NCBI GenBank assembly: GCA_017307505.1
Contig: JAFKEE010000043.1
Span: 1 to 64,000, forward strand
DNA: 64,000 nt
Source of the DNA: Acidobacteriota bacterium
Lineage (GTDB): Bacteria; Acidobacteriota; Terriglobia; Bryobacterales; Bryobacteraceae
Direction of reading: 5' to 3'
Part shown: piece after piece, positions 1-64,000 of the stretch
Position numbering within the stretch: position 1 is the first letter of the stretch
How the letters are laid out: every line of letters begins with the position of its first letter
The notes under the pieces: generated by a model
Seen by the model: only the letters and a program-made list of their open reading frames with translations
Told to the model about the DNA's origin: nothing
Databases searched by the model: none
Translations under genes and position numbers: made by a program

Positions 1-1
1 C

Positions 2-1156
2 CAGCCGGCGACCGCCGGGGCCTGCACCTTTCGGGTGCGGGTGACTGACCAGGGCGGGCTGACGGCGGAGCGGGATTTGGAGCTGGATGTCGCGGCCAAC
101 GATTCGCTGACGATCCTGGAGACGAGCCTGCCTGACGGGATGACAGGCAACGACTACCAGGCGCAGTTGACGGGCACCGGGGGCACGCCTCCGCTGCAGT
201 GGTCGATCATCGCCGGGAGCCTGCCGGACGGACTGCAGCTGGATAGCGACACGGGCATCATTGGCGGTATGCCGGTGGCCCCGGGGCAATGGGGTTTCAC
301 CGTTCTCCTGTCGGACAGTTCGACGCCCAGCCTGCAGGTGACGCGGGATCTCTCAATCTCCATTGGGTTCAATTCGCAGCCTCTGCAACTAGTGACCGTC
401 GGACTGCCGGACGGCCATGCCGGTTCAGACTACAGGACCCACCTCCAGGCGAAAGGCGGAACTCCTCCCTACGAGTTTTCCGCCAGCCGCCAGAACGGTT
501 TGACGCTGTCGGCGGCGGGCCTGTTAAGCGGCCGGCCGGCCACACCGGGCGTGTTCGCGATGGGCGTGACTGTGACCGACAGCCGGGGCGCTGCCCCTGC
601 GGTTTCGGCGATGCTCCCCTTGACGGTGCAGGCAGCGGGCGGGCTGCGGCTGGAGACGGCGGACGCCAGCTCCGGAGCGCTGCTGTTGCGCTATGGACAG
701 GCCGGCCTCGGCGCCGGGCAAAGCTGCCGCGTGGACCTGGCCGCGGATGCAAACTTCACACAGCCGCTGGCCGCGGTGACCGACACGGGTGGAGCCGCGG
801 TGCGCTGGGCGGCCTTCGGGCCCGGGCTGAATCTGCAGCCGGATAAGCTGTACTACGCAAAGGCTGACTGCGGAGGCCCGACAGCGACGCTGGCGGCAGC
901 TACACGGCCGGCGGGCCGGGCCAGTTCGGCATCGACAACAGTGAGTGTGCCGGCTCCGGCCGGGACAGACCAACTGCGCGTCGACTACGGCGCCACGGCC
1001 GGGCTGGGCTCTCAGGTAGAGACAGCCTGTACGGCAGGGCGCTGCGCAGCGGCGATCCCGGCCGCTCCAGGCCAGCCGCTGTACTATCAGGCGACTTATC
1101 TGGCCAGCGGGCAGGTGTCGCGGAAAGCCGGCCAGACGGTCGTGCTGGCGCGGTAG
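2..1156 (+). CDS. Ig-domain (He_PIG-like) surface protein, 3' part
   Basis: The reading frame is open to the left edge of the window, so this is the C-terminal part of a longer protein; the first GTG at 35 is internal. At least two repeats carry the pattern S/G-LPDG, a G-GTPP-Y/L core and a turn with GxPxxPG, which is typical of putative Ig (He_PIG) domains. The last ~170 residues contain four Cys and look like a separate Ig/fibronectin-like module. Such domains are found in secreted or outer-surface proteins; no catalytic motif is visible. The signal peptide, if any, lies outside the window. Confidence 0.7.
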   Translation, partial: QPATAGACTFRVRVTDQGGLTAERDLELDVAANDSLTILETSLPDGMTGNDYQAQLTGTGGTPPLQWSIIAGSLPDGLQLDSDTGIIGGMPVAPGQWGFTVLLSDSSTPSLQVTRDLSISIGFNSQPLQLVTVGLPDGHAGSDYRTHLQAKGGTPPYEFSASRQNGLTLSAAGLLSGRPATPGVFAMGVTVTDSRGAAPAVSAMLPLTVQAAGGLRLETADASSGALLLRYGQAGLGAGQSCRVDLAADANFTQPLAAVTDTGGAAVRWAAFGPGLNLQPDKLYYAKADCGGPTATLAAATRPAGRASSASTTVSVPAPAGTDQLRVDYGATAGLGSQVETACTAGRCAAAIPAAPGQPLYYQATYLASGQVSRKAGQTVVLAR

Positions 1157-1294
1157 CTACCAACCCCCCGGGGCCTGGCCCGTCCGGGCCCCGGATCCAC
1201 CTCGAGCCTGAAATCGCCATGGGCACAGGCAGGCACGCCGCCATTCCTGATATTCGATGATAGGGACGTAGAGACCCGAACGGGATCAACCATC

Positions 1295-3703
1295 ATGAAA
1301 CCAACCAGACGCGATGTGCTGATTCCATTGACGGCCGCCCCCTGGCTGGCTGCGCGCCCGGCCTGGGCCCAGGCGCCGGGCGCGGCCAACCGCGTGATGC
1401 AAGTGGAGAGCGCGGCCGCTCCCAGGCTGGACAAGTGGCGCATCCTCGGACCGGGCGGCGGCGGAGCCATGTTCCTGCCCGTGGTAAGCCCGCACAACCC
1501 CAAGCTCATCATGGTGACCACCGACATGAGCGGCGTCTTCCTGAGCAAGGACGGCGGCGACACCTGGCGGTCGATCCATCTGCGAACCAAGGCCTTTTTC
1601 ACGGCTTTTCATCCCGTGGATCCGCAGCGCCTCTTTATCAGCAACCGGCTGGGGCTGTATGAGAGCCGCGACCAGGGCGTCACCTGGTCGTTGTTCTATC
1701 CGGACCCGGGCCAGGTGCGCGGAATCCAATACAGCGACTTCCCGCCCAGCGAGAGCCTGGCTTTGGCCAAAGGCGCGGCCAGCGGAGTGGCGGCCATGGC
1801 CTTCGAGCCACGCGATGCGGAAACGATCTACATCCTGGACGGCCGGGTACTCTCGCTGACCAGGAACGGAGGCCGAAGCTGGCAGCCCCTGGCGACACTG
1901 CCGGCGCGGGCCTCCACCATTTACCTGGATCCGCGCAGCCCGCAGGACAACCGGACTCTGCTCATGCTGGGGCAAGGCGCTTCGCTGCTGGCCCTCTTCG
2001 AGGGCGGCAAGCTGCGCATTCCTCCGCCGGGCAAGCCCATCGCCTGGGTGACCGGTTCGGCCTGCCTGTTTCCGGAGGGCGACGGGCCGCCGGCCATCTT
2101 CGTGGCGGCGGACTACCTGAAAGACGAAAAAGGACAACCATTTGGCGGACTGATCGTGTCCCGCGACCTGGGGCAGAGCTGGTCGATGGGCTTGGGCCAC
2201 CTGCTGGCGGAGCGGCCGAGACCGGACATCTGGCCCACTGTTTCCGCGGTGGCGGCGGGTCCGGCCGGTTCGAATCTTGTCTATGTTTCGTTCACGCGCA
2301 TGAGCCTGGCCTCGGGCGATCCGCGGGCCGTGTACCTGGGTGTCGGCAAATCCACCGATGGCGGCAACAGCTGGAAGCTGGTCTGGAAGGAGAACAACCA
2401 GCAGCAGGCGCCGAACGTGGAGGATCCGTGGATCACGGAACGCTACGGAGCCGAGTGGGGCGAGAATCCGCTGAGCATGACCATCGCGCCGCACTCCTCG
2501 GAGATGATTCTTGGCTCCGACTTCGGCCGCGTGATGCGCTCGCTGGACGGCGGCAGGAACTGGAAAGGCGTCTATAGCAAACGCCAGAAGGACGGTTCCT
2601 TCACCACCACGGGCCTGGATGTGACGGCCTGTTCCAGCGTGCATTTCGATCCGTTCGACAAGCAGCGGATATTTATCTCGTGCTTCGACATCGGGCTGAT
2701 GATGAGCGAGAACGGCGGCGGCAGCTGGCGCAGCCCGACGAAGAACGGCGTGCCGCAGGTTTGGTGGAACACCGCCTACTGGGTGGAGTTCGATCCGGCG
2801 GTACGGGGCCGACTGTGGATGGCCGCCAGCCGCAACCACGAACTGCCGCAATTGAACGCCTTCCGGCGCGGGACCGACGGTTTCCGCGGCGGCGTCGTCC
2901 GCAGTGATGACGGCGGCTGGACCTGGCGGGTGACCAGCGGAGGCCTGCCGCAGACGGCGGTGACGCACCTGCTGATGGATCCGAAGAGCCAGCCCGGGCG
3001 GCGCACTCTGTTTCTCACCAGCTTCGGCAAGGGCGTTTACCGCTCGACCGACAACGGCGAGTCGTGGACGGCCGTCAACCAGGGTCTGCCGCAGGGCGAG
3101 ATCCGGGCCTGGCGGCTGGCGATGGACAAACAGGGCACACTCTATGTGGTGCTCTTCCGCCGCGCCAACGACGAAAAGACCGGCACGGACGCGGACGGCA
3201 TGCTCTTCCGCTCCACAGACCAGGGCGCCAACTGGCAGCGTGTCGCGCTGCCGGAAGGCTTCAACGGACCCACGGGCATCGCCATCGCGCCCAACGACCC
3301 CAACCGCATCTACCTTTCCGCCTGGGGCCGGGGCAAGCCCTACGATTTCCGCAAGAGCGACGGCGGCGTCTGGACCTCCTCCGACGGCGGCAAGACCTGG
3401 CGCAATGTCCTGAGCAAGTGCCAGCACGTTTACAGCGTGACGCTGGACGAAACGAAGCCGGAGGTGGTCTACGCGGCCAGCTACGAGGCCTCCGTCTGGC
3501 GGTCGGCCGACGGCGGCGCGAACTGGGCCCGCGTCCGGGGCTTCAACTTCCGGGCGGCCAACCGCGTGATTCCGGATCCGCATCACCCGGGCATGGTGTA
3601 TGTCACCACGTCGGGCAGCAGTGTCTGGTACGGTCCGGCGGAAGGCGATCCGGCGGCAGTGGAAGATCTGGTGAAGCCTGCGGTACTGCGGTTCTCGCTG
3701 TGA
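1295..3703 (+). CDS. Tat-exported BNR/sortilin-type beta-propeller protein
   Basis: An 802-residue protein. The N-terminus has a twin-arginine motif (TRRDVL) followed by a hydrophobic stretch and an Ala-rich cleavage region, so export by Tat is likely. About a dozen Asp-box motifs of the form S-x-D-x-G-x-T/S/N-W (for example SKDGGDTW, STDNGESW, SSDGGKTW) are spread along its length, as in VPS10/sortilin-like and BNR-repeat glycosidase-like propellers. Related proteins include xyloglucanases and exo-sialidases, but Asp boxes are structural and I cannot assign a substrate. It starts at the ATG at 1295 because the Tat motif follows directly. It precedes the polysaccharide genes, and a role in glycan turnover is only inferred. 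Confidence 0.8.
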   Translation: MKPTRRDVLIPLTAAPWLAARPAWAQAPGAANRVMQVESAAAPRLDKWRILGPGGGGAMFLPVVSPHNPKLIMVTTDMSGVFLSKDGGDTWRSIHLRTKAFFTAFHPVDPQRLFISNRLGLYESRDQGVTWSLFYPDPGQVRGIQYSDFPPSESLALAKGAASGVAAMAFEPRDAETIYILDGRVLSLTRNGGRSWQPLATLPARASTIYLDPRSPQDNRTLLMLGQGASLLALFEGGKLRIPPPGKPIAWVTGSACLFPEGDGPPAIFVAADYLKDEKGQPFGGLIVSRDLGQSWSMGLGHLLAERPRPDIWPTVSAVAAGPAGSNLVYVSFTRMSLASGDPRAVYLGVGKSTDGGNSWKLVWKENNQQQAPNVEDPWITERYGAEWGENPLSMTIAPHSSEMILGSDFGRVMRSLDGGRNWKGVYSKRQKDGSFTTTGLDVTACSSVHFDPFDKQRIFISCFDIGLMMSENGGGSWRSPTKNGVPQVWWNTAYWVEFDPAVRGRLWMAASRNHELPQLNAFRRGTDGFRGGVVRSDDGGWTWRVTSGGLPQTAVTHLLMDPKSQPGRRTLFLTSFGKGVYRSTDNGESWTAVNQGLPQGEIRAWRLAMDKQGTLYVVLFRRANDEKTGTDADGMLFRSTDQGANWQRVALPEGFNGPTGIAIAPNDPNRIYLSAWGRGKPYDFRKSDGGVWTSSDGGKTWRNVLSKCQHVYSVTLDETKPEVVYAASYEASVWRSADGGANWARVRGFNFRAANRVIPDPHHPGMVYVTTSGSSVWYGPAEGDPAAVEDLVKPAVLRFSL

Positions 3704-3761
3704 TGCTTTCCAGTCCCGCAGGCTCATCAACTATCATAAGAAACGGCTCTCTTTCCCCTTC

Positions 3762-5057
3762 ATGGGCTTCATCATCACAACTCTCGTAATGGTCCTGCTG
3801 TATCTTTCCCCGGCGGCCACAATTCCGTGGCTGGCGCAACACGGATTTATGCAGGCGCTGCTGGTCCTGGCCAGCCTGGTTACCATCGTGGGGTTCATCG
3901 ACGGCCGGTTGTCGCTTTCGCAGCCGCAGATCCTGCTGGTTCTGCTGTTCTGCGCCTGGGCCACCATCAGCCCGGCGCTCCACGGCTGGGTGGGCGGCGT
4001 GGCTCCGGCGTTCATGAAGCTGATCTTTCCCCTCGTGGCTTTCACGATGGTCCTGGCGAACGTCAACAGCCTGGCGCGATTCCGCCGGTTCAGCGCGGCC
4101 ATGGTGATCGTCTCGGTTTATCTGACGATCCGCGCCGTCATGGCCTTCCACTATGGTATCGACCGGCAGAACTATACCATGGAGCAGTTCACCGAGCAGA
4201 GCGAAGGCGAAGAGACGCGCGAGGTCTTCTATCGCGCCTGCGGGCCCGGTTTCCTGGGCGATCCCAACGACTTCGCCCAGCATTTGACTCTCTCCATCGC
4301 GCTGCTGGGCGTGATCTGGAAGCGCCAGTCTCCCTTCCGGAATCTGTTTTTCGTCATCCTGCCGCTCATCATCATGTCGTATGGCATCTACATCACGGCA
4401 TCGCGGGGCTCACTGCTGGGCATATTCCTGCTGGTCGCGCTCGTCCTGAAGGACAAAATGGGGGTGGGCGGACCCGTGTTGGGCGGCGTCGTCGTGGTGG
4501 GCCTGGTGAGCTTCCTGGGCTTCGGCGGCGGACGCGCGATCTCCATGTCGTCAGGCAGCGGCGGCGGACGCCTGGACATCTGGTCCGACGCGCTCTCGGC
4601 CTTCCTCTCTTTCCCGTTCCGCGGGGTCGGCTTCGGCGCAATCCGCGACTACACTTTCCTGACGGCGCATAACACGCTGCTGCTGTGTTTCACCGAACTG
4701 GGCCTCATCGGCTACTTCTTCTTCGCCGGACTTTTCGTGCTCACGCTCTGGCAACTGCAGACCCTGCTGAAGCAGGTGCCGGCCGTCGACCCCGGCACGC
4801 AGGAGACCCGGCAGGCAGCCAAGACCATCCGCAACACGCTGCTGCTGTTCCTGGCCAGCGGCCTCTTCCTGTCGCGCACCTATGTTGTGACACCCTACGT
4901 CCTGCTGGGGCTGGGCCTGGCGGTGTATCTGTGCGAGAAGAACCGGCCGGGTTCCCCGCTGACCGACATCAAGGTCCCTTGGGTTTCGCGCACTCTGTTC
5001 TCGATGGTCTCGAGCATTGTTCTGATCTACGCCGCCGTCCGCCTGCACTGGCTATGA
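3762..5057 (+). CDS. O-antigen ligase/polymerase family membrane protein
   Basis: A 431-residue protein with about ten to twelve hydrophobic segments and a long periplasmic-type loop in the middle. The sequences ASRGSLLGIF and AHNTLLLCFTELG match the usual Wzy_C/RfaL pattern (SRG motif and H-N-x-L-L before the last helices). Family members polymerise undecaprenyl-linked repeats or ligate a glycan to an acceptor at the outer face of the inner membrane. It overlaps the next gene by ATGA (5054-5057), so the two are translationally coupled. Polymerase and ligase cannot be told apart from sequence alone. Confidence 0.8.
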   Translation: MGFIITTLVMVLLYLSPAATIPWLAQHGFMQALLVLASLVTIVGFIDGRLSLSQPQILLVLLFCAWATISPALHGWVGGVAPAFMKLIFPLVAFTMVLANVNSLARFRRFSAAMVIVSVYLTIRAVMAFHYGIDRQNYTMEQFTEQSEGEETREVFYRACGPGFLGDPNDFAQHLTLSIALLGVIWKRQSPFRNLFFVILPLIIMSYGIYITASRGSLLGIFLLVALVLKDKMGVGGPVLGGVVVVGLVSFLGFGGGRAISMSSGSGGGRLDIWSDALSAFLSFPFRGVGFGAIRDYTFLTAHNTLLLCFTELGLIGYFFFAGLFVLTLWQLQTLLKQVPAVDPGTQETRQAAKTIRNTLLLFLASGLFLSRTYVVTPYVLLGLGLAVYLCEKNRPGSPLTDIKVPWVSRTLFSMVSSIVLIYAAVRLHWL

Positions 5058-6145
5058 GCATCACTCCACGCCTGGCCGGTCCGTGGGCAGCGAAACTGCC
5101 CAGCCGCATCCCCTCGCTGGACGGGCTGCGGGCCATCAGCATCCTGCTGGTGATCCTGGGCCACTCCGTCTCCAAGCTGAGCCACCCGAAGGTCTACCAA
5201 CTGCTGGGCCACTTCGGAAACCTGGGCGTGAAGACGTTCTTCCTGATCTCGGGCTTCCTCATCACCACGCTGCTGCTGAAGGAGTGGGACAAGTCGGGCG
5301 GCGTTTCGCTGAAGAACTTCTACATCCGCCGGTCGCTGCGCATCTTCCCCGCCTTCCTGGTTTACATCGGGGTGGTGGTGCTGCTGGAGCAGGGCGGCCT
5401 GGTGAAACTCGAGCCGGGTGACATCCTGCACTCGCTCACCTACACGATGAACTACCACATGGATCGCGGCTGGATCCTGAATCATCTGTGGTCGCTTTCC
5501 GTGGAAGAGCAGTTCTACCTGCTGTGGCCCGCGGCGCTGCTGCTGGCCGCGCCGGGGCGGTCGTGGAAGCTGGTGCTGGCGGCCGTGGCCCTGGCTCCGC
5601 TGATCCGCGCCGTAATGTGGTTCGGCTTCGGCGCCAGCCCCACGGCGGTGAGCCGTCACTTTCAGGCGGTGTGCGATGCCCTGGCCTGCGGCTGCGCTCT
5701 TGCCTTCTTCTACAACCGCCTGGGCACGCTGGAATGGTACACGCGGCTGCTCCGCGCTCCCTGGTTCCTGCTCATTCCGCCGGCACTGATGCTCTCCGCC
5801 GCGCTGGGCTACAAGGCGCACCCCTGGCTCTACTACGTGCCTGGCCAGACCCTGGCCAACTTCGGCATCCTGCTGCTGCTCGACCGCTGCATCCGCTTCC
5901 CCACCGACTGGCTGGGCCGCCTGCTGGACTGGGCGCCGCTGCGCTGGGTGGGCGTCATCAGCTACTCGCTCTACCTCTGGCAGGAGCTGTTCCTGGACTA
6001 CGAGCCGGAAGGCCTGGGCCTGACTCTGCCCCTGAACCTGGTAATGACCTTCGCTGTCAGCGCGGCCAGCTACTATCTGGTGGAAAAGCAGTTCCTGAAG
6101 CTGAAAGACCGCCTGACGGAGCCGCACAAACAGCCCGTGGCCTAA
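5054..6145 (+). CDS. Acyltransferase 3 (OafA/YrhL-type) membrane protein
   Basis: A 363-residue integral membrane protein. The start ATG at 5054 overlaps the stop of the preceding polymerase; the frame is open further upstream but that part is antisense-like. The N-terminus has the conserved IPSLDGLRAISILLVILGH pattern, with the putative catalytic His in the first helix, then FFLISGFLIT and the RR-LRIFPAF motif, and LWSLSVEEQFYLLWP in the centre. The family O-acylates sugars of surface polysaccharides, usually from acetyl-CoA. Coupling to the polymerase gene suggests it decorates the same polymer. Confidence 0.87.
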   Translation: MSITPRLAGPWAAKLPSRIPSLDGLRAISILLVILGHSVSKLSHPKVYQLLGHFGNLGVKTFFLISGFLITTLLLKEWDKSGGVSLKNFYIRRSLRIFPAFLVYIGVVVLLEQGGLVKLEPGDILHSLTYTMNYHMDRGWILNHLWSLSVEEQFYLLWPAALLLAAPGRSWKLVLAAVALAPLIRAVMWFGFGASPTAVSRHFQAVCDALACGCALAFFYNRLGTLEWYTRLLRAPWFLLIPPALMLSAALGYKAHPWLYYVPGQTLANFGILLLLDRCIRFPTDWLGRLLDWAPLRWVGVISYSLYLWQELFLDYEPEGLGLTLPLNLVMTFAVSAASYYLVEKQFLKLKDRLTEPHKQPVA

Positions 6146-6152
6146 GGTCCGC

Positions 6153-7253
6153 TTAACGCGCCAGCAGCCTGCGGAACAGCGCCTCGTAGGCTTCTTCGGT
6201 ACGCTCGATCCCAAAACGTTCGCGGGCGATACGCCGTGCCTCGGCGCCCATCGCGGCGAGATCGGGACGGTCCGCGGCCTCGAGCATCGCAGAGGCCAGG
6301 CTGCCCACGTCGCCCGGCTGGGCATAGAACGCGACCGCGCCTTCGGGCGCCATCTCCGGCACACCGCCGATGCGCGTGCTCACCACGGGCAGGCCGGCGG
6401 CCATGGCTTCCTGCACGACAATCGGCATGCCTTCACTGATGGAAGAAAGCACGAAGACGTCCAGCTCTTTCAGAAAGAGGGGCGGATCCGAGGTAACACC
6501 GGGCAGGTGGACGCTGCGCTCTAACCCCAGCTCACGCACGAGGGCGGCGTTGGCCTGGGCCAGCGCGCCGGAGCCGGCGATGTGCAACTCCGCCTGGGGA
6601 TGCCGTTCGAGCACCTGCGCGAAGGCCCGGATGAGAACGTCGTGCGCCTTGGCCGGCACCATGCGCCCCACTGTGCCGAAGCGCAAGCGCGGCCGCAGCG
6701 CGCCCGGCGAGGCCGGGTTCTCCAGAAAACGCGCCAGCGGCACGCCGTTATAGATCACCTGGCACTTCTTCTTCGGCACGCCGCGATGGCGTACGAAGAA
6801 GTCGCGGCCGTCTTCGCTCACCGTAACCACGGCGGAGGTCCAGGGCATGGTAGCGCCGAAGTAGAAATCCTGGCGCCGCGCCGAATGCAGCACGCCCAGG
6901 CCGTGGCGCGTATTGACGGTGACGCGGACACCGGCCCGCCACGCGGCCAGCAGGCCGTAATGGTGGATCACCGAGTTGTGCGTGTGCACCACGTCGGCGC
7001 GCAGGCGCTTCAGTTCGGCCGCCATGGCGCGGATGTTCGACCACGTGAAGCCGGGCTTCTTGTGGAAGGCAAAGACGGGCACGCCGGCGGCCTCGGCCTG
7101 CGCGGCCAGGGCTCCGGGGTGGCAGACACAGAAGATGGCCGGGTGATGGCCGGCCCGTTTCTGGGCGGCGGCCAGGTCGACGGCCAGGCGTTCCAGGCCG
7201 CCCACTTCCAGGTTTTCGACAACCTGCACAATGCGCAGGGGGGCGCCGGTCAT
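6153..7253 (-). CDS. Glycosyltransferase family 4
   Basis: A 366-residue GT-B enzyme. The chosen start (ATG at 7253) gives MTGAPLRIVQVVENLEVGGLE, the classic GT4 N-terminus, with a GGAG-like Shine-Dalgarno about 8 nt upstream; a longer ORF to 7316 adds an unlikely tail. The C-terminal half has GRMVPAKAHDVLIRAFA, a P-G-V-T-SDPP segment and SSISEGMPIVVQEAMAAGLPVV, with the E-x7-E nucleotide-sugar-binding pattern. It probably adds one sugar to a lipid-linked glycan at the cytoplasmic face. It lies downstream of the sugar dehydrogenase on the same strand (118-bp gap) and convergent with the acyltransferase. Confidence 0.85.
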   Translation of the reverse strand: MTGAPLRIVQVVENLEVGGLERLAVDLAAAQKRAGHHPAIFCVCHPGALAAQAEAAGVPVFAFHKKPGFTWSNIRAMAAELKRLRADVVHTHNSVIHHYGLLAAWRAGVRVTVNTRHGLGVLHSARRQDFYFGATMPWTSAVVTVSEDGRDFFVRHRGVPKKKCQVIYNGVPLARFLENPASPGALRPRLRFGTVGRMVPAKAHDVLIRAFAQVLERHPQAELHIAGSGALAQANAALVRELGLERSVHLPGVTSDPPLFLKELDVFVLSSISEGMPIVVQEAMAAGLPVVSTRIGGVPEMAPEGAVAFYAQPGDVGSLASAMLEAADRPDLAAMGAEARRIARERFGIERTEEAYEALFRRLLAR

Positions 7254-7371
7254 GAGTGGCTCCAGGAGAGGCGGCCGGTGCGGAGCAAAGCGCGCTGCAC
7301 CCCGGCGCCACCCCAAGGACGGTATGAATTGACGATCAGCGGGCCCTTCCGAATGTCCGCGGCGGACATCA

Positions 7372-8682
7372 CTAGAGCCGGAAGATCTTCGGATCGGAGA
7401 ACTTCTTCAGCGCGTTGCGCGTGTCGACGATGAGGCGCGCATTCTGGACGACCGAAGAATAGTCCACCTGCTTGTGGTCGGTGATGATGACGACACAGTC
7501 GGCCGCCGCCACCGCCGCGTCCTGCGGCAGGCTCTGGTGCTTGGTCCCTTCCACGTCGATGGACGGGATGTAGGGATCGGAGTAGGTGACCGTCGCGCCG
7601 CGGCGCGCCAGCAGGTGCATGATGTCCAGCGCCGGCGACTCGCGCACGTCGTCGATGTCGCGCTTGTAGGCGACGCCCAGGATATGGACGTTGGAGCCCT
7701 TCAGCGACTTGCTCTGCTCGTTGAGCGCGTTCTGCACCTTGTCGACGACAAAGTGGGGCATGGAGCCGTTGATATAGCCCGCCAGCTCAATGAACCGTGC
7801 CTCGATACCGGCCTGCTTGGTCTTCCACGAAAGATAGAAGGGATCGATCGGGATGCAGTGCCCGCCCAGGCCGGGGCCGGGGTAGAAGGGCATGAAGCCG
7901 AACGGCTTGGTGGCCGCCGCGTCGATGACTTCCCAGACATTGATGTTGATGCGCTCGCACATCATCGCCAGCTCGTTCACCATGCCGATGTTGATCATGC
8001 GGAAGGTGTTCTCGAGCAGCTTCACCATTTCGGCAACACGCGTGGAGCTCACCGGCACCACGGTCTCGAGCGCCTGCTGGTAGAGCGCCGCGCCGGCCTG
8101 GGTGCACGCCGCGGTGATGCCGCCCACCACTTTGGGAATGTTGTGCGTCTGGAAATTGGGATTGCCCGGATCCACGCGTTCCGGCGAAAAGCAGAGGAAG
8201 ACATCCTCGCCCACCGTCAGGCCGCGGGCCTCGATCATGGGCTGGATCAGCTCGTCTGTAGTGCCCGGATAAGTGGTGGATTCCAGGATGATCAGCAGCC
8301 CCGGGTGGGCATGATCGGCAATGGACTGCGACGCCGAAACAACGAAACTCATGTCCGGATCCTTGGTTTTACGCAAGGGGGTGGGCACGGCGATGTTGAT
8401 CGTGTCCAGATCTTTGACAGCCGAAAAATCCGTGGTGGCCTTCAGGCGGCCGGCCTTCACCAGGGCGGCCACTTCCTCCGTCGGCACATCCTGGATATAG
8501 CTGATGCCTTGGTTGATCAGGTCGACTTTGTGCTCCGATACATCGATTCCGGTGACGGTGAAACCGACCTTGCCGAATTCGACTGCCAAAGGAAGACCGA
8601 CATAGCCAAGACCGACGACGCCCACATGGGCGCTTCTGTTTCGAATCTTCCCGACCAGGGAATCGTAATGCTGAGTGCTCAT
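7372..8682 (-). CDS. Nucleotide-sugar 6-dehydrogenase (WbpA/WecC/TviB-like)
   Basis: A 436-residue UDP-sugar dehydrogenase. The Rossmann motif GLGYVGLPLA sits near residue 25, FSPERVDPGN in the middle, and GGHCIPIDPFYL contains the catalytic Cys. The C-terminal domain has GVAYKRDIDDVRESP. The start at 8682 removes an unconserved 62-residue extension. The family oxidises C6 of UDP-GlcNAc, UDP-ManNAc or UDP-Glc in two NAD-dependent steps; the sequence type looks closest to UDP-HexNAc enzymes. With the WbpB/D/E-type genes further along the window it could supply the uronic acid for a diacetamido sugar. It is divergent from the flippase gene. Confidence 0.88.
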   Translation of the reverse strand: MSTQHYDSLVGKIRNRSAHVGVVGLGYVGLPLAVEFGKVGFTVTGIDVSEHKVDLINQGISYIQDVPTEEVAALVKAGRLKATTDFSAVKDLDTINIAVPTPLRKTKDPDMSFVVSASQSIADHAHPGLLIILESTTYPGTTDELIQPMIEARGLTVGEDVFLCFSPERVDPGNPNFQTHNIPKVVGGITAACTQAGAALYQQALETVVPVSSTRVAEMVKLLENTFRMINIGMVNELAMMCERININVWEVIDAAATKPFGFMPFYPGPGLGGHCIPIDPFYLSWKTKQAGIEARFIELAGYINGSMPHFVVDKVQNALNEQSKSLKGSNVHILGVAYKRDIDDVRESPALDIMHLLARRGATVTYSDPYIPSIDVEGTKHQSLPQDAAVAAADCVVIITDHKQVDYSSVVQNARLIVDTRNALKKFSDPKIFRL

Positions 8683-8859
8683 ATTGGTTTTGTTTGGATG
8701 AAGGCGAGGACCGACACCGCAACTCGTTATACAGGATACCGTGAGCGTGGGTTGCTGGGGAGATGCAGGAGGACTAGAACTTGTGGCGGAGTACCAGTAT
8801 TCGTCACAATGACATGAGCACTGGGCCCACGCCCGCCGGCGAGTCTCCATCTTCACCTG

Positions 8860-10404
8860 ATGCCGCAATCAACAGCTTCCAATACCAGGATCATTGCCCG
8901 GAATTCGTTCTGGTATGGCATCGAGACGGTGCTCGACGTCTTTGTGGCGCTGGCCACCTCGATTCCTCTGGCGCGGGCTATCGGCCCGGAACGGCTCGGC
9001 TATTACAGCCTGGTGGTGTGGATCGGCAACATGAGCGCCCTGTTGGGTTCGCTCGGCGCACCCGCCGCGGCCCGCAAGTACATCGCCGAGTTTCTCGGTA
9101 AACAGCAGGGCGGCCAGGCGCGGGCGGTGTTCGAATACACCTTCAAAGCCCAGCTCTATTCCAGCCTCGGCCTCAGCGCGCTGGCGCTGCTGGCGGCCAT
9201 GAAGTTCGGCGATCCGTCCTATCGCATCGTGACTTACTGCGTCGTCGGTACCATTCTGCCCGGCATGATGCTGATGATTCCCGCCCAGGCCAACCAGGCC
9301 GCCGAGAACATGAAAGCCAATGTGCCGGCCACCATCCTGAGCCAGTTGATCTACACCGGCGCGGTGTGGCTGAGCCTGATGATGGGCTGGGAACTGACCG
9401 GCGTCAGCGTGGGCGTGCTGCTCTACAAGTGGGTGGAGTTCTTCATGCGCTATGTGCCGGCCCGCCGCTGGGTCGCGTCCCTGCCGGAAGAGCCCCTGGA
9501 CCCTGAGTTGCGCGTCCGTCTCCGTTCCTTCTCCATCAAGAGCATCTTCCTGATGCTGCTGAATATCCTGGTGTGGAACCGCTCGGACCTGATCATGCTG
9601 CGCTGGCTCAGTTCCGACCCCCGCCATCTGACTTTCTTCTCGCTGTCGCAGAACCTGAGCGAAAAGGCGATCCTGCTGCCGCGCATCTTCAACGTATCGG
9701 TGGGCGCCAGCATCCTGGCCCAGTTCGGACGCGACGCCGGACGGCTGACGCAGATGGCGCGGCTGGCCATCCGCTATACGCTGCTGGCAGGCCTGCCCCT
9801 GCTGTGGGGCCTCTCGGCCGTCAGCCCGGCTCTGGTGCCGGTGCTCTACGGCAGCCGCTACGCAGGGGCCATCCCCGTGCTGGCCCTGGCCGCCCTGGCC
9901 GCCGTGCCGGCTTCGATCTTCCTGCCGGCCCAGAACTACCTGGAAGCAACCGAGCGCCAGAAGTACGTCATCTACTGCACCTGCGTGGCCGGGGCGCTCA
10001 ATATCGGCCTGGACTACCTGCTGATCCCCAAACTGGGGCCCATCGGCGCCGCCATCGGCAACGGCAGCGGACAACTGGTGGCGGCCGTAGGCCTGTGGGG
10101 CACCATTCTGTGGAAAGACCGGATACGGCTGCAATGGGGCCTGCTGGGCCGGTTGGGGGCCTCGGCCGTGGTGCTCTATGTCGCCGCTTTCCTGGTGGCG
10201 CGCTCCCTGTCGCCCTGGGTGGCCCTGGGCCCGGCGATCGCCGCCGGTGCGATCGCTTTCATCCTGAGCCTCAAGTTGTTTGGGGCCTTGACCGCGGACG
10301 ACCGCCAGCGCCTGTCCCTGATCACCGGCCTCATTCCGGCCCGTCTGCGGGGCACGGCCAACGCCGCCCTGGACTGGCTGACAGGAGAACCCGTCGCGGC
10401 CTGA
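8860..10404 (+). CDS. Wzx-type polysaccharide flippase (MATE/MOP superfamily)
   Basis: A 514-residue protein with 12-14 predicted membrane segments and the usual start of the family (an Arg/Asn-rich lead, then ALATSIPLARAIGPERLGYYSLVVWIG). It fits oligosaccharide flippases that move undecaprenyl-pyrophosphate-linked repeats to the periplasm. The region 8683-8859 between it and the divergent dehydrogenase should hold both promoters. A second flippase lies at 53637, so the two blocks may export different glycans. Confidence 0.85.
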   Translation: MPQSTASNTRIIARNSFWYGIETVLDVFVALATSIPLARAIGPERLGYYSLVVWIGNMSALLGSLGAPAAARKYIAEFLGKQQGGQARAVFEYTFKAQLYSSLGLSALALLAAMKFGDPSYRIVTYCVVGTILPGMMLMIPAQANQAAENMKANVPATILSQLIYTGAVWLSLMMGWELTGVSVGVLLYKWVEFFMRYVPARRWVASLPEEPLDPELRVRLRSFSIKSIFLMLLNILVWNRSDLIMLRWLSSDPRHLTFFSLSQNLSEKAILLPRIFNVSVGASILAQFGRDAGRLTQMARLAIRYTLLAGLPLLWGLSAVSPALVPVLYGSRYAGAIPVLALAALAAVPASIFLPAQNYLEATERQKYVIYCTCVAGALNIGLDYLLIPKLGPIGAAIGNGSGQLVAAVGLWGTILWKDRIRLQWGLLGRLGASAVVLYVAAFLVARSLSPWVALGPAIAAGAIAFILSLKLFGALTADDRQRLSLITGLIPARLRGTANAALDWLTGEPVAA

Positions 10405-10465
10405 GGGCGAGGGCTCGAACGCTATACTGGTTTGAATCGGACGTTCGGAGATCTGCCCTACACGC

Positions 10466-11425
10466 ATGGAGTCCAGCTCACTTCAGTTTCAGGATTTTAC
10501 GGGGGACTCCGCCGTCCTGAGCAGCCTGATCGCCTCCTCCTGGAGCGAGAACCGCGAACAGGGCCTGGACTATACTCCGGAGTTCCTTCAATCCTGCTTT
10601 GAATACCCGGGCATGTCCCCCGCCTTGGCTCCGGTCCTGATGGATGGAGACCGGCCTGCCGCTTTTGTGGCTGCCTTCCCCCGGACCCTCGCGGTGAACG
10701 GGCACACGGGGCGCTATGCGCTGCTGACGTTTTTCACCGTGGCTCCGGAGTACAAGGGCCGGGGTCTGGGCGTCCGCGTCTGGGCCGAGTGCCTGCGCCG
10801 CGTCCGGCAGGCGGGCTTTGACGGCGCCCTGCACTATTGCGTCGACGGCAACGTCTCCAACCACGCGACCGTGGCCGGGGCCCGCGCCGCCGGTTACTCC
10901 GCGCAGCGCATCCTGAGCATTCCTTACCTGCGCGCCTTCCTGCGCAGCCAGCCGTCTGATCCGGTTCCAGCGCTGGACCCCGGCCGCGCCGCCGCCGCTC
11001 TCGTGGAGGCAGCGCAGCCGCTGGCCGCCCGGCTCCCCATCGCCCGCCAGTGGAGCCAGCAGGAGGCGCTCTGGCAATGCCACGGCCGCCACGGCGCCCT
11101 CACTCACTGGGACGAGGCCAGCGGCGCCCTGGTGAACGGTTATATCCTGCCTGTCTGCGATGCCGCCCGCACCCGCTGCCTGTTTCTCGACGAAGTGCAC
11201 TGGGGCCGTCTCGCGGACGAGGCGAAAGCTCCCTTTCTCAAGTCGTTTCTGGGCCGGGCCGCCGGCCAGGCTACCATTGCCACTGTCCCATTGCCGGGCT
11301 ACACAGACCCGGCCCATCTGAAAGCCGCCGGATTCCGCGGCGCCCCGCGCCAGTTGCATGCCTATCTCACGCTCTGGACGTCGGAGGCCGCGCCGGTGGA
11401 GGCGCTCTACGCCGATGTGCTTTGA
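10466..11425 (+). CDS. GNAT-family N-acyltransferase
   Basis: A 319-residue protein. The acyl-CoA/ACP binding motif A appears as VAPEYKGRGLGVRVWAECL in the N-terminal half, followed by a beta-strand and an N-x-x-N-H-x-T-V motif typical of GNAT folds. The C-terminal half is less conserved and may be a second, degenerate GNAT repeat. It lies 21 bp before an acyl carrier protein gene and directly before an adenylating ligase, so transfer of an ACP-bound acyl or aminoacyl group to an amino sugar is a reasonable inference. The substrate is unknown. Confidence 0.75.
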   Translation: MESSSLQFQDFTGDSAVLSSLIASSWSENREQGLDYTPEFLQSCFEYPGMSPALAPVLMDGDRPAAFVAAFPRTLAVNGHTGRYALLTFFTVAPEYKGRGLGVRVWAECLRRVRQAGFDGALHYCVDGNVSNHATVAGARAAGYSAQRILSIPYLRAFLRSQPSDPVPALDPGRAAAALVEAAQPLAARLPIARQWSQQEALWQCHGRHGALTHWDEASGALVNGYILPVCDAARTRCLFLDEVHWGRLADEAKAPFLKSFLGRAAGQATIATVPLPGYTDPAHLKAAGFRGAPRQLHAYLTLWTSEAAPVEALYADVL

Positions 11426-11446
11426 AATTCAAGGAGGAATTACGAT

Positions 11447-11680
11447 ATGGAAATGATTGAGGAAGTACGCCAGGTCGTCTGCGGCATCACCGGATTGGCC
11501 CCCGACTTTGACACCAGCGCCAATCTCTACGCCGACCTGGGTGTCCCCTCGGTCCAGGCCATGCAGCTGCTCACCGAACTGGAAGAGCGCTTCGGCATTG
11601 CCCTGCCCGACGAAGACTTCATTGAGGCCGTCTCCCTGCAGGACCTCTCCAGCCTGGTGGGCCGGATCAAGGGAGCCTGA
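11447..11680 (+). CDS. Acyl carrier protein
   Basis: A 77-residue four-helix carrier protein. The phosphopantetheine site is Ser35 in the context ADLGVPSVQAMQLL; the usual Asp before this Ser is replaced by Pro. An unusually strong Shine-Dalgarno (aaggagg) lies about 9 nt before the ATG, which suggests it is made in excess over its neighbours, as is common for carrier proteins. It sits between a GNAT gene and an adenylation enzyme that probably loads it. Confidence 0.88.
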   Translation: MEMIEEVRQVVCGITGLAPDFDTSANLYADLGVPSVQAMQLLTELEERFGIALPDEDFIEAVSLQDLSSLVGRIKGA

Positions 11681-11688
11681 CCGCCGCC

Positions 11689-13245
11689 ATGACTTCCCGC
11701 CAAGACCTGGCGCAGACCTTTGCCGCCGTCGCTGCCCGCCAGCCGGACCGGCCTGCGCTCTCCGTACGCGGCCAGGAGATCAGCTATGGCGCCCTGGATG
11801 AGACCGCCCGCCGCTGGGCCGGCGTCATCACAGACCGGCTGGGCGCCCCGGCGCGCCGCGTCGGCATCTTTGGCGCCCGCAGCGCCGTCTCCTACACCGG
11901 CACCATCGCCTGCCTTTACAGCGGCGGCGCGTTCGTCCCGCTGAACCCGCGCTTTCCGGCCGAACGAACCCGCCGCATGCTGGAGCTCGCCGGCCTCGAT
12001 GCCGTTATCTGCGACAAGACCGGAGCCCAGCAACTGGAAGCCGTGCTGGAGGGCGTCGCCACCCGGCCCCTCATCCTGCGTCCGGAAGAGGAGGACGCCG
12101 CTCTTCTCGCCTCCGCTCCGCCCCTGGCCCAACTGCCGCCCGTGGCGATGGACCAGGTGGCCTACCTTCTCTTCACCTCCGGCAGTACGGGCCTGCCCAA
12201 GGGCGTCCCCATCACACAGGCCAACGTCCGCGCCTATCTCGACTGGGCCTCCGGCCGCTACGGCATCACGCCGGACGATCGCTTCTCGCAAACCTTCGAC
12301 CAGACGTTCGACCTGTCGGTACACGACCAGTTCCTGTGCTGGGAAAACGGCGCCTGTCTCGTCGCCATGTCCTCCATCGAGCTGCTGGCGCCGGCCCGCT
12401 TCATCCAGCGCAACCGCCTCACGGTCTGGTTCTCCGTGCCCAGCATCGTCGCCCAGATGAGGAAGCGCAACACGCTGCTGCCGGACGCCTTTCCGGACCT
12501 CCGCTGGAGCCTCTTCTGCGGCGAACCGCTGCCCCGCGCCAGCGCCGAGGCCTGGCAGGCCGCCGCACCCAACTCCATCGTCGAGAACCTCTACGGACCC
12601 ACCGAGCTCACCATCGCCTGCTGCGTCCACCGCTGGGACCCGGTCCACTCGCCGGCCCTGTGCGTCAACGACATGGTCTCCATCGGCGCGCCCTTCCCCG
12701 GCCTCACCGCCGTCCTGCTGGATGATCAGCTCCGGACGGTCCCACCCGGCTCCGACGGCGAACTGTGCCTGTGCGGTCCGCAGACTTCGCCCGGCTACTG
12801 GAACGATCCGGCCAAGACGGCGGAACGCTTCGTGACACTACCGGACGGACCCATTCCCGGTGAACGCTACTACCGCACCGGCGACCGCGCCATCCAGCTG
12901 CCCAACGGCGAGTATGCCTGCCTGGGCCGCACCGACCACCAGGTGAAGGTGCTCGGCTTCCGCGTCGAACTGGGCGAGATCGAAGCCGCGCTGCAGAAGG
13001 ACGCCCGCGTCGTGCAGGCTGTGGCCATGGGCTGGCCCATCGTCGAAGGCACGGCCCAGGGCATCGTCGCTTTCGTCTCCGGCGCCGGACTTGACCTGAA
13101 CGCGCTGAAGGATGCCTGCCGCGCCTCTGTCGCCGATTACATGGTGCCGTCGGCCATCCATTTCGTCGACGAGATGCCCCTGAACGCCAACGGCAAAGTG
13201 GACCGCGGCGCGCTGGCCCAGCGTCTGACGGAAAAGGCAGGTTGA
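11689..13245 (+). CDS. Acyl/amino-acid adenylating ligase (ANL superfamily)
   Basis: A 518-residue AMP-forming synthetase. Core A3 is YLLFTSGSTGLPKGVP near residue 160, A5 is NLYGPTELTIAC, A7 is YRTGDRA, A8 is GRTDHQVKVLGFRVELGEIE, and the A10 lysine lies in LNANGKVDRGAL at the C-terminus. The overall layout resembles DltA-type and stand-alone NRPS adenylation domains. It starts 8 bp after the ACP stop, so the pair should act together: activation of an acid and transfer to Ser35 of the ACP. The amino or fatty acid cannot be read reliably by eye. Confidence 0.87.
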   Translation: MTSRQDLAQTFAAVAARQPDRPALSVRGQEISYGALDETARRWAGVITDRLGAPARRVGIFGARSAVSYTGTIACLYSGGAFVPLNPRFPAERTRRMLELAGLDAVICDKTGAQQLEAVLEGVATRPLILRPEEEDAALLASAPPLAQLPPVAMDQVAYLLFTSGSTGLPKGVPITQANVRAYLDWASGRYGITPDDRFSQTFDQTFDLSVHDQFLCWENGACLVAMSSIELLAPARFIQRNRLTVWFSVPSIVAQMRKRNTLLPDAFPDLRWSLFCGEPLPRASAEAWQAAAPNSIVENLYGPTELTIACCVHRWDPVHSPALCVNDMVSIGAPFPGLTAVLLDDQLRTVPPGSDGELCLCGPQTSPGYWNDPAKTAERFVTLPDGPIPGERYYRTGDRAIQLPNGEYACLGRTDHQVKVLGFRVELGEIEAALQKDARVVQAVAMGWPIVEGTAQGIVAFVSGAGLDLNALKDACRASVADYMVPSAIHFVDEMPLNANGKVDRGALAQRLTEKAG

Positions 13246-13248
13246 GCC

Positions 13249-13995
13249 GTGGCTAGCGGTTTGTCCGGTTTCCTGCTGAAGATCCGCAAGGCGGAGACGC
13301 CCTTCTATGCCCGCCTGAAGAAGCTGATCCTGGCGCTGGCGATCACCGAAGTACCCATGCCGGGCTTTACCCGTCCGCTGTGGAGCCTGCTTTACCACCT
13401 CCGCATGATGGTGCCCGAGGTGTGGCGGCGGCTGCTGTCGGTGGCCTACCGCATCCCCCTGTTCAAGAGCCAGTGCGCCCAGGTGGGCCGGCGCCTGTAC
13501 CTGGAACAGATTCCGCACATCTCCGGCAAGGTGAAGCTGATCCTCGGCGACGATGTGAACATCTCCGGCCACTTCTCCGTCCGCGCTGGACGCACCTTTG
13601 AGGATCCCGAGATCATCCTTGGCAACAAGGTATTCGTCGGCCACCAGGTGACCATGCAGGTGGCCAAACGCATCGAGATCGAAGAGGGCGCGGCGCTGGC
13701 CGCCGGCTGCTATGTCACTGACAACGACGGCCATCCGCTGGACATCGCGGCCCGGCTGCGGAAAGAACCGGTGGCGCCGGAAGAGGTGATGCCGGTCCGG
13801 ATCGGCCGCCATGCCTGGATCGGCCGCGGTAGCTCCATCATGAAGGGCGTCACGATCGGCGAGTTCGCCATCGTCGGCGTCAACAGCGTGGTGATCTCCG
13901 ACGTCCCGGCATACAGCATTGCCATGGGCAATCCGGCGCGTGTCGTGAAGAAGATGCCGCCGCCGGATCCCCCACCAGGGCCTGTGCTAGGTTGA
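13249..13995 (+). CDS. Hexapeptide-repeat acyltransferase (LbH fold)
   Basis: A 248-residue protein starting at a GTG 3 bp after the adenylating ligase stop. The second half carries left-handed beta-helix repeats and the IGRGSSIMKGVTIGEFAIVGVNSVV segment, ending in SIAMGNPARVVKK, as in maltose/galactoside-type O-acetyltransferases and WbbJ. The catalytic His is probably in the GCYVTDNDGH region. The N-terminal ~100 residues are helical and unlike the core family. It probably modifies a sugar of the surface glycan, either with acetyl-CoA or with the ACP-bound group. Confidence 0.8.
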   Translation: MASGLSGFLLKIRKAETPFYARLKKLILALAITEVPMPGFTRPLWSLLYHLRMMVPEVWRRLLSVAYRIPLFKSQCAQVGRRLYLEQIPHISGKVKLILGDDVNISGHFSVRAGRTFEDPEIILGNKVFVGHQVTMQVAKRIEIEEGAALAAGCYVTDNDGHPLDIAARLRKEPVAPEEVMPVRIGRHAWIGRGSSIMKGVTIGEFAIVGVNSVVISDVPAYSIAMGNPARVVKKMPPPDPPPGPVLG

Positions 13996-14028
13996 AGGGG
14001 TTTCCCGGCCACCGGGCACCGTAATCCT

Positions 14029-15171
14029 ATGACGACCACAAACACAGGGCAGGGCACGCGCAAAGTGCCGCTGCTGGACCTGCGGCCCCAGAACGAACCG
14101 CTCCAGGCTGAAATCGAAGCCGCCATCGGGGCCGTGATGCGCTCGCAGCATTACATCCTGGGCGCCGACGCGAAAGCCTTCGAACAGGACATGGCTGCCT
14201 GGCTGGGTGTGCCCCATGCCATCGGCTGCGCCAACGGCAGCGACGCCCTGGTGCTGGCGCTGATGGCGGCCGGAGTAGGACCCGGCGACGAAGTGGCCGT
14301 GCCATCGTTCACCTTCTTCGCCACCGCCGGAGCGGTTTCCCGCGTGGGCGCCACGCCGGTATTCCTCGATATCGATCCGCTGACGTTCAATCTGGATCCG
14401 GCCGCCCTGGACGAGGCCGCCGGACGGCATCCGCGCCTCAAGGCCGTGATCCCGGTTCACCTGTTCGGCGGCGCCGCCGACATGGATCCCATCCTCGCCA
14501 CGGCCGCCCGCCACGGCTGGAGCGTGATCGAGGACGGCGCGCAGTCCGTCGGCGCTGCCTATAAAGGCAAGCCCTGCTTTGGGTTAGGCCACATGGCCAC
14601 GCTCAGTTTCTTCCCCAGTAAGAACCTGGGCGCCTTTGGGGACGCCGGCATGGTGACAACCACCAGCAACGAACTGGCTGTTCTGCTGGCCGCCCTGCGC
14701 GTCCATGGCTGCCGCGAAAAGTACAAGCACGAGTGGATCGGCTTCAACTCGCGCATGGATACCCTGCAGGCGGCCATCCTGCGCGTGAAACTACGCCACC
14801 TGGCGGAATGGACCAGCGCTCGCCAGCGCAACGCCGCCCGCTACCAGGAGATCCTGGGCGCCGCCGGCCTGCCCATCACCCTGCCGCAGCCTGCTCCCTG
14901 GCAGACCAATCACGTCTGGAACCAGTTCGTCATTCGTTCTCCCAGGCGCGATGAGTTGAAGGCGCACCTGACAGCGGCCGGCATCGGCACGGAGATCTAC
15001 TACCCCATCTCGCTGCACCGCCAGCCGTGCTATCTGCCGCTGGGCTATGCCGAGGGGTCGCTGCCCGAAAGCGAACGAACCTGCCGGGAGGTGCTGGCGC
15101 TGCCGGTGCACTCCGGGCTGAACGAAGGCGATATCGAGTACGTGGCGGGCGCCATCCGCAGCTTCTTCTAA
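14029..15171 (+). CDS. DegT/DnrJ/EryC1/StrS sugar aminotransferase
   Basis: A 380-residue PLP enzyme. The N-terminus has VPLLDLRPQN, GCANGSDALVLAL binds the cofactor phosphate, EDGAQSVGA carries the Asp that contacts the PLP ring, and K198 in SFFPSKNLGAFGDAG is the Schiff-base lysine. It converts a keto-sugar nucleotide to an amino sugar. As the last gene of the acylation set it would make the amine that the GNAT or hexapeptide enzyme acylates. It ends 7 bp from the convergent recombinase stop. Confidence 0.9.
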   Translation: MTTTNTGQGTRKVPLLDLRPQNEPLQAEIEAAIGAVMRSQHYILGADAKAFEQDMAAWLGVPHAIGCANGSDALVLALMAAGVGPGDEVAVPSFTFFATAGAVSRVGATPVFLDIDPLTFNLDPAALDEAAGRHPRLKAVIPVHLFGGAADMDPILATAARHGWSVIEDGAQSVGAAYKGKPCFGLGHMATLSFFPSKNLGAFGDAGMVTTTSNELAVLLAALRVHGCREKYKHEWIGFNSRMDTLQAAILRVKLRHLAEWTSARQRNAARYQEILGAAGLPITLPQPAPWQTNHVWNQFVIRSPRRDELKAHLTAAGIGTEIYYPISLHRQPCYLPLGYAEGSLPESERTCREVLALPVHSGLNEGDIEYVAGAIRSFF

Positions 15172-15178
15172 CGGCGTA

Positions 15179-16132
15179 TTACTTCAAACCCGTTGAGAAG
15201 ACAGCGTTTTCCTCGAAGACCGTGGCTTCCTGGATGTAGCGCCGCACCATGACCGTACTGCGGTGTCCGGTCTGGCGCATGATCGAACGCTCGGAGGCGC
15301 CGCCGCGAGCTGCCTCGGTCGCCAGGCCGGATCGCAGACTGTGCGCGCCGTAGGAGTCCGCTTCGCGGCCCGCCCTGCCCATCCAACGCTGGACGATGCG
15401 CGCCACCATACGGTCCGAGAGCCGGTTCTTGCCTGCGCTGCCATCCGGAGCCACGGCCCGGAACACCGCGCCTTCCCCGTAGCCGGAGACGGCGCGCCAC
15501 CGCTCCAGAGCCCGGACGGGGCAGAGCTTCTTCCGGCCGGAGCGCGGGATGCCGAGAATCCGACCGGCGCCTTCCTGATCCGTCTTCGACCGGCGGATTG
15601 TGATCTTCGCCCCTTCCTCGCTGAACTCCAGGTCTTCCCAGTCGAGCCCCACCAGTTCCGACCGGCGGAAGGCGCCCGCAAATCCGGCCAGCAGGAGGGC
15701 CGAGTCGCGCAGGCCGGCGGGTGTATCGGGCATCAGGTCCAGCGCCGATTCCAGGTCGTCGACCAGCAGCGGCCTCTTGGCCTTCGGCCGGATGCCCTTC
15801 GTCCGGCGGATTCCGCGCAGTAGCGTTCGCACCAGCGGGCTGGCGCCGGGACTTTCATAGCCAGCGGCGGCATGGGCGGCCGCCAGAGCGGACAGACGCC
15901 GGCACAGGGTGCCGGTGGAGAAGTGGTCGGCCATCTCCGTCAGATAACGGGCCAGGGTCTCCGGACTGGCGGGCAGCGCTTCCCTGCCCTCGTCCTGGCA
16001 CCAGGTTTCAAAGTGACGCCAATCGGAGCGGTAGGCTTTCTGGGTGTTCCCGGCACGGGCCTGCGCCAGGTAGGCCCAGGCCCTGGCTTCGATACTGGAG
16101 GGGGCTGGCAGCGGATCGAGGTCCCGGGTCAC
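15179..16132 (-). CDS. Tyrosine recombinase (phage integrase/Xer family)
   Basis: A 317-residue recombinase with a SAM-like N-terminal core-binding domain (NTQKAYRSDWRHFETWCQ) and a full catalytic set: R156, K183 in RRSKTD, H264 and R267 in AHSLRSG, H290 in QTGHRS, and the nucleophile Y299 in RRYIQEA. The length suits Xer-like resolvases and integron/transposon recombinases more than phage integrases with an arm-binding domain. A perfect dyad lies 23 bp upstream of its start and looks like a core recombination site. It could resolve plasmid multimers or move the element. Confidence 0.9.
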   Translation of the reverse strand: MTRDLDPLPAPSSIEARAWAYLAQARAGNTQKAYRSDWRHFETWCQDEGREALPASPETLARYLTEMADHFSTGTLCRRLSALAAAHAAAGYESPGASPLVRTLLRGIRRTKGIRPKAKRPLLVDDLESALDLMPDTPAGLRDSALLLAGFAGAFRRSELVGLDWEDLEFSEEGAKITIRRSKTDQEGAGRILGIPRSGRKKLCPVRALERWRAVSGYGEGAVFRAVAPDGSAGKNRLSDRMVARIVQRWMGRAGREADSYGAHSLRSGLATEAARGGASERSIMRQTGHRSTVMVRRYIQEATVFEENAVFSTGLK

Positions 16133-16154
16133 GCTTCATCATAACCCGGCTATG

Positions 16155-16181
16155 TGTCCGATAATGATCATTTATCGGACA
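16155..16181. other. Candidate recombinase core site (27-bp dyad)
   Basis: Two perfect 10-bp arms, TGTCCGATAA and TTATCGGACA, flank the 7-bp spacer TGATCAT. The ATAA-spacer-TTAT layout is like dif and other XerC/D-type sites. It lies between the divergent recombinase gene and the hypothetical gene at 16255, so it could also be an operator for either. I found no second copy elsewhere in the window by eye. Confidence 0.55.
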
Positions 16182-16199
16182 TACTCTTTATCCATATAT

Positions 16200-16213
16200 G
16201 GCGCATATGCGCC
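16200..16213. promoter_or_regulatory. 14-bp perfect palindrome, possible operator
   Basis: The sequence GGCGCATATGCGCC reads the same on both strands. It lies in the divergent promoter region between the recombinase and the gene at 16255, downstream of the 27-bp dyad. A repressor site is plausible; nothing in the sequence names the regulator. Confidence 0.35.
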
Positions 16214-16254
16214 CTACCGCAGACACGTATGGTAGTCTCTGTAGAAGGCCGCCC

Positions 16255-16770
16255 ATGCCAGACCAACCCTCATGGATCGAGAGAGTTCCCCAGATTCTCG
16301 ACGCGCTGCGGAGCGCCGGGTGCCCTCCGTTCCTCGACCGCGCCAGCGTGCAGCGGCTCTTCGGGGGCCTCTCCGCCCGGCAGGCAAACCGGCTGATGCA
16401 GAAATGCCACGGCTACCACGTGGGCCGCAGTGTACTGGTCGCCCGGGAGAGCCTGATCGCACTCGCGGAGAGCTGGAAGAAATCCGGCGCTGTCGACCGC
16501 GAGATGGCCCGGAAGGAAAAGCTGCTCTCGACGCTGGCGATCGCCCGGGTCGAGGCACGGAGCCGGGCTCTCCAGATTCCGGTGCAGGCCACCAATTCAT
16601 GGATGCAGTTCGACGACCTGTCGCCGGGGATCCGTTTCGCACCTGGTGAACTGAGGATCGAGTTCTCCGGCTCGATGGACCTGCTGCAGAAGCTCTTTGA
16701 GCTGTCGCAAGCCATCGCCAACGATCAGGTGCGGTTTGAAGCACTGGCCGATACGCCCCGGACATCCTAG
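16255..16770 (+). CDS. Hypothetical protein, possible HTH DNA-binding
   Basis: A 171-residue protein that I do not recognise. I chose the ATG at 16255 because an AGAAGG ribosome site sits about 6 nt before it; the frame extends to 16198. Residues ~20-60 (SVQRLFGGLSARQANRLMQKCHGYHVGRSVLVARESLIAL) look like a helix-turn-helix followed by a wing, as in excisionase-like or phage regulator proteins. The C-terminal half ends in a predicted amphipathic segment. It is divergent from the recombinase and converges on the winged-helix gene, overlapping its end by 4 bp. Confidence 0.55.
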   Translation: MPDQPSWIERVPQILDALRSAGCPPFLDRASVQRLFGGLSARQANRLMQKCHGYHVGRSVLVARESLIALAESWKKSGAVDREMARKEKLLSTLAIARVEARSRALQIPVQATNSWMQFDDLSPGIRFAPGELRIEFSGSMDLLQKLFELSQAIANDQVRFEALADTPRTS

Positions 16771-18527
16771 TTGCCCGCTAACATCCTGCGGGCATAGGCC
16801 TTATCCTCTTCCGGAACGCGTGGGTCGGACAGCCAGGCCTGCCATTCTCCGCGTAGTTGGGCCAGGTCTTCCCTGGCCTGACGGGCTGCGGCCTCTTCCA
16901 TGACCCGTGCCTGGCGCACTTCCTGGCGGAACCGGCGGAAGCTGTCGCCGGCGAAGCACTTCGGAACATAGACAAGAAGGTAGGCCAAGGGATTGGCCAT
17001 CTTCCCCGCCCGGGCCAGGCGTCCCTTCTCATGGATGAAGTGAACGATCTCTTCCGTGGTCGCATCCGGAGCATGGCGCCGGGCGCCAGCGGCGAGCATC
17101 CGTGCTGCCTCACCATCGGCCGAGGCGTACTGGCTGAGTGCCTGCTGCACCGGAGACGTCTCGCCTTCATCACTACCTGGAGCTTTAACCCATGCCAATT
17201 CAGCGGGTTCACTGGACCCTACGGAGGATGTTATTCCTACCGTAGGCTTAACACCCACGGTAGGAGATTGATGTGTTCGTAATCCGGGTGTCTCGCCCAC
17301 AGGCCAGACGAACTCGACGGCCCTGCCCTTCTTGATGACAAAGAGCATGTTCTCCGCCTGCTGCCGTTCCAGGATCTCGTCGTAATTGAAGATGCGGTAA
17401 GTGCGCCCGATGCGAGCCGAACTGTCTTCGTTGGCCAGCACCTCGAGCACCCGCTTGGCCACCAGTTTCGGGATCAACTGCCGGACGCTCTTCTCATCCA
17501 ACCGTACGAGTTTGGCCAGGCGGTCATACCCCATCGAGAACACCTTGGACCGCGGACCGTCCCGGCGCACCCCGTCGGCTTCACGGGCGTGCCAGACGGA
17601 TTGGTAGAAGCGCTCCTCGCCCAGGGTCATGCAGTGCTGGGCGATCTGAACCCTCAAGACCTTGCGGCTTTCGTAGGTGCCGCCGTGAGCATCCACCCAT
17701 TGCGTAACACCCACGGTGGCGGAATGACCCGCCGTGGCGGTTTTTCGCCCGGCAGAACCGGCGGCAGCCGCCGGCGATTTCCACGTAACTACACCACCTA
17801 CGGTAGGCAAATCCCCTTCGGTGGGTAGATCGCCGGTGTCGGCCGGCTCTTCCACGGAGGAGGAAACACCCACGGCAGGTGAATTATTACCTAATTTAGA
17901 ATCAAGCGGTTGAGAACCATTGATATCTTGATGCTCTGATTCACCCACCGTAGGCGTATCGCCTGATTTGTTTCGTTCAGTTAAAACTCCCACGGTGGCA
18001 GTTTGACCCGCGGGGGGCGATACGCCCTCAATGGGGCGCGTCAGAGAGGCCCGTTTCGGTGCCGGAGTATCGCCCACGGTAGGCTGTTGCCCTTCGGTGG
18101 GCGCTATGGGAACGGCCGGAGAATGCACTACGGCAGGAGTTTCGTCGACCGTGGGCGTTACGATTTCCACGGAACTACCCCAGGTAGAACCCATTTGAGG
18201 AGGGGCGGCCTCTCCTTCACCCACTGCAGGCGATACGCCGACCGTGAGCGGAATAGCCTCCGTGGCAGAAACGACCTCCGTGGGCGTTTCCTCAAACTGC
18301 GGAGAAGCCGGCATAGCCAATGCTTTTGCCGGAGGTGGTGTAGGGGCGGGGAAGCGTTCGATCCGGCTCTCGTCCAGGGCCAGACGGCGGGCGGCGCGGT
18401 CCTTGGCGGCGTCGGCCGGTGTGGCCAGCACCTCGGTCAGCCCGCGGAGGGCGGGCCCGGCCGCCAGTTCCTTCCAGTTCAGTGGTTCCGGTTGCCGCTT
18501 AGGCTTTTTCTTGGGTGCTTGTGCCAT
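16767..18527 (-). CDS. ParA-partner winged-helix protein with embedded palindrome array (module 1)
   Basis: A 586-residue protein. It has a basic N-terminus (MAQAPKKKPKRQ) and a long low-complexity region (~80-280) of hexapeptide-like units with core PTVG. A winged-helix domain follows at ~300-390 (SLGEERFYQSVW-like, then DEKSVRQLIPKLVAKRVLEVL and RTYRIF). Further PTVG units lie at ~420-440, and the C-terminus is helical (~480-586). The winged-helix domain aligns by eye with the protein at 23709-24476. The start overlaps the ParA gene by 29 bp. PTVG units are encoded by the palindrome-like CCTACSGTAGG, so the gene may carry its own binding sites. A ParB-like adaptor or replication role is inferred; I know no named family for it. 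Confidence 0.7.
   Translation of the reverse strand: MAQAPKKKPKRQPEPLNWKELAAGPALRGLTEVLATPADAAKDRAARRLALDESRIERFPAPTPPPAKALAMPASPQFEETPTEVVSATEAIPLTVGVSPAVGEGEAAPPQMGSTWGSSVEIVTPTVDETPAVVHSPAVPIAPTEGQQPTVGDTPAPKRASLTRPIEGVSPPAGQTATVGVLTERNKSGDTPTVGESEHQDINGSQPLDSKLGNNSPAVGVSSSVEEPADTGDLPTEGDLPTVGGVVTWKSPAAAAGSAGRKTATAGHSATVGVTQWVDAHGGTYESRKVLRVQIAQHCMTLGEERFYQSVWHAREADGVRRDGPRSKVFSMGYDRLAKLVRLDEKSVRQLIPKLVAKRVLEVLANEDSSARIGRTYRIFNYDEILERQQAENMLFVIKKGRAVEFVWPVGETPGLRTHQSPTVGVKPTVGITSSVGSSEPAELAWVKAPGSDEGETSPVQQALSQYASADGEAARMLAAGARRHAPDATTEEIVHFIHEKGRLARAGKMANPLAYLLVYVPKCFAGDSFRRFRQEVRQARVMEEAAARQAREDLAQLRGEWQAWLSDPRVPEEDKAYARRMLAGN
17779..17795 (+). repeat. RepA-type iteron inside the module 1 gene
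   Basis: TTCCACGTAACTACACC matches the iteron consensus TTCCACGGAACTACACC of the 22.0-22.5 kb array at 16 of 17 positions, although it lies over 4 kb away within a coding region. Confidence 0.65.
18165..18181 (+). repeat. RepA-type iteron inside the module 1 gene
   Basis: TTCCACGGAACTACCCC matches the iteron consensus at 16 of 17 positions. It is the second copy in the ParA-partner gene, 386 bp from the first. Confidence 0.6.
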
Positions 18528-19305
18528 TCGTCACACCAGTCGAGAGGCCATTCAAAAGCATATTGGCGGCGATCTCGTAGTCTTCCAGCGCCTTGGATTT
18601 AGGATCGTAGTCCTGGACAAACTGACGGGCACGAGCCGCCTTGACGACGGCGGTATCGGTGCGGATGTTGGGCAGCAGCGGGACACGCAGCTCGGCTGAC
18701 ATCTCCTGGAGGGCGGTTAGGACGGTCTGGGTCATCTGCAGGCGGTTGTTGACCATGACGGGGAGCAGCCCGATGGAGGCGATCCCTACCTGGCGCTTGA
18801 ACAACCGATTGAGTTCATTCGCCGAACTGATGCTGGCGCTGGCACCCTGGACGCTCAGCGTTTCCATGGCGACGGGAATCAGCACATGTTTCGTATAGAG
18901 CATGGCGCAGGTCTGAAACAGAGTCAGCGACGGCGCCACGTCGATGACGACGGCGTCGTAGGCGCGATCCACGCCGCTGTCGCCAAACACCTGCTCGAAA
19001 TAGAGTTCCCGCAGCGTCTGGCCGCTGATAATATCCTCGGCGGCCTGGGTCTTGCGGTCGCTGCAGAGGACGTCGAGGTTCTCGTGGGCCTTGACGACGC
19101 ACTCGGAGAACAAGACCTGTCGAATCAGATAGTCGTGGAGGGTGAACTCGGGCCTGAGGCCCAGGATGGTCGATACCGAGCCCTGGGAATCTGTATCGAT
19201 GAGTAGCGTCTTCAGATTGCGATCGGCAAAGCACCGGGCCAGGGTGACGGCGCTGGTCGTTTTGGCGACACCACCGCGCTGGTTGCTGACAACAAGTCGA
19301 ATCAT
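18499..19305 (-). CDS. parA: ParA-type ATPase (module 1)
   Basis: A 268-residue P-loop ATPase of the ParA/MinD/Soj type. The deviant Walker A is NQRGGVAKTT (residues 8-17); the signature Lys that normally precedes GG is Arg10, while the P-loop Lys15 is kept. Walker A' is LLIDTDSQGS and Walker B is AVVIDVAPSL. It probably binds DNA non-specifically and segregates a replicon with a centromere-binding partner. It starts by a 4-bp overlap with the small HTH gene and overlaps the winged-helix gene by 29 bp, so all three are coupled. There is no N-terminal HTH, as in short type Ib ParAs. Confidence 0.88.
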   Translation of the reverse strand: MIRLVVSNQRGGVAKTTSAVTLARCFADRNLKTLLIDTDSQGSVSTILGLRPEFTLHDYLIRQVLFSECVVKAHENLDVLCSDRKTQAAEDIISGQTLRELYFEQVFGDSGVDRAYDAVVIDVAPSLTLFQTCAMLYTKHVLIPVAMETLSVQGASASISSANELNRLFKRQVGIASIGLLPVMVNNRLQMTQTVLTALQEMSAELRVPLLPNIRTDTAVVKAARARQFVQDYDPKSKALEDYEIAANMLLNGLSTGVTNGTSTQEKA

Positions 19306-19541
19306 AGCTTACGTTTGGGCCTCCTGGGCGTCGGGCGCGGCACTTGAGAGAGTTCCTGCAAAGCGAGGTCGATGTCAGAAGGGGTCCACCAGCGGCGTTC
19401 CGTCCCGCCGCGCTGAACGGGCGCGGTGAGGGTGCCGTCTTTCAGCTTGCGGAAGAAGGTGGCCCGGCTGAGGCCAAGTTGTTTCCAGGCAAGCTCATCC
19501 GGCAGTGCATTGGGTGGACGAGGGACCTTCTGATACGCCAT
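19302..19541 (-). CDS. Small HTH (MerR/excisionase-like) regulator, module 1
   Basis: A 79-residue basic protein. The core WKQLGLSRATFFRKLKDGTLTAPV-RRWWTPSDI fits the HTH_17/MerR-like winged-helix fold of excisionases and plasmid regulators. It overlaps the parA start by 4 bp, as in the second module, so it is probably the autoregulator of the operon. Confidence 0.75.
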   Translation of the reverse strand: MAYQKVPRPPNALPDELAWKQLGLSRATFFRKLKDGTLTAPVQRGGTERRWWTPSDIDLALQELSQVPRPTPRRPKRKL

Positions 19542-19743
19542 GCGGTGCTTCTAGCTGCCAGCATAGGGTACCCACCGCTCCATTTCAAGAAAAAAAGTCT
19601 CAAAGTGCGTTCGTGGGGCTATTGTATCGCGGAGAGAACCCATGATATTCCGTCGCAACGGACCTGGATGGCAATTCGCGTATCCGGATGGCGTGGGAGC
19701 AGGGGAGAAGCGGGAGAGGGCAGGGAGGGGATTCTGGCCCGGA

Positions 19744-19776
19744 CGTGTGCCCAGAGGATCTTCTCAGGGGCACACG
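19744..19776. other. Inverted repeat between PilZ and module 1
   Basis: Arms CGTGTGCCC and GGGCACACG (9 bp) enclose a 15-bp loop that can partly pair itself. It lies downstream of the PilZ-like gene and upstream of the module 1 operon on the same strand. It could be a terminator without a clear U-tract or an operator. The surrounding gap 19542-19810 shows no other gene. Confidence 0.4.
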
Positions 19777-19810
19777 CCAGGGCGATCAACGCCGGAATGT
19801 CCTGGGCGCT

Positions 19811-20179
19811 CTAGGCGCGGGCCGCCAAGCCCGCGGTTTTGAACTGATACTTGAGGATCTCGATGGCCGTCAGACCATCCTTGACCCTCACCACACGCCC
19901 AAAGACGTTCATTTTCAACGAACAACGCTGGTTCAGCAAAATCGGCCAGGCGATGCTGGCCTCCACCCGTTGACCCGGCTTAAACGATTGATCGGTCTTG
20001 AGTAGCAACCCCCGGCTGCTCATGTTGACCGTGGTGCCACGTCCACTTTCCCATTGCAGTGACTGCTTCGTGTAGTGGCGTGTGATGACAGGGCACTCCA
20101 GCGGGTAACGGTTCGAGATTCTGCGATCTGATGTTCCACTGAGCACACCTGTACTGACGTAGTCCGCAGTACTTCCCAT
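19811..20179 (-). CDS. PilZ-domain protein (c-di-GMP binding type)
   Basis: A 122-residue protein. The start at 20179 is preceded by GGAGG at a 9-nt spacing; the frame continues to 20263 without a better site. It has RRISNRYPLECPV near the N-terminus and VNMSSRGLLLKTD, which correspond to the RxxxR and (D/N)xSxxG parts of the PilZ c-di-GMP site; the Arg pair reads RR-x3-R. The rest fits a six-stranded barrel. It is unusual beside replication genes, and could sense c-di-GMP to link matrix production with the replicon. That link is inferred. Confidence 0.75.
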   Translation of the reverse strand: MGSTADYVSTGVLSGTSDRRISNRYPLECPVITRHYTKQSLQWESGRGTTVNMSSRGLLLKTDQSFKPGQRVEASIAWPILLNQRCSLKMNVFGRVVRVKDGLTAIEILKYQFKTAGLAARA

Positions 20180-20454
20180 TTTTCGAACTCCTCCATTCAA
20201 ACAAGCGACAAAATTGACCGTTGTCGATAACTTCTCAAACTTATTTTCTGTACATACGTACAATCCACGATTTCGGATCCAATTTCAAGACAGAACCCGC
20301 CTCCGGGAGCAGGTTCCACCTTGTCGCCTCCGGATCTTTTGGGATTCCAGAGCGATGATCCCTATAGTGATTCGACGCAGCCGAGCGTTTCAAGAAAGCA
20401 ACCTTTTGAGTCAATTTTGACGGTTGCCGGCTCCAGAATCGAAACCAGGAGGTT

Positions 20455-21939
20455 TCAGAAGATGCTGCGCTGCGGATTCTGTTTCTGCCACTGCTCGAAG
20501 CCTGGCAGGCTGAGCCCCTCGCGGACCTCGGCGCGGAGCATGGATTCCGCCAGATTGCGGCGGCCGATGCTGGAAAGGCGGCCAAACAGATCGGGTTGCT
20601 CACGCCGGATCTGCTTCAATTTCGCGCCCAACGCCTCTTCCAGCCGCTCGCCGGGGTAGAGTTCTTCCTGTTTGGCGGTCACCTGCTGGTCGCAGTAGCA
20701 GTCATATTCCAGCCGGGCCGTGTAGGAGTCGGCCTCAGGAATTCCTTTGGCGGACGCGCCGGCCGAGGAGTCAAAGTGCTGAGGCAGGCCGATGTTATTC
20801 TCGATGGCCCAGATGTAGAGTCCAGCCGGGTTGTGCCACTTGCCCTTCTGGTCGCTCCGGATGAGGTGGTCTACATACTCCAACTGTTTGAAAACAGGTT
20901 GTGTGTCCGGAATATCCAAGGCCAGTTGCCGGGCTTTGCGTTCGGTCACGCCGCGGGCCACCAGTTCCGGGACCCACTTGGGCAGACTGGCCTCCAGGGC
21001 GGCACGCGCCTCCGGGTTCACGACCGCATGGAAGTTGGGCAGGGAGAGCAGGCGATTGCCAGGCGAGAGCACGAGTTTGAAGTCGCTGCCGCGGGTGGTC
21101 CGGATCAGGTCCCAACTGGACAGGTAGCCGATGTGAACCAGTTCCTCCATGGACGGCTGGAGCACGGCGCGGGCTTTCGACAGGTGCGGATAGGCTCGAA
21201 TGTGGAGCAACTGGCACAGATCCTGGTACTTCTTCTCCACAGGCATGCCCTTGCTGGCGTAGAACCAGATGCTGAGGTGCCCGAACAGGGCTTTGGCGAT
21301 GTCGCGATGCAGCCGCAGGTAGGCGTTGAAGTCGAGAGGTAAGAGGTAGCCCTGGTTGAAATTCGTCAACTGCCAGTGGGAGAGGAAGACCTCGTAGTAA
21401 TCGGAGCGGCGTCCGTCGTTGAGTTCTTCACCGAACAGGACGACACGGTCGAAGACGTGGAAGGTATCGCTGGCGTACTGGCGCCGGTCGGCCAGGAAGA
21501 TCGAGGATTCGGACAGGATGGTGGTGGCCACCATCCGTTTGCACCAGTCGTTGATTTCGTCGTAGTGGAAGCCGCCTTTGCAGAGGCGGAGCAGTTTGAT
21601 GAGGTCGGCGCCGGCGAAGCGGACGGGATTGGCCAGTTGGCCCTGATCGTCGCGCTGGTCGAGCGCGATTTTCATAAAGGCCATGTACTTGTCGCGGTCC
21701 GCCGTAGTGGGGAGACCGAGGCTGGGAATGCCTTCAATGACGGCCTTGGCGTGGATACGCTGTCCGTCGGGCCGTCGAATCACCTGGACAACGGAGCGAG
21801 AGATTTCCTTGTTGGCCGTGGAAGCAAAGAAGCCCACAGAATGCAGGCTTTTCTCGACGCGGACGAGGTCTGCCGGATTTTCTTCGATGACAACAACACC
21901 ATCCAAGGTGCCCTGCTGTCCTGTTTTGTCCTTCGCCAT
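20455..21939 (-). CDS. repA: RepA-type plasmid replication initiator
   Basis: A 494-residue protein resembling the plasmid replication initiator protein A family (RPA). The segment GLPTTADRDKYMAFMKIA and the following winged-helix-like region are typical of that family, as are the downstream FHVFDRVVLFGEELNDGRRSD and HLSIWFYASKGMPVEKKY stretches. A C-terminal extension of ~150 residues is charged. The start (ATG at 21939) lies directly downstream of the iteron array on the same strand, the usual rep arrangement. It should bind the iterons, open the origin and recruit host DnaB. Family assignment is from memory of the motif. Confidence 0.8.
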   Translation of the reverse strand: MAKDKTGQQGTLDGVVVIEENPADLVRVEKSLHSVGFFASTANKEISRSVVQVIRRPDGQRIHAKAVIEGIPSLGLPTTADRDKYMAFMKIALDQRDDQGQLANPVRFAGADLIKLLRLCKGGFHYDEINDWCKRMVATTILSESSIFLADRRQYASDTFHVFDRVVLFGEELNDGRRSDYYEVFLSHWQLTNFNQGYLLPLDFNAYLRLHRDIAKALFGHLSIWFYASKGMPVEKKYQDLCQLLHIRAYPHLSKARAVLQPSMEELVHIGYLSSWDLIRTTRGSDFKLVLSPGNRLLSLPNFHAVVNPEARAALEASLPKWVPELVARGVTERKARQLALDIPDTQPVFKQLEYVDHLIRSDQKGKWHNPAGLYIWAIENNIGLPQHFDSSAGASAKGIPEADSYTARLEYDCYCDQQVTAKQEELYPGERLEEALGAKLKQIRREQPDLFGRLSSIGRRNLAESMLRAEVREGLSLPGFEQWQKQNPQRSIF

Positions 21940-22047
21940 GTACGGTCCACCGGAGCCGATGATTGTTGTAGCTTAGCTCAGATCAATTCTCTGAAGGCTT
22001 TGACATTGTGTACCAGGTTGGTTTTAAACGCTTTAGGACGAACTTGT

Positions 22048-22532
22048 TTCCACGAACCTACACCAAAGCTTCCACAGGCCTTCACCTGTTCTTCCACACA
22101 GCTACACTGCGATTTCCACGAACCCACACGATAGTTCCTCTCAACTACACTGGTTTTCCACGAAACTGCACCGTCTGGAAGGGCTTGGACGGCATTCTGG
22201 ATCGCAGTGTACGAATATTGAGGCCTCAAGATCCTCTCTAGCCGGGGATAAGCCTTATGTGGGGGTAAGGCAAGCTTCTGAGTTTGCCACGCAACTACAC
22301 CACAGGGGACAAATCCTTCCACGGAACTACACCGAAGAGCAGGAACAGACGGCGCCCGGCTTGTGATTTCTTCCACAGAACTACACCGCATTTTGAAGGG
22401 GTTTCTTCGCAAGCCCATCGATGACAACCCCTTGGCGGGATTTTGGCTGGGCTGGAGACCACAGAGGCCCACCCTCCCGGATGAGGTAGTCCCATTTTCA
22501 AAGGTATAGGCAGATTTCCACGGATCTACACC
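22048..22532 (+). repeat. Iteron array, probable replication origin
   Basis: Ten copies of a 17-bp repeat (consensus TTCCACGGAACTACACC) start at 22048, 22070, 22092, 22114, 22135, 22156, 22285, 22317, 22371 and 22516. The first six are 22, 22, 22, 21 and 21 bp apart, about two helical turns, all in the same orientation. They lie just upstream of repA. An apparent ORF across this stretch on the minus strand (21978-22670) is a by-product of the repeats. No clear DnaA box was found. Confidence 0.85.
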
Positions 22533-22535
22533 AGA

Positions 22536-22545
22536 CCCCATGGGG
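22536..22545. repeat. CCCCATGGGG palindrome near the origin
   Basis: A 10-bp perfect palindrome directly after the last iteron. The same core recurs inside the module 2 winged-helix gene (23981-23990, and a shorter form at 23905-23915) and at 24862-24871 (ACCCATGGGT). Confidence 0.55.
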
Positions 22546-22748
22546 GTTGGCTCTTTACCTCTGGGTTCTATGTCAAACCAGAGTGGCCCGGGTGACTTGG
22601 TCTTGCGCATTACGATTGATTGACTAAGGTTACTATCGTATGGGAAGCTGAGCATTGCCGCAGGGGACATTGTCGATTTTGTCCAGGGTTTGCCTAACTA
22701 CTACAATATTAGTGACGAAATTCGGCCGGATGGTGGAAATGGGGCGTT

Positions 22749-22940
22749 ATGGTGAAGAAGCGGCGGGATAGCACGCTGACGACCACCCAGGTAGCTCGGA
22801 TCCTTGGTGTGACTCCGAAGACGCTGTACCGCATGTTGAAGGACGGCCGCATTTCCGAACCTGCACGGAACCCGGATAACAACTACCGCCTGTGGTCGCC
22901 TTACGAGATTCAGAGAATCCAGGAGGAGCTTTCCCGATGA
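22749..22940 (+). CDS. Small HTH (MerR/excisionase-like) regulator, module 2
   Basis: A 63-residue basic protein, TTTQVARILGVTPKTLYRMLKDGRISEPA-RLWSPYEI, with the HTH_17-like pattern and recognition helix in PKTLYRML. Its stop overlaps the parA start by 4 bp (ATGA at 22937-22940), exactly the layout of module 1. It may repress the operon; the spacing upstream (22680-22748) is AT-rich and probably holds the promoter. Confidence 0.8.
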   Translation: MVKKRRDSTLTTTQVARILGVTPKTLYRMLKDGRISEPARNPDNNYRLWSPYEIQRIQEELSR

Positions 22941-23743
22941 TCCGTCTCACGGTCGGCAACCAGCGCGGCGGTGTGGGCAAGACCACAACCGCGCTTACCC
23001 TGGCCCGTCTTTTCGCCGAACGGGGCTTGCGCACGCTGTTGGTGGATGCGGATCCGCAGGGATCCATCGGCAGCATTCTGCGGGTGAAGCCGGAGCTGTA
23101 CCTGAACGACTTCCTGTGGAACAAGCGGCGGCTGTCGGACTGCGTTGTGCAGCCGCTGGAGAACCTGGATGTGCTGTGCAGCAACCGGGACACGCTGGAA
23201 GCGGAGCAGCGGGCGATTGGAACGATTGGCCGGGAGCGGATCTTCGAGAACATCTTCCAACCGGTGGAGGATCACTATGACGCGGTGATCGTCGATATCG
23301 GCCCCTCGCTGAGCCTGATGCAGATCTGTGCCCTGGTCTATACCACCGACTATGTCGTGCCGATCTCGATGGACGCGCTGAGTGTGACGGGCGCGACGGC
23401 GTTCTTCAACACCGCTTATCAACTGGAAGTGCAGCTCAAGAAGAACTGCCGTTGTGTCGGACTGCTGCCCACGATCGTCGACCACCGCTACCAGAACACG
23501 GAGATGGTGATGAAGATGATTGAGCTGATCAGCCAGAACTACAAGGTAGCGGTGCTGCCCAGCATCCGCACCGATTCCACCGTGGCGAAGGCGATCCGGC
23601 TGAGGCAGTTCATCGCCAATGTCGATCCCAAGGCCAAGTGCCTGGAAGACTACAAGGCGGTGGCCGACCAGTTGCTGGCGCTGTACGGGGTGCGGCAGGA
23701 GACAGGCAATGGCAGCGAAGAACAAGCGTCGCAGGTTGCCTGA
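22937..23743 (+). CDS. parA: ParA-type ATPase (module 2)
   Basis: A 268-residue ATPase, the same length as the module 1 protein and clearly its paralog. The deviant Walker A is NQRGGVGKTTTAL; again Arg10 stands where the signature Lys is expected. Walker A' is LLVDADPQGS and Walker B is AVIVDIGPSL. An AGGAGG-type ribosome site lies inside the HTH gene just upstream. The protein probably segregates the replicon together with the winged-helix partner encoded downstream, which it overlaps by 35 bp. Confidence 0.9.
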   Translation: MIRLTVGNQRGGVGKTTTALTLARLFAERGLRTLLVDADPQGSIGSILRVKPELYLNDFLWNKRRLSDCVVQPLENLDVLCSNRDTLEAEQRAIGTIGRERIFENIFQPVEDHYDAVIVDIGPSLSLMQICALVYTTDYVVPISMDALSVTGATAFFNTAYQLEVQLKKNCRCVGLLPTIVDHRYQNTEMVMKMIELISQNYKVAVLPSIRTDSTVAKAIRLRQFIANVDPKAKCLEDYKAVADQLLALYGVRQETGNGSEEQASQVA

Positions 23744-24476
23744 AGAGGACCTGGAAGCTTCTATCCAGGACATCCTGCAAAGCCCGATCACGAAGGTAAA
23801 CCTCTCGTTCCTGAACACGGACTTTGGAGACGGCCCGGCGCCTGGCGCCGTGGTGAACCAACCGGTAGTTCCGTCTTTGCCTGATGGCATGGGGGCTGAG
23901 ATAAACCCCATGGGTGTTGTAGTAAGCCAATCTGGGTTGGAGCCCGGTGTTGCCGCTGGCGAGAGCGGCGTTGGAACAAACCCCATGGGGGGTAGCCCAG
24001 AACCCGTGCTCCCTGGCTCAACCCATCCTGGATCCCAGGAGCAGAAGAAGGACCACACGCTTTGGAGGGCTGAGCATCTGGGCGCCTTCTTCGAAGGGTC
24101 CCGGGTCCGGCCGATCCACCGGGCCGAGGATGCTCTTTCGGTGGCGGAGCAGCGGGTCTATGAGTTTTTGTGGACCACCGGCACCGACGGAGGCGATGCC
24201 TACCGCCTGGTGCACTGCAGCCTGCAGCGGATTTCCAGCCAGTTGAAGCTGAACATCAAAACCGTCCGTGAACTGCTGCCCAGGATGGCCGAGAAGGGAT
24301 TTATTGCCGTCGAGCGGGAGGCGGACGTGCGTCGTAACATCGCCACTCTCTACCGGGTATGGAGCGGAGCGGCGATCCTGGCGGCGCAACAGGGGTTTGA
24401 CCGGCGCTGGGTGGTGAAGACCGGGCGGGGCGTGTTCTACGTGCGCAAGACGACCGTTTCCGTGACGGGCGGCTGA
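23709..24476 (+). CDS. ParA-partner winged-helix protein (module 2)
   Basis: A 255-residue protein starting inside the parA end (ATG at 23709, GGAG about 9 nt before). A basic N-terminus (MAAKNKRRRLPEEDL) leads to a flexible region (~40-118) with two NPMG units. A winged-helix domain follows at ~143-230 (SVAEQRVYEFLW, NIKTVRELLPRMAEKGFIAVER, ATLYRVW). It aligns with the module 1 domain: K-S/T-VR-Q/E-L-I/L-P-K/R-L/M, then T-x-YR. The NPMG units are encoded by CCCCATGGG(G)-type palindromes, the parallel of PTVG in module 1. A centromere-binding adaptor role is inferred. Confidence 0.7.
   Translation: MAAKNKRRRLPEEDLEASIQDILQSPITKVNLSFLNTDFGDGPAPGAVVNQPVVPSLPDGMGAEINPMGVVVSQSGLEPGVAAGESGVGTNPMGGSPEPVLPGSTHPGSQEQKKDHTLWRAEHLGAFFEGSRVRPIHRAEDALSVAEQRVYEFLWTTGTDGGDAYRLVHCSLQRISSQLKLNIKTVRELLPRMAEKGFIAVEREADVRRNIATLYRVWSGAAILAAQQGFDRRWVVKTGRGVFYVRKTTVSVTGG
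23905..23990. repeat. CCATGG-centred palindromes inside the module 2 gene
   Basis: Two copies, ACCCCATGGGT at 23905-23915 and CCCCATGGGG at 23981-23990, each encoding NPMG in frame, 75 bp apart (24 codons plus 3). A weaker relative (GCATGGGGGC) lies at 23888. Confidence 0.5.
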
Positions 24477-24561
24477 GGCAAGCCAGGGTCTTAAAAGGGC
24501 AGGGAAGCAGGACCTGTCGGATGCCGGAGTTGTCTTGTAGAGTTTGGTCAGGGACCGCGCC
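24477..24561. other. Gap between module 2 and a small gene
   Basis: Short gap with no gene or clear terminator seen. Confidence 0.4.
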
Positions 24562-24759
24562 CTATTCGTGCTGTGCCGTTTTCTTCCCGGCGGTGAGGGC
24601 AGTGGCCTTTTGCCGGATCACCCCGGCAATGATCCCTTTGCCAAGCTTGCCGGCCGCCTTGGCTTCCTCGAACCAATCACCGATTGAGTCCTGATTCTGA
24701 ACCCACCATTCCGCCTCCCGTGCTTCGTCGCCGGTGGGCGGTTGTTTCCTTTCAGCCAT
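24562..24759 (-). CDS. Small hypothetical protein
   Basis: A 65-residue protein, charged, with the central segment AEWWVQNQDSIGDWFEEAKAAGKLGKG. I do not recognise the family. The N-terminal charged part and downstream helix resemble small antitoxin- or accessory-type proteins of plasmids, but no toxin partner is next to it. Confidence 0.5.
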   Translation of the reverse strand: MAERKQPPTGDEAREAEWWVQNQDSIGDWFEEAKAAGKLGKGIIAGVIRQKATALTAGKKTAQHE

Positions 24760-24803
24760 GATTGATTATCCGCCTCGTCCAAGACATCCATGAACTGGCC
24801 ATT

Positions 24804-24831
24804 CCTATCCCGGTGGTGATGCCGGGATAGG
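24804..24831. other. Perfect 10-bp inverted repeat
   Basis: CCTATCCCGG and CCGGGATAGG flank an 8-bp loop. It lies between the small gene and the adhesin gene, at the edge of the plasmid-like region. Without a U-tract on either side it looks more like a protein-binding or recombination site than a terminator. Confidence 0.45.
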
Positions 24832-24861
24832 CATCCAGTAGGCTCCGGGGTTTGTGTCTTG

Positions 24862-24871
24862 ACCCATGGGT
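24862..24871. repeat. ACCCATGGGT palindrome
   Basis: A perfect 10-bp palindrome with the core shared by the copies at 22536, 23905 and 23981. It is outside any gene, near the end of the plasmid-like region. Confidence 0.45.
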
Positions 24872-24927
24872 TTTAGACCAAGACCAGAGGGTTATGGCCA
24901 ATGCGCACCAAGAGGCTACCGCCCATG

Positions 24928-24962
24928 AAAAACGCGGCCCGCACCACCAGGTTCGGGCCGCG
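24928..24962 (-). terminator. Intrinsic terminator of the first giant adhesin
   Basis: On the minus strand, a 9-bp stem (CGCGGCCCG / CGGGCCGCG) with a 12-nt loop is followed by a run of T. It lies 22 bp after the stop at 24985. Confidence 0.85.
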
Positions 24963-24984
24963 GAAGGTAGTCACCAGACAAAGA

Positions 24985-26150
24985 TCACTCGATGGCGAGA
25001 GTCACCGTGTTGCTGGCCAGCGGGTCACCCGCCGCCGGGTGCAGCGTAAGCTGCACCGCAACGTCGAAGCCGGGGGCCGCAGCTTGTGGAACACGCACCA
25101 CGATGAGGTAGACGCCGGCGGCCTTTGGATCGGGAATGACAGACTGAATGGCCGCGTCGATGCCTCCGATGGAGACGCTGAGAGCGCCCGGGGTATCGGC
25201 AATGGGTCCGAGGCCAGTGGCGCGAATAGAGACCAGGTCACCGGGCAAAGCGGGCTCACCCAACTGACGGGCATCGCGAACGATGGCCAGACGGTCGGAG
25301 TCAGGGAAAGTGATGAAGCCTTCGGGCTGGTCGGCCGAAGGGTTGGAGTCAGGCACCGCGAGGATGACGGGATTGGCCTCGAGCATTGTGGTCTGCAGGG
25401 AGGCGGTGTCGCCGCTTTCCGTCTCGACGGTGATGTCGAGTTGGGCACCCGGGTCGGCCGAGGGGCAGAGGAAGGTCAGGCGCGTGGGGCTGGCCGAGAG
25501 CAGCGGAACTACGGAGCCATTGACGCGGACGAGGGAGCCGCTGAGCTGGAGTGAGGCGCCGGAGGGATCGGAGTCTGAAGAATCGTCAGAGGTGAGCCAG
25601 CGGCCATGAATGGAAGCCAGGGCTCCGGGGGAGCAGGCGGTGAGTTCCGGCTTGGGGATGAGCGGCAACCCGGAGTCGACGGTGACAGGGACCGTGCCAG
25701 GCGCAGCCACGCCGGCGGAGTTGGAGGCGGCGAAGGAGAGGGTTGAGTCGCCGGTCTGGTTGGGCGCCGGGGTCCAGAGGAACTGGCCGGAGTCGGGCTG
25801 GAAGGCCGCGCCAGCGGGGAGTCCGGAGGACGAAAGGGTGACGGGCAGGCCGGAGCCATCCTGAGCGGAGACCGTGAAGCCGAGGGGAGCGCCGAGTTTG
25901 ACGAACTGGCGGTCAGGGAGGCTGATCACCGGAGACGGGGAGGGCGAGATGGAGATTTCGTCCGAGGTGAGAGAGAAGTTGTCACCGGCGGTAATGCGGA
26001 CAGACGACAGAGAGGCCGAGGGATCCACGACGCCGCGGAAGGAGAACAAGCGTTGGCCGGTACGGGCTGAGAGAGTGGCCGGCAGGCGGACGTCGGAACT
26101 GGAGGCTGTGACGGGAATGGCCTCGAGGTTGGAGTAGGAATCGCCAAGGC
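24985..26150 (-). repeat. Direct repeat of adhesin C-terminal coding region (copy 1)
   Basis: The 3' ~1.1 kb of this gene is strikingly similar to 31477-32640, the 3' end of the next adhesin gene on the same strand. The intervening ~5 kb holds the response regulator, so homologous recombination between the copies could delete or exchange sequence. Confidence 0.6.
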
Positions 26151-29100
26151 TCAACTGGCAGAGGAAGGAATCGCCGGCGGTGACGTTTTTGGGCGAGCAG
26201 GAGAGCCGCGAGTCGGAATGGGTATTCACGAGGGCGGGGCCGGCGGCCATGGTGGAGAGCGAAGCGGGCGCTTTCGAGGAAGTCAGCGGGCTCTGTTGTT
26301 GGCTGGTGATTGAGATGGTCCCGGGCGAGGTGGACGGAACGGAGTTGAAGACGACATCCACCCAGTAATTGCTGTCATAGAAGGAATTGGTTGGAAATGC
26401 CCCGGCGGTATAGATGTAGCTGCCGTTCTTGCCGTCGTCGCCGCTCTTGAGTGCATAGAGGGGCCCGCTTTCAATACCGGAGGAAGTGAAGTAGCTGGGA
26501 GTGACGGAGTAGGCTCCTTTGGGCGCCTGGTAGGAGACGACGTAGGTGGTGTTTGCGGTGATCGCGACGGGGCTCGAGAAATTCGCCTGCTGCCATCCGG
26601 ATCCTGTTTCTCCGTTGAACGTCACCGAGGCGAGCAAGGAACCGTTCTTCGACCAAAGGCGGCCGGTGTGGACTCCGGTGTTGTTGAGTCCTTTATAGAA
26701 GCGCACACCAATGACGTAGCCGGAGACGCGGCTGCGGAACTTCATGCCCAGTTCGATGGTCACGGTGTCGGTGGAGGTGACGATGGACGGTGTGGCCGAG
26801 GAGGTCCAGATGGAGCAGGGGCAGGTGCTGCTGGAGGCAGGCTGCAGGGAAAGGGAGACAGATTGAGAGGTGGCGTCGAGAGCCGCGGTCACCTGGACGG
26901 TCTGCTTGGAAGTTACCGTTCCGGCGGTGAGGCTGAAGGAAGCCGAACTGGCTCCGGCGGGAACCGTGACGGAAGCCGGTGTGTTCAGTAGCCAGCTATT
27001 GTCCGTCAGCGTTACGACCCGGCCGCCCGCAGGAGCGGGGCCGGTGAGCATGACGGTGCAGGTAGCACGTGTGCCGGAGGCGATGGAGAAGGCGGGGCAG
27101 GTGAGCGCGCTGATGCCCAGATTGGGCGTGATGGTCACCGTGGTGGTCTTGGAATTCCCACCGATGGCGGCGGTGAGCACGATGGGCAGATCCTGACTCG
27201 GCTGGCTCAGGTAACGGCTGACAGAGGCGGTGAAATCCACAGTGGATGATCCGGCCGCGGCGATGATCCAGGCAGGGACAGAGAGAGCGTTATTGCTGAC
27301 AGTGATGGCGAGGGCCTGCCCTCCGCTCTTGGCAGGCGTCGACAGAATGACGGTACAGACCGAGGAACCACCCGCGGAGAGGAGGGTGCCCGAACAGCTC
27401 AGGTCACTGATCTCGGTGACCTGGGTCTGGGGTGTGATGGTGAGGGAAGAGGTCTTGGCTGTCCCGTTGGCGCTGGCGGTGACGGTGACTGCGGTGCTGA
27501 CCGAGACTGTGGAGGCGGAGACGGAGAAGATGCCTGCAGTGGTGCCCTCGGGCACGGTGACAGTGGCCGGCAGGGTGAGAGCCGCATTATTGGCGGCGAG
27601 AGCGACCACTTGCCCGCCGGTTGGCGCGGCACCGGAGAGGGTGAGCGTACAGGACGCGGCGCCACCGGCCGGGATGGAGGAGGGCAGGCAGGAGAGGATG
27701 GTGGGCACAATCACTCCGGTCACTGTTACGGAGGCGGTTTTCGAAGCGCCGTTGGCTGTGGCGGTGACGACAACCGGCGCGTTGGTGGTCACCGAGCCAG
27801 CGGTGACAGTGAAGACGGCGGACGTGGATCCGGACGCGACGGTGACGGAAGCGGGTGTCGTGAGGGCGGCGCTGTTATCGGAGAGGGTCACCTGCTGGCC
27901 ACCGGTCGGTGCGGCGGCAGAGAGGGTGACGGTGCAGGAGGAGGATCCACCGGAGGTGATGGAAGTGGGCGAGCACGAGAGCGTGGTGGGTACGGGCTGG
28001 GTGGTGATGGTGACAGAAGCGGTTTTCGAGGTGTTGTTGGCCGTGGCCGTGATGACGACCGCCGTGTTGGTGATGACGGAGGCGGCTGTGGCCTTGAAGA
28101 CCGCCGAGGTCGAACCGGCCGCGATCGTGACGGAAGCGGGAATCGAGAGAGCCGCGTTGTTGTCAGACAGGGTTACCAGTTGACCACCCGTGGGTGCGGC
28201 GGCGGAGAGAGTAACGGTGCACGAGGAAGAGCCGCCGGAGGTGATGGACGCCGGCAGGCAGGAGAGCGTGCTCGGGGCGGGCAGGGAACTCACGGTGACA
28301 GAAGTGGTCCTGGAGGTTCCGTTAGCAGCGGCGGTGATGACAACTCTTGTGTCGACCGTGACCGAGGTGGCGGTGACGGCGAAGACGGCGGAGGTCGCGC
28401 CGCTGGCGACGGTGACAGAGGCCGGTGTGGTCAGTGCCTTGTTGTCGTCGGAGAGTGTCACCAGCTGACCACCGGCCGGGGCCGCGGCGGACAGGGTAAC
28501 AGTGCAAGAGGCAGAGCTGCCTGGTGAGAGGGAAACGGGCGCGCACCAGAGTGTACTGGGCACAGACGGTGCAGTCACAGTGACAGAAGCTGTCCTGGCG
28601 GTGCTGTTGGCCGTGGCTGTGACGACAACGGAGGCACTGGCTGTGACGGAGGCGGCCGTGACGGAAAAGGTGGCCGAAGTGGATCCCGAAGCGACGGTGA
28701 CGGAAGCGGGCGTGGTGAGAGCCGCGCTGTTGTCGGAGAGGGTCACCAACTGACCACCGGCTGGTGCAGCTGCGGAGAGAGCCACGGTGCAGGTGGCGGA
28801 ACTGCCGGAGGGGAGGGAGGCCGGTGAGCAGGAGAGCGTGCTGGGCACGGGCCGGGCGGTCACTGTGAGAGAAGCTGTCCTGGTGGTGCCGTTGGCCGTG
28901 GCTGTGACGGCAACCGCGGTACTGGTGGTGACCGAAGCGGCGGTGACCGTGAAGGTCCCGGAGGTTGCGCCGGCAGCGACCGTGATGGAAGCGGGGGTGG
29001 TGAGCGCGGTGCTGTTGTCGGAGAGGGTCACCTGTTGGCCACCGGCTGGTGCAGCGACGGAGAGAGTCACCGTGCAGGTGGCGGAACTTCCGGAGGGGAG

Positions 29101-30498
29101 GGAGGCCGGCGAGCACGAAAGGGTGCTGGGTATGAGCGGCGCGGTGACCGTGACGGAGGCCGTCCTGGAGGTGCCGTTGGCCGCCGCGGTGATGACAACT
29201 GCGGTATTGGAGGTGACAGAGGCGGCGGTGGCGGAGAAGGAGGCCGAGGTCGCGCCGGCGGGGACTGTGACGGAAGCAGGTATGGTGAGGGCTGCGCTGT
29301 TGTCGGAGAGGGTCACCAACTGGCCACCCGTCGGTGCGGCGCCGGAGAGTGTGACGGTGCAGGAGGAGGATCCACCGGAGCTGATGGAAGCGGGTGAACA
29401 CGAAAGCGAGTTGGGTACAGGCAGGGCGGTTACGGTGACCGTGGAGGTCTTGGAGGTTCCGTTGGCGGTTGCTGTGACGACGACCGCTGTGCTGGCAGTG
29501 ACCGAGGCGGCGGTGACGGAGAAGGCAGCGGAAGTTGCGCCGCCGGCGACGGTGACGGAAGCGGGTGTAGAGAGAGCGGCGTTGTTGTCGGAGAGGGTCA
29601 CGAGCTGCCCACCGATGGGCGCAGCGGCAGAAAGGGTGACTGTGCAGGTGGCGGTACTGCCGGAGGAAATGGAGGCAGGCAAGCAGGTAAGAGTGCTGGG
29701 GGCAGGCAGGGCGGTTAGTGTGAGAGAGGCAGTTTTGGACGTGCCATTTGCGGTAGCGGTGATGACGGCCAATGTATTGGTAAGGATTGAGGTTGCCGTG
29801 ACCGAGAAAGTGGCGGAAGTTGCGCCGGCCGGGACCGTGACGGAAGCGGGTGTAGAGAGAGCGGCGTTGTTGTCGGCGAGGGTAACGAGTTGTCCACCGG
29901 CAGGGGCGGCGGCGGAAAGAGTGACAGTGCAGGTGGCAGAGCCGCCGGAGAGGATGGAAGTGAGAGAGCAGGTCAGTGACGATACGGCTACCGGTGTCGT
30001 AGCTGCGATGGAGATGGTGCCATCGGTTGCCAGTGCAGTCAGAAAATCACCCGTGGGAGAGGACGCCAAAACCTGGGGTGCCGTCAGCAGGCGGGTGGGC
30101 GCAGTCGAATTCGCGAGCGTGAGGCTGACATTGGCCACGGTCCCAACTGGAATTGCCGTTGAATTCGCACCAACCAGCAGGCAGGTGTAGGTGCCGTTGG
30201 TTCCGGAACAGAAGAGGGACTTGCCGGCGCTGGCCGCAGCGGAACTCGCCGTAACCTGGATGGCTGAGAAGTCGGTTGGGGAGTAAGAGAAGGTCCACTG
30301 TAAGGCGGCAGGCAGGGTTGTCGCGCTGGTAAGGGACAGGCCAAGGTTGGCTGTTGCTCCGTTGGAAGAGGTTGCGGACCCGAGCGAGAGGGAAACCTGG
30401 GGGGTATTGGCCAAGGCGGAGGGAATGAATGGCTGTAGGAGGAAAGCGAGAAGTAGCCCAAGCGGAAGCCGGAAACATTGATGCTGAAACTGTTTCAT
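24985..30498 (-). CDS. Giant secreted adhesin with ~11 Cys-paired Ig-like repeats
   Basis: About 1837 residues. A signal peptide (hydrophobic core LPLGLLLAFLLQPF, then ALA-N) is followed by a cohesin-like domain (~35-165), then about 11 tandem ~89-residue Ig-like repeats (to ~1160). Each repeat has two Cys about 13 residues apart (LxCxPxS...SCTVTLS), so a disulphide is likely. Next come a DUF4082-like module (CPCSIWTSSATP, FYKGLNNTGVH), He_PIG-like Ig domains, and a C-terminal module of the Solibacter type (ALPGDLVSIRATGLG). The ATG at 30498 is preferred to a TTG at 30513. It is probably cell-surface bound or a matrix protein; the binding target is unknown. Confidence 0.8.
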   Translation of the reverse strand: MKQFQHQCFRLPLGLLLAFLLQPFIPSALANTPQVSLSLGSATSSNGATANLGLSLTSATTLPAALQWTFSYSPTDFSAIQVTASSAAASAGKSLFCSGTNGTYTCLLVGANSTAIPVGTVANVSLTLANSTAPTRLLTAPQVLASSPTGDFLTALATDGTISIAATTPVAVSSLTCSLTSILSGGSATCTVTLSAAAPAGGQLVTLADNNAALSTPASVTVPAGATSATFSVTATSILTNTLAVITATANGTSKTASLTLTALPAPSTLTCLPASISSGSTATCTVTLSAAAPIGGQLVTLSDNNAALSTPASVTVAGGATSAAFSVTAASVTASTAVVVTATANGTSKTSTVTVTALPVPNSLSCSPASISSGGSSSCTVTLSGAAPTGGQLVTLSDNSAALTIPASVTVPAGATSASFSATAASVTSNTAVVITAAANGTSRTASVTVTAPLIPSTLSCSPASLPSGSSATCTVTLSVAAPAGGQQVTLSDNSTALTTPASITVAAGATSGTFTVTAASVTTSTAVAVTATANGTTRTASLTVTARPVPSTLSCSPASLPSGSSATCTVALSAAAPAGGQLVTLSDNSAALTTPASVTVASGSTSATFSVTAASVTASASVVVTATANSTARTASVTVTAPSVPSTLWCAPVSLSPGSSASCTVTLSAAAPAGGQLVTLSDDNKALTTPASVTVASGATSAVFAVTATSVTVDTRVVITAAANGTSRTTSVTVSSLPAPSTLSCLPASITSGGSSSCTVTLSAAAPTGGQLVTLSDNNAALSIPASVTIAAGSTSAVFKATAASVITNTAVVITATANNTSKTASVTITTQPVPTTLSCSPTSITSGGSSSCTVTLSAAAPTGGQQVTLSDNSAALTTPASVTVASGSTSAVFTVTAGSVTTNAPVVVTATANGASKTASVTVTGVIVPTILSCLPSSIPAGGAASCTLTLSGAAPTGGQVVALAANNAALTLPATVTVPEGTTAGIFSVSASTVSVSTAVTVTASANGTAKTSSLTITPQTQVTEISDLSCSGTLLSAGGSSVCTVILSTPAKSGGQALAITVSNNALSVPAWIIAAAGSSTVDFTASVSRYLSQPSQDLPIVLTAAIGGNSKTTTVTITPNLGISALTCPAFSIASGTRATCTVMLTGPAPAGGRVVTLTDNSWLLNTPASVTVPAGASSASFSLTAGTVTSKQTVQVTAALDATSQSVSLSLQPASSSTCPCSIWTSSATPSIVTSTDTVTIELGMKFRSRVSGYVIGVRFYKGLNNTGVHTGRLWSKNGSLLASVTFNGETGSGWQQANFSSPVAITANTTYVVSYQAPKGAYSVTPSYFTSSGIESGPLYALKSGDDGKNGSYIYTAGAFPTNSFYDSNYWVDVVFNSVPSTSPGTISITSQQQSPLTSSKAPASLSTMAAGPALVNTHSDSRLSCSPKNVTAGDSFLCQLSLGDSYSNLEAIPVTASSSDVRLPATLSARTGQRLFSFRGVVDPSASLSSVRITAGDNFSLTSDEISISPSPSPVISLPDRQFVKLGAPLGFTVSAQDGSGLPVTLSSSGLPAGAAFQPDSGQFLWTPAPNQTGDSTLSFAASNSAGVAAPGTVPVTVDSGLPLIPKPELTACSPGALASIHGRWLTSDDSSDSDPSGASLQLSGSLVRVNGSVVPLLSASPTRLTFLCPSADPGAQLDITVETESGDTASLQTTMLEANPVILAVPDSNPSADQPEGFITFPDSDRLAIVRDARQLGEPALPGDLVSIRATGLGPIADTPGALSVSIGGIDAAIQSVIPDPKAAGVYLIVVRVPQAAAPGFDVAVQLTLHPAAGDPLASNTVTLAIE

Positions 30499-30512
30499 TT
30501 GTTCAAGATCCA

Positions 30513-30520
30513 AGTACTAT
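30513..30520. promoter_or_regulatory. AGTACTAT half-site upstream of an adhesin gene
   Basis: Half of the AGTACTAGTACT motif found upstream of other secreted-protein genes in this window, located about 15 bp before the start at 30498, so close that it would overlap the translation start region. Confidence 0.35.
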
Positions 30521-30702
30521 CGGTGGCCTGGCCGTATAACACGCAGCATGTCCTTCGGCATGGCTAGAGAATCCGGGCGGATGCTTCTTTAAAAACGCGG
30601 GAGAGTCAGACGCCAACAGGGATACTGACGGGAGGCTTGTGAGGCCGGCGCCTCAAATGGAACTGGGCATTGTACAAGGGCAAGTGGACCTTCGATTTAG
30701 CA

Positions 30703-31158
30703 CTACATACGAGCAGCCACGGCCCGTTCAAGGGCTTGATTGAGGATGTGAGGTTTGGACGGTTTGGAAACATAGTCGTTCATGCCCGCGGAGAGACAGA
30801 GATACTTGTCCGTTAGCAAGGACTGAGTGGAATAAGCCACGATGGGAATTGGCCGGCGGGTAGGACCTTCCAGAAGCCGAATCTGACGTGTCGCCTCGAG
30901 ACCATCCATGCGGGGTAGTTGGATGTCCATGAGGATCACATCATAGGTTTCCGGGGATGCCTGCCACTGTCGCACGACGTCCAGACCGTCACTGGCAATT
31001 GCGACTTGATAGCCAAGCCGCTCCAAGACCCTACGCACAAGGATTTGGTGGAAGGCCAGATCCTCTGCCACCAGAACGGAGATCGGTCTCTTGATCCGCG
31101 AAAGCGGCTTTGGAGCCGAGGCGCCATCGTTTCGGTGGAGGTGTGGCGATTGAGACAT
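30703..31158 (-). CDS. Stand-alone response regulator receiver domain
   Basis: A 151-residue protein, essentially one CheY-like REC domain. Acidic residues E32 and D33, phosphoacceptor D78 in MDIQLPRMDGLEATRQIR, the S/T position at 110-111 and K132 in SKPSK are all present. No output domain follows, so it acts through a partner or as a phosphate sink. It lies between the two giant adhesin genes and reads in the same direction. No cognate kinase lies in the window. Confidence 0.88.
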   Translation of the reverse strand: MSQSPHLHRNDGASAPKPLSRIKRPISVLVAEDLAFHQILVRRVLERLGYQVAIASDGLDVVRQWQASPETYDVILMDIQLPRMDGLEATRQIRLLEGPTRRPIPIVAYSTQSLLTDKYLCLSAGMNDYVSKPSKPHILNQALERAVAARM

Positions 31159-31421
31159 GGTGTTGTAGTAAAACTGCAGATCTCAGGCAACGGAGCAGAA
31201 GCATGAGCGGAGCAATTGTAATACCAAACGATATCTATTTTGTTTACATGGCGATAGTTAAGCGAAATTAGGACGTCGCAGTAAAAAGTACCGGTACTTT
31301 TCGTGTTTCAGTTTGAGACAGGAAAGTTTTACCTGAAGGCCGTTTTCGCGCTTAAAGTGTGTCAACTAGTACACGTTGAGTATGATGGGCGGGGCGATGT
31401 GGAGAGGTGAGCAAAAACGAA
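31159..31421. other. Intergenic region with regulatory palindromes
   Basis: Between the response regulator and the end of the second adhesin gene. It holds the palindrome AAAAGTACCGGTACTTTT (31284-31301) and ACTAGTAC (31365-31372), both related to the AGTACTAGTACT motif. It is upstream of the regulator gene on the minus strand, so it should contain its promoter. Confidence 0.6.
31284..31301. promoter_or_regulatory. 18-bp perfect palindrome AAAAGTACCGGTACTTTT
   Basis: Perfect dyad with GTAC on both sides of a CCGG centre, located ~125 bp upstream of the response regulator start. It shares the GTAC arms with other motifs in the window. Confidence 0.5.
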
Positions 31422-31451
31422 GCGGCCCGCACCTGGAGAGGTGCGGGCCGC
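31411..31451 (-). terminator. Intrinsic terminator of the second giant adhesin
   Basis: A 13-bp GC stem (GCGGCCCGCACCT / AGGTGCGGGCCGC) with a 4-nt loop, then TTCGTTTTTG on the minus strand, 26 bp after the stop. It is closely similar to the terminator of the first adhesin. Confidence 0.85.
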
Positions 31452-31476
31452 CGTTCGTTGGGAGTGAGTAACAGGG

Positions 31477-32640
31477 CTACTCGATGGCTAGAGTGACCTT
31501 GGCGCTGGTCAGCTTCGTGCCTGACTGCGAGCGCAGATTGAGTTCGACGGGGATATCCAAGCCGGCAGCCGCAGCTTCAGGGACTCGGATTTGAACGAGG
31601 TAGACGCCGGCGGCGTTGGGATCCGGGGTAACGGATTGGATGGCCGCATCGATGCCGCCGATGGAGACGCTGAGGGCGCCCGGGGTATCGGCGTTGAGAC
31701 CAAGGCCGGTGGCGCGAATGGAGATGAGGTCACCGGGCAGAGCGGGTTCACCGAGCTGGCGGGCATCGCGAACGATGGCCAGGCGGTCGGAGTCGGCGAA
31801 GGAGATGAAACCTTCGGGCTGTTCGGCGGCGGGGTTGGAGTCCGGGGCCGGCAGGAGGACGGGATTCGCCTCGAGCATTGTGGTGTGCAGGGAGGCGGAG
31901 TCGCCGCTTTCCGTTTCGACGGTGATGTCGAGCTGGGCACCCGGGTCGGCCGAGGGGCAGAGGAAGGTCAGACTGGTGGAGCTGGCCGAGAGAATCGGGA
32001 CAGCGGAACCATTGATGCGGACGACAGAGCCGGCGAGTTGGAGAGAGGCTCCGGTAGGATCGGAATCGGCTGCTTCGTCGGCGGTGAGCCAGCGGCCTTG
32101 GATGGAGGCCAGGGCGCCGGGGGCGCAGGCGGTGAGTTCGGGCTTGGCGATGAGCGGCAAGCCGGAATCGATCGTGACAGGGACTGAACCGGGGGCGGCC
32201 ACGCCGGCGGAGTTGGAAGCTGCGAACAAGAGGGTGGAGTCGCCGGCCTGGTTGGGTGCGGGGGTCCAGAAGAACTTGCCGGATTCCGCGTCGAAGGAGG
32301 CGCCTTCCGGAAGTTCAGCAGCGGAGACCTCTACGGGGAGACCGGACCCGTCCTGAGCAGCGACAGTGAAGCCGATGGGCGAGCCGAGTTTGACGAACTG
32401 GCGGTCCGGAAGGCTGATCACAGGGGCTGAAGCCGGCGAGATCGAGATCTCGTCGGAGACGAGAGAGTCACCCTCCCCGGCGGAGATCACAACCGAGGAT
32501 TCGGAGGAAGCGGGATCGACAAAACCGCGGAAAGAGAGTGAGCGTTTGCCGGAGCGGACCGAGAGGGTGGTCGGCAGCCGGACGTCGTGACTGGAAGTCG
32601 AGACGGGGATATCGCCCTCGGCAACGTCATTCTTGGGGTC
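31477..32640 (-). repeat. Direct repeat of adhesin C-terminal coding region (copy 2)
   Basis: Counterpart of 24985-26150 (same orientation). By eye identity is high over the He_PIG and C-terminal modules. Confidence 0.6.
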
Positions 32641-35553
32641 ACCCAGCTTCAAGTGGCAGGTGAAGAAGTCTCCGGCCTGAACGGACTTAGGCGCACAGGA
32701 GAGACGGGTATTCTGATCGGGTTCCGTTGTCTTGGGATCAGCGGAAAGAGTGTCGGCCGAGGTTGTCGTGTTAGAGGTGATCAGCCGGGTGCTCTTGCCC
32801 GTGCCAGTAACGGTGACCGGTGTGGCTGTCGTGGAAGCTACGGTATTGAACACCACATCCACGTAGTAGTTGGCTGCTTTCCATGTGCTGTTCGGGAAAG
32901 CGACGCCACCGTACTTGTAGACGTCGTTCCCACCCTCTTCGGTGGTGGAGAGGGCATGGAGCGGGCCGTTGTCTACTCCGTTAGTGGCGAAGTAGTTGAT
33001 GTCAAAGGGGTAGCCGCCCTTTGGAGCCAGGTAGGAAATGATGTAAGTCGTGTTGGCAGAGATGGCCACGGGCTTCGAGAAGTTCGCCTGCTGCCATCCG
33101 GAAGCGGTTTCGCTGGCGAACTTCACCGATGCGAGAATCGTTCCGTTCTTCGTCCAAAGGTGGCCGCTGTGGGTTCCGGTGTTGGTGGACCCCTTGTAGA
33201 AGCGAACGCCGAGGACATAACCCGCTACCTTGCTGCGGAACTTCATGCCCAGTTCCACAGACGCTGTGTCTGTGCTGGTGGGCGTGGTCGGGACGGTGGA
33301 AGAGGTCCAAACCGAGCAGGGGCAGGTGACGACTGAGCCCGCGGTCAGAGTAATGGACGCGGTTTTGGACACGCCATTCGCCGTTGCGGTGATGACGACT
33401 GTCGAGGAAGCGGTCACCGTTCCTGCCGTGGCCGTAAATGTGGCCGATGTGGCGGAGGCCGCGGCAGTGACAGAGGCCGGCACCACGAGGACAGTGTTGT
33501 TGTCCGAGAGAGTCACGACAAGACCCGAAGACGGGGCTGCGCCGCTCAACTGGACCGTGCAGGTGGTTTTGGCACCGGAAGCCAATGAGGTGGGCGAGCA
33601 GGTGAGGGAGCTCACCGTGATTGTCGACAGCGGTCCAAGCGTCAGGGTGGCTGTCTGGGAGCCTCCGTTCAGCGTTGCGGTAAGGACGGCCGACTGGCTG
33701 CTGGAGACTGTGCCCGCTTTCGCCGTGAATGTCGCAGTGGAGGCGCCCGCGGCTACTGTGACCGAAGTGGGGGCGGTCAGGAGAGTGGAGTTACTGGCGA
33801 TCGTCACGGCCTGACCGCCGGTTGGAGCAGCGGCGGACAGGGTAACCGTACAAGTGGAAGAGCTACCCGAAGTCAGGCTGGTCGGATTGCAGGAGAGGCT
33901 GCTGACTACTGTCGCGGACGCGATGGTGACGGAAGCTGTCTTGGAGGTTCCGTTGGTCGTCGCGGTCACAGTGACGGCCGTTGTGGCTGTGACTGCAAAG
34001 GCGGCCACGGTAGTGCTCGACGTTGCGGAGAAGGTTGCCGTGGAAGATCCAGCGGGTACAGTGACGCTGCTCGGAACCATAAGGGCAGTGCTGTTGTCGG
34101 CGATGGCCACCACTTGACCAGCGGAGGGAGCCGCGGTGGTCAGGGTCACTGTACAGGTGGCAGTGGCGCCGACGGCGATGGTTGAGGGGCTGCAGGAGAG
34201 ACTGCTGAGCACCGTCAACGGAGTCACTGTGACGGGCGCGGACATCGAAGACCCGTTCGCGGTGGCCGTGACGGTGACGGAGGTGCTGACGGTCACCGCG
34301 GCGGCAGTGGCCGTAAAGGAAGCAGAGCTGGCGCCGGCCGCTACTGTTACGGACACGGGCACCGTCAGGGCTGCATTGTTGTCCGAGATAGCGACGGGCA
34401 GGCCACCTGTCGGGGCGGCACCGGAAAGAGTCACTGTACACGCGGAAGTGCCACCGGAACTAACGGAAGAAGGTGTGCACAAGAGGCTGCTGATCACCGC
34501 GAGCGGAGTCACTGTGACGGATGCCGTCCGGGAGGACGCGTTTGAGGTGGCGGTGACAGTGACGGTCGTGCTGGACGTGACGGAAGTGGCGGTAGCCGTA
34601 AAGAGGACGGAGGTAGAGCCCGCTGCGACGGTCACGGAGGAGGGCACAGTGAGAGCCGCACTATTGTCTGTGACGGTCACCACCTGGCCACCGGCCGGGG
34701 CGGCGCTGGAGAGGGTCACCGTGCACGAGGAAGTGCCACCGGCACTGATCGAGGAAGGTGAACACAGCAGGGTGCTGATGATGGGCAGAGGATTCACCGT
34801 GACGGATGCCGTCCTGGAGGATCCGTTTACCGTAGCGGTGACAGTGACCGCTGTGCTGGCCGTCACGGAAGCGGCCGTTGCCGAGAATGAAGCGGAGGTG
34901 GAACCGGCTGCGACGGTTACGGACGAGGGTACGGTGAGAGCTGAACTGTTGTCGGAGATGGCCACGGCCAGGCCACCGGTGGGGGCAGCACTGGAAAGAG
35001 TCACAGTGCACGAGGACGCGCCGCCGGAGGTGACTGACGTGGGCGTGCAAGTCAGCAGGCTCGGGGTTGGGGCAATCACTGGGGAGGATACGGAGATCGC
35101 CCCAATATTGACATTAAGGGGTATTAAACTCCCAGATGAAGACGCGGCGAGGCCAGTCATCTGTAGCGAAGGGGTGGATGAGGCCGTGGAGGAGACTGAG
35201 AACGTCGCTGTAGCTACGACGGAGTCGCTCAGTGTGTTCGTGTTCATGCCCGAGAGCAGACACGTGGTGGAACCGGTGGTGTTGTTGCAAGTCAAAGACT
35301 TACCTGAGGCGACAGTGGCGGAACTTGCGGACACACCGACCAAAGTAAAGTCCGTTGTGGGGTATGACAGCGTCCATTGCAACGCTGCCGGTTGAATCCC
35401 TCCCGACAGGGTGAGATCGATTGATACGCTCCCGCCACGAGTGGCAGATACAGAAGCCGAGCTGAGCACCCCAGTCTGGGCGATTGAAGCTGTTGGCAGC
35501 AGGAGGAGGTAAGGAAGCAAACCGAACAAGCGTCGCGAAAAAGAACAAATCAT
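31477..35553 (-). CDS. Giant secreted adhesin with ~6 Cys-paired Ig-like repeats
   Basis: A 1358-residue protein built like its neighbour at 24985-30498 but with fewer repeats: a signal peptide (LLPYLLLLPTASIAQ), a cohesin-like domain (AGK/SGKSL, TTCLLSGMN), six Ig-like repeats each with a Cys pair, a DUF4082-like module (CPCSVWTSS), He_PIG-like Ig domains and a Solibacter-type C-terminal module (ALPGDLISIRATGLG). The C-terminal ~380 residues are very similar to those of the other adhesin. The start ATG at 35553 is just downstream of an AGTACT-type motif. Confidence 0.8.
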   Translation of the reverse strand: MICSFSRRLFGLLPYLLLLPTASIAQTGVLSSASVSATRGGSVSIDLTLSGGIQPAALQWTLSYPTTDFTLVGVSASSATVASGKSLTCNNTTGSTTCLLSGMNTNTLSDSVVATATFSVSSTASSTPSLQMTGLAASSSGSLIPLNVNIGAISVSSPVIAPTPSLLTCTPTSVTSGGASSCTVTLSSAAPTGGLAVAISDNSSALTVPSSVTVAAGSTSASFSATAASVTASTAVTVTATVNGSSRTASVTVNPLPIISTLLCSPSSISAGGTSSCTVTLSSAAPAGGQVVTVTDNSAALTVPSSVTVAAGSTSVLFTATATSVTSSTTVTVTATSNASSRTASVTVTPLAVISSLLCTPSSVSSGGTSACTVTLSGAAPTGGLPVAISDNNAALTVPVSVTVAAGASSASFTATAAAVTVSTSVTVTATANGSSMSAPVTVTPLTVLSSLSCSPSTIAVGATATCTVTLTTAAPSAGQVVAIADNSTALMVPSSVTVPAGSSTATFSATSSTTVAAFAVTATTAVTVTATTNGTSKTASVTIASATVVSSLSCNPTSLTSGSSSTCTVTLSAAAPTGGQAVTIASNSTLLTAPTSVTVAAGASTATFTAKAGTVSSSQSAVLTATLNGGSQTATLTLGPLSTITVSSLTCSPTSLASGAKTTCTVQLSGAAPSSGLVVTLSDNNTVLVVPASVTAAASATSATFTATAGTVTASSTVVITATANGVSKTASITLTAGSVVTCPCSVWTSSTVPTTPTSTDTASVELGMKFRSKVAGYVLGVRFYKGSTNTGTHSGHLWTKNGTILASVKFASETASGWQQANFSKPVAISANTTYIISYLAPKGGYPFDINYFATNGVDNGPLHALSTTEEGGNDVYKYGGVAFPNSTWKAANYYVDVVFNTVASTTATPVTVTGTGKSTRLITSNTTTSADTLSADPKTTEPDQNTRLSCAPKSVQAGDFFTCHLKLGDPKNDVAEGDIPVSTSSHDVRLPTTLSVRSGKRSLSFRGFVDPASSESSVVISAGEGDSLVSDEISISPASAPVISLPDRQFVKLGSPIGFTVAAQDGSGLPVEVSAAELPEGASFDAESGKFFWTPAPNQAGDSTLLFAASNSAGVAAPGSVPVTIDSGLPLIAKPELTACAPGALASIQGRWLTADEAADSDPTGASLQLAGSVVRINGSAVPILSASSTSLTFLCPSADPGAQLDITVETESGDSASLHTTMLEANPVLLPAPDSNPAAEQPEGFISFADSDRLAIVRDARQLGEPALPGDLISIRATGLGLNADTPGALSVSIGGIDAAIQSVTPDPNAAGVYLVQIRVPEAAAAGLDIPVELNLRSQSGTKLTSAKVTLAIE

Positions 35554-35570
35554 AATGTCAACTCACTGTT

Positions 35571-35590
35571 AGTACTATGGATACTAGTAC
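35571..35590. promoter_or_regulatory. AGTACT...ACTAGTACT motif upstream of the second adhesin
   Basis: AGTACTAT followed by ACTAGTAC, 18 bp upstream of the adhesin start at 35553. It matches the motif found at 35918 and 47613. Confidence 0.5.
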
Positions 35591-35917
35591 TTTTTTAGTT
35601 TAGCTTAGCATGCGGGTGTCAGAAGGGAATCGGGTCGGATGGGTTTATAGGGACGAAAAGGTCCGGTGATGAATGCAAGAAACGCCTTATCATCTTTCTC
35701 TCGGCGTTGACCTGCGATGTGGCGCAAAGCAAACAAAGGCGTGGGCTTGCCTTACTGCAGAGTAATGAAGATTACACAATGAAGGCGGGTGTGCGTTTGG
35801 AGACTGGTGCTCTAGTACCAAGCAGCCTGTATGGCAAGTGATGTGCCATTTCACTCTGTATTTGGTTTCTATCACTTATGAAGGCTATCGGGAGAGGCGA
35901 CGGTAAAATGTACCAAC

Positions 35918-35929
35918 AGTACTAGTACT
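35918..35929. promoter_or_regulatory. AGTACTAGTACT perfect palindrome
   Basis: A perfect 12-bp palindrome in the divergent region between the two secreted-protein genes. It is the clearest copy of the motif shared with 35571 and 47613. Confidence 0.55.
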
Positions 35930-36252
35930 TTTGGATCTAAGCGTGTAGGAATTACCGGAGGGTTTTGTTAATCTTTGGGGGACTCGGGGCGAGACGATTT
36001 AGGTGATGCTCTTTTATCGAGGGTGGATCCTCGCCACTCTGTTAGCAATTTGACAGGTGGACGTGGGGGTACTGTGCTGCGGGTTGGTGGTGCAGTGAGA
36101 TGGGTCCAGGTTTGGTTACGGGGAGGGTTGACGGCCTGTAACTCTTTGAGTCACAGGCGGTTTGAAGGTGCACGACTGTGAAATTTAGGGAGCTTAGTTC
36201 TAGAGGTAGAGATGAACCAGCGAATTGCCTTGCTGGATAGTGGGTTTACCCT

Positions 36253-37404
36253 ATGTTGAAAAGTCTGATCGGACTACTTGCCGGCTGCGCGACAATGTTG
36301 CACGGCGCCAGTTTGTCGATCGTAACCACTTCTAGCACAAGCAGTTCGAGGGTGATTGCCGAGGTGCAACTGGCTTCAGGTGGCGATCGGGTGTCGGCGG
36401 TGCAGTTCGATCTGACCTATGAGGCGGCCCTAGGTATGTCGGCGACAGTTGGCGCGGTGGCCGTGGGGGCGGGGAAGGATCTATTCGTCAGTGAGATCTC
36501 GCCTGGCCATCTTCGGGTGCTGGTGGTTGGGCAGAACTCTTCCTTGCTGGACGACGGAGTTGTGGCCTCGCTAGCTCTATCTGCGTCCGCCTTCCCGGTT
36601 CCGGGCGCTTCTACCCTGCAGTTTGAGAGCGCGGTGGCCAGTGATCCTGACGGGCAAAGGGTGGGTGTTACTACTACGGGTGGCACTCTTGCACCGTGGA
36701 CCAACACCAATTGGCCCACCGTGGGCGTTTTTCCGCATCTCGCAACAGGAGGGGGCTGGAAGTCCAGTTTCACCTTGCTCAACCTGACTTCAAGCCCCAG
36801 TTTGGCGCGACTTGTTTTCTGGGATGACGGAGGGGTGCCGCAGGTTGTCCGTTTGAAGTTCCCTCCGGACGAGGGGCTGCCCGCTCAAACGGCCTCGGTG
36901 CTGGAGGTGACCATCCCGGCTCAGGGCGTCATGGTCGTGGAGACGGATACGGAGCCGGATTCAACTGTCCGGGTAGGCTCGGTTGAATTGCAGGCGTCCA
37001 CCGGTATCTCCGGTTCCGCGACCTTTAGCCATCAACAGGACACAGGCCAGTCCATGGAGGCGGTTGTTCCACTGGAGACGCGCCAGCCAGCTTCCTTTGT
37101 GCAGCCGTTCGACAACACGCAGGAGTTCATGACTGCCGTTGCGTTGAGCAATTCTTCCGGCTCAGCATCCACCGGTCTCCAGGTGATCGCTCGAGACAGG
37201 CTGGGCAACCAGCTTTTCACGGATGCAATCCCGCTTGCCGGGCATGGGCATCTGTCGTTCTCGGTGATCGACAAGTATGCCGTTCTGGCTGGGCAGCGGG
37301 GGACTTTGGAGTTTCTGAGCCCCAGTGGTGGTTCGATCGCGGTTCTCGGGCTTCGATTCAACAGTAACGGGACATTCACGTCAGTCCCGGCCCAAGTGCG
37401 CTGA
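36253..37404 (+). CDS. Secreted cohesin-like domain protein
   Basis: A 383-residue protein. A signal peptide (MLKSLIGLLAGCATMLHGA) precedes a cohesin-like beta-sandwich; the AGKDLFV-LRVLVVGQNSSLLDDGVVASLAL segment parallels the AGKSL-x-CLLVGxN region of both giant adhesins. The C-terminal half (ATGGGWKSSFTLLNLTSS, MTAVALSNSSG) looks like two copies of a repeat seen in Acidobacteriota secreted proteins, but I cannot name it. No catalytic motif visible. It lies next to the EPS export genes and may bind the matrix. Confidence 0.7.
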   Translation: MLKSLIGLLAGCATMLHGASLSIVTTSSTSSSRVIAEVQLASGGDRVSAVQFDLTYEAALGMSATVGAVAVGAGKDLFVSEISPGHLRVLVVGQNSSLLDDGVVASLALSASAFPVPGASTLQFESAVASDPDGQRVGVTTTGGTLAPWTNTNWPTVGVFPHLATGGGWKSSFTLLNLTSSPSLARLVFWDDGGVPQVVRLKFPPDEGLPAQTASVLEVTIPAQGVMVVETDTEPDSTVRVGSVELQASTGISGSATFSHQQDTGQSMEAVVPLETRQPASFVQPFDNTQEFMTAVALSNSSGSASTGLQVIARDRLGNQLFTDAIPLAGHGHLSFSVIDKYAVLAGQRGTLEFLSPSGGSIAVLGLRFNSNGTFTSVPAQVR

Positions 37405-37415
37405 GGCGCTTGCGC
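37404..37415. terminator. Short hairpin between convergent genes
   Basis: GGCGC-TT-GCGCC between the secreted protein and the export protein gene. Short, no U-tract, so only weakly supported. Confidence 0.3.
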
Positions 37416-37425
37416 CGGATTCCGG

Positions 37426-38466
37426 TTAACGCAAGAAGGCAGTAACGATGATGTAGGGAACAGATCCTACTAACCCGGGGAGCAAACCAGTTGAAAGAGC
37501 TTTGCCACCGGAGGCTTTCGATACGTACAGGATGTCGTTCGACAGCAGGGGGAAGTCACCCTGCCTGCCTTCGAGCAAATCCTTCATATCGATCACGATC
37601 TCGGAGCGGCGGTTGGTGCCGATGATTGACCGCAGAATGCGGACCTTGTTGCGGTTGGCCGTGGGGGCGAACCCGCCCGCTTCAGTGAGGGCCTGGGTCA
37701 CGGAGACGGAACCGCGCTGGCCCAGTTCGATGATGGCCGATCTTGCGACATCGCCAGTGACGAATACCCGTTCAGACAGCTCAGCACTGATGATGTCGTA
37801 AGGCTGGAGGATGATGTCCTCTTCCGGGTTGATGTTTTGGGTCAGACTCTCCAGGCTGATGTCGACGGTGCTGACCTTGCGCTCAGCGTTCACGACGGCA
37901 TTTTGCAGCGGGATGGGCCCGTATTCGGCGCGGCGGGTAATGCGGATCCGGTGGCCGGCGTTCGGTTGCAGTCCACCAACGGTGGACAGCATTTCGATGA
38001 GACCATGCCCGCCCTGTAGGGGATAGAGCCCAGGATTGCGAAACGAACCGACAAAGAACACGGGTTCGCTGCGGAATTGAACGAGGCTGATGTACACCTG
38101 GGGTTCACGGACAAACTCCCGGAGCCTGGTCACCAGATCGGCTTCCAGGGCACGGATCGACAGGCCGGCGGCCTTTACGCGCCCGACGATTGGGAGCTCG
38201 AGAAAGCCCTCGGCATTGACACGAAAGGGCTGTTCATTGATCTCGTTCACGCCTGGCGTGCGAATCAGGATCTGGTCGTTTGCGCCGAGTATGTAGTCCG
38301 GCCGAACGGAGGCTCCACCCTGCGCCGCAGCGGCTCCGGATGGCGGTTGGGCCTGGGCACCTTGGCCCAGAGCAAAAGACAGGGAGCCAAGCAGCAGCAA
38401 ACTCAGGGGCAACACGGCAGGCAGACAAACTCGCGAAATTCCAGAGAACCTCATGGGCGCAATCAT
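37426..38466 (-). CDS. wza: Polysaccharide export protein (Wza-like, SLBB domains)
   Basis: A 346-residue protein. A hydrophobic signal (LPLSLLLLGSLSFA) is followed by the poly-export motif (YILGANDQILIRTPGVNEINEQPFRV, VNAEGFLELPIVGRVKAAGLS), then two SLBB-type domains (VFFVGSFRNPGLYPL, RVFVTGDVARS) and a hydrophobic C-terminus. No lipobox is visible. Family members form an outer-membrane conduit for EPS together with a Wzc-like partner; none is in the window. It shares direction with the NusG-like gene, 9 bp upstream. Confidence 0.88.
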   Translation of the reverse strand: MIAPMRFSGISRVCLPAVLPLSLLLLGSLSFALGQGAQAQPPSGAAAAQGGASVRPDYILGANDQILIRTPGVNEINEQPFRVNAEGFLELPIVGRVKAAGLSIRALEADLVTRLREFVREPQVYISLVQFRSEPVFFVGSFRNPGLYPLQGGHGLIEMLSTVGGLQPNAGHRIRITRRAEYGPIPLQNAVVNAERKVSTVDISLESLTQNINPEEDIILQPYDIISAELSERVFVTGDVARSAIIELGQRGSVSVTQALTEAGGFAPTANRNKVRILRSIIGTNRRSEIVIDMKDLLEGRQGDFPLLSNDILYVSKASGGKALSTGLLPGLVGSVPYIIVTAFLR

Positions 38467-38475
38467 ACCAGCAAC

Positions 38476-39027
38476 TTATGATGTTTGGCTGGGAATGCTT
38501 CCGCCATTGTCGATGAGCTCTACACGAGGAGAAGAATTCAGCAGGGGGCGGACCCAGGAGGTGTCGATTTCGGCTGAGACTGAGCGCTGAAGCAGGCTGA
38601 CGGAAACGACAATCCGGAGCTTGCCCTTTAGCCTCTGGAGAATCCCTTCGAGGCCGGCAAGGGGACCACGCTCAATCAACACCGAGTCGCCTTCTTTGAG
38701 AAACGGCCAAGGCGAAACAGCGACGCCCGATCGAACCATAGTGCGGACACGCTCCATCTCGAGCTCTGCGATGGAAACAGGCTGTTTCCCTATACCGACA
38801 AGGCCAACAACTCCGGGTACCGTCAAGACGGGCATACGGTCGTTCACGTTCAGGCGGCAAAAGACGTAGCCGGGGAATAGGGGCTGATCAATGGACTTAA
38901 TCCTGTCTGACCACTGGCGCTCCACCCGGTACGACGGGGTAAACTCCTCGAAGCCGCGTTCGCGCAAGTGGAGAGACACCACAGCCTCGCGGTTCGAACG
39001 GACACGTACTGCATACCACGGATTGAT
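38476..39027 (-). CDS. NusG-like EPS antiterminator (UpxY/RfaH type), non-canonical start
   Basis: A 183-residue NusG paralog. From the first GTG at 38982 the product would lack the conserved WYAVRVRSNRE motif, which is encoded in frame just upstream. That upstream frame reaches a stop with no ATG, GTG or TTG. A GGAGG core at 39035-39039 (minus strand) lies 7 nt before an ATC at 39027 (II-NPWYAV), so ATC initiation is the simplest reading; a sequencing error or frameshift is the alternative. It has the KOW-like EGDSVLIERGPLAGLEGILQ segment. Such proteins bind elongating RNA polymerase and suppress termination within EPS operons. Confidence 0.72.
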   Translation of the reverse strand: MNPWYAVRVRSNREAVVSLHLRERGFEEFTPSYRVERQWSDRIKSIDQPLFPGYVFCRLNVNDRMPVLTVPGVVGLVGIGKQPVSIAELEMERVRTMVRSGVAVSPWPFLKEGDSVLIERGPLAGLEGILQRLKGKLRIVVSVSLLQRSVSAEIDTSWVRPLLNSSPRVELIDNGGSIPSQTS

Positions 39028-39111
39028 GATGCCTCCTCCAGGCCTCTCCCGACCCCCAAGCTCGCTAATCTGACCGAATAGCTGAGGATCTGGAGAGTTA
39101 TCTCCGAAGTT

Positions 39112-39128
39112 TCACATTGACCCAATGT
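39112..39128. promoter_or_regulatory. Inverted repeat upstream of the NusG-like gene
   Basis: CACATTG and CAATGTG flank a 3-bp centre, about 85 bp upstream of the ATC start. It could be an operator. Confidence 0.35.
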
Positions 39129-39279
39129 GAGTCTGTTGTCAATAGTCTGGCAGTTCCAGTACAGTAAAGCACCCATAGCTTTGACGGTTTCGAACGTTTG
39201 CATTGGTCTCCGGGGCCTTTGAAAGCCCGAGCCCGGCGGGTGACGACTGAGTTCCCGCGCCCAGTTTATGAGCGCCAGA

Positions 39280-40875
39280 TCATCGGCGACCTACCTGGAA
39301 GCTCGCCTCCATCAGGAGGTCGACATCCACGGCCTCTCCGTTTCGGATCGCTGGGGTAAAGAGCCATTTCTCCATTTCCGCCACCAGTTCCGGCATCCGT
39401 TGAGCGACCGAGCCTGGCGGGACAGTGACTGCGGTGAGCCTTCCATTCTTGCCCAGCCGGGCAGAAATCCAGATCTTCCCCTCCAAAGCAGGGCCGCCCG
39501 TCGAAGGTTGGAACTGTGTCTTCTGAGCGGTTGGTGGCCGCATGACTGTGCGGCTCCCGCTTACCGGGGCAGTGGCCTCGCCAAACCATACGACCCAGTC
39601 CTGGAGGTCCGAAGGCCCAGGCATCACGGTGCAGTACACCACCCGGTTGAGAAAGGCGCTGTTCACCTGCGGGGGAACATGCCGGGAGGCAGGCCACTGC
39701 GGGACCGAGACGCTGGGGGTATCCAACCTGGGACGATAGGGTGGCGGCCGGGTCGGTATGGCCATCGCAGCAGCGGGGGAGGGGGCAGCCGGGGTTTTGT
39801 TAGCGGCCATGACGCCCGGGCCGTCACCACCTTTACCTCCCTGCACAGTCACATTGGGCACAACCAAGCCCGATTTTGAGCCGCCGGAATCACCGTTGCC
39901 ATTTGCCGAACCCGTGGTGGCCCCGGCATTAATCTTTGCAGAACGATTGCCTTCGGGTGGGATGATGGCTCCGTTGGCAAGAGGATTGGCGGAGAGGATG
40001 ACAGCGGAGATCTCGCCAGGGATGCCCGCTTGCCCTTGCCCTTGACCAGGCTCCACGTCAGGCATGTTGAGTGTAGAGCCGTTCGATGACCCCTTCGATG
40101 CTCCTCCCAGACCATTGCGGCCCGCGATTCCGGCCGGGGCCTCGAACTTGCGAAGTGGCGCCTTAGGGGTCGTATCGAGCTGCCCGCGCGGCAGCGCAAC
40201 CTTGACGTCCTGGATACTTGAGGGCTGGATGGGGAGGCCATCTGGCTCGTCTATCACCCGAGTCGCGATTTGCCGTGGCTTCTCGGGCTGGAGGGTGAAT
40301 TTCTTAGGCTCGGGCTTCGGCGCGTTGATTTTTGACAGGCTTGAAAGCGGGTTCTTGTCCACATTGGGCCCTTGTTGCCGCGCAAGAGCAGGCTCGACGA
40401 GCTCTGTCGGGTGAACCTGCCGCGGTTGCTCAACAGGAGCCACGAACTTCCTGGTGGGCTGAGCGGCAGGTTGCCGGGTCATGACAACGTTTGGCGAGGG
40501 CAAAGGTTGCTGCTCGACCGGTTTGGGGAGCGGCACATAGATGAACTGATCAGTCCGCGTGGCGTTGGGCGGCGAAACGTGAATGCTGGGTTGGTCAGAT
40601 AGCTTTCGGGGTGTGGCTGTGGTGGCTTGGCTGGACGAGGGTGAGATATCGGGCAATCTCTGGTTTCGGCGTAACCAAATAATTGTGCGAGGCTTAGCCG
40701 TCTCAATCTCGATGGGCCGGCGATTGTTCTGCGCGCTCCAGACCGTGTTTGGGAATGGGGGGAGGAGCCACAAGGCAGAGATGACGATTGCGTGGAGGCA
40801 GAGTGAGATCGCGAAGGATGCGAGACTTGGCAGTTTGCGCGACCCAGGATTCTCCTCTGATAGCATTTTGATCAT
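39280..40875 (-). CDS. TonB-like protein (TonB C-terminal domain)
   Basis: About 531 residues from the ATG at 40875 (a GTG at 40893 is also possible). One N-terminal membrane segment (SFAISLCLHAIVISALWLL) is followed by a long Pro/Gln-rich periplasmic linker, and a C-terminal TonB-type domain (WISARLGKNGRLTAVTVPPGS, MEKWLFTPAIRNGEAVDVDLLMEASF). It lies near the export and antiterminator genes and could energise an outer-membrane transporter, though no ExbB/ExbD is nearby. Alternatively it is one of the many TonB-domain proteins of unknown role in this phylum. Confidence 0.75.
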   Translation of the reverse strand: MIKMLSEENPGSRKLPSLASFAISLCLHAIVISALWLLPPFPNTVWSAQNNRRPIEIETAKPRTIIWLRRNQRLPDISPSSSQATTATPRKLSDQPSIHVSPPNATRTDQFIYVPLPKPVEQQPLPSPNVVMTRQPAAQPTRKFVAPVEQPRQVHPTELVEPALARQQGPNVDKNPLSSLSKINAPKPEPKKFTLQPEKPRQIATRVIDEPDGLPIQPSSIQDVKVALPRGQLDTTPKAPLRKFEAPAGIAGRNGLGGASKGSSNGSTLNMPDVEPGQGQGQAGIPGEISAVILSANPLANGAIIPPEGNRSAKINAGATTGSANGNGDSGGSKSGLVVPNVTVQGGKGGDGPGVMAANKTPAAPSPAAAMAIPTRPPPYRPRLDTPSVSVPQWPASRHVPPQVNSAFLNRVVYCTVMPGPSDLQDWVVWFGEATAPVSGSRTVMRPPTAQKTQFQPSTGGPALEGKIWISARLGKNGRLTAVTVPPGSVAQRMPELVAEMEKWLFTPAIRNGEAVDVDLLMEASFQVGRR

Positions 40876-41624
40876 CTTGCGTCCGCACCCCACCTCAGAC
40901 CGGAGTCACTCCATCTTACATAGGTTGAGAAGGCCCTCATAACCACTCGGATAGCACTCTATCTTTTCGCAAAACGGAAGCGGGTACCACCATCTCCGCA
41001 CGCATACCTTCAGTGTAAGTCGTTAAAGACAAAATAGATCGTGCTTCCTTGTTCAGAGGGAGGACAAGAGTCCTGGATAGGTAGCCCAGGGGGGGGATCC
41101 AACCCCCCCCTTCCTTGGGCGTCCCGATTTCCGCAGAATAGGTACTGCAATTCCCCCACCGCCTCGGAGGAGACAGTCATGGGACCGAAAGGGCGGTAGC
41201 CTGTCCAAAACAGCTCCCCAGTGGATTCAGTCTCAAACGCGATAACGAGAGCGCCCAGAATGCCAACTGGCCAAGCGATTGGGTTCAAATGCCCCTCTCA
41301 TTCAATTGAGTTGGTATTCCGATAACCGGAACGAATGTGGCCATTGGAAGTTGGGCATTTCTGATCGCAGAGCGATGGTAGCGACAGGCAGGGACGCTGC
41401 CACTTGTGGAGCAACCCCGCAGATAAGAGTCTGGGATCGCGACAAGTAGCTTGAGTTGCTCATGTGCAGGCAATCAACCGCAGAATTTCGAAAATTGCAG
41501 AGAATCCGGCAACAATAGTGGACTCAATTGTCCAAGTAGTGGATGCCGATAACGGAGATGTCGCTCCGAATGGCGAGGAGTGGACAGCAGAAAACGGCGC
41601 CGGGGAGGATAGGTGTGGTAACCC
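40876..41624. other. Leader region of the EPS cluster with an RNA-like element
   Basis: About 750 bp without a convincing gene (a 72-codon frame at 41464-41682 has no supporting signal). It contains the structured element at 41071-41206. Confidence 0.6.
41071..41206 (+). ncRNA. Candidate structured leader RNA, copy A
   Basis: This and 57816-57958 share a GC hairpin near the 5' end and a 3' core GGGACCGAAAG-G-GCGGTAGCCTG. In this copy the core is closed by ACAG (41173-41176) and CTGT (41201-41204); in the other copy by GCAG and CTGC, a compensatory change. The inner CCG/CGG pair and GG/CC pair are shared. It lies upstream of the priming sugar-transferase operon. It is a possible riboswitch; the ligand is not known. 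Confidence 0.6.
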
Positions 41625-42785
41625 ATGTTTAACAAAGTATCTTTGGCAGTACTCTCACGGTCACAAAGATCAGCACCCGTAAACGATGACGAAACCGCCG
41701 GCGCTGGGATTCTGTCTCAGGATGCATTTTGCAGGATGCTGTATATCGAGCAGAAACGAACCGAGCGTTCGAAGAGGCGCTTTGTGCTCATGCTGCTGGA
41801 GTCGACGAGCATCCTGACCACCGCCAACGGTGCAGGGTCGTTCGATCAGATCCTGGCCGCCCTAGCAAGTTCCACTCGGGAAACTGACATTACGGGGTGG
41901 TATAAAGACGGGTCAATTATCGGAACGATCTTCACTGAGATCGGCTCCGCCGATGGGAAGGCCGTGGCGACGGCTTTGCTTGCAAAGGTTAGCGAAGCGC
42001 TGGCAAACACCTTGGGTATTGAAGGGATCAACCAGATCCGTCTATCCTTCCATGTATTCCCTGACGAATGGGGCGATCGAGGGAACGGCCACTCAACGAA
42101 GTGTTCTCCATTTCCCAATTCTGCTCCGAGCCGAAAGCCCCGAACAATGTCGGTGGTTGCCAAACGCGTGCTGGACATCGTTGGCAGTTTGATAGCTTTG
42201 GCCATTTTTGCACCAGTTTTTCTGGGGGTCGCACTTGCTGTCAAGTTGACATCGAAAGGTCCCATTCTCTTCAGGCAACAACGTGTAGGGCAGTATGGGA
42301 AGCCGTTTACATTTTTGAAATTTCGATCGATGCAGTCGAAGAACGATCAGGCTGTTCATCGGGAATACATCAAAAACTTCATCGCAGGGGCCACTGAGCC
42401 GGCCTCAGAGACAGGCCCTCGTCCAACCATCTTCAAGATCAAGGATGACCCACGGTTGACACCCATTGGCGCGTTTCTGCGACGGACCAGTCTGGATGAG
42501 TTGCCGCAGTTTGTCAACGTGTTGAAGGGTGAGATGTCACTAGTTGGTCCCCGGCCCCCCATCACATATGAGGTGGATTGTTACGATGTCTGGCATCGCC
42601 GCCGTCTCCTAGTTGTGAAACCTGGTATTACGGGGCTTTGGCAGGTGACTGGGCGGAGCCGGGTTACGTTCGACGAAATGGTGCGGCTGGATCTGAAGTA
42701 TGCCAAGTCTTGGTCAATTTGGCTGGACATCAAGATTCTGCTGCAAACACCCAAGGCAGTGCTCGGCGGCCAAGGGGCCTACTAA
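41625..42785 (+). CDS. Priming sugar transferase with a GGDEF-like N-terminal domain
   Basis: A 386-residue protein. Residues ~30-145 (SQDAFCRMLYIEQKRTERSKRRFVLMLLES, DITGWYKDGSIIGTIF) resemble a degenerate GGDEF fold without the catalytic signature. The C-terminal part is a PF02397-type sugar transferase: one hydrophobic helix (VLDIVGSLIALAIFAPVF), FLKFRSM, LRRTSLDELPQFVNVLKGEMSLVGPRP and PGITGLWQVTGRS. It transfers a sugar phosphate to undecaprenyl phosphate, the first step of repeat synthesis. The usual multi-pass N-terminus is missing. The fusion suggests nucleotide signalling or protein-level control. It is the first gene of the operon, after the RNA element. Confidence 0.82.
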   Translation: MFNKVSLAVLSRSQRSAPVNDDETAGAGILSQDAFCRMLYIEQKRTERSKRRFVLMLLESTSILTTANGAGSFDQILAALASSTRETDITGWYKDGSIIGTIFTEIGSADGKAVATALLAKVSEALANTLGIEGINQIRLSFHVFPDEWGDRGNGHSTKCSPFPNSAPSRKPRTMSVVAKRVLDIVGSLIALAIFAPVFLGVALAVKLTSKGPILFRQQRVGQYGKPFTFLKFRSMQSKNDQAVHREYIKNFIAGATEPASETGPRPTIFKIKDDPRLTPIGAFLRRTSLDELPQFVNVLKGEMSLVGPRPPITYEVDCYDVWHRRRLLVVKPGITGLWQVTGRSRVTFDEMVRLDLKYAKSWSIWLDIKILLQTPKAVLGGQGAY

Positions 42786-42825
42786 ACTTAAACCTTAAAC
42801 AATAGCTTAGCGGAGGGCTAAAGCA

Positions 42826-43827
42826 ATGCTGCGAGTTGGCGTAATCGGCTACGGATATTGGGGGCCAAACGTAGTCCGGAATTTTCATAGTCTCGGGTCG
42901 GCGAAGGTCGTTTCCATTTGCGATCAGAGTGAAGCGAGTTTACGGCGAGCCAAACAAGCGTATCCCGATGTCCATGTTACAACAGACTGTTCGGAGCTTC
43001 TATCTTCACCGGAGATCGACGCGATTGCGGTAATTACTCCGGTATGGACCCACTTCGACTTGGCCCGTCGCGCTTTGCTCAGCGGCAAGCACCTCTTCAT
43101 CGAGAAGCCATTCACTTCGACCTCGCAACAGGCCGAGGAATTGATTGAGCTTGCGGAGAAGCGTGGTCTCGTAATCATGGTGGACCATACGTTTCTATTC
43201 ACCGGGGCTGTTCGAAAGATCCGCCAACTCATTGATGACAATACGCTTGGCAAGCTCTACTACTACGACTCGATGAGGGTCAACCTGGGGCTCTTTCAGC
43301 ATGATGTCAATGTTCTTTGGGACTTGGCCCCGCATGACCTGTCCATTGTCGACCACCTTATCGGCCAGAAGCCAGAGGCAGTGGTTGCCACGGGTGCACC
43401 TCACCTAAACGGCCTTGCGGACGTCGCCTTCATGACGATTTACTACCCCGACAATGTCATCGCCCACCTGAACGTCAATTGGCTGTCGCCTGTCAAGATA
43501 AGAACTACCTTAATCGGCGGCGAAAATAAGATGCTGGTCTGGAACGACCTTGAAGCCGATGAGAAGATAAAAGTCTATGACCGTGGCGTGAACATTGTTG
43601 GCAAAGAGGGCGTCTATGACTTGCTGGTGAGCTATCGCTCCGGCGACATGTGGTCGCCTAAAGTGGAAGCAACTGAAGCTCTGAAGGCTGAAATGTCGTA
43701 CTTTGTTGAATGTGTTGATAAAGGACAGCGCCCCTTCAACGATGGTTTAGCTGGGCTGCGGGTAGTGAGGATGCTAGAAGCCGCAGAGGAATCACTCAAG
43801 CGAAAGGGAGAGGCGGTTTACGCGTGA
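42826..43827 (+). CDS. Gfo/Idh/MocA oxidoreductase (WbpB/WlbA-like)
   Basis: A 333-residue NAD-dependent sugar oxidoreductase. It has the Rossmann start GVIGYGYWGPNVVRNF, EKPFTSTSQQAEEL (the conserved EKP), and a C-terminal beta-sheet domain. The type fits UDP-GlcNAcA 3-dehydrogenase (WbpB/WlbA), which oxidises C3 before transamination. Together with the hexapeptide and DegT genes it forms a three-gene coupled block (4-bp then 8-bp overlaps). Confidence 0.85.
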   Translation: MLRVGVIGYGYWGPNVVRNFHSLGSAKVVSICDQSEASLRRAKQAYPDVHVTTDCSELLSSPEIDAIAVITPVWTHFDLARRALLSGKHLFIEKPFTSTSQQAEELIELAEKRGLVIMVDHTFLFTGAVRKIRQLIDDNTLGKLYYYDSMRVNLGLFQHDVNVLWDLAPHDLSIVDHLIGQKPEAVVATGAPHLNGLADVAFMTIYYPDNVIAHLNVNWLSPVKIRTTLIGGENKMLVWNDLEADEKIKVYDRGVNIVGKEGVYDLLVSYRSGDMWSPKVEATEALKAEMSYFVECVDKGQRPFNDGLAGLRVVRMLEAAEESLKRKGEAVYA

Positions 43828-44327
43828 GTGAGAAAAAGAATATCGCTCCCGACGTCAAACTGGGGCGTGACGTCAAGATCTTTGACTTCGTGAATCTTTA
43901 CGGCTGCGAGATTGGTGATGAAACCAAGGTGGGGACCTTCGTTGAGATTCAGAAGAATGCTGTCATTGGAAAACGTTGTAAGATATCGAGTCACACTTTC
44001 ATTTGTGAGGGCGTGACGATTGAAGATTTTGTCTTCATCGGGCACGGCGTCATGTTTATAAATGACGCTTATCCGCGGGCCACGACGCCTGGCGGTGAAT
44101 TGCAAACCGAACAGGATTGGAAGGTTTCTTCCACACTTGTGAAACGCGGCGCCTCCATTGGATCTGGCGCCACCATCCTGTGCGGTGTGACCGTGGGGGA
44201 GAACTCTATTGTAGGCGCCGGCAGCGTCGTGACAAGAGATGTTCCGCCAGATACTATCGTCGCTGGCAATCCAGCACGTGTGAAAAGAGCCGTTCCTGCA
44301 CTGACGCCGGGGGAGAATCATGACTGA
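43824..44327 (+). CDS. Hexapeptide N-acetyltransferase (WbpD-like)
   Basis: A 167-residue left-handed beta-helix acetyltransferase. It starts GTG at 43824, overlapping the previous stop. It has IGHGVMFINDAYPRATTPGGELQ, ATILCGVTVGENSIVGAGSVVTRDVPPDTIVAGNPARV, the pattern of WbpD/WlbB that N-acetylates UDP-3-amino sugars with acetyl-CoA. It ends inside the start of the aminotransferase gene. Confidence 0.85.
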   Translation: MSEKKNIAPDVKLGRDVKIFDFVNLYGCEIGDETKVGTFVEIQKNAVIGKRCKISSHTFICEGVTIEDFVFIGHGVMFINDAYPRATTPGGELQTEQDWKVSSTLVKRGASIGSGATILCGVTVGENSIVGAGSVVTRDVPPDTIVAGNPARVKRAVPALTPGENHD

Positions 44328-45549
44328 CAATGCACCTATTCCATTTTTGGACCTGATCACACCACACGAGGAGCTGCGCTCCGAACTGATGGACGTGGTC
44401 GGGAAAGCTCTGAGCACGGCTGGCTTCATTGGTGGGCCAGCGGTGGCGGGCTTTGAGAAAGAGTTCGCACAGTTTTGTGACGTATCGCACTGTGTAGGTG
44501 TCGGAAGTGGCACCGATGCGCTGCGTTTTGTGTTTCTGGCGGCCGGCATTGGACCTGGTGACGCGGTAATCACTGTTCCGCACACGTTCATTGCGACCAC
44601 GGAAGCGATTTCGCAAGTGGGCGCCCGTCCGCTGTTCGTGGATATCGATGAAGCCACGTACAACATGGATCCTGCGCAGCTCCGGAAGTACTTGGAAGAG
44701 CAGTGCGATTTCAATCGGACGACGCGGAAAGTTGTTGACCGTAAAACGAATTGCAGAGTGGCTGCAGTCGTTCCTGTGCACTTATACGGGCAGATGGCGG
44801 ACATGGACGCCATTCAGGATATTGCGGACGAGTACAATCTCCTCGTGGTTGAAGATGCATGCCAGGCGCATGGCGCCGAGTACTTCTCGAGAAACGAGAA
44901 CCGCTGGCGGAAAGCCGGTTCGATCGGCAAAGCGGCAGCCTTCAGCTTCTATCCCGGGAAGAATCTCGGGGCGTGTGGCGAGGCGGGCGCTGTTACCACC
45001 AACGACGCGGAACTGGCAGAGAAGATCAGGATGATCCGTGATCACGGGCAGGCGACGAAGTACTACCACGACCTCGAAGGTTACAATGGGCGTCTTGACG
45101 CCATTCAGGCGGGGATTCTCAGCGTGAAGCTAAGCCGGCTTGCTTCATGGAACCAACAACGGCAGCAGTCCGCGCGTATCTATGAAACGCTGCTGACCCC
45201 GCTCAAGGAATTGGTGGGGCTGCCGACGGAACCGTCGTGGTCCAAGGCGGTCTACCACCTCTATGTGGTTAGAGTTCAAGCGCGCGAGCACCTGCAGAAG
45301 GTCCTCGCCCAGGCGAATATCGGGACAGGAATCCACTATCCCATTCCACTTCACCTGCAGAAGGCGTACAAGGGTCTTGGGTATGCGGCTGGAAGCTTTC
45401 CAGTGACCGAGAAGATCGCGAGAGAGATCGTATCCCTTCCGATGTTCCCGGGACTGAGGGAAGCACAGCAGCATCGCATTGCCGAGGCGGTCGCGGAGGC
45501 TTTGTCGGCGGAACTGCCTCAGGTCGTGCCGGCTGGGACCACAGCCTGA
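44320..45549 (+). CDS. DegT/DnrJ/EryC1/StrS aminotransferase (WbpE-like)
   Basis: A 409-residue PLP aminotransferase. GSGTDALRFVFLA holds the phosphate, EDACQAHGAEYF is the PLP-ring contact, and K214 in SFYPGKNLGACGEAG is the Schiff-base lysine. WbpE-type enzymes aminate the 3-keto group made by WbpB. It overlaps the upstream acetyltransferase by 8 bp. Together with the 6-dehydrogenase at 7372 these genes could make UDP-2,3-diacetamido-2,3-dideoxyglucuronate. Confidence 0.9.
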   Translation: MTDNAPIPFLDLITPHEELRSELMDVVGKALSTAGFIGGPAVAGFEKEFAQFCDVSHCVGVGSGTDALRFVFLAAGIGPGDAVITVPHTFIATTEAISQVGARPLFVDIDEATYNMDPAQLRKYLEEQCDFNRTTRKVVDRKTNCRVAAVVPVHLYGQMADMDAIQDIADEYNLLVVEDACQAHGAEYFSRNENRWRKAGSIGKAAAFSFYPGKNLGACGEAGAVTTNDAELAEKIRMIRDHGQATKYYHDLEGYNGRLDAIQAGILSVKLSRLASWNQQRQQSARIYETLLTPLKELVGLPTEPSWSKAVYHLYVVRVQAREHLQKVLAQANIGTGIHYPIPLHLQKAYKGLGYAAGSFPVTEKIAREIVSLPMFPGLREAQQHRIAEAVAEALSAELPQVVPAGTTA

Positions 45550-45552
45550 TTT

Positions 45553-46515
45553 ATGGCGACCTCGGCTCACGGCTCTTTGCGGGAATCTCTGAGCGAAATG
45601 TGCGTGCCATCTCAGGATAGGACCCCCCGGTTTGTCGTCGTGAGCCCAGTTCGCGACGAGGCTCAGTATCTCGAGCGGACCATAGGCAGCATGGTGCGCC
45701 AAAGTATTCGGCCAGTTCAGTGGATCCTTGTGAACGATGGTTCCACTGATGGGACGGCAGAGATCATCAATCGCTGGGCGCAGAAAGAACCATGGATTGT
45801 GGCGGTCCATAGGGACAATCAGGCGCGCCAAACCGAGATTGCGACTCCCAGTCGCGGAATGCGCGCCCGACAGGCGAAAGAGATTGAGGCGTTCTATGCC
45901 GGGTTCGCCAAGATCTCTGATCCTGACTGGGATTTTCTCGTAAAGCTCGATGGTGATCTCGGGTTTGAGTCCGATTTTTTTCAGAAATGTCTTACTGAGT
46001 TCGCAACAGATCCGAGATTAGGCATCAGCGGTGGCACTATCTGTCATGAAATAGATGGTGCATTACAGGTAGAGCCGGTGCCTCATTTCCATGTCCGAGG
46101 TGCCACGAAAATTTACAGGCGGGCCTGCTGGGACGATATTGGTGGCGTTGTCCGTGGGGCCGGCTGGGACACACTCGATGAAGTCAAAGCCAATATGCTT
46201 GGCTGGTCTACCCGGAGCTCTCCCAACAATGTAATGCATTACCGATTCACTGGAGCAGCCAACGGCAATTGGCAGAACGCAGTGAAAAATGGAATCTGGA
46301 GCCACATCTGCGGATATCACCCGCTGTACATGCTCCTTCGATGTGGAAATGCCATTTTCCACAAACCCTATCTTATTGGTGCTGCCGGACTGATGTATGG
46401 ATTTGTATTAGGGAAGGTCCAAGGCGTTCCAATGGCCGACGACGCAAAAACTGTGCGGTTCTTGCGGCAGCAGCAACTGCGCCGGATGTGCTTTCGTACG
46501 AGCGTCTGGAAGTGA
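45553..46515 (+). CDS. Glycosyltransferase family 2
   Basis: A 320-residue GT-A transferase. VVVSPVRDEAQYLERTIGSMVRQ, then LVNDGSTDGTAEI, and FLVKLDGDLGF (the D-x-D-type metal site). The C-terminal third has two hydrophobic patches (YLIGAAGLMYGFVLG) that may bind membrane. It starts 3 bp after the aminotransferase stop. It probably adds one sugar of the repeat; the donor is unknown. Confidence 0.85.
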   Translation: MATSAHGSLRESLSEMCVPSQDRTPRFVVVSPVRDEAQYLERTIGSMVRQSIRPVQWILVNDGSTDGTAEIINRWAQKEPWIVAVHRDNQARQTEIATPSRGMRARQAKEIEAFYAGFAKISDPDWDFLVKLDGDLGFESDFFQKCLTEFATDPRLGISGGTICHEIDGALQVEPVPHFHVRGATKIYRRACWDDIGGVVRGAGWDTLDEVKANMLGWSTRSSPNNVMHYRFTGAANGNWQNAVKNGIWSHICGYHPLYMLLRCGNAIFHKPYLIGAAGLMYGFVLGKVQGVPMADDAKTVRFLRQQQLRRMCFRTSVWK

Positions 46516-46537
46516 CGTTCCTAAAGAAGCTTCGCTG

Positions 46538-47536
46538 ATGGACCTGTCAATTATCATCGTGAACTGGAAGTCTTCGGGATTTCTGAAGGACTGCCTCTCC
46601 TCGATCGTCGCCACCACTCGGGGACTTGACTACGAGATTGTGGTAGTTGACAACGCCTCTGAGCCTGCTGCATGCCTGGAACTTGCAGCAAATAAGCCGG
46701 AGATTAAAGTCATCTGCTCCGATCGCAATCTTGGCTTCGCAGGAGCGAACAATCTAGGGTTGCAACACGCCAGCGCGGACAGGATTCTGTTTCTGAATCC
46801 TGATACGGTAGTCCTCGATAAAGCCATCCATGTGATGGTGAAAGCGCTCGAATCGAGTCCTGACATCGGAGCGGTGGGGTGCCGGCTGCTCAACTCGGAT
46901 CGAAGTCTGCAGACAACGTGCGTCCAACCATTCCCGACACTCATCAATCAGTTGCTTGGCATCGGATGGCTCCAGCGGGCCACACCACGGTTGCAACTAT
47001 GGGGCATCCAAGCACTCTTCTCAGCCGCTGACGCGGCACCTCAGGACGTCGACGTCATCTCTGGGGCCTGTCTGATGGCAACTCGTTCGGTTTTGGACGG
47101 AGTTTCGGGATTCAGCACCGACTACTTCATGTATGCGGAGGAAGTGGATCTTTGTTGCAAGATTCGTCGCGCAGGGAAACGGGTTTGCTATGTAGGCGGA
47201 GGAGAGATCATCCACTTTGGGGGACAAAGCTCCAAGGAGCGTGGCAGCACCTTCTCCGATGTAGTGATGCGGGAATCCGTGTATACATTGCTGGGGAAGT
47301 TCAAGGGGGCAGGCTACGCGCGCGCCTATCGGGTTCTGATCCTGTTGAGCGCATTGCTCCGTTTGTCTCTCCTAGTGGCTATCAAACCCATCACTCGTTT
47401 CACAAGCTGGCCGATCAGCGCTGAATCAGCCGGTTCGGGCATCAGGAAATGGGTCAAGATCGCTAGATGGAGCCTGACGTTGGAACCCTGGGTAAACGAA
47501 CTGAATCAAACACACTCTACTCCTCCGGCTCTGTAA
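46538..47536 (+). CDS. Glycosyltransferase family 2 (rhamnosyltransferase-like)
   Basis: A 332-residue enzyme beginning MDLSIIIVNWKSSGFLKDCLSS, with VVVDNASEP, LGFAGANNLGLQ and FLNPDTVV as the D-x-D-like site. YFMYAEEVDLCCKIRRAG is the acceptor-side ED motif. This layout is common in WbbL-type rhamnosyltransferases; exact specificity is not readable. It ends the first run of genes of the EPS operon. Confidence 0.85.
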   Translation: MDLSIIIVNWKSSGFLKDCLSSIVATTRGLDYEIVVVDNASEPAACLELAANKPEIKVICSDRNLGFAGANNLGLQHASADRILFLNPDTVVLDKAIHVMVKALESSPDIGAVGCRLLNSDRSLQTTCVQPFPTLINQLLGIGWLQRATPRLQLWGIQALFSAADAAPQDVDVISGACLMATRSVLDGVSGFSTDYFMYAEEVDLCCKIRRAGKRVCYVGGGEIIHFGGQSSKERGSTFSDVVMRESVYTLLGKFKGAGYARAYRVLILLSALLRLSLLVAIKPITRFTSWPISAESAGSGIRKWVKIARWSLTLEPWVNELNQTHSTPPAL

Positions 47537-47612
47537 CCTCTTGACAAAACAGATTAAGTGCTTTTAAGCGAGCTCTGCCAGGGCGGTAATCTCTTCCGTA
47601 GAATAGTACCGC

Positions 47613-47623
47613 AGTACTAGTAC
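47613..47623. promoter_or_regulatory. AGTACTAGTAC motif upstream of the beta-helix gene
   Basis: An 11-bp match to the palindrome AGTACTAGTACT of 35918, with a further TAGTACC half-site at 47604. It lies ~245 bp upstream of the start at 47866. Confidence 0.5.
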
Positions 47624-47696
47624 GTTCGGTAAAATTTCCCACCCCTTGTTTGCTTCGCCGTTTGTATCTCCCACGTAAGACACTACTTCCTCGATT

Positions 47697-47764
47697 GGAC
47701 CGTTGCATGCAGTAGGCACTCTTTACGCCGGAGGCGTTACCGCTGGTGTAAGTGACTGCGGTCC
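47697..47764 (+). ncRNA. Candidate structured leader RNA
   Basis: Nested stem segments: GGACC (47697) with GGTCC (47760), GCAGT (47709) with ACTGC (47755), CACT (47717) with AGTG (47751), and an inner ACGCC (47725) with GGCGT (47733). The two halves are concentric, so they fold into one elongated hairpin in the leader of the beta-helix gene. I saw no match to the elements at 41071 and 57816. Confidence 0.5.
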
Positions 47765-47865
47765 TGCCTGGTAGTCCACCTCGAGCCCGCCTAAAGTCTG
47801 GCTCGTTCAAAGTCGATACTACGCATGTCCGCTTTAACAGAAGAAGGGTGATAGGGCTTTAGGCT

Positions 47866-49284
47866 ATGCAGTGGCGAAATAATACGAACGTGCTTAGTAT
47901 CTTAAACTTAGCATTACTTGGGATCGCATTAGTCATCATCGGAACTCCCGCTCAGGGTGCGACTTACTATATCGCTAAGACTGGGAACGATGCCAACGCG
48001 TGCACGCAAACTCAGCCGTGCCTCACCATCACTCGTGGCAGCAAGGTTGCGACGAAAGCTGGAGACATTGTCCAGGTTGGACCCGGCACGTACAGTGAGA
48101 GCTTAACCCTTACAACAAGCGGAACCTCCGCCGGCAAGATCACGTTCCGCGGTCACGACGGAACAGGCTGTCCAGTTGTCAGTAATCCCGACATTAATTC
48201 CAGAGGCGTGCGCCCAGCACCCACTGTCACAATGAACGGCTTTACAGTCTCGGCTAGTTGGATCAAGATCGACTGTTTTAATACCAACGGAAACGGCGTC
48301 CTAGATATCACAGCTGCAAATATCCATGATGTGGATGTCGTGAATAACTACTCTGCGGCAGGGGCAGGCGGGGCTGTCGGTGTATATATTAATGACACGT
48401 TAACCCTTGCCACATCTGCACAGAATATTTACGTTGGTTATAACTTCATCAGTGGTGGTGGGTACGGAGTGCTTCAAAAGTGCCGGAATTGCCGTTTTGA
48501 ATACAACGAATTCTTTCAGATGAACCCAGGCACATCCGGCGCTGATGGCGACTACGCGAGAATTTTCGGATACGATATTACGTTCTACAGGAACTATATG
48601 CACGGGAACGACCGCAACTTGTGCGGCGGGTCCGATTGTCATATTGACTGTTTTCAGACTTTTGCCTACACAGCAGATTACCCCGCGTATAATATTACGC
48701 TAGATTCAAACGTATGCTTCCATGCATCTGAAGGAATAATGGCGAGCAATGAGGCGAAACTAGCAGGGTTTCATGACTGGACAGTTAGAAATAATCTGTT
48801 TGCGCATGCCCCTTTGAACTATTATGGGGCCCAGTGCATGATCATATCCGATATCCCCAATGTTGCCGTCTACAATAACACCTGTGCTGATTCTGGCGTT
48901 GTGACCTACGCAAAAACGACCACGGGGTACCACAGGAATAACATCCACTACAATGTTGGTACCTACCTTGCGTATCGAGCGATCGACGGCGCCAATGTTA
49001 CGGCAGACCATAACTTACTCTATGACCCGAGTTTCAAGTTCAGTAGCTCAGGTGACATCGTAAACGTCAACCCACTCTTTGTTAACGCCTCCGCAGACAA
49101 CTATCAACTACAGTCTGGTAGCCCTGCAAAGGACGCAGGTGCTCAAGTGTCGCTGACGTCGGATATTCTGGGTGGTACGCGACCGGTAGGTGCCGGTTAT
49201 GATATTGGTGCCTATGAGTACGGTTCTCTCACCTCGGCTCAACCGACGCAACCGGCAACGAATCTGAGCGCGACGGTCAACTAG
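47866..49284 (+). CDS. Secreted right-handed beta-helix (pectate lyase-like) protein
   Basis: A 472-residue protein. A signal peptide (LNLALLGIALVIIGTPAQG) is followed by ATYYIAKTGNDANACTQTQPCLTI, the usual start of secreted parallel beta-helix proteins, then beta-helix coils rich in N and G (YNITLDSNVCF, VAVYNNTCAD), and the ending GYDIGAYEYG. Family members include polysaccharide lyases and epimerases. Catalytic residues cannot be assigned by eye. A position in the EPS cluster suggests polymer trimming. A strong terminator follows at 49337. Confidence 0.8.
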   Translation: MQWRNNTNVLSILNLALLGIALVIIGTPAQGATYYIAKTGNDANACTQTQPCLTITRGSKVATKAGDIVQVGPGTYSESLTLTTSGTSAGKITFRGHDGTGCPVVSNPDINSRGVRPAPTVTMNGFTVSASWIKIDCFNTNGNGVLDITAANIHDVDVVNNYSAAGAGGAVGVYINDTLTLATSAQNIYVGYNFISGGGYGVLQKCRNCRFEYNEFFQMNPGTSGADGDYARIFGYDITFYRNYMHGNDRNLCGGSDCHIDCFQTFAYTADYPAYNITLDSNVCFHASEGIMASNEAKLAGFHDWTVRNNLFAHAPLNYYGAQCMIISDIPNVAVYNNTCADSGVVTYAKTTTGYHRNNIHYNVGTYLAYRAIDGANVTADHNLLYDPSFKFSSSGDIVNVNPLFVNASADNYQLQSGSPAKDAGAQVSLTSDILGGTRPVGAGYDIGAYEYGSLTSAQPTQPATNLSATVN

Positions 49285-49336
49285 CGCGGCTGCTCTAGCG
49301 GCAATCTAGGCCGTCTCCAATATTAGTTCCCCCCTT

Positions 49337-49370
49337 GAGGGTGAGGCGCACGATGCGCCTCACCCTCTTT
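49337..49370 (+). terminator. Intrinsic terminator after the beta-helix gene
   Basis: A 14-bp perfect stem (GAGGGTGAGGCGCA / TGCGCCTCACCCTC) with a 3-nt loop followed by TTT. Confidence 0.85.
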
Positions 49371-49454
49371 CTGCTCCCATCCTCGACGTGAGCAGCTATC
49401 CGAACAATCAATCCGCAGTTCCTTGTCATTTCAGGTCACGAACGAACTCCTACG

Positions 49455-50606
49455 ATGCCGCTGCCGCGCCTCAAAATTGGCTACTTGACCGCAAACGATC
49501 CCCATGATCGCCGTTCGTGGTCAGGCACTCACTACTATATGGCCAGGGCGCTCCAGCAGTACTGTGGAGATGTTGTTCCATTAGGCCCAATCGCACCAAA
49601 TGGGGAGTTTTTGCATAAGGCAGTCCGCAAGGGACTGAGACTACTCTTCGGTCAGAACTATCTGTATTCACATACCTCGTCTTTCGCCAGGCAACAGGCC
49701 GCAATTGCCGAGCGGCGACTAACCCTACACCCCTGCGACATCATTTTTGCGCCCTCGGCAGCTGGCCAACTCGCCTATCTGAAGACATCACTGCCGGTAG
49801 TTTATGTTTCTGATGCTACATTTAATCAGGTATTGAATTATTATCCAGAATTTTCAAATGTCCTTGCCGTGAGTCGCCGGGGAGGGGAGGAAATCGAGCG
49901 CGCTGCAATCAGCCGAGCGGATCTACTTATTTATCCCTCTTCCTGGGCGGCGGCTTCGGCTCGGAATTTTTACGGGGCAAATGCCGGCAAAGTGCATGTT
50001 GTTCCATTTGGAGCGAATGTCGACGATCTTCCGACAATAGACATGCTATTTAACAGGCCGGCGTCAGATGTTTGCAGATTGTTGTTTGTCGGTGTGGACT
50101 GGGTGAAAAAAGGTGGGGAACTGGCATACGAGACATGTAGAGTACTAAACGACCGTGGGATTCCTGCTTCGCTGACTATTGTGGGATGTACACCTCCTAA
50201 GACGATTATTCACCCGCGGGTTACCGTGGTCCCATTCCTTGACAAGAACTCTCCATCGCAACGTCGGGCCCTTTCAGAGTTGTACGTAAATGCAGATTTT
50301 TTTATCCTGCCAACCCGTGCGGAATGCTATGGGTTGGTGTACTGCGAAGCAAACGCATTTGGTCTTCCCGCGATCGGCACTGATACGGGAGGGGTCTCGG
50401 AAATCGTTCGCAATGGTGAGAACGGCTACCTACTTCCAGTTGGAGCGGGAGGAGGCGACTATGCTGCCGCAATTGCGGAGTTGTACGCTGATTCCGAGCG
50501 TTACCGGATGTTACGAGAGCAGAGCCGTGCGGCTTTCGATACCCGCCTCAATTGGAGGGCGTGGGGTACTGCAGTGAGCGGGCTCTTGAACCGTCTCGTC
50601 GCTTAG
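49455..50606 (+). CDS. Glycosyltransferase family 4
   Basis: A 383-residue GT-B enzyme. The N-terminal domain starts LKIGYLTANDPHDRRSWSGTHYYM; the C-terminal domain has LLFVGVDWVKKGGELAYET, VPFLDKNSP and ADFFILPTRAECYGLVYCEANAFGLPAIGTDTGG, the E-x7-E donor-binding motif. The donor is unknown. The gene is visibly richer in A+T than genes before 31 kb and shares this with its neighbours. Confidence 0.85.
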   Translation: MPLPRLKIGYLTANDPHDRRSWSGTHYYMARALQQYCGDVVPLGPIAPNGEFLHKAVRKGLRLLFGQNYLYSHTSSFARQQAAIAERRLTLHPCDIIFAPSAAGQLAYLKTSLPVVYVSDATFNQVLNYYPEFSNVLAVSRRGGEEIERAAISRADLLIYPSSWAAASARNFYGANAGKVHVVPFGANVDDLPTIDMLFNRPASDVCRLLFVGVDWVKKGGELAYETCRVLNDRGIPASLTIVGCTPPKTIIHPRVTVVPFLDKNSPSQRRALSELYVNADFFILPTRAECYGLVYCEANAFGLPAIGTDTGGVSEIVRNGENGYLLPVGAGGGDYAAAIAELYADSERYRMLREQSRAAFDTRLNWRAWGTAVSGLLNRLVA

Positions 50607-50642
50607 GCGCGTCTTTGGGTTTGGTCATCGTACGCAACAGTC

Positions 50643-51989
50643 ATGAAAAGTGAACAGACACCGGATCTGAATCCATTTGGGGTGTTATTCACCCTCTGCA
50701 TGGGCCTCCTGCTTCTACTGTTTCCGCGACGTAAGGCTCTGATTCCATTAGTTCTGATGACTTGCTACATGACTTTTGGGCAGCAGGTTGTGTTGATGTC
50801 ACTGCATTTCACCATGCTACGGCTGATCGTTCTCGTAGGCTGTGTCCGGGTTGTTGTCCGCGGAGAGTTTCGGAGGATTCGTTGGCTCAGGATGGATACT
50901 CTCGTAGTCTTGTGGGTGATGGTAACGGTGATTGTCTATACGATGCTCTGGCAAACCACCGCGGCTTTAGTGAACCGGCTGGGGTTTGCATATGACAGCC
51001 TGGGTCTGTACTTCATCTGTCGTTCGTTGATTGCTGACACTGAAGACATCACCCGCGCGTGCCGCGTCTTCGCATGGGCGCTCGCGCCCGTGGCGGTTTG
51101 TATGATAGCGGAGAAGCTCACCGGCCAGAACCCGTTCTTTGTCTTTGGCGGCGTGCCGAGAATGACCGAACTGCGGAACGGTGTGGTCAGGTGCCAGGGC
51201 CCGTTCCGTCATCCAATCCTCGCAGGCACCTTCGGTGCGATCTGGATTCCTCTCCTTACCGGACTCTGGCGGCAGAAAGGCAGCAATGGCTTCCTTGTGG
51301 GGGTAGGAATCACAGCGGCGATGACCATCGCAGCGCTTTCCGGGTCGAGTGGCCCTGTAGCAACTCTTTTGTTAGGGGTTGTTGGCCTGCTGTGTTGGCC
51401 CATGAAGAAACAACTCAGGATGATCCGCTGGACGGTTATTGGGGCAATTCTTATGCTGCAGTTGGTGATGCAGGCCCCGGTCTGGTTCATATTTGCCAAG
51501 GTCAATATCCTCTCGGGCTCGACGGGTTGGCACCGCGCATATCTCATTGATCGGACCGTCGCACACTTCTCAGAATGGTGGCTGTTCGGTGCAAAGAGTG
51601 TTGCTCCTTGGGGCGTGTGGGCGGGAGACGTGACGAATCAGTATGTGATTCAGGGTATCAATGGCGGCTTCCTTGGCCTGGTGCTGTTCGTGGCAATTAT
51701 TATTTCGGCATTTGCAAGTATTGGAATGGCTATGAGAGCAAGAGAGGGGAATCAATGGGTGTTGTGGACAATTGGCTGCACGCTCTTCGCTCACTCCGTT
51801 ACATTTCTTTCGGTATCCTATTTTGACCAGAACATTGTGAATTGGTATTTGGTTCTGGCCATGAGTTGTGCGGTCCGCCCGGTTCACCGCAAGGTAGGCA
51901 GCAATGTTCCCGAAAAGAGCAAGGTGCGGAATCTGGGCGATGTTTGCGAGGTTCAGTCAGCCGGTCCGATTCAAGGGAGCTGGTCGTGA
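50643..51989 (+). CDS. Wzy-type O-antigen polymerase
   Basis: A 448-residue membrane protein with 10-12 hydrophobic segments. The segment LSGSSGPVATLLLGVVGLL corresponds to the usual S-R/S-G site of Wzy_C proteins, and the late helices read INGGFLGLVLFVAIIISAFASIGMA. No AHN motif is obvious. It is likely to be the polymerase for this cluster, in place next to a flippase (53637). It ends GTGA with the acetyltransferase start. Confidence 0.75.
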   Translation: MKSEQTPDLNPFGVLFTLCMGLLLLLFPRRKALIPLVLMTCYMTFGQQVVLMSLHFTMLRLIVLVGCVRVVVRGEFRRIRWLRMDTLVVLWVMVTVIVYTMLWQTTAALVNRLGFAYDSLGLYFICRSLIADTEDITRACRVFAWALAPVAVCMIAEKLTGQNPFFVFGGVPRMTELRNGVVRCQGPFRHPILAGTFGAIWIPLLTGLWRQKGSNGFLVGVGITAAMTIAALSGSSGPVATLLLGVVGLLCWPMKKQLRMIRWTVIGAILMLQLVMQAPVWFIFAKVNILSGSTGWHRAYLIDRTVAHFSEWWLFGAKSVAPWGVWAGDVTNQYVIQGINGGFLGLVLFVAIIISAFASIGMAMRAREGNQWVLWTIGCTLFAHSVTFLSVSYFDQNIVNWYLVLAMSCAVRPVHRKVGSNVPEKSKVRNLGDVCEVQSAGPIQGSWS

Positions 51990-52561
51990 GGCCGATTGGG
52001 GAAATGTTCATCGCCCTATACCGGCTGCTGGTGCGAGTGCAGGTCAAGTTATTCTCGTTGCTAGTTGCTGGTGCGTTTGCGGAGTTCGGCCGTAGAAGTG
52101 TGCTGCAGTTGCCCGTGCGCATCTCGGGTGAAGATCGAGTTGCGGTCGGCTCCAGTGTTTACGTTGGCTCAGGATGCTGGATTCAGTGCCTGCCCGACGG
52201 AGACTCCAGATCTGTAGCCATTTCCCTCGGCAACGGCGTTAGCATTGCCGGCGGGTGTGTGATCTCTGCGGTTAGGAGCGTGACGCTGGAAGAGAATGTA
52301 TTGTTGGCTCGGAATGTGTACATTGCAGATCACATGCACAGTTATCGGGATAAGAGTCTTCCAGTGCTGGCGCAAGGGGTCGAGCGAGTAAGTCCCGTAC
52401 TGATCAAACGGGGTGCCTGGCTAGGGCAGAACGTTGTGGTGTGCCCAGGAGTGACGATCGGCTGCGGCTCAGTTGTCGGCGCAAATTCTGTTGTGACACA
52501 GGATGTTGGTGACTATTCAGTGGCGGTTGGAGCTCCGGCTCGCGTGGTCAAGTCATTTTAG
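51986..52561 (+). CDS. WbbJ-type hexapeptide O-acetyltransferase
   Basis: A 191-residue protein. The GTG at 51986 overlaps the polymerase stop by 4 bp and has AGGGAG about 8 nt upstream; an ATG at 52004 is also possible. Left-handed beta-helix repeats are followed by ARNVYIADHMHSY (His), GAWLGQNVVVCPGVTIGCGSVVGANSVVTQ, DVGDYSVAVGAPARVVKSF. It acetylates a sugar of the polymer. Confidence 0.82.
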   Translation: MRPIGEMFIALYRLLVRVQVKLFSLLVAGAFAEFGRRSVLQLPVRISGEDRVAVGSSVYVGSGCWIQCLPDGDSRSVAISLGNGVSIAGGCVISAVRSVTLEENVLLARNVYIADHMHSYRDKSLPVLAQGVERVSPVLIKRGAWLGQNVVVCPGVTIGCGSVVGANSVVTQDVGDYSVAVGAPARVVKSF

Positions 52562-52580
52562 GATTGGGGAAAAGTCGTAC

Positions 52581-53564
52581 ATGACTTCGAATAGAACAGT
52601 GATGATTCGCGACGCTCGGCAACCGGCTACATTACCGTTGGTGAGTGCGATCATTCCGACTTACAACCGCGCAAAGGTGGTCACCGACGCAATTGACAGC
52701 ATTCTGCACCAGACCTACGGCCGCGTGGAACTGATCGTGGTTGACGACGGGTCGACCGACGAAACCCAAGAAGTACTCGGTAAGTATGGTGACCGGATCA
52801 TCGTGATCCGGCAGGAGAACGCGGGGCCATCCGCTGCTCGTAATCGAGGTATCGCGGCTGCCCATGGCGAGTTTGTCGGGTTTCTGGACTCGGATGATGT
52901 CTGGCTTCCCACGAAGCTGGAGAAACAGGTAGCGCTGCTGACCAAGTGCGACGAGTCAGTTCCATGTTGTTTGTGCAACATCATGATGAATTGGAGTGAT
53001 GGTGGGAGAAGTTCGTTTGACATCGCATGGCTCAGCATCGAACAGCCAGAGGGGATCTGGACCAACGTCAGTGAAGTTGTTGCGACCAGATTTGTCCTCT
53101 TGAATCAAGGCGTTCTGATTCGTCGATCCGCGCTGCAGCGGCTGGGCGGATTCGACGAGAGTCTACGGTACTTAGAAGATCACGACCTCACGCTTCGAAT
53201 GTCTCTGCTAGGCCCATGGGGGATCCTGCGTGAGCCCCTGGTAATCTGGAGAGAAACCAAGGGGAGCTGTTACAAAGTCGCGACGGCCCAAAGAAGCTCA
53301 CTGGAAACGGCTCCCTGGATTGAGATTCTGGAACGTCAACTGGCCAGGGTGCCGAAGGACGGTGAGTACAGTAAATTGAGACGGCATCTGACGAGAGAAG
53401 TGAAGAGGGCGCGGCGCCACTACAGAGGGGAGAGACTCAGTCAGTCGCCTTCATTCGCCGGCATGCTTGCCGGCAAGCTACTGCTCAAGCTAGAGAAGTA
53501 CCGCAGCAGCGTTTTCCGCCGCTCGCCTTGGTTCCCCACTGTGCAAATAGAGGCGGCCAAGTAG
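52581..53564 (+). CDS. Glycosyltransferase family 2
   Basis: A 327-residue GT-A enzyme; the ATG at 52581 was chosen because the longer frame from 52503 overlaps the upstream gene and lacks a match to the family. VSAIIPTYNRAKVVTDAIDSILHQTY, VVDDGSTDETQEVL, GPSAARNRGIAAAHGEFVGFLDSDDVW (D-x-D) and the later LEDHDLTLRMS are all classic. It probably adds one sugar of the repeat. Confidence 0.88.
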   Translation: MTSNRTVMIRDARQPATLPLVSAIIPTYNRAKVVTDAIDSILHQTYGRVELIVVDDGSTDETQEVLGKYGDRIIVIRQENAGPSAARNRGIAAAHGEFVGFLDSDDVWLPTKLEKQVALLTKCDESVPCCLCNIMMNWSDGGRSSFDIAWLSIEQPEGIWTNVSEVVATRFVLLNQGVLIRRSALQRLGGFDESLRYLEDHDLTLRMSLLGPWGILREPLVIWRETKGSCYKVATAQRSSLETAPWIEILERQLARVPKDGEYSKLRRHLTREVKRARRHYRGERLSQSPSFAGMLAGKLLLKLEKYRSSVFRRSPWFPTVQIEAAK

Positions 53565-53636
53565 ACTCGGGACAGTCTTGGCACATTGCGATCGCGCAAC
53601 CACAGGTGAGGTAGTGTCACCCGGGCCAACTTTCAA

Positions 53637-55025
53637 ATGGGAACTCCAAGTAAATCAATCACAGCACTAACCGAGGGGTTAGGCTCACTTACGATTCAGG
53701 AACTCCGCCGGAAGGCTCTCGCCGGCCGAGCAGGCAAGGTCATTCGGGCCGGCTCCTGGAGCGGAGTTGGCTACATTACATCGCAAGCTCTGCGAATGCT
53801 GGCCACTTTGGTGTTAACACGCCTGTTGGCTGGCCCGGAGGCGTTTGGCGCTATCGGGTTGGTTGGCGTGTTTCTCGCCGGTCTGGCGATGTTCTCTGAG
53901 CTCGGCATTACGGCAAACGTGGTCCAGCACGCGCGCGGCGACGACCCCCGGTTTCTCAATACGGCATACAGCATCCAAGTCATGCGCGGAGCCGCAATTT
54001 GGCTTATCGCAGTAGGCGCCGCATATCCACTCTCCTTGTTCTACAAGCAACCGGAAATAATGCCACTTCTGGTCGTGGCTGGGTTGTCTGAGTTGATTAG
54101 AGGGTTAGCGAGCACGGCTGCATGTACTTTGACCAGGCATGTGAATCTACGAGATATTACTCTTCTAACAGTCGGCTCTGAATTTGTGGCTGCGGCGATT
54201 AGTATTGGGTGGGCCATGGTTGCGCCATCACCATGGGCTCTGGTTGTTCGGACAGTGGTCAGCGCCATTATATATGCAGCCGGCAGCCACTTTATTGCCC
54301 GGCCCAGAGTACAATTCGAATGGGATCGCGAGTCGGCACGCGATCTGCTCCATTTTGGCGGATGGGTTTCTCTCTCAACAGCAGCATATTTTCTAAGTGG
54401 TCAAGGAGAGCGGTTGATTCTGGGCAAGTTTATCACACTGGGAGAATTAGGATGTTTCTCTCTCGCCGTGATGATAGTATCAATGCCTGGAGGCGGGATC
54501 AATCAGTTGGTGAATCAGATATTTTTGCCTATCCTGTCTCAATCTGTGAGAACTGGTGAGGCCGCTACAATTCAGGATTTCATTCGAGCACGCCGTGTGT
54601 TTGCCGCACTTGCTGGTTTCTCTGCTTTAGGTTTCCTTCTGTGCGGAAGACCATTTGTCACATTGCTTCTGCCTAGCAAATATGCGATGGCGGGCTGGAT
54701 GGTTCAGGCATTAGGCATCAAAGTTGCCCTTGACATATTTGCGGCTCCAGCCACCACGGTCATCCTGGCACGCGGCAAATCTGCGTATTCGGCCTATGCT
54801 AGCTGTCTCCGGCTGGTGTTCATGGTGGCGGGGCTTGGAATAACTATCAGGTACTTCGGTATTAAGCAGGCAATCATATCACTGCTGGTAGCACAAGCAA
54901 TTTCATATTTTCCTGTGATCTTTGGAGTTTCTACAATGCTGCCCGGTGTTGCAAAAGCGGAACTGAAATGGTACGGCGGATTCTTAGGTCTTCTGTGCAT
55001 AGCTGCATTCGTTCCATGGCCCTAG
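53637..55025 (+). CDS. Wzx-type flippase (MATE/MOP superfamily)
   Basis: A 462-residue protein with about 12 membrane segments. It has GSWSGVGYITSQALRMLATLVLTRLLAGPEAFGAIGLVGVFL at the N-terminus, typical of Wzx/MOP flippases. It should move the repeat unit of this cluster across the inner membrane. The gene is AT-rich compared with the flippase at 8860, consistent with a different history. Confidence 0.85.
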   Translation: MGTPSKSITALTEGLGSLTIQELRRKALAGRAGKVIRAGSWSGVGYITSQALRMLATLVLTRLLAGPEAFGAIGLVGVFLAGLAMFSELGITANVVQHARGDDPRFLNTAYSIQVMRGAAIWLIAVGAAYPLSLFYKQPEIMPLLVVAGLSELIRGLASTAACTLTRHVNLRDITLLTVGSEFVAAAISIGWAMVAPSPWALVVRTVVSAIIYAAGSHFIARPRVQFEWDRESARDLLHFGGWVSLSTAAYFLSGQGERLILGKFITLGELGCFSLAVMIVSMPGGGINQLVNQIFLPILSQSVRTGEAATIQDFIRARRVFAALAGFSALGFLLCGRPFVTLLLPSKYAMAGWMVQALGIKVALDIFAAPATTVILARGKSAYSAYASCLRLVFMVAGLGITIRYFGIKQAIISLLVAQAISYFPVIFGVSTMLPGVAKAELKWYGGFLGLLCIAAFVPWP

Positions 55026-55071
55026 GTTGAAGGTGATGATCCTATCAGTTACGCGTGTGTGAGATAGAGCT

Positions 55072-56034
55072 ATGAAAGTATCTGCGGTCATTGTAACTTA
55101 CAACAGGCGTGAGTTTATTCGTCGAGCTATCGATAGTATTCTGCATCAGACTGTGCCAGTAGATGAGATTGTTGTTGTGGATGATGGGTCCACTGATGGT
55201 ACGGCGGAAGCAGTGACGGAGTGGTTTGGGTCGGTAGCTAAGGTGGTTCGTCAGGACAATGGCGGTGTCGGTGCTGCGCGATGGCGGGGGGTCCGTGAGG
55301 CATCAGGCGATTGGATTGCATTCCTCGATAGTGATGATGAGTGGATGCCGGATCGGACGCGGCTTCTGCGGGACGCAGCCGGGAAGGTGCCAGGCGACGT
55401 TGCATGGATCTTCGGGGATATGCAGGTTGTTACGGATGCAGGCAGCGCCACCACTCTTTTCGGCGAGCATGGCCTCACCGTCAAGGAATCCCCAGAGGTA
55501 TTCCCAGACCCACTGAGTGTCCAGTTCCCGTTTCAGTTCGGGTTGCTCCAAGGCAGTTTCATTCGTAGAGAAGTGCTGCTTGAACTGGAGTGCTTTGGCG
55601 AGAGACTTCGAAGCGATGACGACCTACTTGCCGGGTTTCAGGTAGCGTGCCGCTATAGGTTCGCAGCCATCCCCGACATTGTTGGGAAGTACTTTCGGAC
55701 CTCGGACTTGTCTGCCAGTTCGGTGGTAACAAACGGTGTCTACGGAGTCGATCATTTCCGCTCCCGCATGCTGGCCTTTGAGCTGGTGGTGCAGTCCGGC
55801 CGCCGCACTCCCTGGAACATGCGATATGCTTCCGAAGTTCGCGGACTGTGCAAAGTCCTGGCGACGCGTGGCTCGGTCCCGAAGGGTCTGGCGCTGCAGC
55901 AGTTCCGGTATGGCGGTTACTCCATCAAGGGTCTTGGTTTCCTCTTCGCGGCGATGATGGGCCGGCGGGGCATCCTGGCCTGGGATGCAGTGGGAGAGTT
56001 TCGGCGGAACCGCAGAAGCCAGCCACAGGGGTAA
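55072..56034 (+). CDS. Glycosyltransferase family 2
   Basis: A 320-residue enzyme beginning MKVSAVIVTYNRREFIRRAIDSILHQTV, with VVVDDGSTDGTAEA, GVGAARWRGVREASGDWIAFLDSDDEW as D-x-D, and RSDDDLLAG as the acceptor-side motif. It closely resembles the GT2 at 52581 in its first 100 residues. It probably adds one sugar of the repeat. Confidence 0.88.
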   Translation: MKVSAVIVTYNRREFIRRAIDSILHQTVPVDEIVVVDDGSTDGTAEAVTEWFGSVAKVVRQDNGGVGAARWRGVREASGDWIAFLDSDDEWMPDRTRLLRDAAGKVPGDVAWIFGDMQVVTDAGSATTLFGEHGLTVKESPEVFPDPLSVQFPFQFGLLQGSFIRREVLLELECFGERLRSDDDLLAGFQVACRYRFAAIPDIVGKYFRTSDLSASSVVTNGVYGVDHFRSRMLAFELVVQSGRRTPWNMRYASEVRGLCKVLATRGSVPKGLALQQFRYGGYSIKGLGFLFAAMMGRRGILAWDAVGEFRRNRRSQPQG

Positions 56035-56076
56035 TGGCACCGAACCAGTTGGTGAATGTTGAGAGGGAAAGTGACT

Positions 56077-57636
56077 ATGGGAAGTCTGGCTGCTACATCC
56101 AGGCGCGTCAGCGCCCTGCTTTCGTTCACTGGATTTAACCTGCTGCTGCTGGCGCTCTGTGCTGCAACAGTTCTCCTGTTTCTGGTTCAGGCCGCTGGAT
56201 ATTTGCCTGTCCGGGGTGATAATTCCTACCCGGAGGCCGCAGCCGCTCTGTCGGCCCAACGCTGGGCACAGGGTCTTCCACTGTACGAGAACTACAGACA
56301 ACCCCCTTATCTCGTGACGGCTTTCCCACCGCTTTGGTACGCGTTGCTTTCCATGCCGGCCCGCCTTGGTTACGCAAACCTTGATTCAGTGACCCTGTTT
56401 GGGCGGCTGTTGAATCTGGTGGCGCTGTTCGGAGTGGCGGGCCTAGGGTTCGTTTGGGGACGGCAACTGGGGCGGCCTGTCCTGATTGCGTTACTGACAC
56501 CGGCGCTTTACCTCAGCTTCCCGATTCTCATCCCGTGGGCGGTCACCGTCCGTCCAGACTTCCCCTCGCTGTTTTTTGCCTTACTCGCCTTGTGCCTGGT
56601 GGGCTATAGGCCCAGCACGGCCTGGGTGGCAATGGCGGGCCTGGCTGCAGCATTGGCATTCCTCATCCGCCATAACGCGGTCGCGGTGCCAGTCGCCGTG
56701 GTGCTGTGGCTGCTTTGGAGCGGGCGCTGGAAGCACGCCGTCACCTTCTGTCTGACTTGGGGCGTAGTCGTTGCCGGAACGCTCTATGTGTTCAATTCCT
56801 CCTCCCACGGAATGTTGCTGGTGAACCTCTCGGGCGCAAAGTTTGGCCGGCTGGCGGTTACCTATAGCCGGGATAGCCTGCTCAGGTTGCTTGTCTCGCC
56901 GGGGCACGGGTTCGCATTGGTTCTGTTCATCCTCGGCGCGCTGGGGTTCCTGTACAGCTGGCGTGATACGGATCTGCGAAATCGGATGGTGGGCATCTAC
57001 GTCATCGTCTCTCTCGGACTCGCCCTGTTCGGGTCGGCGGCCGCGGGCGGAGATGTTAACCATTACCTGGAGCCCGCCTTAGCAATGGCTCTTCTGGCGC
57101 CGACGGGCCTGGCCCGGCTCCGTGCCTCGTGGCCTGATGATTCGCCGCTCGCGGCCTTCGCAGCCATCTCCATGGTGGTGCTGTTACTGCCTTCCATGGA
57201 CGTCCAGCGCTGGAAAGCCATGCATGAGCGGTCGGAAGACCTGAGAGGGTTTCTGCCTCTGGTGACGGAGAGAAGTGTTCTGACGGATGTTCCTTTCCTG
57301 GCCGCACGAATGCAATCACCGCAGGCTACAGATCTTGCATCGCTTTCCTACGCCGTCCGATCTGGAGGGTGGTCATCGGCGGGGTTGGTCAATCAGGTGG
57401 TGGAGAAAAAGTACGAAAGCGTGATTCTCAGCGAGGCGGTGAGCACAGCCTACGACCCTGCAGCGTTGTACCCGCGGTATCCGCATCTGGATCCCGCACT
57501 CCGCAAAGCGCTCATGGAGAATTACGGGTTGTGCTTTGAGGTGGGAAGGCATTTTGTCTATGGCCCGAACCAGTCGGGCGGGGAAACAGGAAACCCTAAG
57601 TGCCCAGCCTTGGTTGAAGGCGTCGCCCAGAGATAG
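56077..57636 (+). CDS. GT39/ArnT-like membrane glycosyltransferase
   Basis: A 519-residue protein with ~10 membrane segments. The first loop has VRGDNSYPEAAAALSAQRWAQGLPLYENYRQPPYLVTAFPP, resembling the first periplasmic loop of GT39/PMT enzymes (an acidic residue followed by an E/R-rich pattern). It may transfer a sugar from a polyprenyl donor to the polymer or lipid. The C-terminal ~150 residues are soluble. An ATG at 56056 is also in frame. A short CCCCG/CGGGG hairpin follows the stop at 57642-57657, too weak to call. Confidence 0.65.
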   Translation: MGSLAATSRRVSALLSFTGFNLLLLALCAATVLLFLVQAAGYLPVRGDNSYPEAAAALSAQRWAQGLPLYENYRQPPYLVTAFPPLWYALLSMPARLGYANLDSVTLFGRLLNLVALFGVAGLGFVWGRQLGRPVLIALLTPALYLSFPILIPWAVTVRPDFPSLFFALLALCLVGYRPSTAWVAMAGLAAALAFLIRHNAVAVPVAVVLWLLWSGRWKHAVTFCLTWGVVVAGTLYVFNSSSHGMLLVNLSGAKFGRLAVTYSRDSLLRLLVSPGHGFALVLFILGALGFLYSWRDTDLRNRMVGIYVIVSLGLALFGSAAAGGDVNHYLEPALAMALLAPTGLARLRASWPDDSPLAAFAAISMVVLLLPSMDVQRWKAMHERSEDLRGFLPLVTERSVLTDVPFLAARMQSPQATDLASLSYAVRSGGWSSAGLVNQVVEKKYESVILSEAVSTAYDPAALYPRYPHLDPALRKALMENYGLCFEVGRHFVYGPNQSGGETGNPKCPALVEGVAQR

Positions 57637-58196
57637 CAATACCCCGTGATGGCGGGGGGAGTGCCTTCCGCCGAAAATGAACCGGGTAGCCATACTCCGA
57701 CCGGAGTGGCATGAGGCTAGTGCCCGCCGTACGTCCCTGCGAATTCTACACAACTCTAACAAACCAATGAGGAAAGGCAGCGTCATGTGCAATGGTCTAT
57801 GTCCTCAAAACGATAGTACTGGAGAGGTGCACCCGGGGGTGGGTTCAGAACCACCCTTCTGTGAGATGTCTGTTTTCTGGACAATTGTGACTGGTCATAG
57901 GCGTGTCGGAGGCCTTGGAGGAATCAACGCAGTGGGACCGAAAGAGCGGTAGCCTGCGCTGAAATAGGAAATACCCCGTTCGGACGACGCGGAGGGATTG
58001 GTCGTTTGGCGTGGGATATGACGGTCGGTCGGATAGTTTAGTCAGGTCAGTTCAAATTCCCACCTTACGGCACCGCATCAGGTTGCCCCCTCCATGAAAG
58101 TCCACAAATTCTGGTTCTGCCTCGCTGCAGCGTGCATTTGAGGCCGGCCAGGGCGAATTGCAAAAACGATCTCTTCGTACAAATAGAGGCACCGCA
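57637..58196. other. Leader region with the second RNA-like element
   Basis: About 560 bp without a convincing gene. It contains ATAGTACT (57813-57820, a half-site of the AGTACT motif) and the structured element 57816-57958. Confidence 0.6.
57816..57958 (+). ncRNA. Candidate structured leader RNA, copy B
   Basis: Same layout as copy A at 41071: a 5' GC hairpin (GGTTC / GAACC with flanking GGGT / ACCC) and the 3' core GGGACCGAAAG-A-GCGGTAGCCTG, here closed by GCAG (57929-57932) and CTGC (57954-57957). It lies ~240 bp upstream of the fused oxidoreductase-acetyltransferase gene, the first of its operon. Confidence 0.6.
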
Positions 58197-59858
58197 ATGG
58201 GAAATATCGCAGTTGTAGGGAACGGCTATTGGGGACGCAACCTCGTCCGGAACTTTCATGAACTGGGCGCACTCGGAATCGTCTGCGATGGCAACCCGGA
58301 TGTTGAAGCGTCGGTCCTGGAAAAGTACCCGGATGTACGCTTTACCCGCGACTACTCGGAAGTGCTGGAGCTCAGCGGCATCGACGCAGTTGTGCTGGCC
58401 ACGCCCGCCGCTACGCACTTCGAGATGGCGCGGCGAGCTTTGCTGGCCGGAAAGGACGTCTTCGTCGAAAAGCCGCTGGCACTGAGAGCCACGGACGGCG
58501 CGGATCTTGTGGATCTGGCAGCTCGCAAAGGGCGCATCCTGATGGTCGGGCACATCCTGCAGTACCACCCCGCCGTCCTGAAGCTGAAGGAACTCATCAC
58601 CAGCGGCACTCTCGGTCGTGTGCAGTACATGTACTCGAACCGGCTCAACATCGGCAAGATTCGTACGGAAGAGAACATCCTCTGGAGCTTTGCTCCGCAC
58701 GACATCTCGGTGATTCTGTCCCTGCTTGGTGAAGAACCGACCGAAGTCCGGTGCACCGGCGGGTCGCATCTGAACCAGGGTGTGGCGGACGTAACCCTCA
58801 CTGATCTGGCTTTCCCCAGTGGTGCGCGGGCGCACATCTTCGTGAGCTGGCTGCACCCCTTCAAGGAACAGCGCCTGGTGGTGGTGGGCTCCGAGAAGAT
58901 GGTCGTGTTTGATGACGCTGCCGCAAACAAGCTGGTCATCTATCCTCACCGTGTTGAATGGAAGAACCGGATCCCCACCGCCGTGAAGGCCGATGGATGC
59001 CCCGTCGCCCTGAAATCTGTGGAGCCGCTGAAGGAAGAATGTCGCGCATTCCTGAACGCGATTGAGAAGCGCCAGAATCCGGTGACCGACGGTCATGAAG
59101 GTCTCCGCGTGCTGCGTCTGCTGAATGCCTGCCAGGAATCACTCGAATCCGGCAGAACCATCATGCCCGCCCGCAAGCTCGCGATGGCGACCGGCGCGGA
59201 ACAGTCCTGGTTCGCCCATCCCACGGCCATCGTTGCCGAAGGCGCACAGCTTGGGCAAGGAACCAAGGTCTGGCACTTCAGCCACATCATGAAGGGCGCC
59301 CAGATTGGTGAAAAGTGCATTTTCGGCCAGAACTGCCACATTGCCGGCGATGTCACGATCGGCAATAACGTCAAGGTCCAAAACAACGTTTCGATCTACA
59401 CCGGCGCGATCATTGAGGACGATGTTTTCCTGGGACCGTCCTGCGTCCTGACCAACGTCACCAACCCGCGTTCGCAGGTGAACCGGCACAGCCTCTACGA
59501 ACGGACCATTTTCCGCCGCGGCACGACCGTTGGAGCCAACTCCACGATTGTGTGCGGAATCGAACTGGGGCGCTATTCGTTTGTCGCTGCCGGCGCCGTG
59601 GTGACGAAGAACGTTCCGGATTATGCGCTCGTCATGGGTACACCCGCTCACCAGGTTGGCTGGATGAGCCGTCACGGACATCGTCTCGAGAATCCGGATG
59701 CGGAAGGCATCATGGTCTGTCCGGAAAGTGGTTATCGCTACAAGGAAGTGAGCCCTGGTATCCTGCGCTGCCTCGATCTGGACGAGAACGCGGTGTTGCC
59801 GCCTCAGCTCGCAACGGGCAACAAAGCCTACGACGACTTCAAGATCAAGGTCGCCTAG
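58197..59858 (+). CDS. Fused WbpB-type oxidoreductase and WbpD-type acetyltransferase
   Basis: A 553-residue fusion. The start at 58197 has AGAGG upstream and gives the Rossmann motif IAVVGNGYWGRNLVRNF; the EKP motif is EKPLALRATDGADL. The N-terminal ~335 residues resemble the enzyme at 42826. The C-terminal ~215 residues form a WbpD-like left-handed beta-helix (WFAHPTAIVAEGAQLGQGTKVWHFSHI, NCHIAGDVTIGNNVKVQNNVSIYTGA, ALVMGTPAHQVGWM). Fusion would channel the C3 oxidation and the later N-acetylation of a UDP-uronic acid; the amination step must come from another gene, for example 44320. Confidence 0.88.
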   Translation: MGNIAVVGNGYWGRNLVRNFHELGALGIVCDGNPDVEASVLEKYPDVRFTRDYSEVLELSGIDAVVLATPAATHFEMARRALLAGKDVFVEKPLALRATDGADLVDLAARKGRILMVGHILQYHPAVLKLKELITSGTLGRVQYMYSNRLNIGKIRTEENILWSFAPHDISVILSLLGEEPTEVRCTGGSHLNQGVADVTLTDLAFPSGARAHIFVSWLHPFKEQRLVVVGSEKMVVFDDAAANKLVIYPHRVEWKNRIPTAVKADGCPVALKSVEPLKEECRAFLNAIEKRQNPVTDGHEGLRVLRLLNACQESLESGRTIMPARKLAMATGAEQSWFAHPTAIVAEGAQLGQGTKVWHFSHIMKGAQIGEKCIFGQNCHIAGDVTIGNNVKVQNNVSIYTGAIIEDDVFLGPSCVLTNVTNPRSQVNRHSLYERTIFRRGTTVGANSTIVCGIELGRYSFVAAGAVVTKNVPDYALVMGTPAHQVGWMSRHGHRLENPDAEGIMVCPESGYRYKEVSPGILRCLDLDENAVLPPQLATGNKAYDDFKIKVA

Positions 59859-59871
59859 GACCCTACACCAT

Positions 59872-60327
59872 ATGGCATCTGTCATTACCTCAAAACAGGC
59901 TCCCGCCATCGCCTCGACAGCCGGCACGCAACAGCGTGCCGGCTTTGCGTACACGGCGGAGATGGCTCTGATTGTCTCCGTCCTGCTGGCGGCGTGTGGG
60001 CATCTCCTGATCAAGAACGGGCTGAATGGTGTGGCGCTTCCGGCCCACGCGGCGCTCGTGATGAAGCTGCAGGCCTATTTCCTGGCGCCCAAGGTTGTAG
60101 CCGGTCTGGCCATATATGGAATGGGGACGATGCTGTGGATCGTGGCTGTCTCCAAACGCGACATCAGCTATCTGTATCCGTTTACGTCATTGAACTATGT
60201 GGTCATCACCGTGGGCGGGATGTGCCTCTTCGGGGAGCCGGTTTCCGCCGGACGCTGGGCCGGCATTGTTGTCGTGATGCTGGGCGTGGGGATGATGCAC
60301 ATATCCACAGGGGGGAAGAAGTCATGA
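59872..60327 (+). CDS. Small EamA/ArnE-like membrane transporter subunit
   Basis: A 151-residue protein with four hydrophobic helices and a conserved-looking VVAGLAIYGMGTMLWIVAVSKRDISYLYPFTSLNYVVI segment. It looks like one half of a small multidrug-resistance/EamA pair such as ArnE/ArnF, which flips undecaprenyl-phosphate-linked sugars. It overlaps the next gene by ATGA. Confidence 0.7.
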   Translation: MASVITSKQAPAIASTAGTQQRAGFAYTAEMALIVSVLLAACGHLLIKNGLNGVALPAHAALVMKLQAYFLAPKVVAGLAIYGMGTMLWIVAVSKRDISYLYPFTSLNYVVITVGGMCLFGEPVSAGRWAGIVVVMLGVGMMHISTGGKKS

Positions 60328-60683
60328 GCGCTCTTACCGCCTTGTGGGCTAGCGTTGTGATCGGCGCCTTCGCGCAGATCGCGCTCAAATCCGCCGTCAG
60401 CGGGCCTCTGGGCGGCGGCAATGCGGCCGCTTCGTCCTGGTGGCTCACCCTGCTGCGGTCGGGTTGGCTGTGGCTCTACCTTTCCTGTTTCGGCGCGGCC
60501 ACTGGGTTGTGGCTGCTGGCCCTTTCCGGACTGAACATCTCCTACGCGTTCCCGATGCTGAGCGCCAGCTACGTGCTGGTTGCCGTTCTGGCACGGATCT
60601 TCCTCAAAGAAGCAGTATCCATGCGCCGGTGGATCGCGATCGGTGTGATTTGTTGCGGTGTCATTCTCATTGCCCGGAGCTAG
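60324..60683 (+). CDS. Small EamA/ArnF-like membrane transporter subunit
   Basis: A 119-residue protein with four hydrophobic helices (SALTALWASVVIGAFAQIALK, YAFPMLSASYVLVAVLARIFL). The start ATG at 60324 overlaps the previous stop, the usual coupling of paired ArnE/ArnF-like subunits. It would form a heterodimer with the preceding protein. A polyprenyl-sugar flippase role is inferred. Confidence 0.72.
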   Translation: MSALTALWASVVIGAFAQIALKSAVSGPLGGGNAAASSWWLTLLRSGWLWLYLSCFGAATGLWLLALSGLNISYAFPMLSASYVLVAVLARIFLKEAVSMRRWIAIGVICCGVILIARS

Positions 60684-60684
60684 C

Positions 60685-62070
60685 GTGACGTCACCTACCA
60701 CTTCAATGCCCGAAGCAGCGTCCTCGAACGGCCGCACCCATGTTGGGATCCTGGGGGGCGGTATCACCGGACTCGCGGCAGCTTTCTACCTGCTGCGTGC
60801 CGGCGTTCAGGTCACTGTTGTCGAGGCCCGTCCGCAGCTTGGCGGTCTGGCTACCTACTTTGATTTCGGACCCTTCCACTGGGACAAGTACTACCACTGC
60901 GTCCTCACCTCTGATCGCCCCCTCCAAACTCTCATCGAAGATCTCGGACTGAGCGAGGAGCTCCGCTGGCGCGAAACCAAGGTTGGTTTTTATGCCAAGA
61001 GCGGACTCTATTCGGTCAGCAGCTCCCTGGAGTTCCTCCGCTTCCCGCTCCTCTCTCTCTGGGAAAAGTTTCGCTTCGGCCTCGGCATCATCTATGCCTC
61101 CCGCATTCCGGATGGTCGGGACCTCGAGAAAGTCTCGGTGACGGAATGGCTCACCCGGATCTTCGGCAAGGGTTGCTACCAGAAGATGTGGGCGCCCCTC
61201 CTCAAGTGCAAGCTGGGCTCCTGCCGGGAAGAGGCATCGGCGGCTTTCATCTGGGCCACCATCGCCAGGCTTTACTCCACCCGCGATCGCGATGCCGGTC
61301 AAAAAGAACGGCTCGGCTACGTGCGGGGCGGCTATCGCGCCGTCTTCACCCGTCTCATCGAGGAGATCGAGAGAATGGGCGGCAAGCTGGTAACGGGCGT
61401 TCCGGTCGAGCGCATCGAGAGTCGTCCGGACGGTGGCATCGATTTCGTCACAGCCAACGGGCCGATGAGCTTCGACAGGGCCGTGGTGACATCACCGAGT
61501 CACGTCGCCTCTGCGCTGGTCCCCGAGCTCTCACGAGAGTATGTGAACAAGTTGAATGCCGTGAAGTATCTCGGCATTGTCTGCACGGTTCTGGTGCTCA
61601 AACGGAGCCTGACTCCGTTCTATGTCACCAACCTGACTACGGATGACGTGCCTTTTACGGGCGTCATCGAGATGACCAACCTGATTTCGTTAGAAGAAAC
61701 AGGCGGCCGGCATCTGATCTACCTGCCGAAGTACATCGCTCCTGGCGATCCGCTCTTCCAAGCGAGCGATGAGGAAGTCTGGAGCCTCTTCCAGAAACAC
61801 CTGAGCAAGATGTTCCCCGACCTGCAGGAGTCGGATATTGAGCGGAAGTTTATTTTCAGGGAAAAGCTGGTTCAGCCGCTACCGGTGATGCACTACTCGG
61901 ACATAGTGCCTCCCATGGAAACGGGAGTACCCAATCTGCTTCTGGCTAATACGACGCAGATCATCAACTCCACGCTGAACAACAACGAGATGGTCAAAAT
62001 CGCCCGTCAGGCGGTGGACCGCATTCTGAAGAACGCCGCCCAGGGAGCGGCGATTGGAGCAAGGTCTTGA
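60685..62070 (+). CDS. FAD-dependent oxidoreductase (amine oxidase/NAD(P)-binding type)
   Basis: A 461-residue flavoprotein. The GTG at 60685 has a GGAG site about 5 nt before; an ATG at 60706 is an alternative. The dinucleotide motif VGILGGGITGLAAAFYLLRAG, then EARPQLGGLATYFDFGPFHWDKYYH, are like protoporphyrinogen-oxidase/UDP-galactopyranose-mutase-type proteins. The C-terminus has PNLLLANTTQIINSTLNNNEMV. Homologues in EPS clusters often follow GT or isoprenoid-sugar genes; the reaction is unknown to me. It is in operon with the ArnE/F-like pair. Confidence 0.75.
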   Translation: MTSPTTSMPEAASSNGRTHVGILGGGITGLAAAFYLLRAGVQVTVVEARPQLGGLATYFDFGPFHWDKYYHCVLTSDRPLQTLIEDLGLSEELRWRETKVGFYAKSGLYSVSSSLEFLRFPLLSLWEKFRFGLGIIYASRIPDGRDLEKVSVTEWLTRIFGKGCYQKMWAPLLKCKLGSCREEASAAFIWATIARLYSTRDRDAGQKERLGYVRGGYRAVFTRLIEEIERMGGKLVTGVPVERIESRPDGGIDFVTANGPMSFDRAVVTSPSHVASALVPELSREYVNKLNAVKYLGIVCTVLVLKRSLTPFYVTNLTTDDVPFTGVIEMTNLISLEETGGRHLIYLPKYIAPGDPLFQASDEEVWSLFQKHLSKMFPDLQESDIERKFIFREKLVQPLPVMHYSDIVPPMETGVPNLLLANTTQIINSTLNNNEMVKIARQAVDRILKNAAQGAAIGARS

Positions 62071-62090
62071 ATTTCATGGGGGAAAGAATC

Positions 62091-64000
62091 ATGAGTCGTC
62101 TATATCGCTACCTGGTTGTGATCGGTCTGCTGTTGGCGGGTGTGCTGAACACCAATGCCTTTGCACAGAGCTGTCCTTGCACAATCTGGGGGACAACCGC
62201 GGCACCGCTGGTTGCCGATAGCGGAGACGGGACAGCCGGTGAGTACGGTGTAAAGTTCAAGGTCGACGCCGATGGGCTGGTATCCGGTGTGCGCTTCTAC
62301 AAGAGTGCCGCCAATACCGGCACGCATATCGGCAACCTGTGGAGCAGCACAGGCACGTTGCTCGCTTCGGCCACATTCACAGGTGAGTCTGGCTCTGGCT
62401 GGCAGCAAGTTACCTTCAGCTCCCCTGTTGCGGTTGCGGCAGGCGCCACATACATTGCTTCGTATTATGCGCCCGCGGGCCACTACTCGTTTGATTCAGG
62501 CTTTTTCACTTCGGTTGGTGTCGACAATCCACCGTTACATGCGCTGGCCAACGGGGTCGACGGCACCAATGGCGTCTATGCTTACGGCAGTGCAAGCACC
62601 TTCCCGACCTCCAGCTACAACGCCTCAAATTATTGGGTGGATGTTGTTTTCACTCCCACTGGCACGGCGCAGGGGCCCGCAGTAACCTCCTTCTCGCCGG
62701 CCAATGGCGCCTCAGGAGTTGTCACTTCCAGTGCCATCACTGTCACCTTCAACAAAGTGGTTGATGCAAGCACAATTAATAGCACCACCTTCCAGCTCCT
62801 TGATGCTTCCAACAACGCCGTACCGGCATCGATCACCTACAGCAGCCTCACTCTGACTGCGGCTTTGCAGCCCACAGTGGCCTTGCTGCCCTCCACCAGC
62901 TATACCGTTGTCCTCAAGGGTGGCAGCACCAGCCCGACAGTTCGAGATCTGAATGGCATTGGCATGGCTGCGAATGTCACGTGGTCTTTCGCCACAGCGA
63001 ATCCGCCTGGCAGTTGCCCCTGCACCATCTGGAGTTCCGCTACTGTACCCGGCACAGTGGACAGTGGCGACGTCAACTCTGTCGAACTGGGCGTGCGGTT
63101 CCGCTCTGATGTGAGCGGCTACATCACCGGGATTCGATTCTACAAGAGCGCCGGCAACACCGGCACCCACGTTGGAAATCTCTGGGACAACGCCGGCAAT
63201 CTTCTTGCTTCCGCTGTCTTTGTTGGTGAATCCGGATCCGGCTGGCAGCAGGTCAACTTTACCAACCCGGTAGCGGTCACGAGCGGCACGACCTACGTGG
63301 CGTCCTACTTTGCTCCAGCCGGCCACTATGCGTTCAACACTGGTGCCTTTAGCGGGACCCCGGTCGACAATGCTCCGCTGCATGCGCTCGCCGATGGGGC
63401 CGATGGACCTAATGGGGTTTATGCCTACACTGCCGCAAGCACCTTCCCGGCCAACACTTTTGGCTCAGCCAATTACTGGGTCGACGTGGTGTTTGCCACC
63501 ACGCTGAGCTCCGATCCCCCGTATGTCACGAGCTATTCTCCGGGCAATGGAGCATCCAGTGTCAGCACGACCAGTTCTGTTGTTGTCGGTTTCAACACGG
63601 CTATGGACCCGACGACGATCAACGGCAGCAACATCCAATTGCTGGATCCGGCCCGCAATGTCATCAGCGCCTCGGTGAGTTACAACAGTGCAACGTTCAC
63701 GGCTGTTCTGCAGCCTCTTGCTCAGCTCACCAGCGGAACGACATACACGGTGATTGTCAGAGGCGGTGGTGTTAGGAACGTAGCTGGCACGCCACTGGCT
63801 GCCAGTTTCTCCTGGTCGTTCGCTACAGCGTCGTCCAACCCGCCTCCGGTAGTGGTTTCGTTTACTCCGGCCGGTGGCTCAACTGGTATCAGCGTCTCCA
63901 CAGCCGTCACGGCTACGTTCAACAAAGCGCTCAACGCAACCACGGTGAACAGCGGCACCTTCCAGTTGCTGAGCCCGTCAAATGTTGCGGTCAGCGCGAC
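62091..64000 (+). CDS. Secreted protein with DUF4082-like and Ig-like modules, 5' part
   Basis: Runs off the right edge without a stop. The start ATG at 62091 has a GGGGGAAAG site upstream, followed by a signal peptide (LYRYLVVIGLLLAGVLNTNAFAQ). DUF4082-like modules start with CPCTIWGTTAAP and CPCTIWSSATVP, each ~150 residues and separated by Big_5-type Ig repeats (GNGASSVSTTSSVVVGFN, ANGASGVVTSSAITVTFN). The same CPC-IW module occurs in both giant adhesins. The operon break before it is 20 bp, so it may be co-transcribed with the oxidoreductase. Confidence 0.8.
   Translation, partial: MSRLYRYLVVIGLLLAGVLNTNAFAQSCPCTIWGTTAAPLVADSGDGTAGEYGVKFKVDADGLVSGVRFYKSAANTGTHIGNLWSSTGTLLASATFTGESGSGWQQVTFSSPVAVAAGATYIASYYAPAGHYSFDSGFFTSVGVDNPPLHALANGVDGTNGVYAYGSASTFPTSSYNASNYWVDVVFTPTGTAQGPAVTSFSPANGASGVVTSSAITVTFNKVVDASTINSTTFQLLDASNNAVPASITYSSLTLTAALQPTVALLPSTSYTVVLKGGSTSPTVRDLNGIGMAANVTWSFATANPPGSCPCTIWSSATVPGTVDSGDVNSVELGVRFRSDVSGYITGIRFYKSAGNTGTHVGNLWDNAGNLLASAVFVGESGSGWQQVNFTNPVAVTSGTTYVASYFAPAGHYAFNTGAFSGTPVDNAPLHALADGADGPNGVYAYTAASTFPANTFGSANYWVDVVFATTLSSDPPYVTSYSPGNGASSVSTTSSVVVGFNTAMDPTTINGSNIQLLDPARNVISASVSYNSATFTAVLQPLAQLTSGTTYTVIVRGGGVRNVAGTPLAASFSWSFATASSNPPPVVVSFTPAGGSTGISVSTAVTATFNKALNATTVNSGTFQLLSPSNVAVSA

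Follow-up and report, generated by a model that had tools for sequence, protein, structure and literature searches.

The analysed window, a stretch of 64,000 nucleotides, forms part of contig C31, which belongs to the 9.4-Mb draft genome of an Acidobacteriota bacterium. Since the first 149 bases of this contig (window positions 1-149) are identical to its last 149 bases, situated at the end of locus L067, C31 most likely represents a circular plasmid, 116,529 bp in length. Its maintenance genes are clustered at about 16.2-24.5 kb, where rep, coding for a replication initiator, is flanked by two ParA-partner systems, parA1-B1 and parA2-B2 (Table 1). The parA1 gene overlaps the start of B1. The proteins B1 and B2 have in common a winged helix-turn-helix (wHTH) domain, with 28% identity; B2 is devoid of the C-terminal domain of B1 and carries NPMG repeats. 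The presence of two partition systems on one plasmid is described as common (PMC13245405).

Table 1. Coordinates of the genes, domains and repeated sites of the plasmid maintenance region (window positions; a slash joins units 18 bp apart)
Feature	Position	Strand	Remarks
B1, ParA partner	16767..18527	-	586 aa; no Pfam or PHROG family
Winged helix-turn-helix of B1	17292..17705	-	residues 275-412; recognition helix RLDEKSVRQLIPKL
In-phase CCYACSGTRGG-type palindromes of B1	17218..18284		18 units with at most 2 mismatches; mostly 18-bp spacing
Units 17218/17236/17254	17218..17264		17236 perfect; codons of disordered linker 2
Units 17710/17728, 17797/17815 and 17869	17710..17879		17797 perfect; linker 1
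Units 17944 and 17989/18007/18025	17944..18035		18025 with 3 mismatches; linker 1
Pairs 18073/18091 and 18127/18145	18073..18155		linker 1
Four-unit run 18220/18238/18256/18274	18220..18284		linker 1
Rep-type iteron TTTCCACGTAACTACACCA in B1	17778..17796	+	codon offset 2
Rep-type iteron TTTCCACGGAACTACCCCA in B1	18164..18182	+	codon offset 0, different frame
parA1, ParA-type ATPase	18499..19305	-	PF13614, E=9e-32; phrog_164, ParA-like
rep, plasmid replication initiator	20455..21939	-	PF10134, E=1.6e-8
Iteron cluster, probable oriV	22047..22533	+	seven TTTCCACGGAACTACACCA-type copies; motif scan
Non-coding ACCCATGGGT-type pair upstream of parA2	22532..22570		21 bp apart; second copy weak
parA2	22937..23743	+	PF13614, E=3e-36; phrog_164
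B2, second ParA partner	23709..24476	+	wHTH family of B1
Two ACCCATGGGT-type palindromes in B2 coding sequence	23902..23994		at 23902 and 23977; motif scan
ACCCATGGGT palindrome downstream of B2	24858..24875		motif scan

The B1 protein is composed of a basic N-terminus (MAQAPKKKPKR), a repeat-rich linker 1, the wHTH, a disordered linker 2 and a helical C-terminal domain. No Pfam or PHROG family matched B1, and the same searches did not reveal a ParB/Srx CTPase domain; the fold of the core is that of a wHTH with a helical domain. In the structural model, the winged helix has MarR/TFE-like matches, unlike the HTH reported for ParT (PMC12260392). The linker 2 segment of about residues 420-452 is disordered in AlphaFold, and the second part of the array described below is situated inside it. 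A basic N-terminus is usual in the ParA-contacting peptides of ParB and ParT (PMC12260392); a contact of the B1 N-terminus with ParA1 can be inferred, in the absence of binding data.

The B1 gene carries a dense array of short palindromes. With at most two mismatches, the CCYACSGTRGG pattern was observed at 20 sites (mean of 2.3 and maximum of 8 in 300 codon-order shuffles) and, with at most one mismatch, at 10 sites (mean of 0.2 and maximum of 2 in shuffles), while a weight-matrix (PWM) scan retained 16 sites. One codon phase is common to 18 of the 20 sites, and all 18 are located within 17218-18284, in agreement with the original prediction of about 18 CCTACSGTAGG-like palindromes in this gene. 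The predicted pairs and runs at 18 bp were also recovered, including the four-unit run, one member of which (18256) has three mismatches, as has the unit 18025; so were the two perfect palindromes, CCTACCGTAGG at 17236 and CCTACGGTAGG at 17797. The array is split over the two linkers, with the majority of units before the winged helix and three after it; the winged-helix codons themselves contain a single match at no more than two mismatches (17498), and this match is off-phase.

This pattern is highly concentrated in B1. Indeed, the 9.4-Mb genome contains only 14 exact copies of CCYACSGTRGG, five of them in B1, and the extended site is essentially limited to this gene within the 116.5-kb plasmid. 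Short in-frame palindromes within a variable region could also be mobile or selfish elements, similar to REP or Rickettsia palindromes, which had invaded a tolerant linker. Such a scenario is hardly tenable given the confinement to essentially one gene of the plasmid, the lack of dispersed copies elsewhere in the genome in the exact-pattern scan, and the fixed spacing of palindromes that are system-specific and track the recognition helix, as described below.

The codons of the PTVG peptide (CCN ACN GTN GG) are near-palindromic whatever the codon choice, so palindromy alone is no proof in B1. Compared with synonymous shuffles, the palindromy of B1 gave p = 0.02-0.56, varying by statistic; in B1 alone, the palindromy above what PTVG forces is weak. 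Since this test was too weak to decide, we relied on third bases and on comparisons across homologues. In six PTVG-type genes, all Pro codons of the units end in C or T (46/46, versus 97/194 for Pro codons elsewhere; p=2e-12), and the Val codons of the units mostly end in A or G (45/49, versus 79/185 for Val codons elsewhere; p=1e-10); for the central Thr base of the units, the constraint was not significant in these genes. The third bases of Pro and Val are constrained exactly at the positions which the palindrome requires. It had initially been considered that the PTVG peptide could equally be the selected feature, the palindrome being a by-product of its codons, and both the near-palindromic nature of these codons and the modest result of the B1 shuffles are compatible with this. 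Nevertheless, this explanation fails and is left with almost no credibility: the third bases are not free, which already contradicts a by-product, homologues retain palindromes while their peptides change completely, and copies occur in non-coding DNA. Judging from these lines of evidence, selection almost certainly acts on the DNA and not on the PTVG peptide.

A family-wide search revealed relatives in 26 of 237 genomes, the close ones being from Acidobacteria and Bryobacterales metagenome assemblies, one of which is labelled Acidimicrobiia. No relatives were found among PLSDB plasmids, phages and IMG/VR; a contig search with B1 alone gave no match and, with the PTVG group, returned the known loci again. 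The linker repeats differ among homologues (for example PTVG, PMG, DTES, STVD, RDTV, LPDS, GAP and IERS), and so do the arrays: L038 carries GATACTGANTCAGTATC, L039 TGTCNACNGTNGACA, L043 CTACCNGGTAG, L047 AGGTGCACCT and L065 AGGTATACCT, with ACCCATGGGT present in both L057 and L059. In each of these loci with non-PTVG linkers, palindromy is significant with the peptide fixed, as it is in the PTVG-type L034 and L045. Among 11 homologues fetched after the test had been defined, five were significant with the peptide fixed, each at the floor of p=0.0033. Two of these five are L081 and L082, in which the palindrome ATTGAACGTTCAAT, coding for IERS, is present in 10 and 12 copies, respectively. A clear array was not seen in L036, L053, L054, L058, L060, L062, L078 and L103.

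Among the partner-type genes, 16/29 reached a codon-shuffle z of at least 3 versus 14/232 other ORFs of the same loci (Mann-Whitney p=7e-11), and one of the high-scoring control ORFs is the antisense of a partner gene. Elsewhere in the window, an ORF of 1358 aa (31477-35553) has internal repeats whose resemblance to CGGTCACNGTGACCG lies in the codon content and not in the choice between synonymous codons; this gene constitutes a negative control, scoring high in codon shuffles and not in synonymous ones. In genomes with more than one system, the palindromes differ, as in the two systems of the window, in L039 and L043 of genome G026 and in L042 and L055 of genome G218. The array phenomenon is real and more general than the B1 gene.

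The arrays are closely associated with parA. In nearly all cases uncut by a contig end, the wHTH partner gene is located directly downstream of parA or overlaps it; relatives with only the C-terminal domain are without ParA and have no convincing array. The density of sites is 6.0/kb in partner genes, 0.06/kb in parA, 1.0/kb upstream of parA and 1.25/kb downstream of the partner. The weight matrices were built mainly from partner-gene sites, so the first value is partly circular, the other three being less affected. The palindromes were also looked for outside coding DNA in relatives, as had been proposed, and were found beside parA, often at the same spacing. Indeed, non-coding pairs keep their system's own spacing in L059 (15 bp), L061 (18 bp) and L055 (21 bp), and the 18-bp spacing of the non-coding sites in L035 is that of its PTVG group. 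The spacing of the pair upstream of parA2 is also the in-gene spacing in the relative L057.

The sites upstream of parA in L035, L052, L059 and L061 raise the possibility that the palindromes serve solely as operators through which parA-B1 regulates itself, and that the centromere is located in another place. This is unlikely, since such sites were not found upstream of parA in the B1 system and in L034, at least 10 sites lie deep in the downstream gene, which would be an odd operator layout, and the surroundings of the B1 and parA1 genes showed no alternative array that might belong to B1.

The recognition helix of the partner varies together with the palindrome: DEKSVRQLI pairs with CCCACNGTGGG, NIKTVRELI with ACCCATGGGT, and ARKTIQRI with TG(T/A)C(T/C)ACNGT. 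With curated motifs, the helix and motif distances gave a Mantel r of 0.71. Because this curated set had been built from group-wise seeds, a possible source of inflation of r, the analysis was repeated with de novo motifs in 21 systems, giving r=0.45 (p=0.0002) and, once the rest of the domain was removed in a partial Mantel test, 0.41 (p=0.0002). In the reciprocal partial test with de novo motifs, in which the helix was controlled for, the remainder of the domain did not correlate with the motif. L045 and L059 are illustrative: the rest of their domain is distant from the PTVG and PMG groups, yet they share the motifs of those groups, which are among the nearest to them by helix. In a reduced set of 12 distant systems, sharing less than 45% identity, significance was lost (r=0.17, p=0.10); moderately related groups are therefore the main source of the signal. 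From the ParA linkage, the wHTH-palindrome correlation and the array form, and without binding data, we infer that the palindromes are very likely bound by the wHTH of the partner.

Collectively, these observations lead us to propose, with a probability of roughly three in four, a type-I-like partition system in which the codons for the disordered linkers of B1 house the centromere array, binding and segregation being inferred. B1 would be the DNA-binding partner of ParA1 in type-I-like plasmid partition, its wHTH binding the CCYACSGTRGG palindromes as a dimer. The B1 gene would hold the target sites where it encodes the two linkers flanking the wHTH, and these sites would jointly form the partition centromere of the plasmid. 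ParA1 would then act on the B1 nucleoprotein complex assembled on the array, and the array would probably also serve to check parA-B1 expression. Because nearly any residue is tolerated in the linkers, the DNA array would dictate their sequence, PTVG in B1 and PMG, DTES, STVD, IERS and others in relatives; no part of B1 is better able than these disordered linkers to accept a sequence imposed by codons. A change in helix specificity would lead to a change of the palindrome and, in turn, of the linker peptide. Neither binding nor segregation data are available, so that B1 binding, dimerisation, centromere function and autoregulation remain inferences. Whether the array is a centromere, an operator or both is likewise deduced from the ParA linkage, the wHTH-palindrome correlation and the array form; a centromere is probably its main role.

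The main rival to this proposal is a replication origin, since the winged helix weakly matches phage initiator profiles. B1 could be a lambda-O-like initiator that opens the plasmid at iterons lying midway within the B1 gene, and the in-gene sites would be the origin. Some family members weakly match the PHROG 'replication initiation' and 'O-like' profiles and Pfam DnaD_N, the replication-initiator match of B2 falls in its wHTH, and Foldseek retrieved lambda-O and DnaD-type phage proteins as loose matches with low TM-scores. An AT-rich signature is present in B1 (33% GC over 60 nt), but it is not consistent in the linkers of homologues; furthermore, linkage to ParA hardly varies, in contrast to linkage to rep. 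The main arguments against the origin are that Rep is encoded separately on the plasmid, with an iteron cluster belonging to it, and that partners of the B2 type carry sites without a C-terminal domain. An origin role thus appears improbable, though it is not excluded.

Rep-type iterons are also found within B1. With at most four mismatches, TTTCCACGGAACTACACCA has nine copies on the plasmid, namely the seven of the cluster at 22047-22533 and two in B1 (17778 and 18164), both with one mismatch. The latter lie in distinct reading frames, giving GGVVTWK and WGSSVEI, which rules out peptide selection as their explanation. In L046 and L059, the same iterons are located upstream of related rep genes. 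These copies point to a binding of Rep to the B1 gene as well, for instance in copy-number control or handcuffing, although binding data are lacking. It is an even question whether these systems constitute a separate Acidobacteriota partition class, with a centromere in linker codons, a private palindrome tracking the helix and B1 iterons tying replication to partition.

The organization described here has both common and distinct features with known systems. As in canonical ParABS systems, a ParA-type ATPase gene (PF13614 and phrog_164 for parA1 and parA2) is next to the partner gene in nearly the whole family and palindromic sites resembling parS, by sequence form only, are close to the par genes; unlike in ParABS, the partner has no ParB/Srx CTPase domain. 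Type-I RHH systems differ in that their partner is an RHH protein and B1 has a winged helix; to our knowledge, the arrays of these and of type II/III systems are classically outside the linker codons of the partner. Lambda O is a wHTH protein, and we know of no family of it where palindrome and linker peptide change together. With type-I RHH and type II/III systems, the likeness would be static binding to a centromeric repeat array (PMC13245405). RepC of repABC plasmids similarly acts as a DNA-binding plasmid protein on sites in its own gene, oriV being inside repC, and partition and replication genes are together; however, RepC is a replication initiator, and parS forms an element of its own within the operon (PMC2783167). 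In lambda, the origin inside the initiator gene O is also an array of short binding sites in mid-gene, but with four 19-bp iterons, a replication role and no ParA (PMC3985674). Another parallel in layout is the Streptomyces plasmid SCP2: parA lies immediately upstream, the partner, ParT, is non-canonical in lacking a CTPase domain and has a basic N-terminal peptide, and its coding sequence contains an inverted-repeat parS (PMC12260392). For B1, the parallels with lambda and SCP2 concern candidate sites recognized by their sequence alone. SCP2 has one 18-bp parS, whereas the B1 gene has about 18 sites over two linker-coding regions, and ParT, with a ParB-type HTH, slides from parS, whereas B1 has a winged helix (PMC12260392). 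As far as could be seen, B1 and ParT belong to different protein families.

Sites inside partner or initiator genes are already known; linker-encoded arrays with a peptide changing along with the palindrome appear to be new, and a literature search limited to open-licence papers found no description of the B1 family or of a linker-embedded array with palindrome-specific peptides. If the systems do form a separate class, the linker sequence would be an alias of the DNA target of the protein. The arrays represent a clear natural case of dual coding, the protein residues appearing to be set by a DNA recognition array. The joint change of palindrome, peptide and helix in some 20 systems provides a data set for reading DNA specificity from protein sequence in both directions. 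It also leads to a testable explanation for the splitting of plasmid incompatibility groups, two systems with different palindromes being present on the plasmid of the window, and would put a partition family in a phylum with little known on plasmid maintenance.

Several other loci deserve mention. L078, L103 and L080 are on chromosome-sized contigs (2.4, 5.6 and 0.5 Mb), and their ParA-partner loci have weak or no arrays, unlike many such loci on smaller contigs; these are perhaps integrated or decaying elements. In L057, a ACCCATGGGT pair with 21-bp spacing (15926-15960) is situated about 7 kb from the partner gene and is possibly a second centromere or an origin site. The proteins of L048, L049 and L050 combine a cysteine-rich N-terminus with a B1-type C-terminal domain, without ParA, and are probably replication proteins of other elements.

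Follow-up and report, generated by a model that had tools for sequence, protein, structure and literature searches.

The incA locus of plasmid P1 is similar to the incC locus of plasmid F. At incC, five iterons located downstream of repE exert negative regulation by looping (PMC13028717). On chromosome 2 of Vibrio cholerae, five iterons together with a 39-mer-like site, situated 40 kb from ori2, titrate the initiator RctB (PMC6090056), and inhibitory sites in the vicinity of parS2-B lose RctB to displacement by ParB2 (PMC3688505). Replicons of the repABC type contain parS sites inside open reading frames and oriV inside repC (PMC9040568), and parCAB of the Myxococcus plasmid pMF1 is a three-gene par locus encoding a small protein, ParA and a DNA-binding partner which binds the dispersed repeats of the locus (PMC3235114). 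How initiation is linked to segregation in low-copy replicons is a long-standing question with few tractable cases beyond Vibrio chromosome 2.

Here we describe a plasmid of a soil bacterium (Acidobacteriota) with two copies of its origin iteron inside the coding sequence of partner1, a gene which probably helps to share the plasmid copies between the daughter cells. As in F incC and P1 incA, iterons of the origin sequence are present as candidate secondary sites at kilobase-scale distance on a plasmid with a predicted RepE-fold initiator, for which negative control by titration and looping would be predicted. In contrast to incC, being a non-coding array of five iterons next to rep, only two copies are present here, which are coding and reside in the partner gene approximately 4 kb off. 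Because the copies form no array, are coding and lie away from rep, we do not file the locus as incC and only propose that it works like it. The likeness to V. cholerae chromosome 2, with its rctA 39-mer beside parS2-B and its datA-like locus (PMC3688505, PMC6090056, PMC11711613), comprises the fold of RctB, to which RepA is structurally closest, candidate initiator sites lying outside the core origin and one of these lying beside a putative partition site; there, the RctB sites are mostly 29/39-mers distinct from iterons and partition is mediated by ParB2, whereas the plasmid site lies inside the partner gene itself and the role of the partner sites is putative. With repABC replicons the plasmid shares cis-acting maintenance sites apparently selected in coding DNA near the replication/partition module; in those replicons parS is the site of the partition protein, whereas here initiator iterons and the gene's own palindromes are found in the partner gene, and the proteins are unrelated. 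The three-gene par layout with dispersed repeats is shared with pMF1, the "iterons" of which are, however, ParB sites and not initiator sites; the likeness concerns the layout. We found no case of initiator iterons lying within the gene of a partition partner in the open-access literature searched, an absence which counts as weak evidence. Initiator sites in a partition gene, recurring with different iterons, make the link of initiation and segregation directly accessible to tests with silent mutations, and some copy-number loci will be missed when only non-coding DNA is searched for them.

A circular iteron plasmid

The contig closes to a circular plasmid of 116,529 bp, its ends overlapping exactly by 149 bp, within an Acidobacteriota genome of 9,385,101 bp (9.39 Mb). 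The window, i.e. the whole stretch of DNA analysed, represents 64 kb of this complete plasmid and is best read as containing the region for replication and partition of a 116.5-kb iteron plasmid of circular form (Table 1). On its testable features the plasmid is an iteron replicon. As the initial annotation had described, ten 17-bp iterons are present upstream of repA; the periodicity of 21-22 bp, about two helical turns, which it had ascribed to them applies to the first six only and does not extend to the other four, the successive spacings being 22, 22, 22, 21, 21, 129, 32, 54 and 145 bp. All twelve iterons, i.e. the ten of the origin and the two distal ones, are on the + strand, with repA and partner1 both encoded on the - strand. 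An exact-pattern search of the origin revealed no consensus DnaA boxes.

Table 1. Features of the replication and partition region, in window coordinates
Feature	Position	Strand	Description
partner1, 586 aa	16767..18527	-	winged-helix domain and C-terminal helical domain with linkers between; contains the distal iterons and ~10 palindromes
Palindrome array CCYACSGTRGG in partner1	17236..18101		exact at 17236, 17254, 17797, 17944, 18073; one mismatch at 17710, 17815, 17869, 17989, 18091; putative partner-protein sites
Distal iteron 1 (16/17), TTCCACGTAACTACACC, in partner1	17779-17795	+	codes GVVTW(K) on the - strand; 1 bp from palindrome 17797-17807
Distal iteron 2 (16/17), TTCCACGGAACTACCCC, in partner1	18165-18181	+	other reading frame, GSSVE; C at motif position 14
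parA1, ParA-type ATPase, module 1	18499..19305	-	overlaps partner1
hth1, 79-aa small helix-turn-helix-like protein	19302..19541	-	first in module 1; homology to HTH proteins heading related modules
repA, replication initiator	20455..21939	-	Pfam RPA PF10134; predicted fold similar to RctB domains 2-3 and RepE
Core iteron array	22048..22172	+	six 17-bp direct repeats, 21-22 bp pitch (starts 22048, 22070, 22092, 22114, 22135, 22156); proximal end ~110 bp upstream of the repA start
Dispersed origin iterons, four	22285..22532	+	starts 22285, 22317, 22371, 22516
Palindrome CCCCATGGGG	22536..22545		non-coding; follows the last origin iteron at a distance of 3 bp and precedes module 2; its core is also found in partner2, at 23904 (imperfect) and 23981
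hth2, MerR/excisionase-like HTH protein	22749..22940	+	first in module 2
parA2, ParA-type ATPase, module 2	22937..23743	+	
partner2, winged-helix partner, module 2	23709..24476	+	palindromes, without iteron

A de novo motif search on ~35 replicons of relatives showed that in nearly all of them repA is preceded by an iteron array, with the same core architecture (5-7 iterons, 21-22 bp pitch, end ~110-160 bp upstream of repA) and with iteron sequences differing between RepA lineages; the RepA family therefore constitutes a natural test set. Relatives in other Bryobacteraceae with a 60-85% identical RepA share the same iteron family.

Two further features of the window were observed. A 190-aa protein without Pfam match is encoded at 16198-16770 (+) beside a tyrosine recombinase (15179-16132, -); its homologues are found near repA/par in ~10 relatives, sometimes together with a recombinase, and it is possibly a conserved plasmid-maintenance gene. 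Tandem repeats of 285 bp occupy 27748-29960 and 34399-35028, the first array lying in the gene of an 1842-aa repeat protein (24985-30513, -).

The initiator RepA

RepA matches the Pfam family RPA above cut-off (E 1.6e-8). A sequence search against solved structures gave no match, and a fold search with its AlphaFold model (mean pLDDT 75, pTM 0.60) led to RctB and RepE, domains 2-3 of RctB being best aligned (Z 17.0, 4.5 Å over 249 residues), followed by RepE (Z 13.1) and pi (Z 12.7). RepA is predicted to be an initiator with a winged-helix Rep fold of the RctB/RepE-type, and the plasmid to represent a conserved family of such replicons in Bryobacteraceae, a group on whose plasmid replication we found almost nothing in the literature searched.

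Partition modules and palindromes

Both modules have the ParABS type I feature of a ParA Walker ATPase with an adjoining DNA-binding partner; the two ParA proteins match AAA_31 and the winged-helix partner gene overlaps parA. For partner1 no match was obtained in a search against a plasmid collection. Among the weak Foldseek matches of its winged helix (E 0.17) is 4rs8, the AspA-type centromere-binding protein of plasmid pNOB8, a common fold from which we do not claim membership. In the partner1 model, residues 147-185 of the folded segment are predicted to be disordered, and the N-terminal part of 280 residues consists largely of a linker rich in Pro and Thr.

Both linkers of partner1 contain a repeated PTVG peptide, the DNA of which is the near-palindromic CCYACSGTRGG. 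With ten observed palindromes, compared to a mean of 5.7 and a maximum of 11 in shuffles, their number is partly dictated by this peptide, and the case for selection at the DNA level therefore rests on the non-coding copies and on conservation across genera. The palindromes of the partner family are kept across genera and are found nowhere else in G000 and G023: the 13-mer CCYACSGTRGGTG has exactly three copies in G000, all within partner1, and is present in G023 only in the partner1 orthologue. Genes of the partner2-type carry CCCATGGG palindromes, with non-coding copies at 22536 in the window and at L030 5536, L037 1971 and 2041 and L119 7868. The likeliest reading of the palindromes is that they represent putative binding sites of the partners themselves (parS/operator).

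Two iteron copies inside partner1

The two 16/17 matches which the initial annotation had placed inside the module 1 gene were recovered exactly, on the same strand as the origin iterons; the one at 18165 has a C where 95% of the family iterons have an A. The window contains eight iteron matches with at most three mismatches, compared to 0.09 expected from shuffles. Across the whole genome (9.39 Mb), matches to SIGNIFICANCE with at most two mismatches are solely the origin and distal sites, the remaining 13 genome matches having three mismatches each. This genome-wide count had been suggested as a check on 16/17-like matches being frequent by chance elsewhere, which is not what we observed. 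A position weight matrix (PWM) built from 154 iterons of the RepA family gives scores of 25.0 and 27.5 for the two copies, and sites equalling them are expected 0.008 and 0.06 times per genome; otherwise nothing on the 116-kb contig scores above 14 except for a weak antisense match of 16.2 at 18337, also in partner1. For a short motif, and with many windows and genes read, matches by chance have to be considered. The genome-wide count and the PWM expectation, with no such site elsewhere and both copies sharing a single gene at 4 kb from the origin, lead us to reject this explanation for the window sites as extremely improbable.

The copies are encoded in different frames, i.e. GGT GTA GTT ACG TGG (GVVTW, GVVTWKS) versus tgG GGT AGT TCC GTG GAA (GSSVE, GSSVEI), and therefore represent a signal in the DNA and not a protein repeat. 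Upon shuffling of synonymous codons in partner1 with fixed amino acids and codon usage, two sites scoring at least 20 were obtained in 27 of 20,000 shuffles; a protein-repeat origin of the copies is ruled out by the different frames together with this rarity. The comparative evidence, including that from other replicons below, gives good support to the distal copies being real RepA sites.

Own iterons in partner genes of other replicons

We searched winged-helix partner genes for the iteron of the replicon they belong to and, as mismatched pairings, for those of other families, applying a threshold of E<0.01. The own iteron was present in 6/8 partner genes compared to 5/203 mismatched pairings; among other 1-kb tiles of the same replicons, 7/120 contain it. 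Positives are the window partner1 (two sites), L052/G037 (three copies, two of them strong), L126/G061, L123/G062, L117/G225, for which the pairing assumes that the partner contig and the iteron contig are one replicon, and L037/G103, which is marginal (E 0.006); L176/G063 is a further positive found after the 6/8 count. The partner-gene iteron is absent from the window partner2, L030 and L169, showing it to be frequent and not universal. Most additional partner loci lie on contigs that lack repA, and for this reason no iteron arrays were found beside them.

Three iteron sequences unrelated to each other are represented among the positives, i.e. A (GTGTAGnTnCGTGGAA; window, G225 and weakly G103), B (CCGTACnnnAAnGTAA; G037, G061 and G063) and C (TCGTTCCaCnGCGTAAA; G062), with the independent lineages being few (for A the window and G225, for B a single genus and for C a single genome) and many of the relatives being metagenome-assembled. 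Recurrence of the arrangement with different iterons in other plasmids is suggestive of a physical link between the control of copy number and partition. The bases invariant in the iteron, CCGTAC..GAA.GTAA, have stayed constant within G037, G061 and G063 while the encoded residues change from VQERK to VLESN, which looks like a conserved DNA site in a free linker.

The distal copies might also be an evolutionary by-product, a tolerant disordered linker near the origin keeping functionless iteron copies which arose by chance or gene conversion. The partner gene indeed tolerates much change and stray iterons are also found in other genes of the g24 genomes. Against this stand the recurrence over three iteron sequences at the frequencies given above, the persistence of the B-type invariant bases in three species and the fact that both window sites are still 16/17, and we regard a by-product as quite unlikely.

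The iteron tracks RepA and the palindrome tracks the partner

The nearest module 1 orthologues, in G129, G009 and G031 on replicons devoid of this RepA, have ParA proteins with 79-86% identity and contain 7, 7 and 1 exact palindromes, respectively, and no window-type iteron. A window-type PWM score of at least 18 is reached in only 3/31 partner genes, all of them in genomes with a RepA of the window-type (A). As judged from these comparisons, the iteron follows RepA and the palindrome follows the partner.

This bears on the possibility that the iteron-like sites are in fact sites of the partner or of the HTH protein resembling iterons. By inspection, a CCGTGG-like core is common to iteron and palindrome in the window, as is a CCGTA core in L052. 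The palindromes of partner1, however, score poorly as iterons on either strand (third-best 16.2 and fourth-best 1.5, against the two distal copies), and orthologous partners keep the palindromes without iterons, indicating that the iteron tracks RepA and not the partner; we consider this possibility very unlikely. A derivation of the iterons from the palindromes is likewise not supported by these scores.

Proposed role of the distal iterons

We consider it probable that the distal iterons are genuine secondary RepA sites working like F incC or the titration locus of V. cholerae chromosome 2 in limiting the copy number, placed in a disordered linker among putative parS palindromes. RepA as RctB/RepE-type initiator would bind the ten origin iterons resulting in the start of replication, and RepA on the distal iterons would titrate the initiator and/or loop or handcuff with the origin, thereby limiting the copy number. 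The distal iterons sharing the linker DNA with the partner palindromes would bring RepA and partition complexes side by side, which could compete. Of the roles considered for the distal copies, we rank titration or handcuffing of RepA as likeliest; RepA binding to these and negative control are what we infer from the analogy to the described systems. Two sites are few beside the five iterons of F incC, and the rare C at 18165 and the partner genes devoid of an iteron also weigh against this reading.

The initial annotation had proposed that Rep may bind the par-partner gene and either couple replication to partition or be titrated. The comparisons uphold the distal copies as RepA sites, being unique in the genome, missing from orthologues without this RepA and recurring in their placement with unrelated iterons. 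Coupling to partition is plausible and the foremost alternative, and it is brought in because the sites lie among putative partner palindromes and because ParB2 and RctB are known to compete at rctA. As the chief function of the distal iterons, tying replication to partition appears unlikely to us. Iteron 17779 lies 1 bp from the partner palindrome at 17797 and iteron 22516 lies 3 bp from the palindrome of the module-2 type at 22536; in L052 palindromes follow within ~6 bp after the last origin iteron, the V. cholerae precedent exists (PMC3688505), and it is partition partner genes, and not genes in general, that repeatedly host such iterons (6/8 partner genes versus 7/120 tiles). Yet the palindromes are so dense in partner1 that the adjacency at 17779 alone is not significant, and both the binding of the partner to the palindromes and a contact of RepA with the partner are hypothetical. 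It is also possible, if rather doubtful, that in a family of Acidobacteriota plasmids the partner gene acts as a dual-use cis platform, the DNA of the disordered linker forming an array of the partner's centromere sites into which iterons have been drawn time and again, co-varying with the RepA of each plasmid, and the segment serving as centromere, copy-number sensor and coupling point.

Iterons at other positions in relatives

In some relatives, unlike in the window, repA is immediately followed by one or two iterons. The own iteron is present just after the repA stop in 9/34 relatives compared to 13/956 mismatched pairings, a layout closer to incC. These own-type iterons are found at L030 7603, L133 6915, L038 2767, L039 5645 and L036 11512 and in L043, L045, L050 and L128; they are mostly inverted relative to the origin array, with an inverted pair in L030 and L038. 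Among the relatives examined, small in number, none has both after-repA and in-partner iterons; mutual exclusion of the two placements is not claimed, the cases being too few.

Iteron matches with at most one mismatch are present on other contigs of the g24 genus (G225, G023 and G224, with 11, 5 and 3) and of G175 (4), compared to 3 in the 57 Mb of eight genomes which lack a close relative of this RepA. We do not claim these dispersed g24 iterons as genome-wide RepA sites, at least two of them being coding repeats of a PQQ-like protein (GEVAWK-type). A second B-type iteron-like pair, probably non-coding, lies ~6.5 kb from repA in two g38 species (L052 17987 and 18029; L126 16887 and 16921). 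Finally, an iteron-like GGTGTAGCTGAGAGGAA, which might be kept by protein constraint or as a DNA signal, is found inside the repA coding sequence (GVAERK), ~940-990 bp in, in eight relatives and not in the window, i.e. at L027 10961, L029 2401, L030 7053, L133 6377, L037 5760 and L039 5118 and in L131 and L132.
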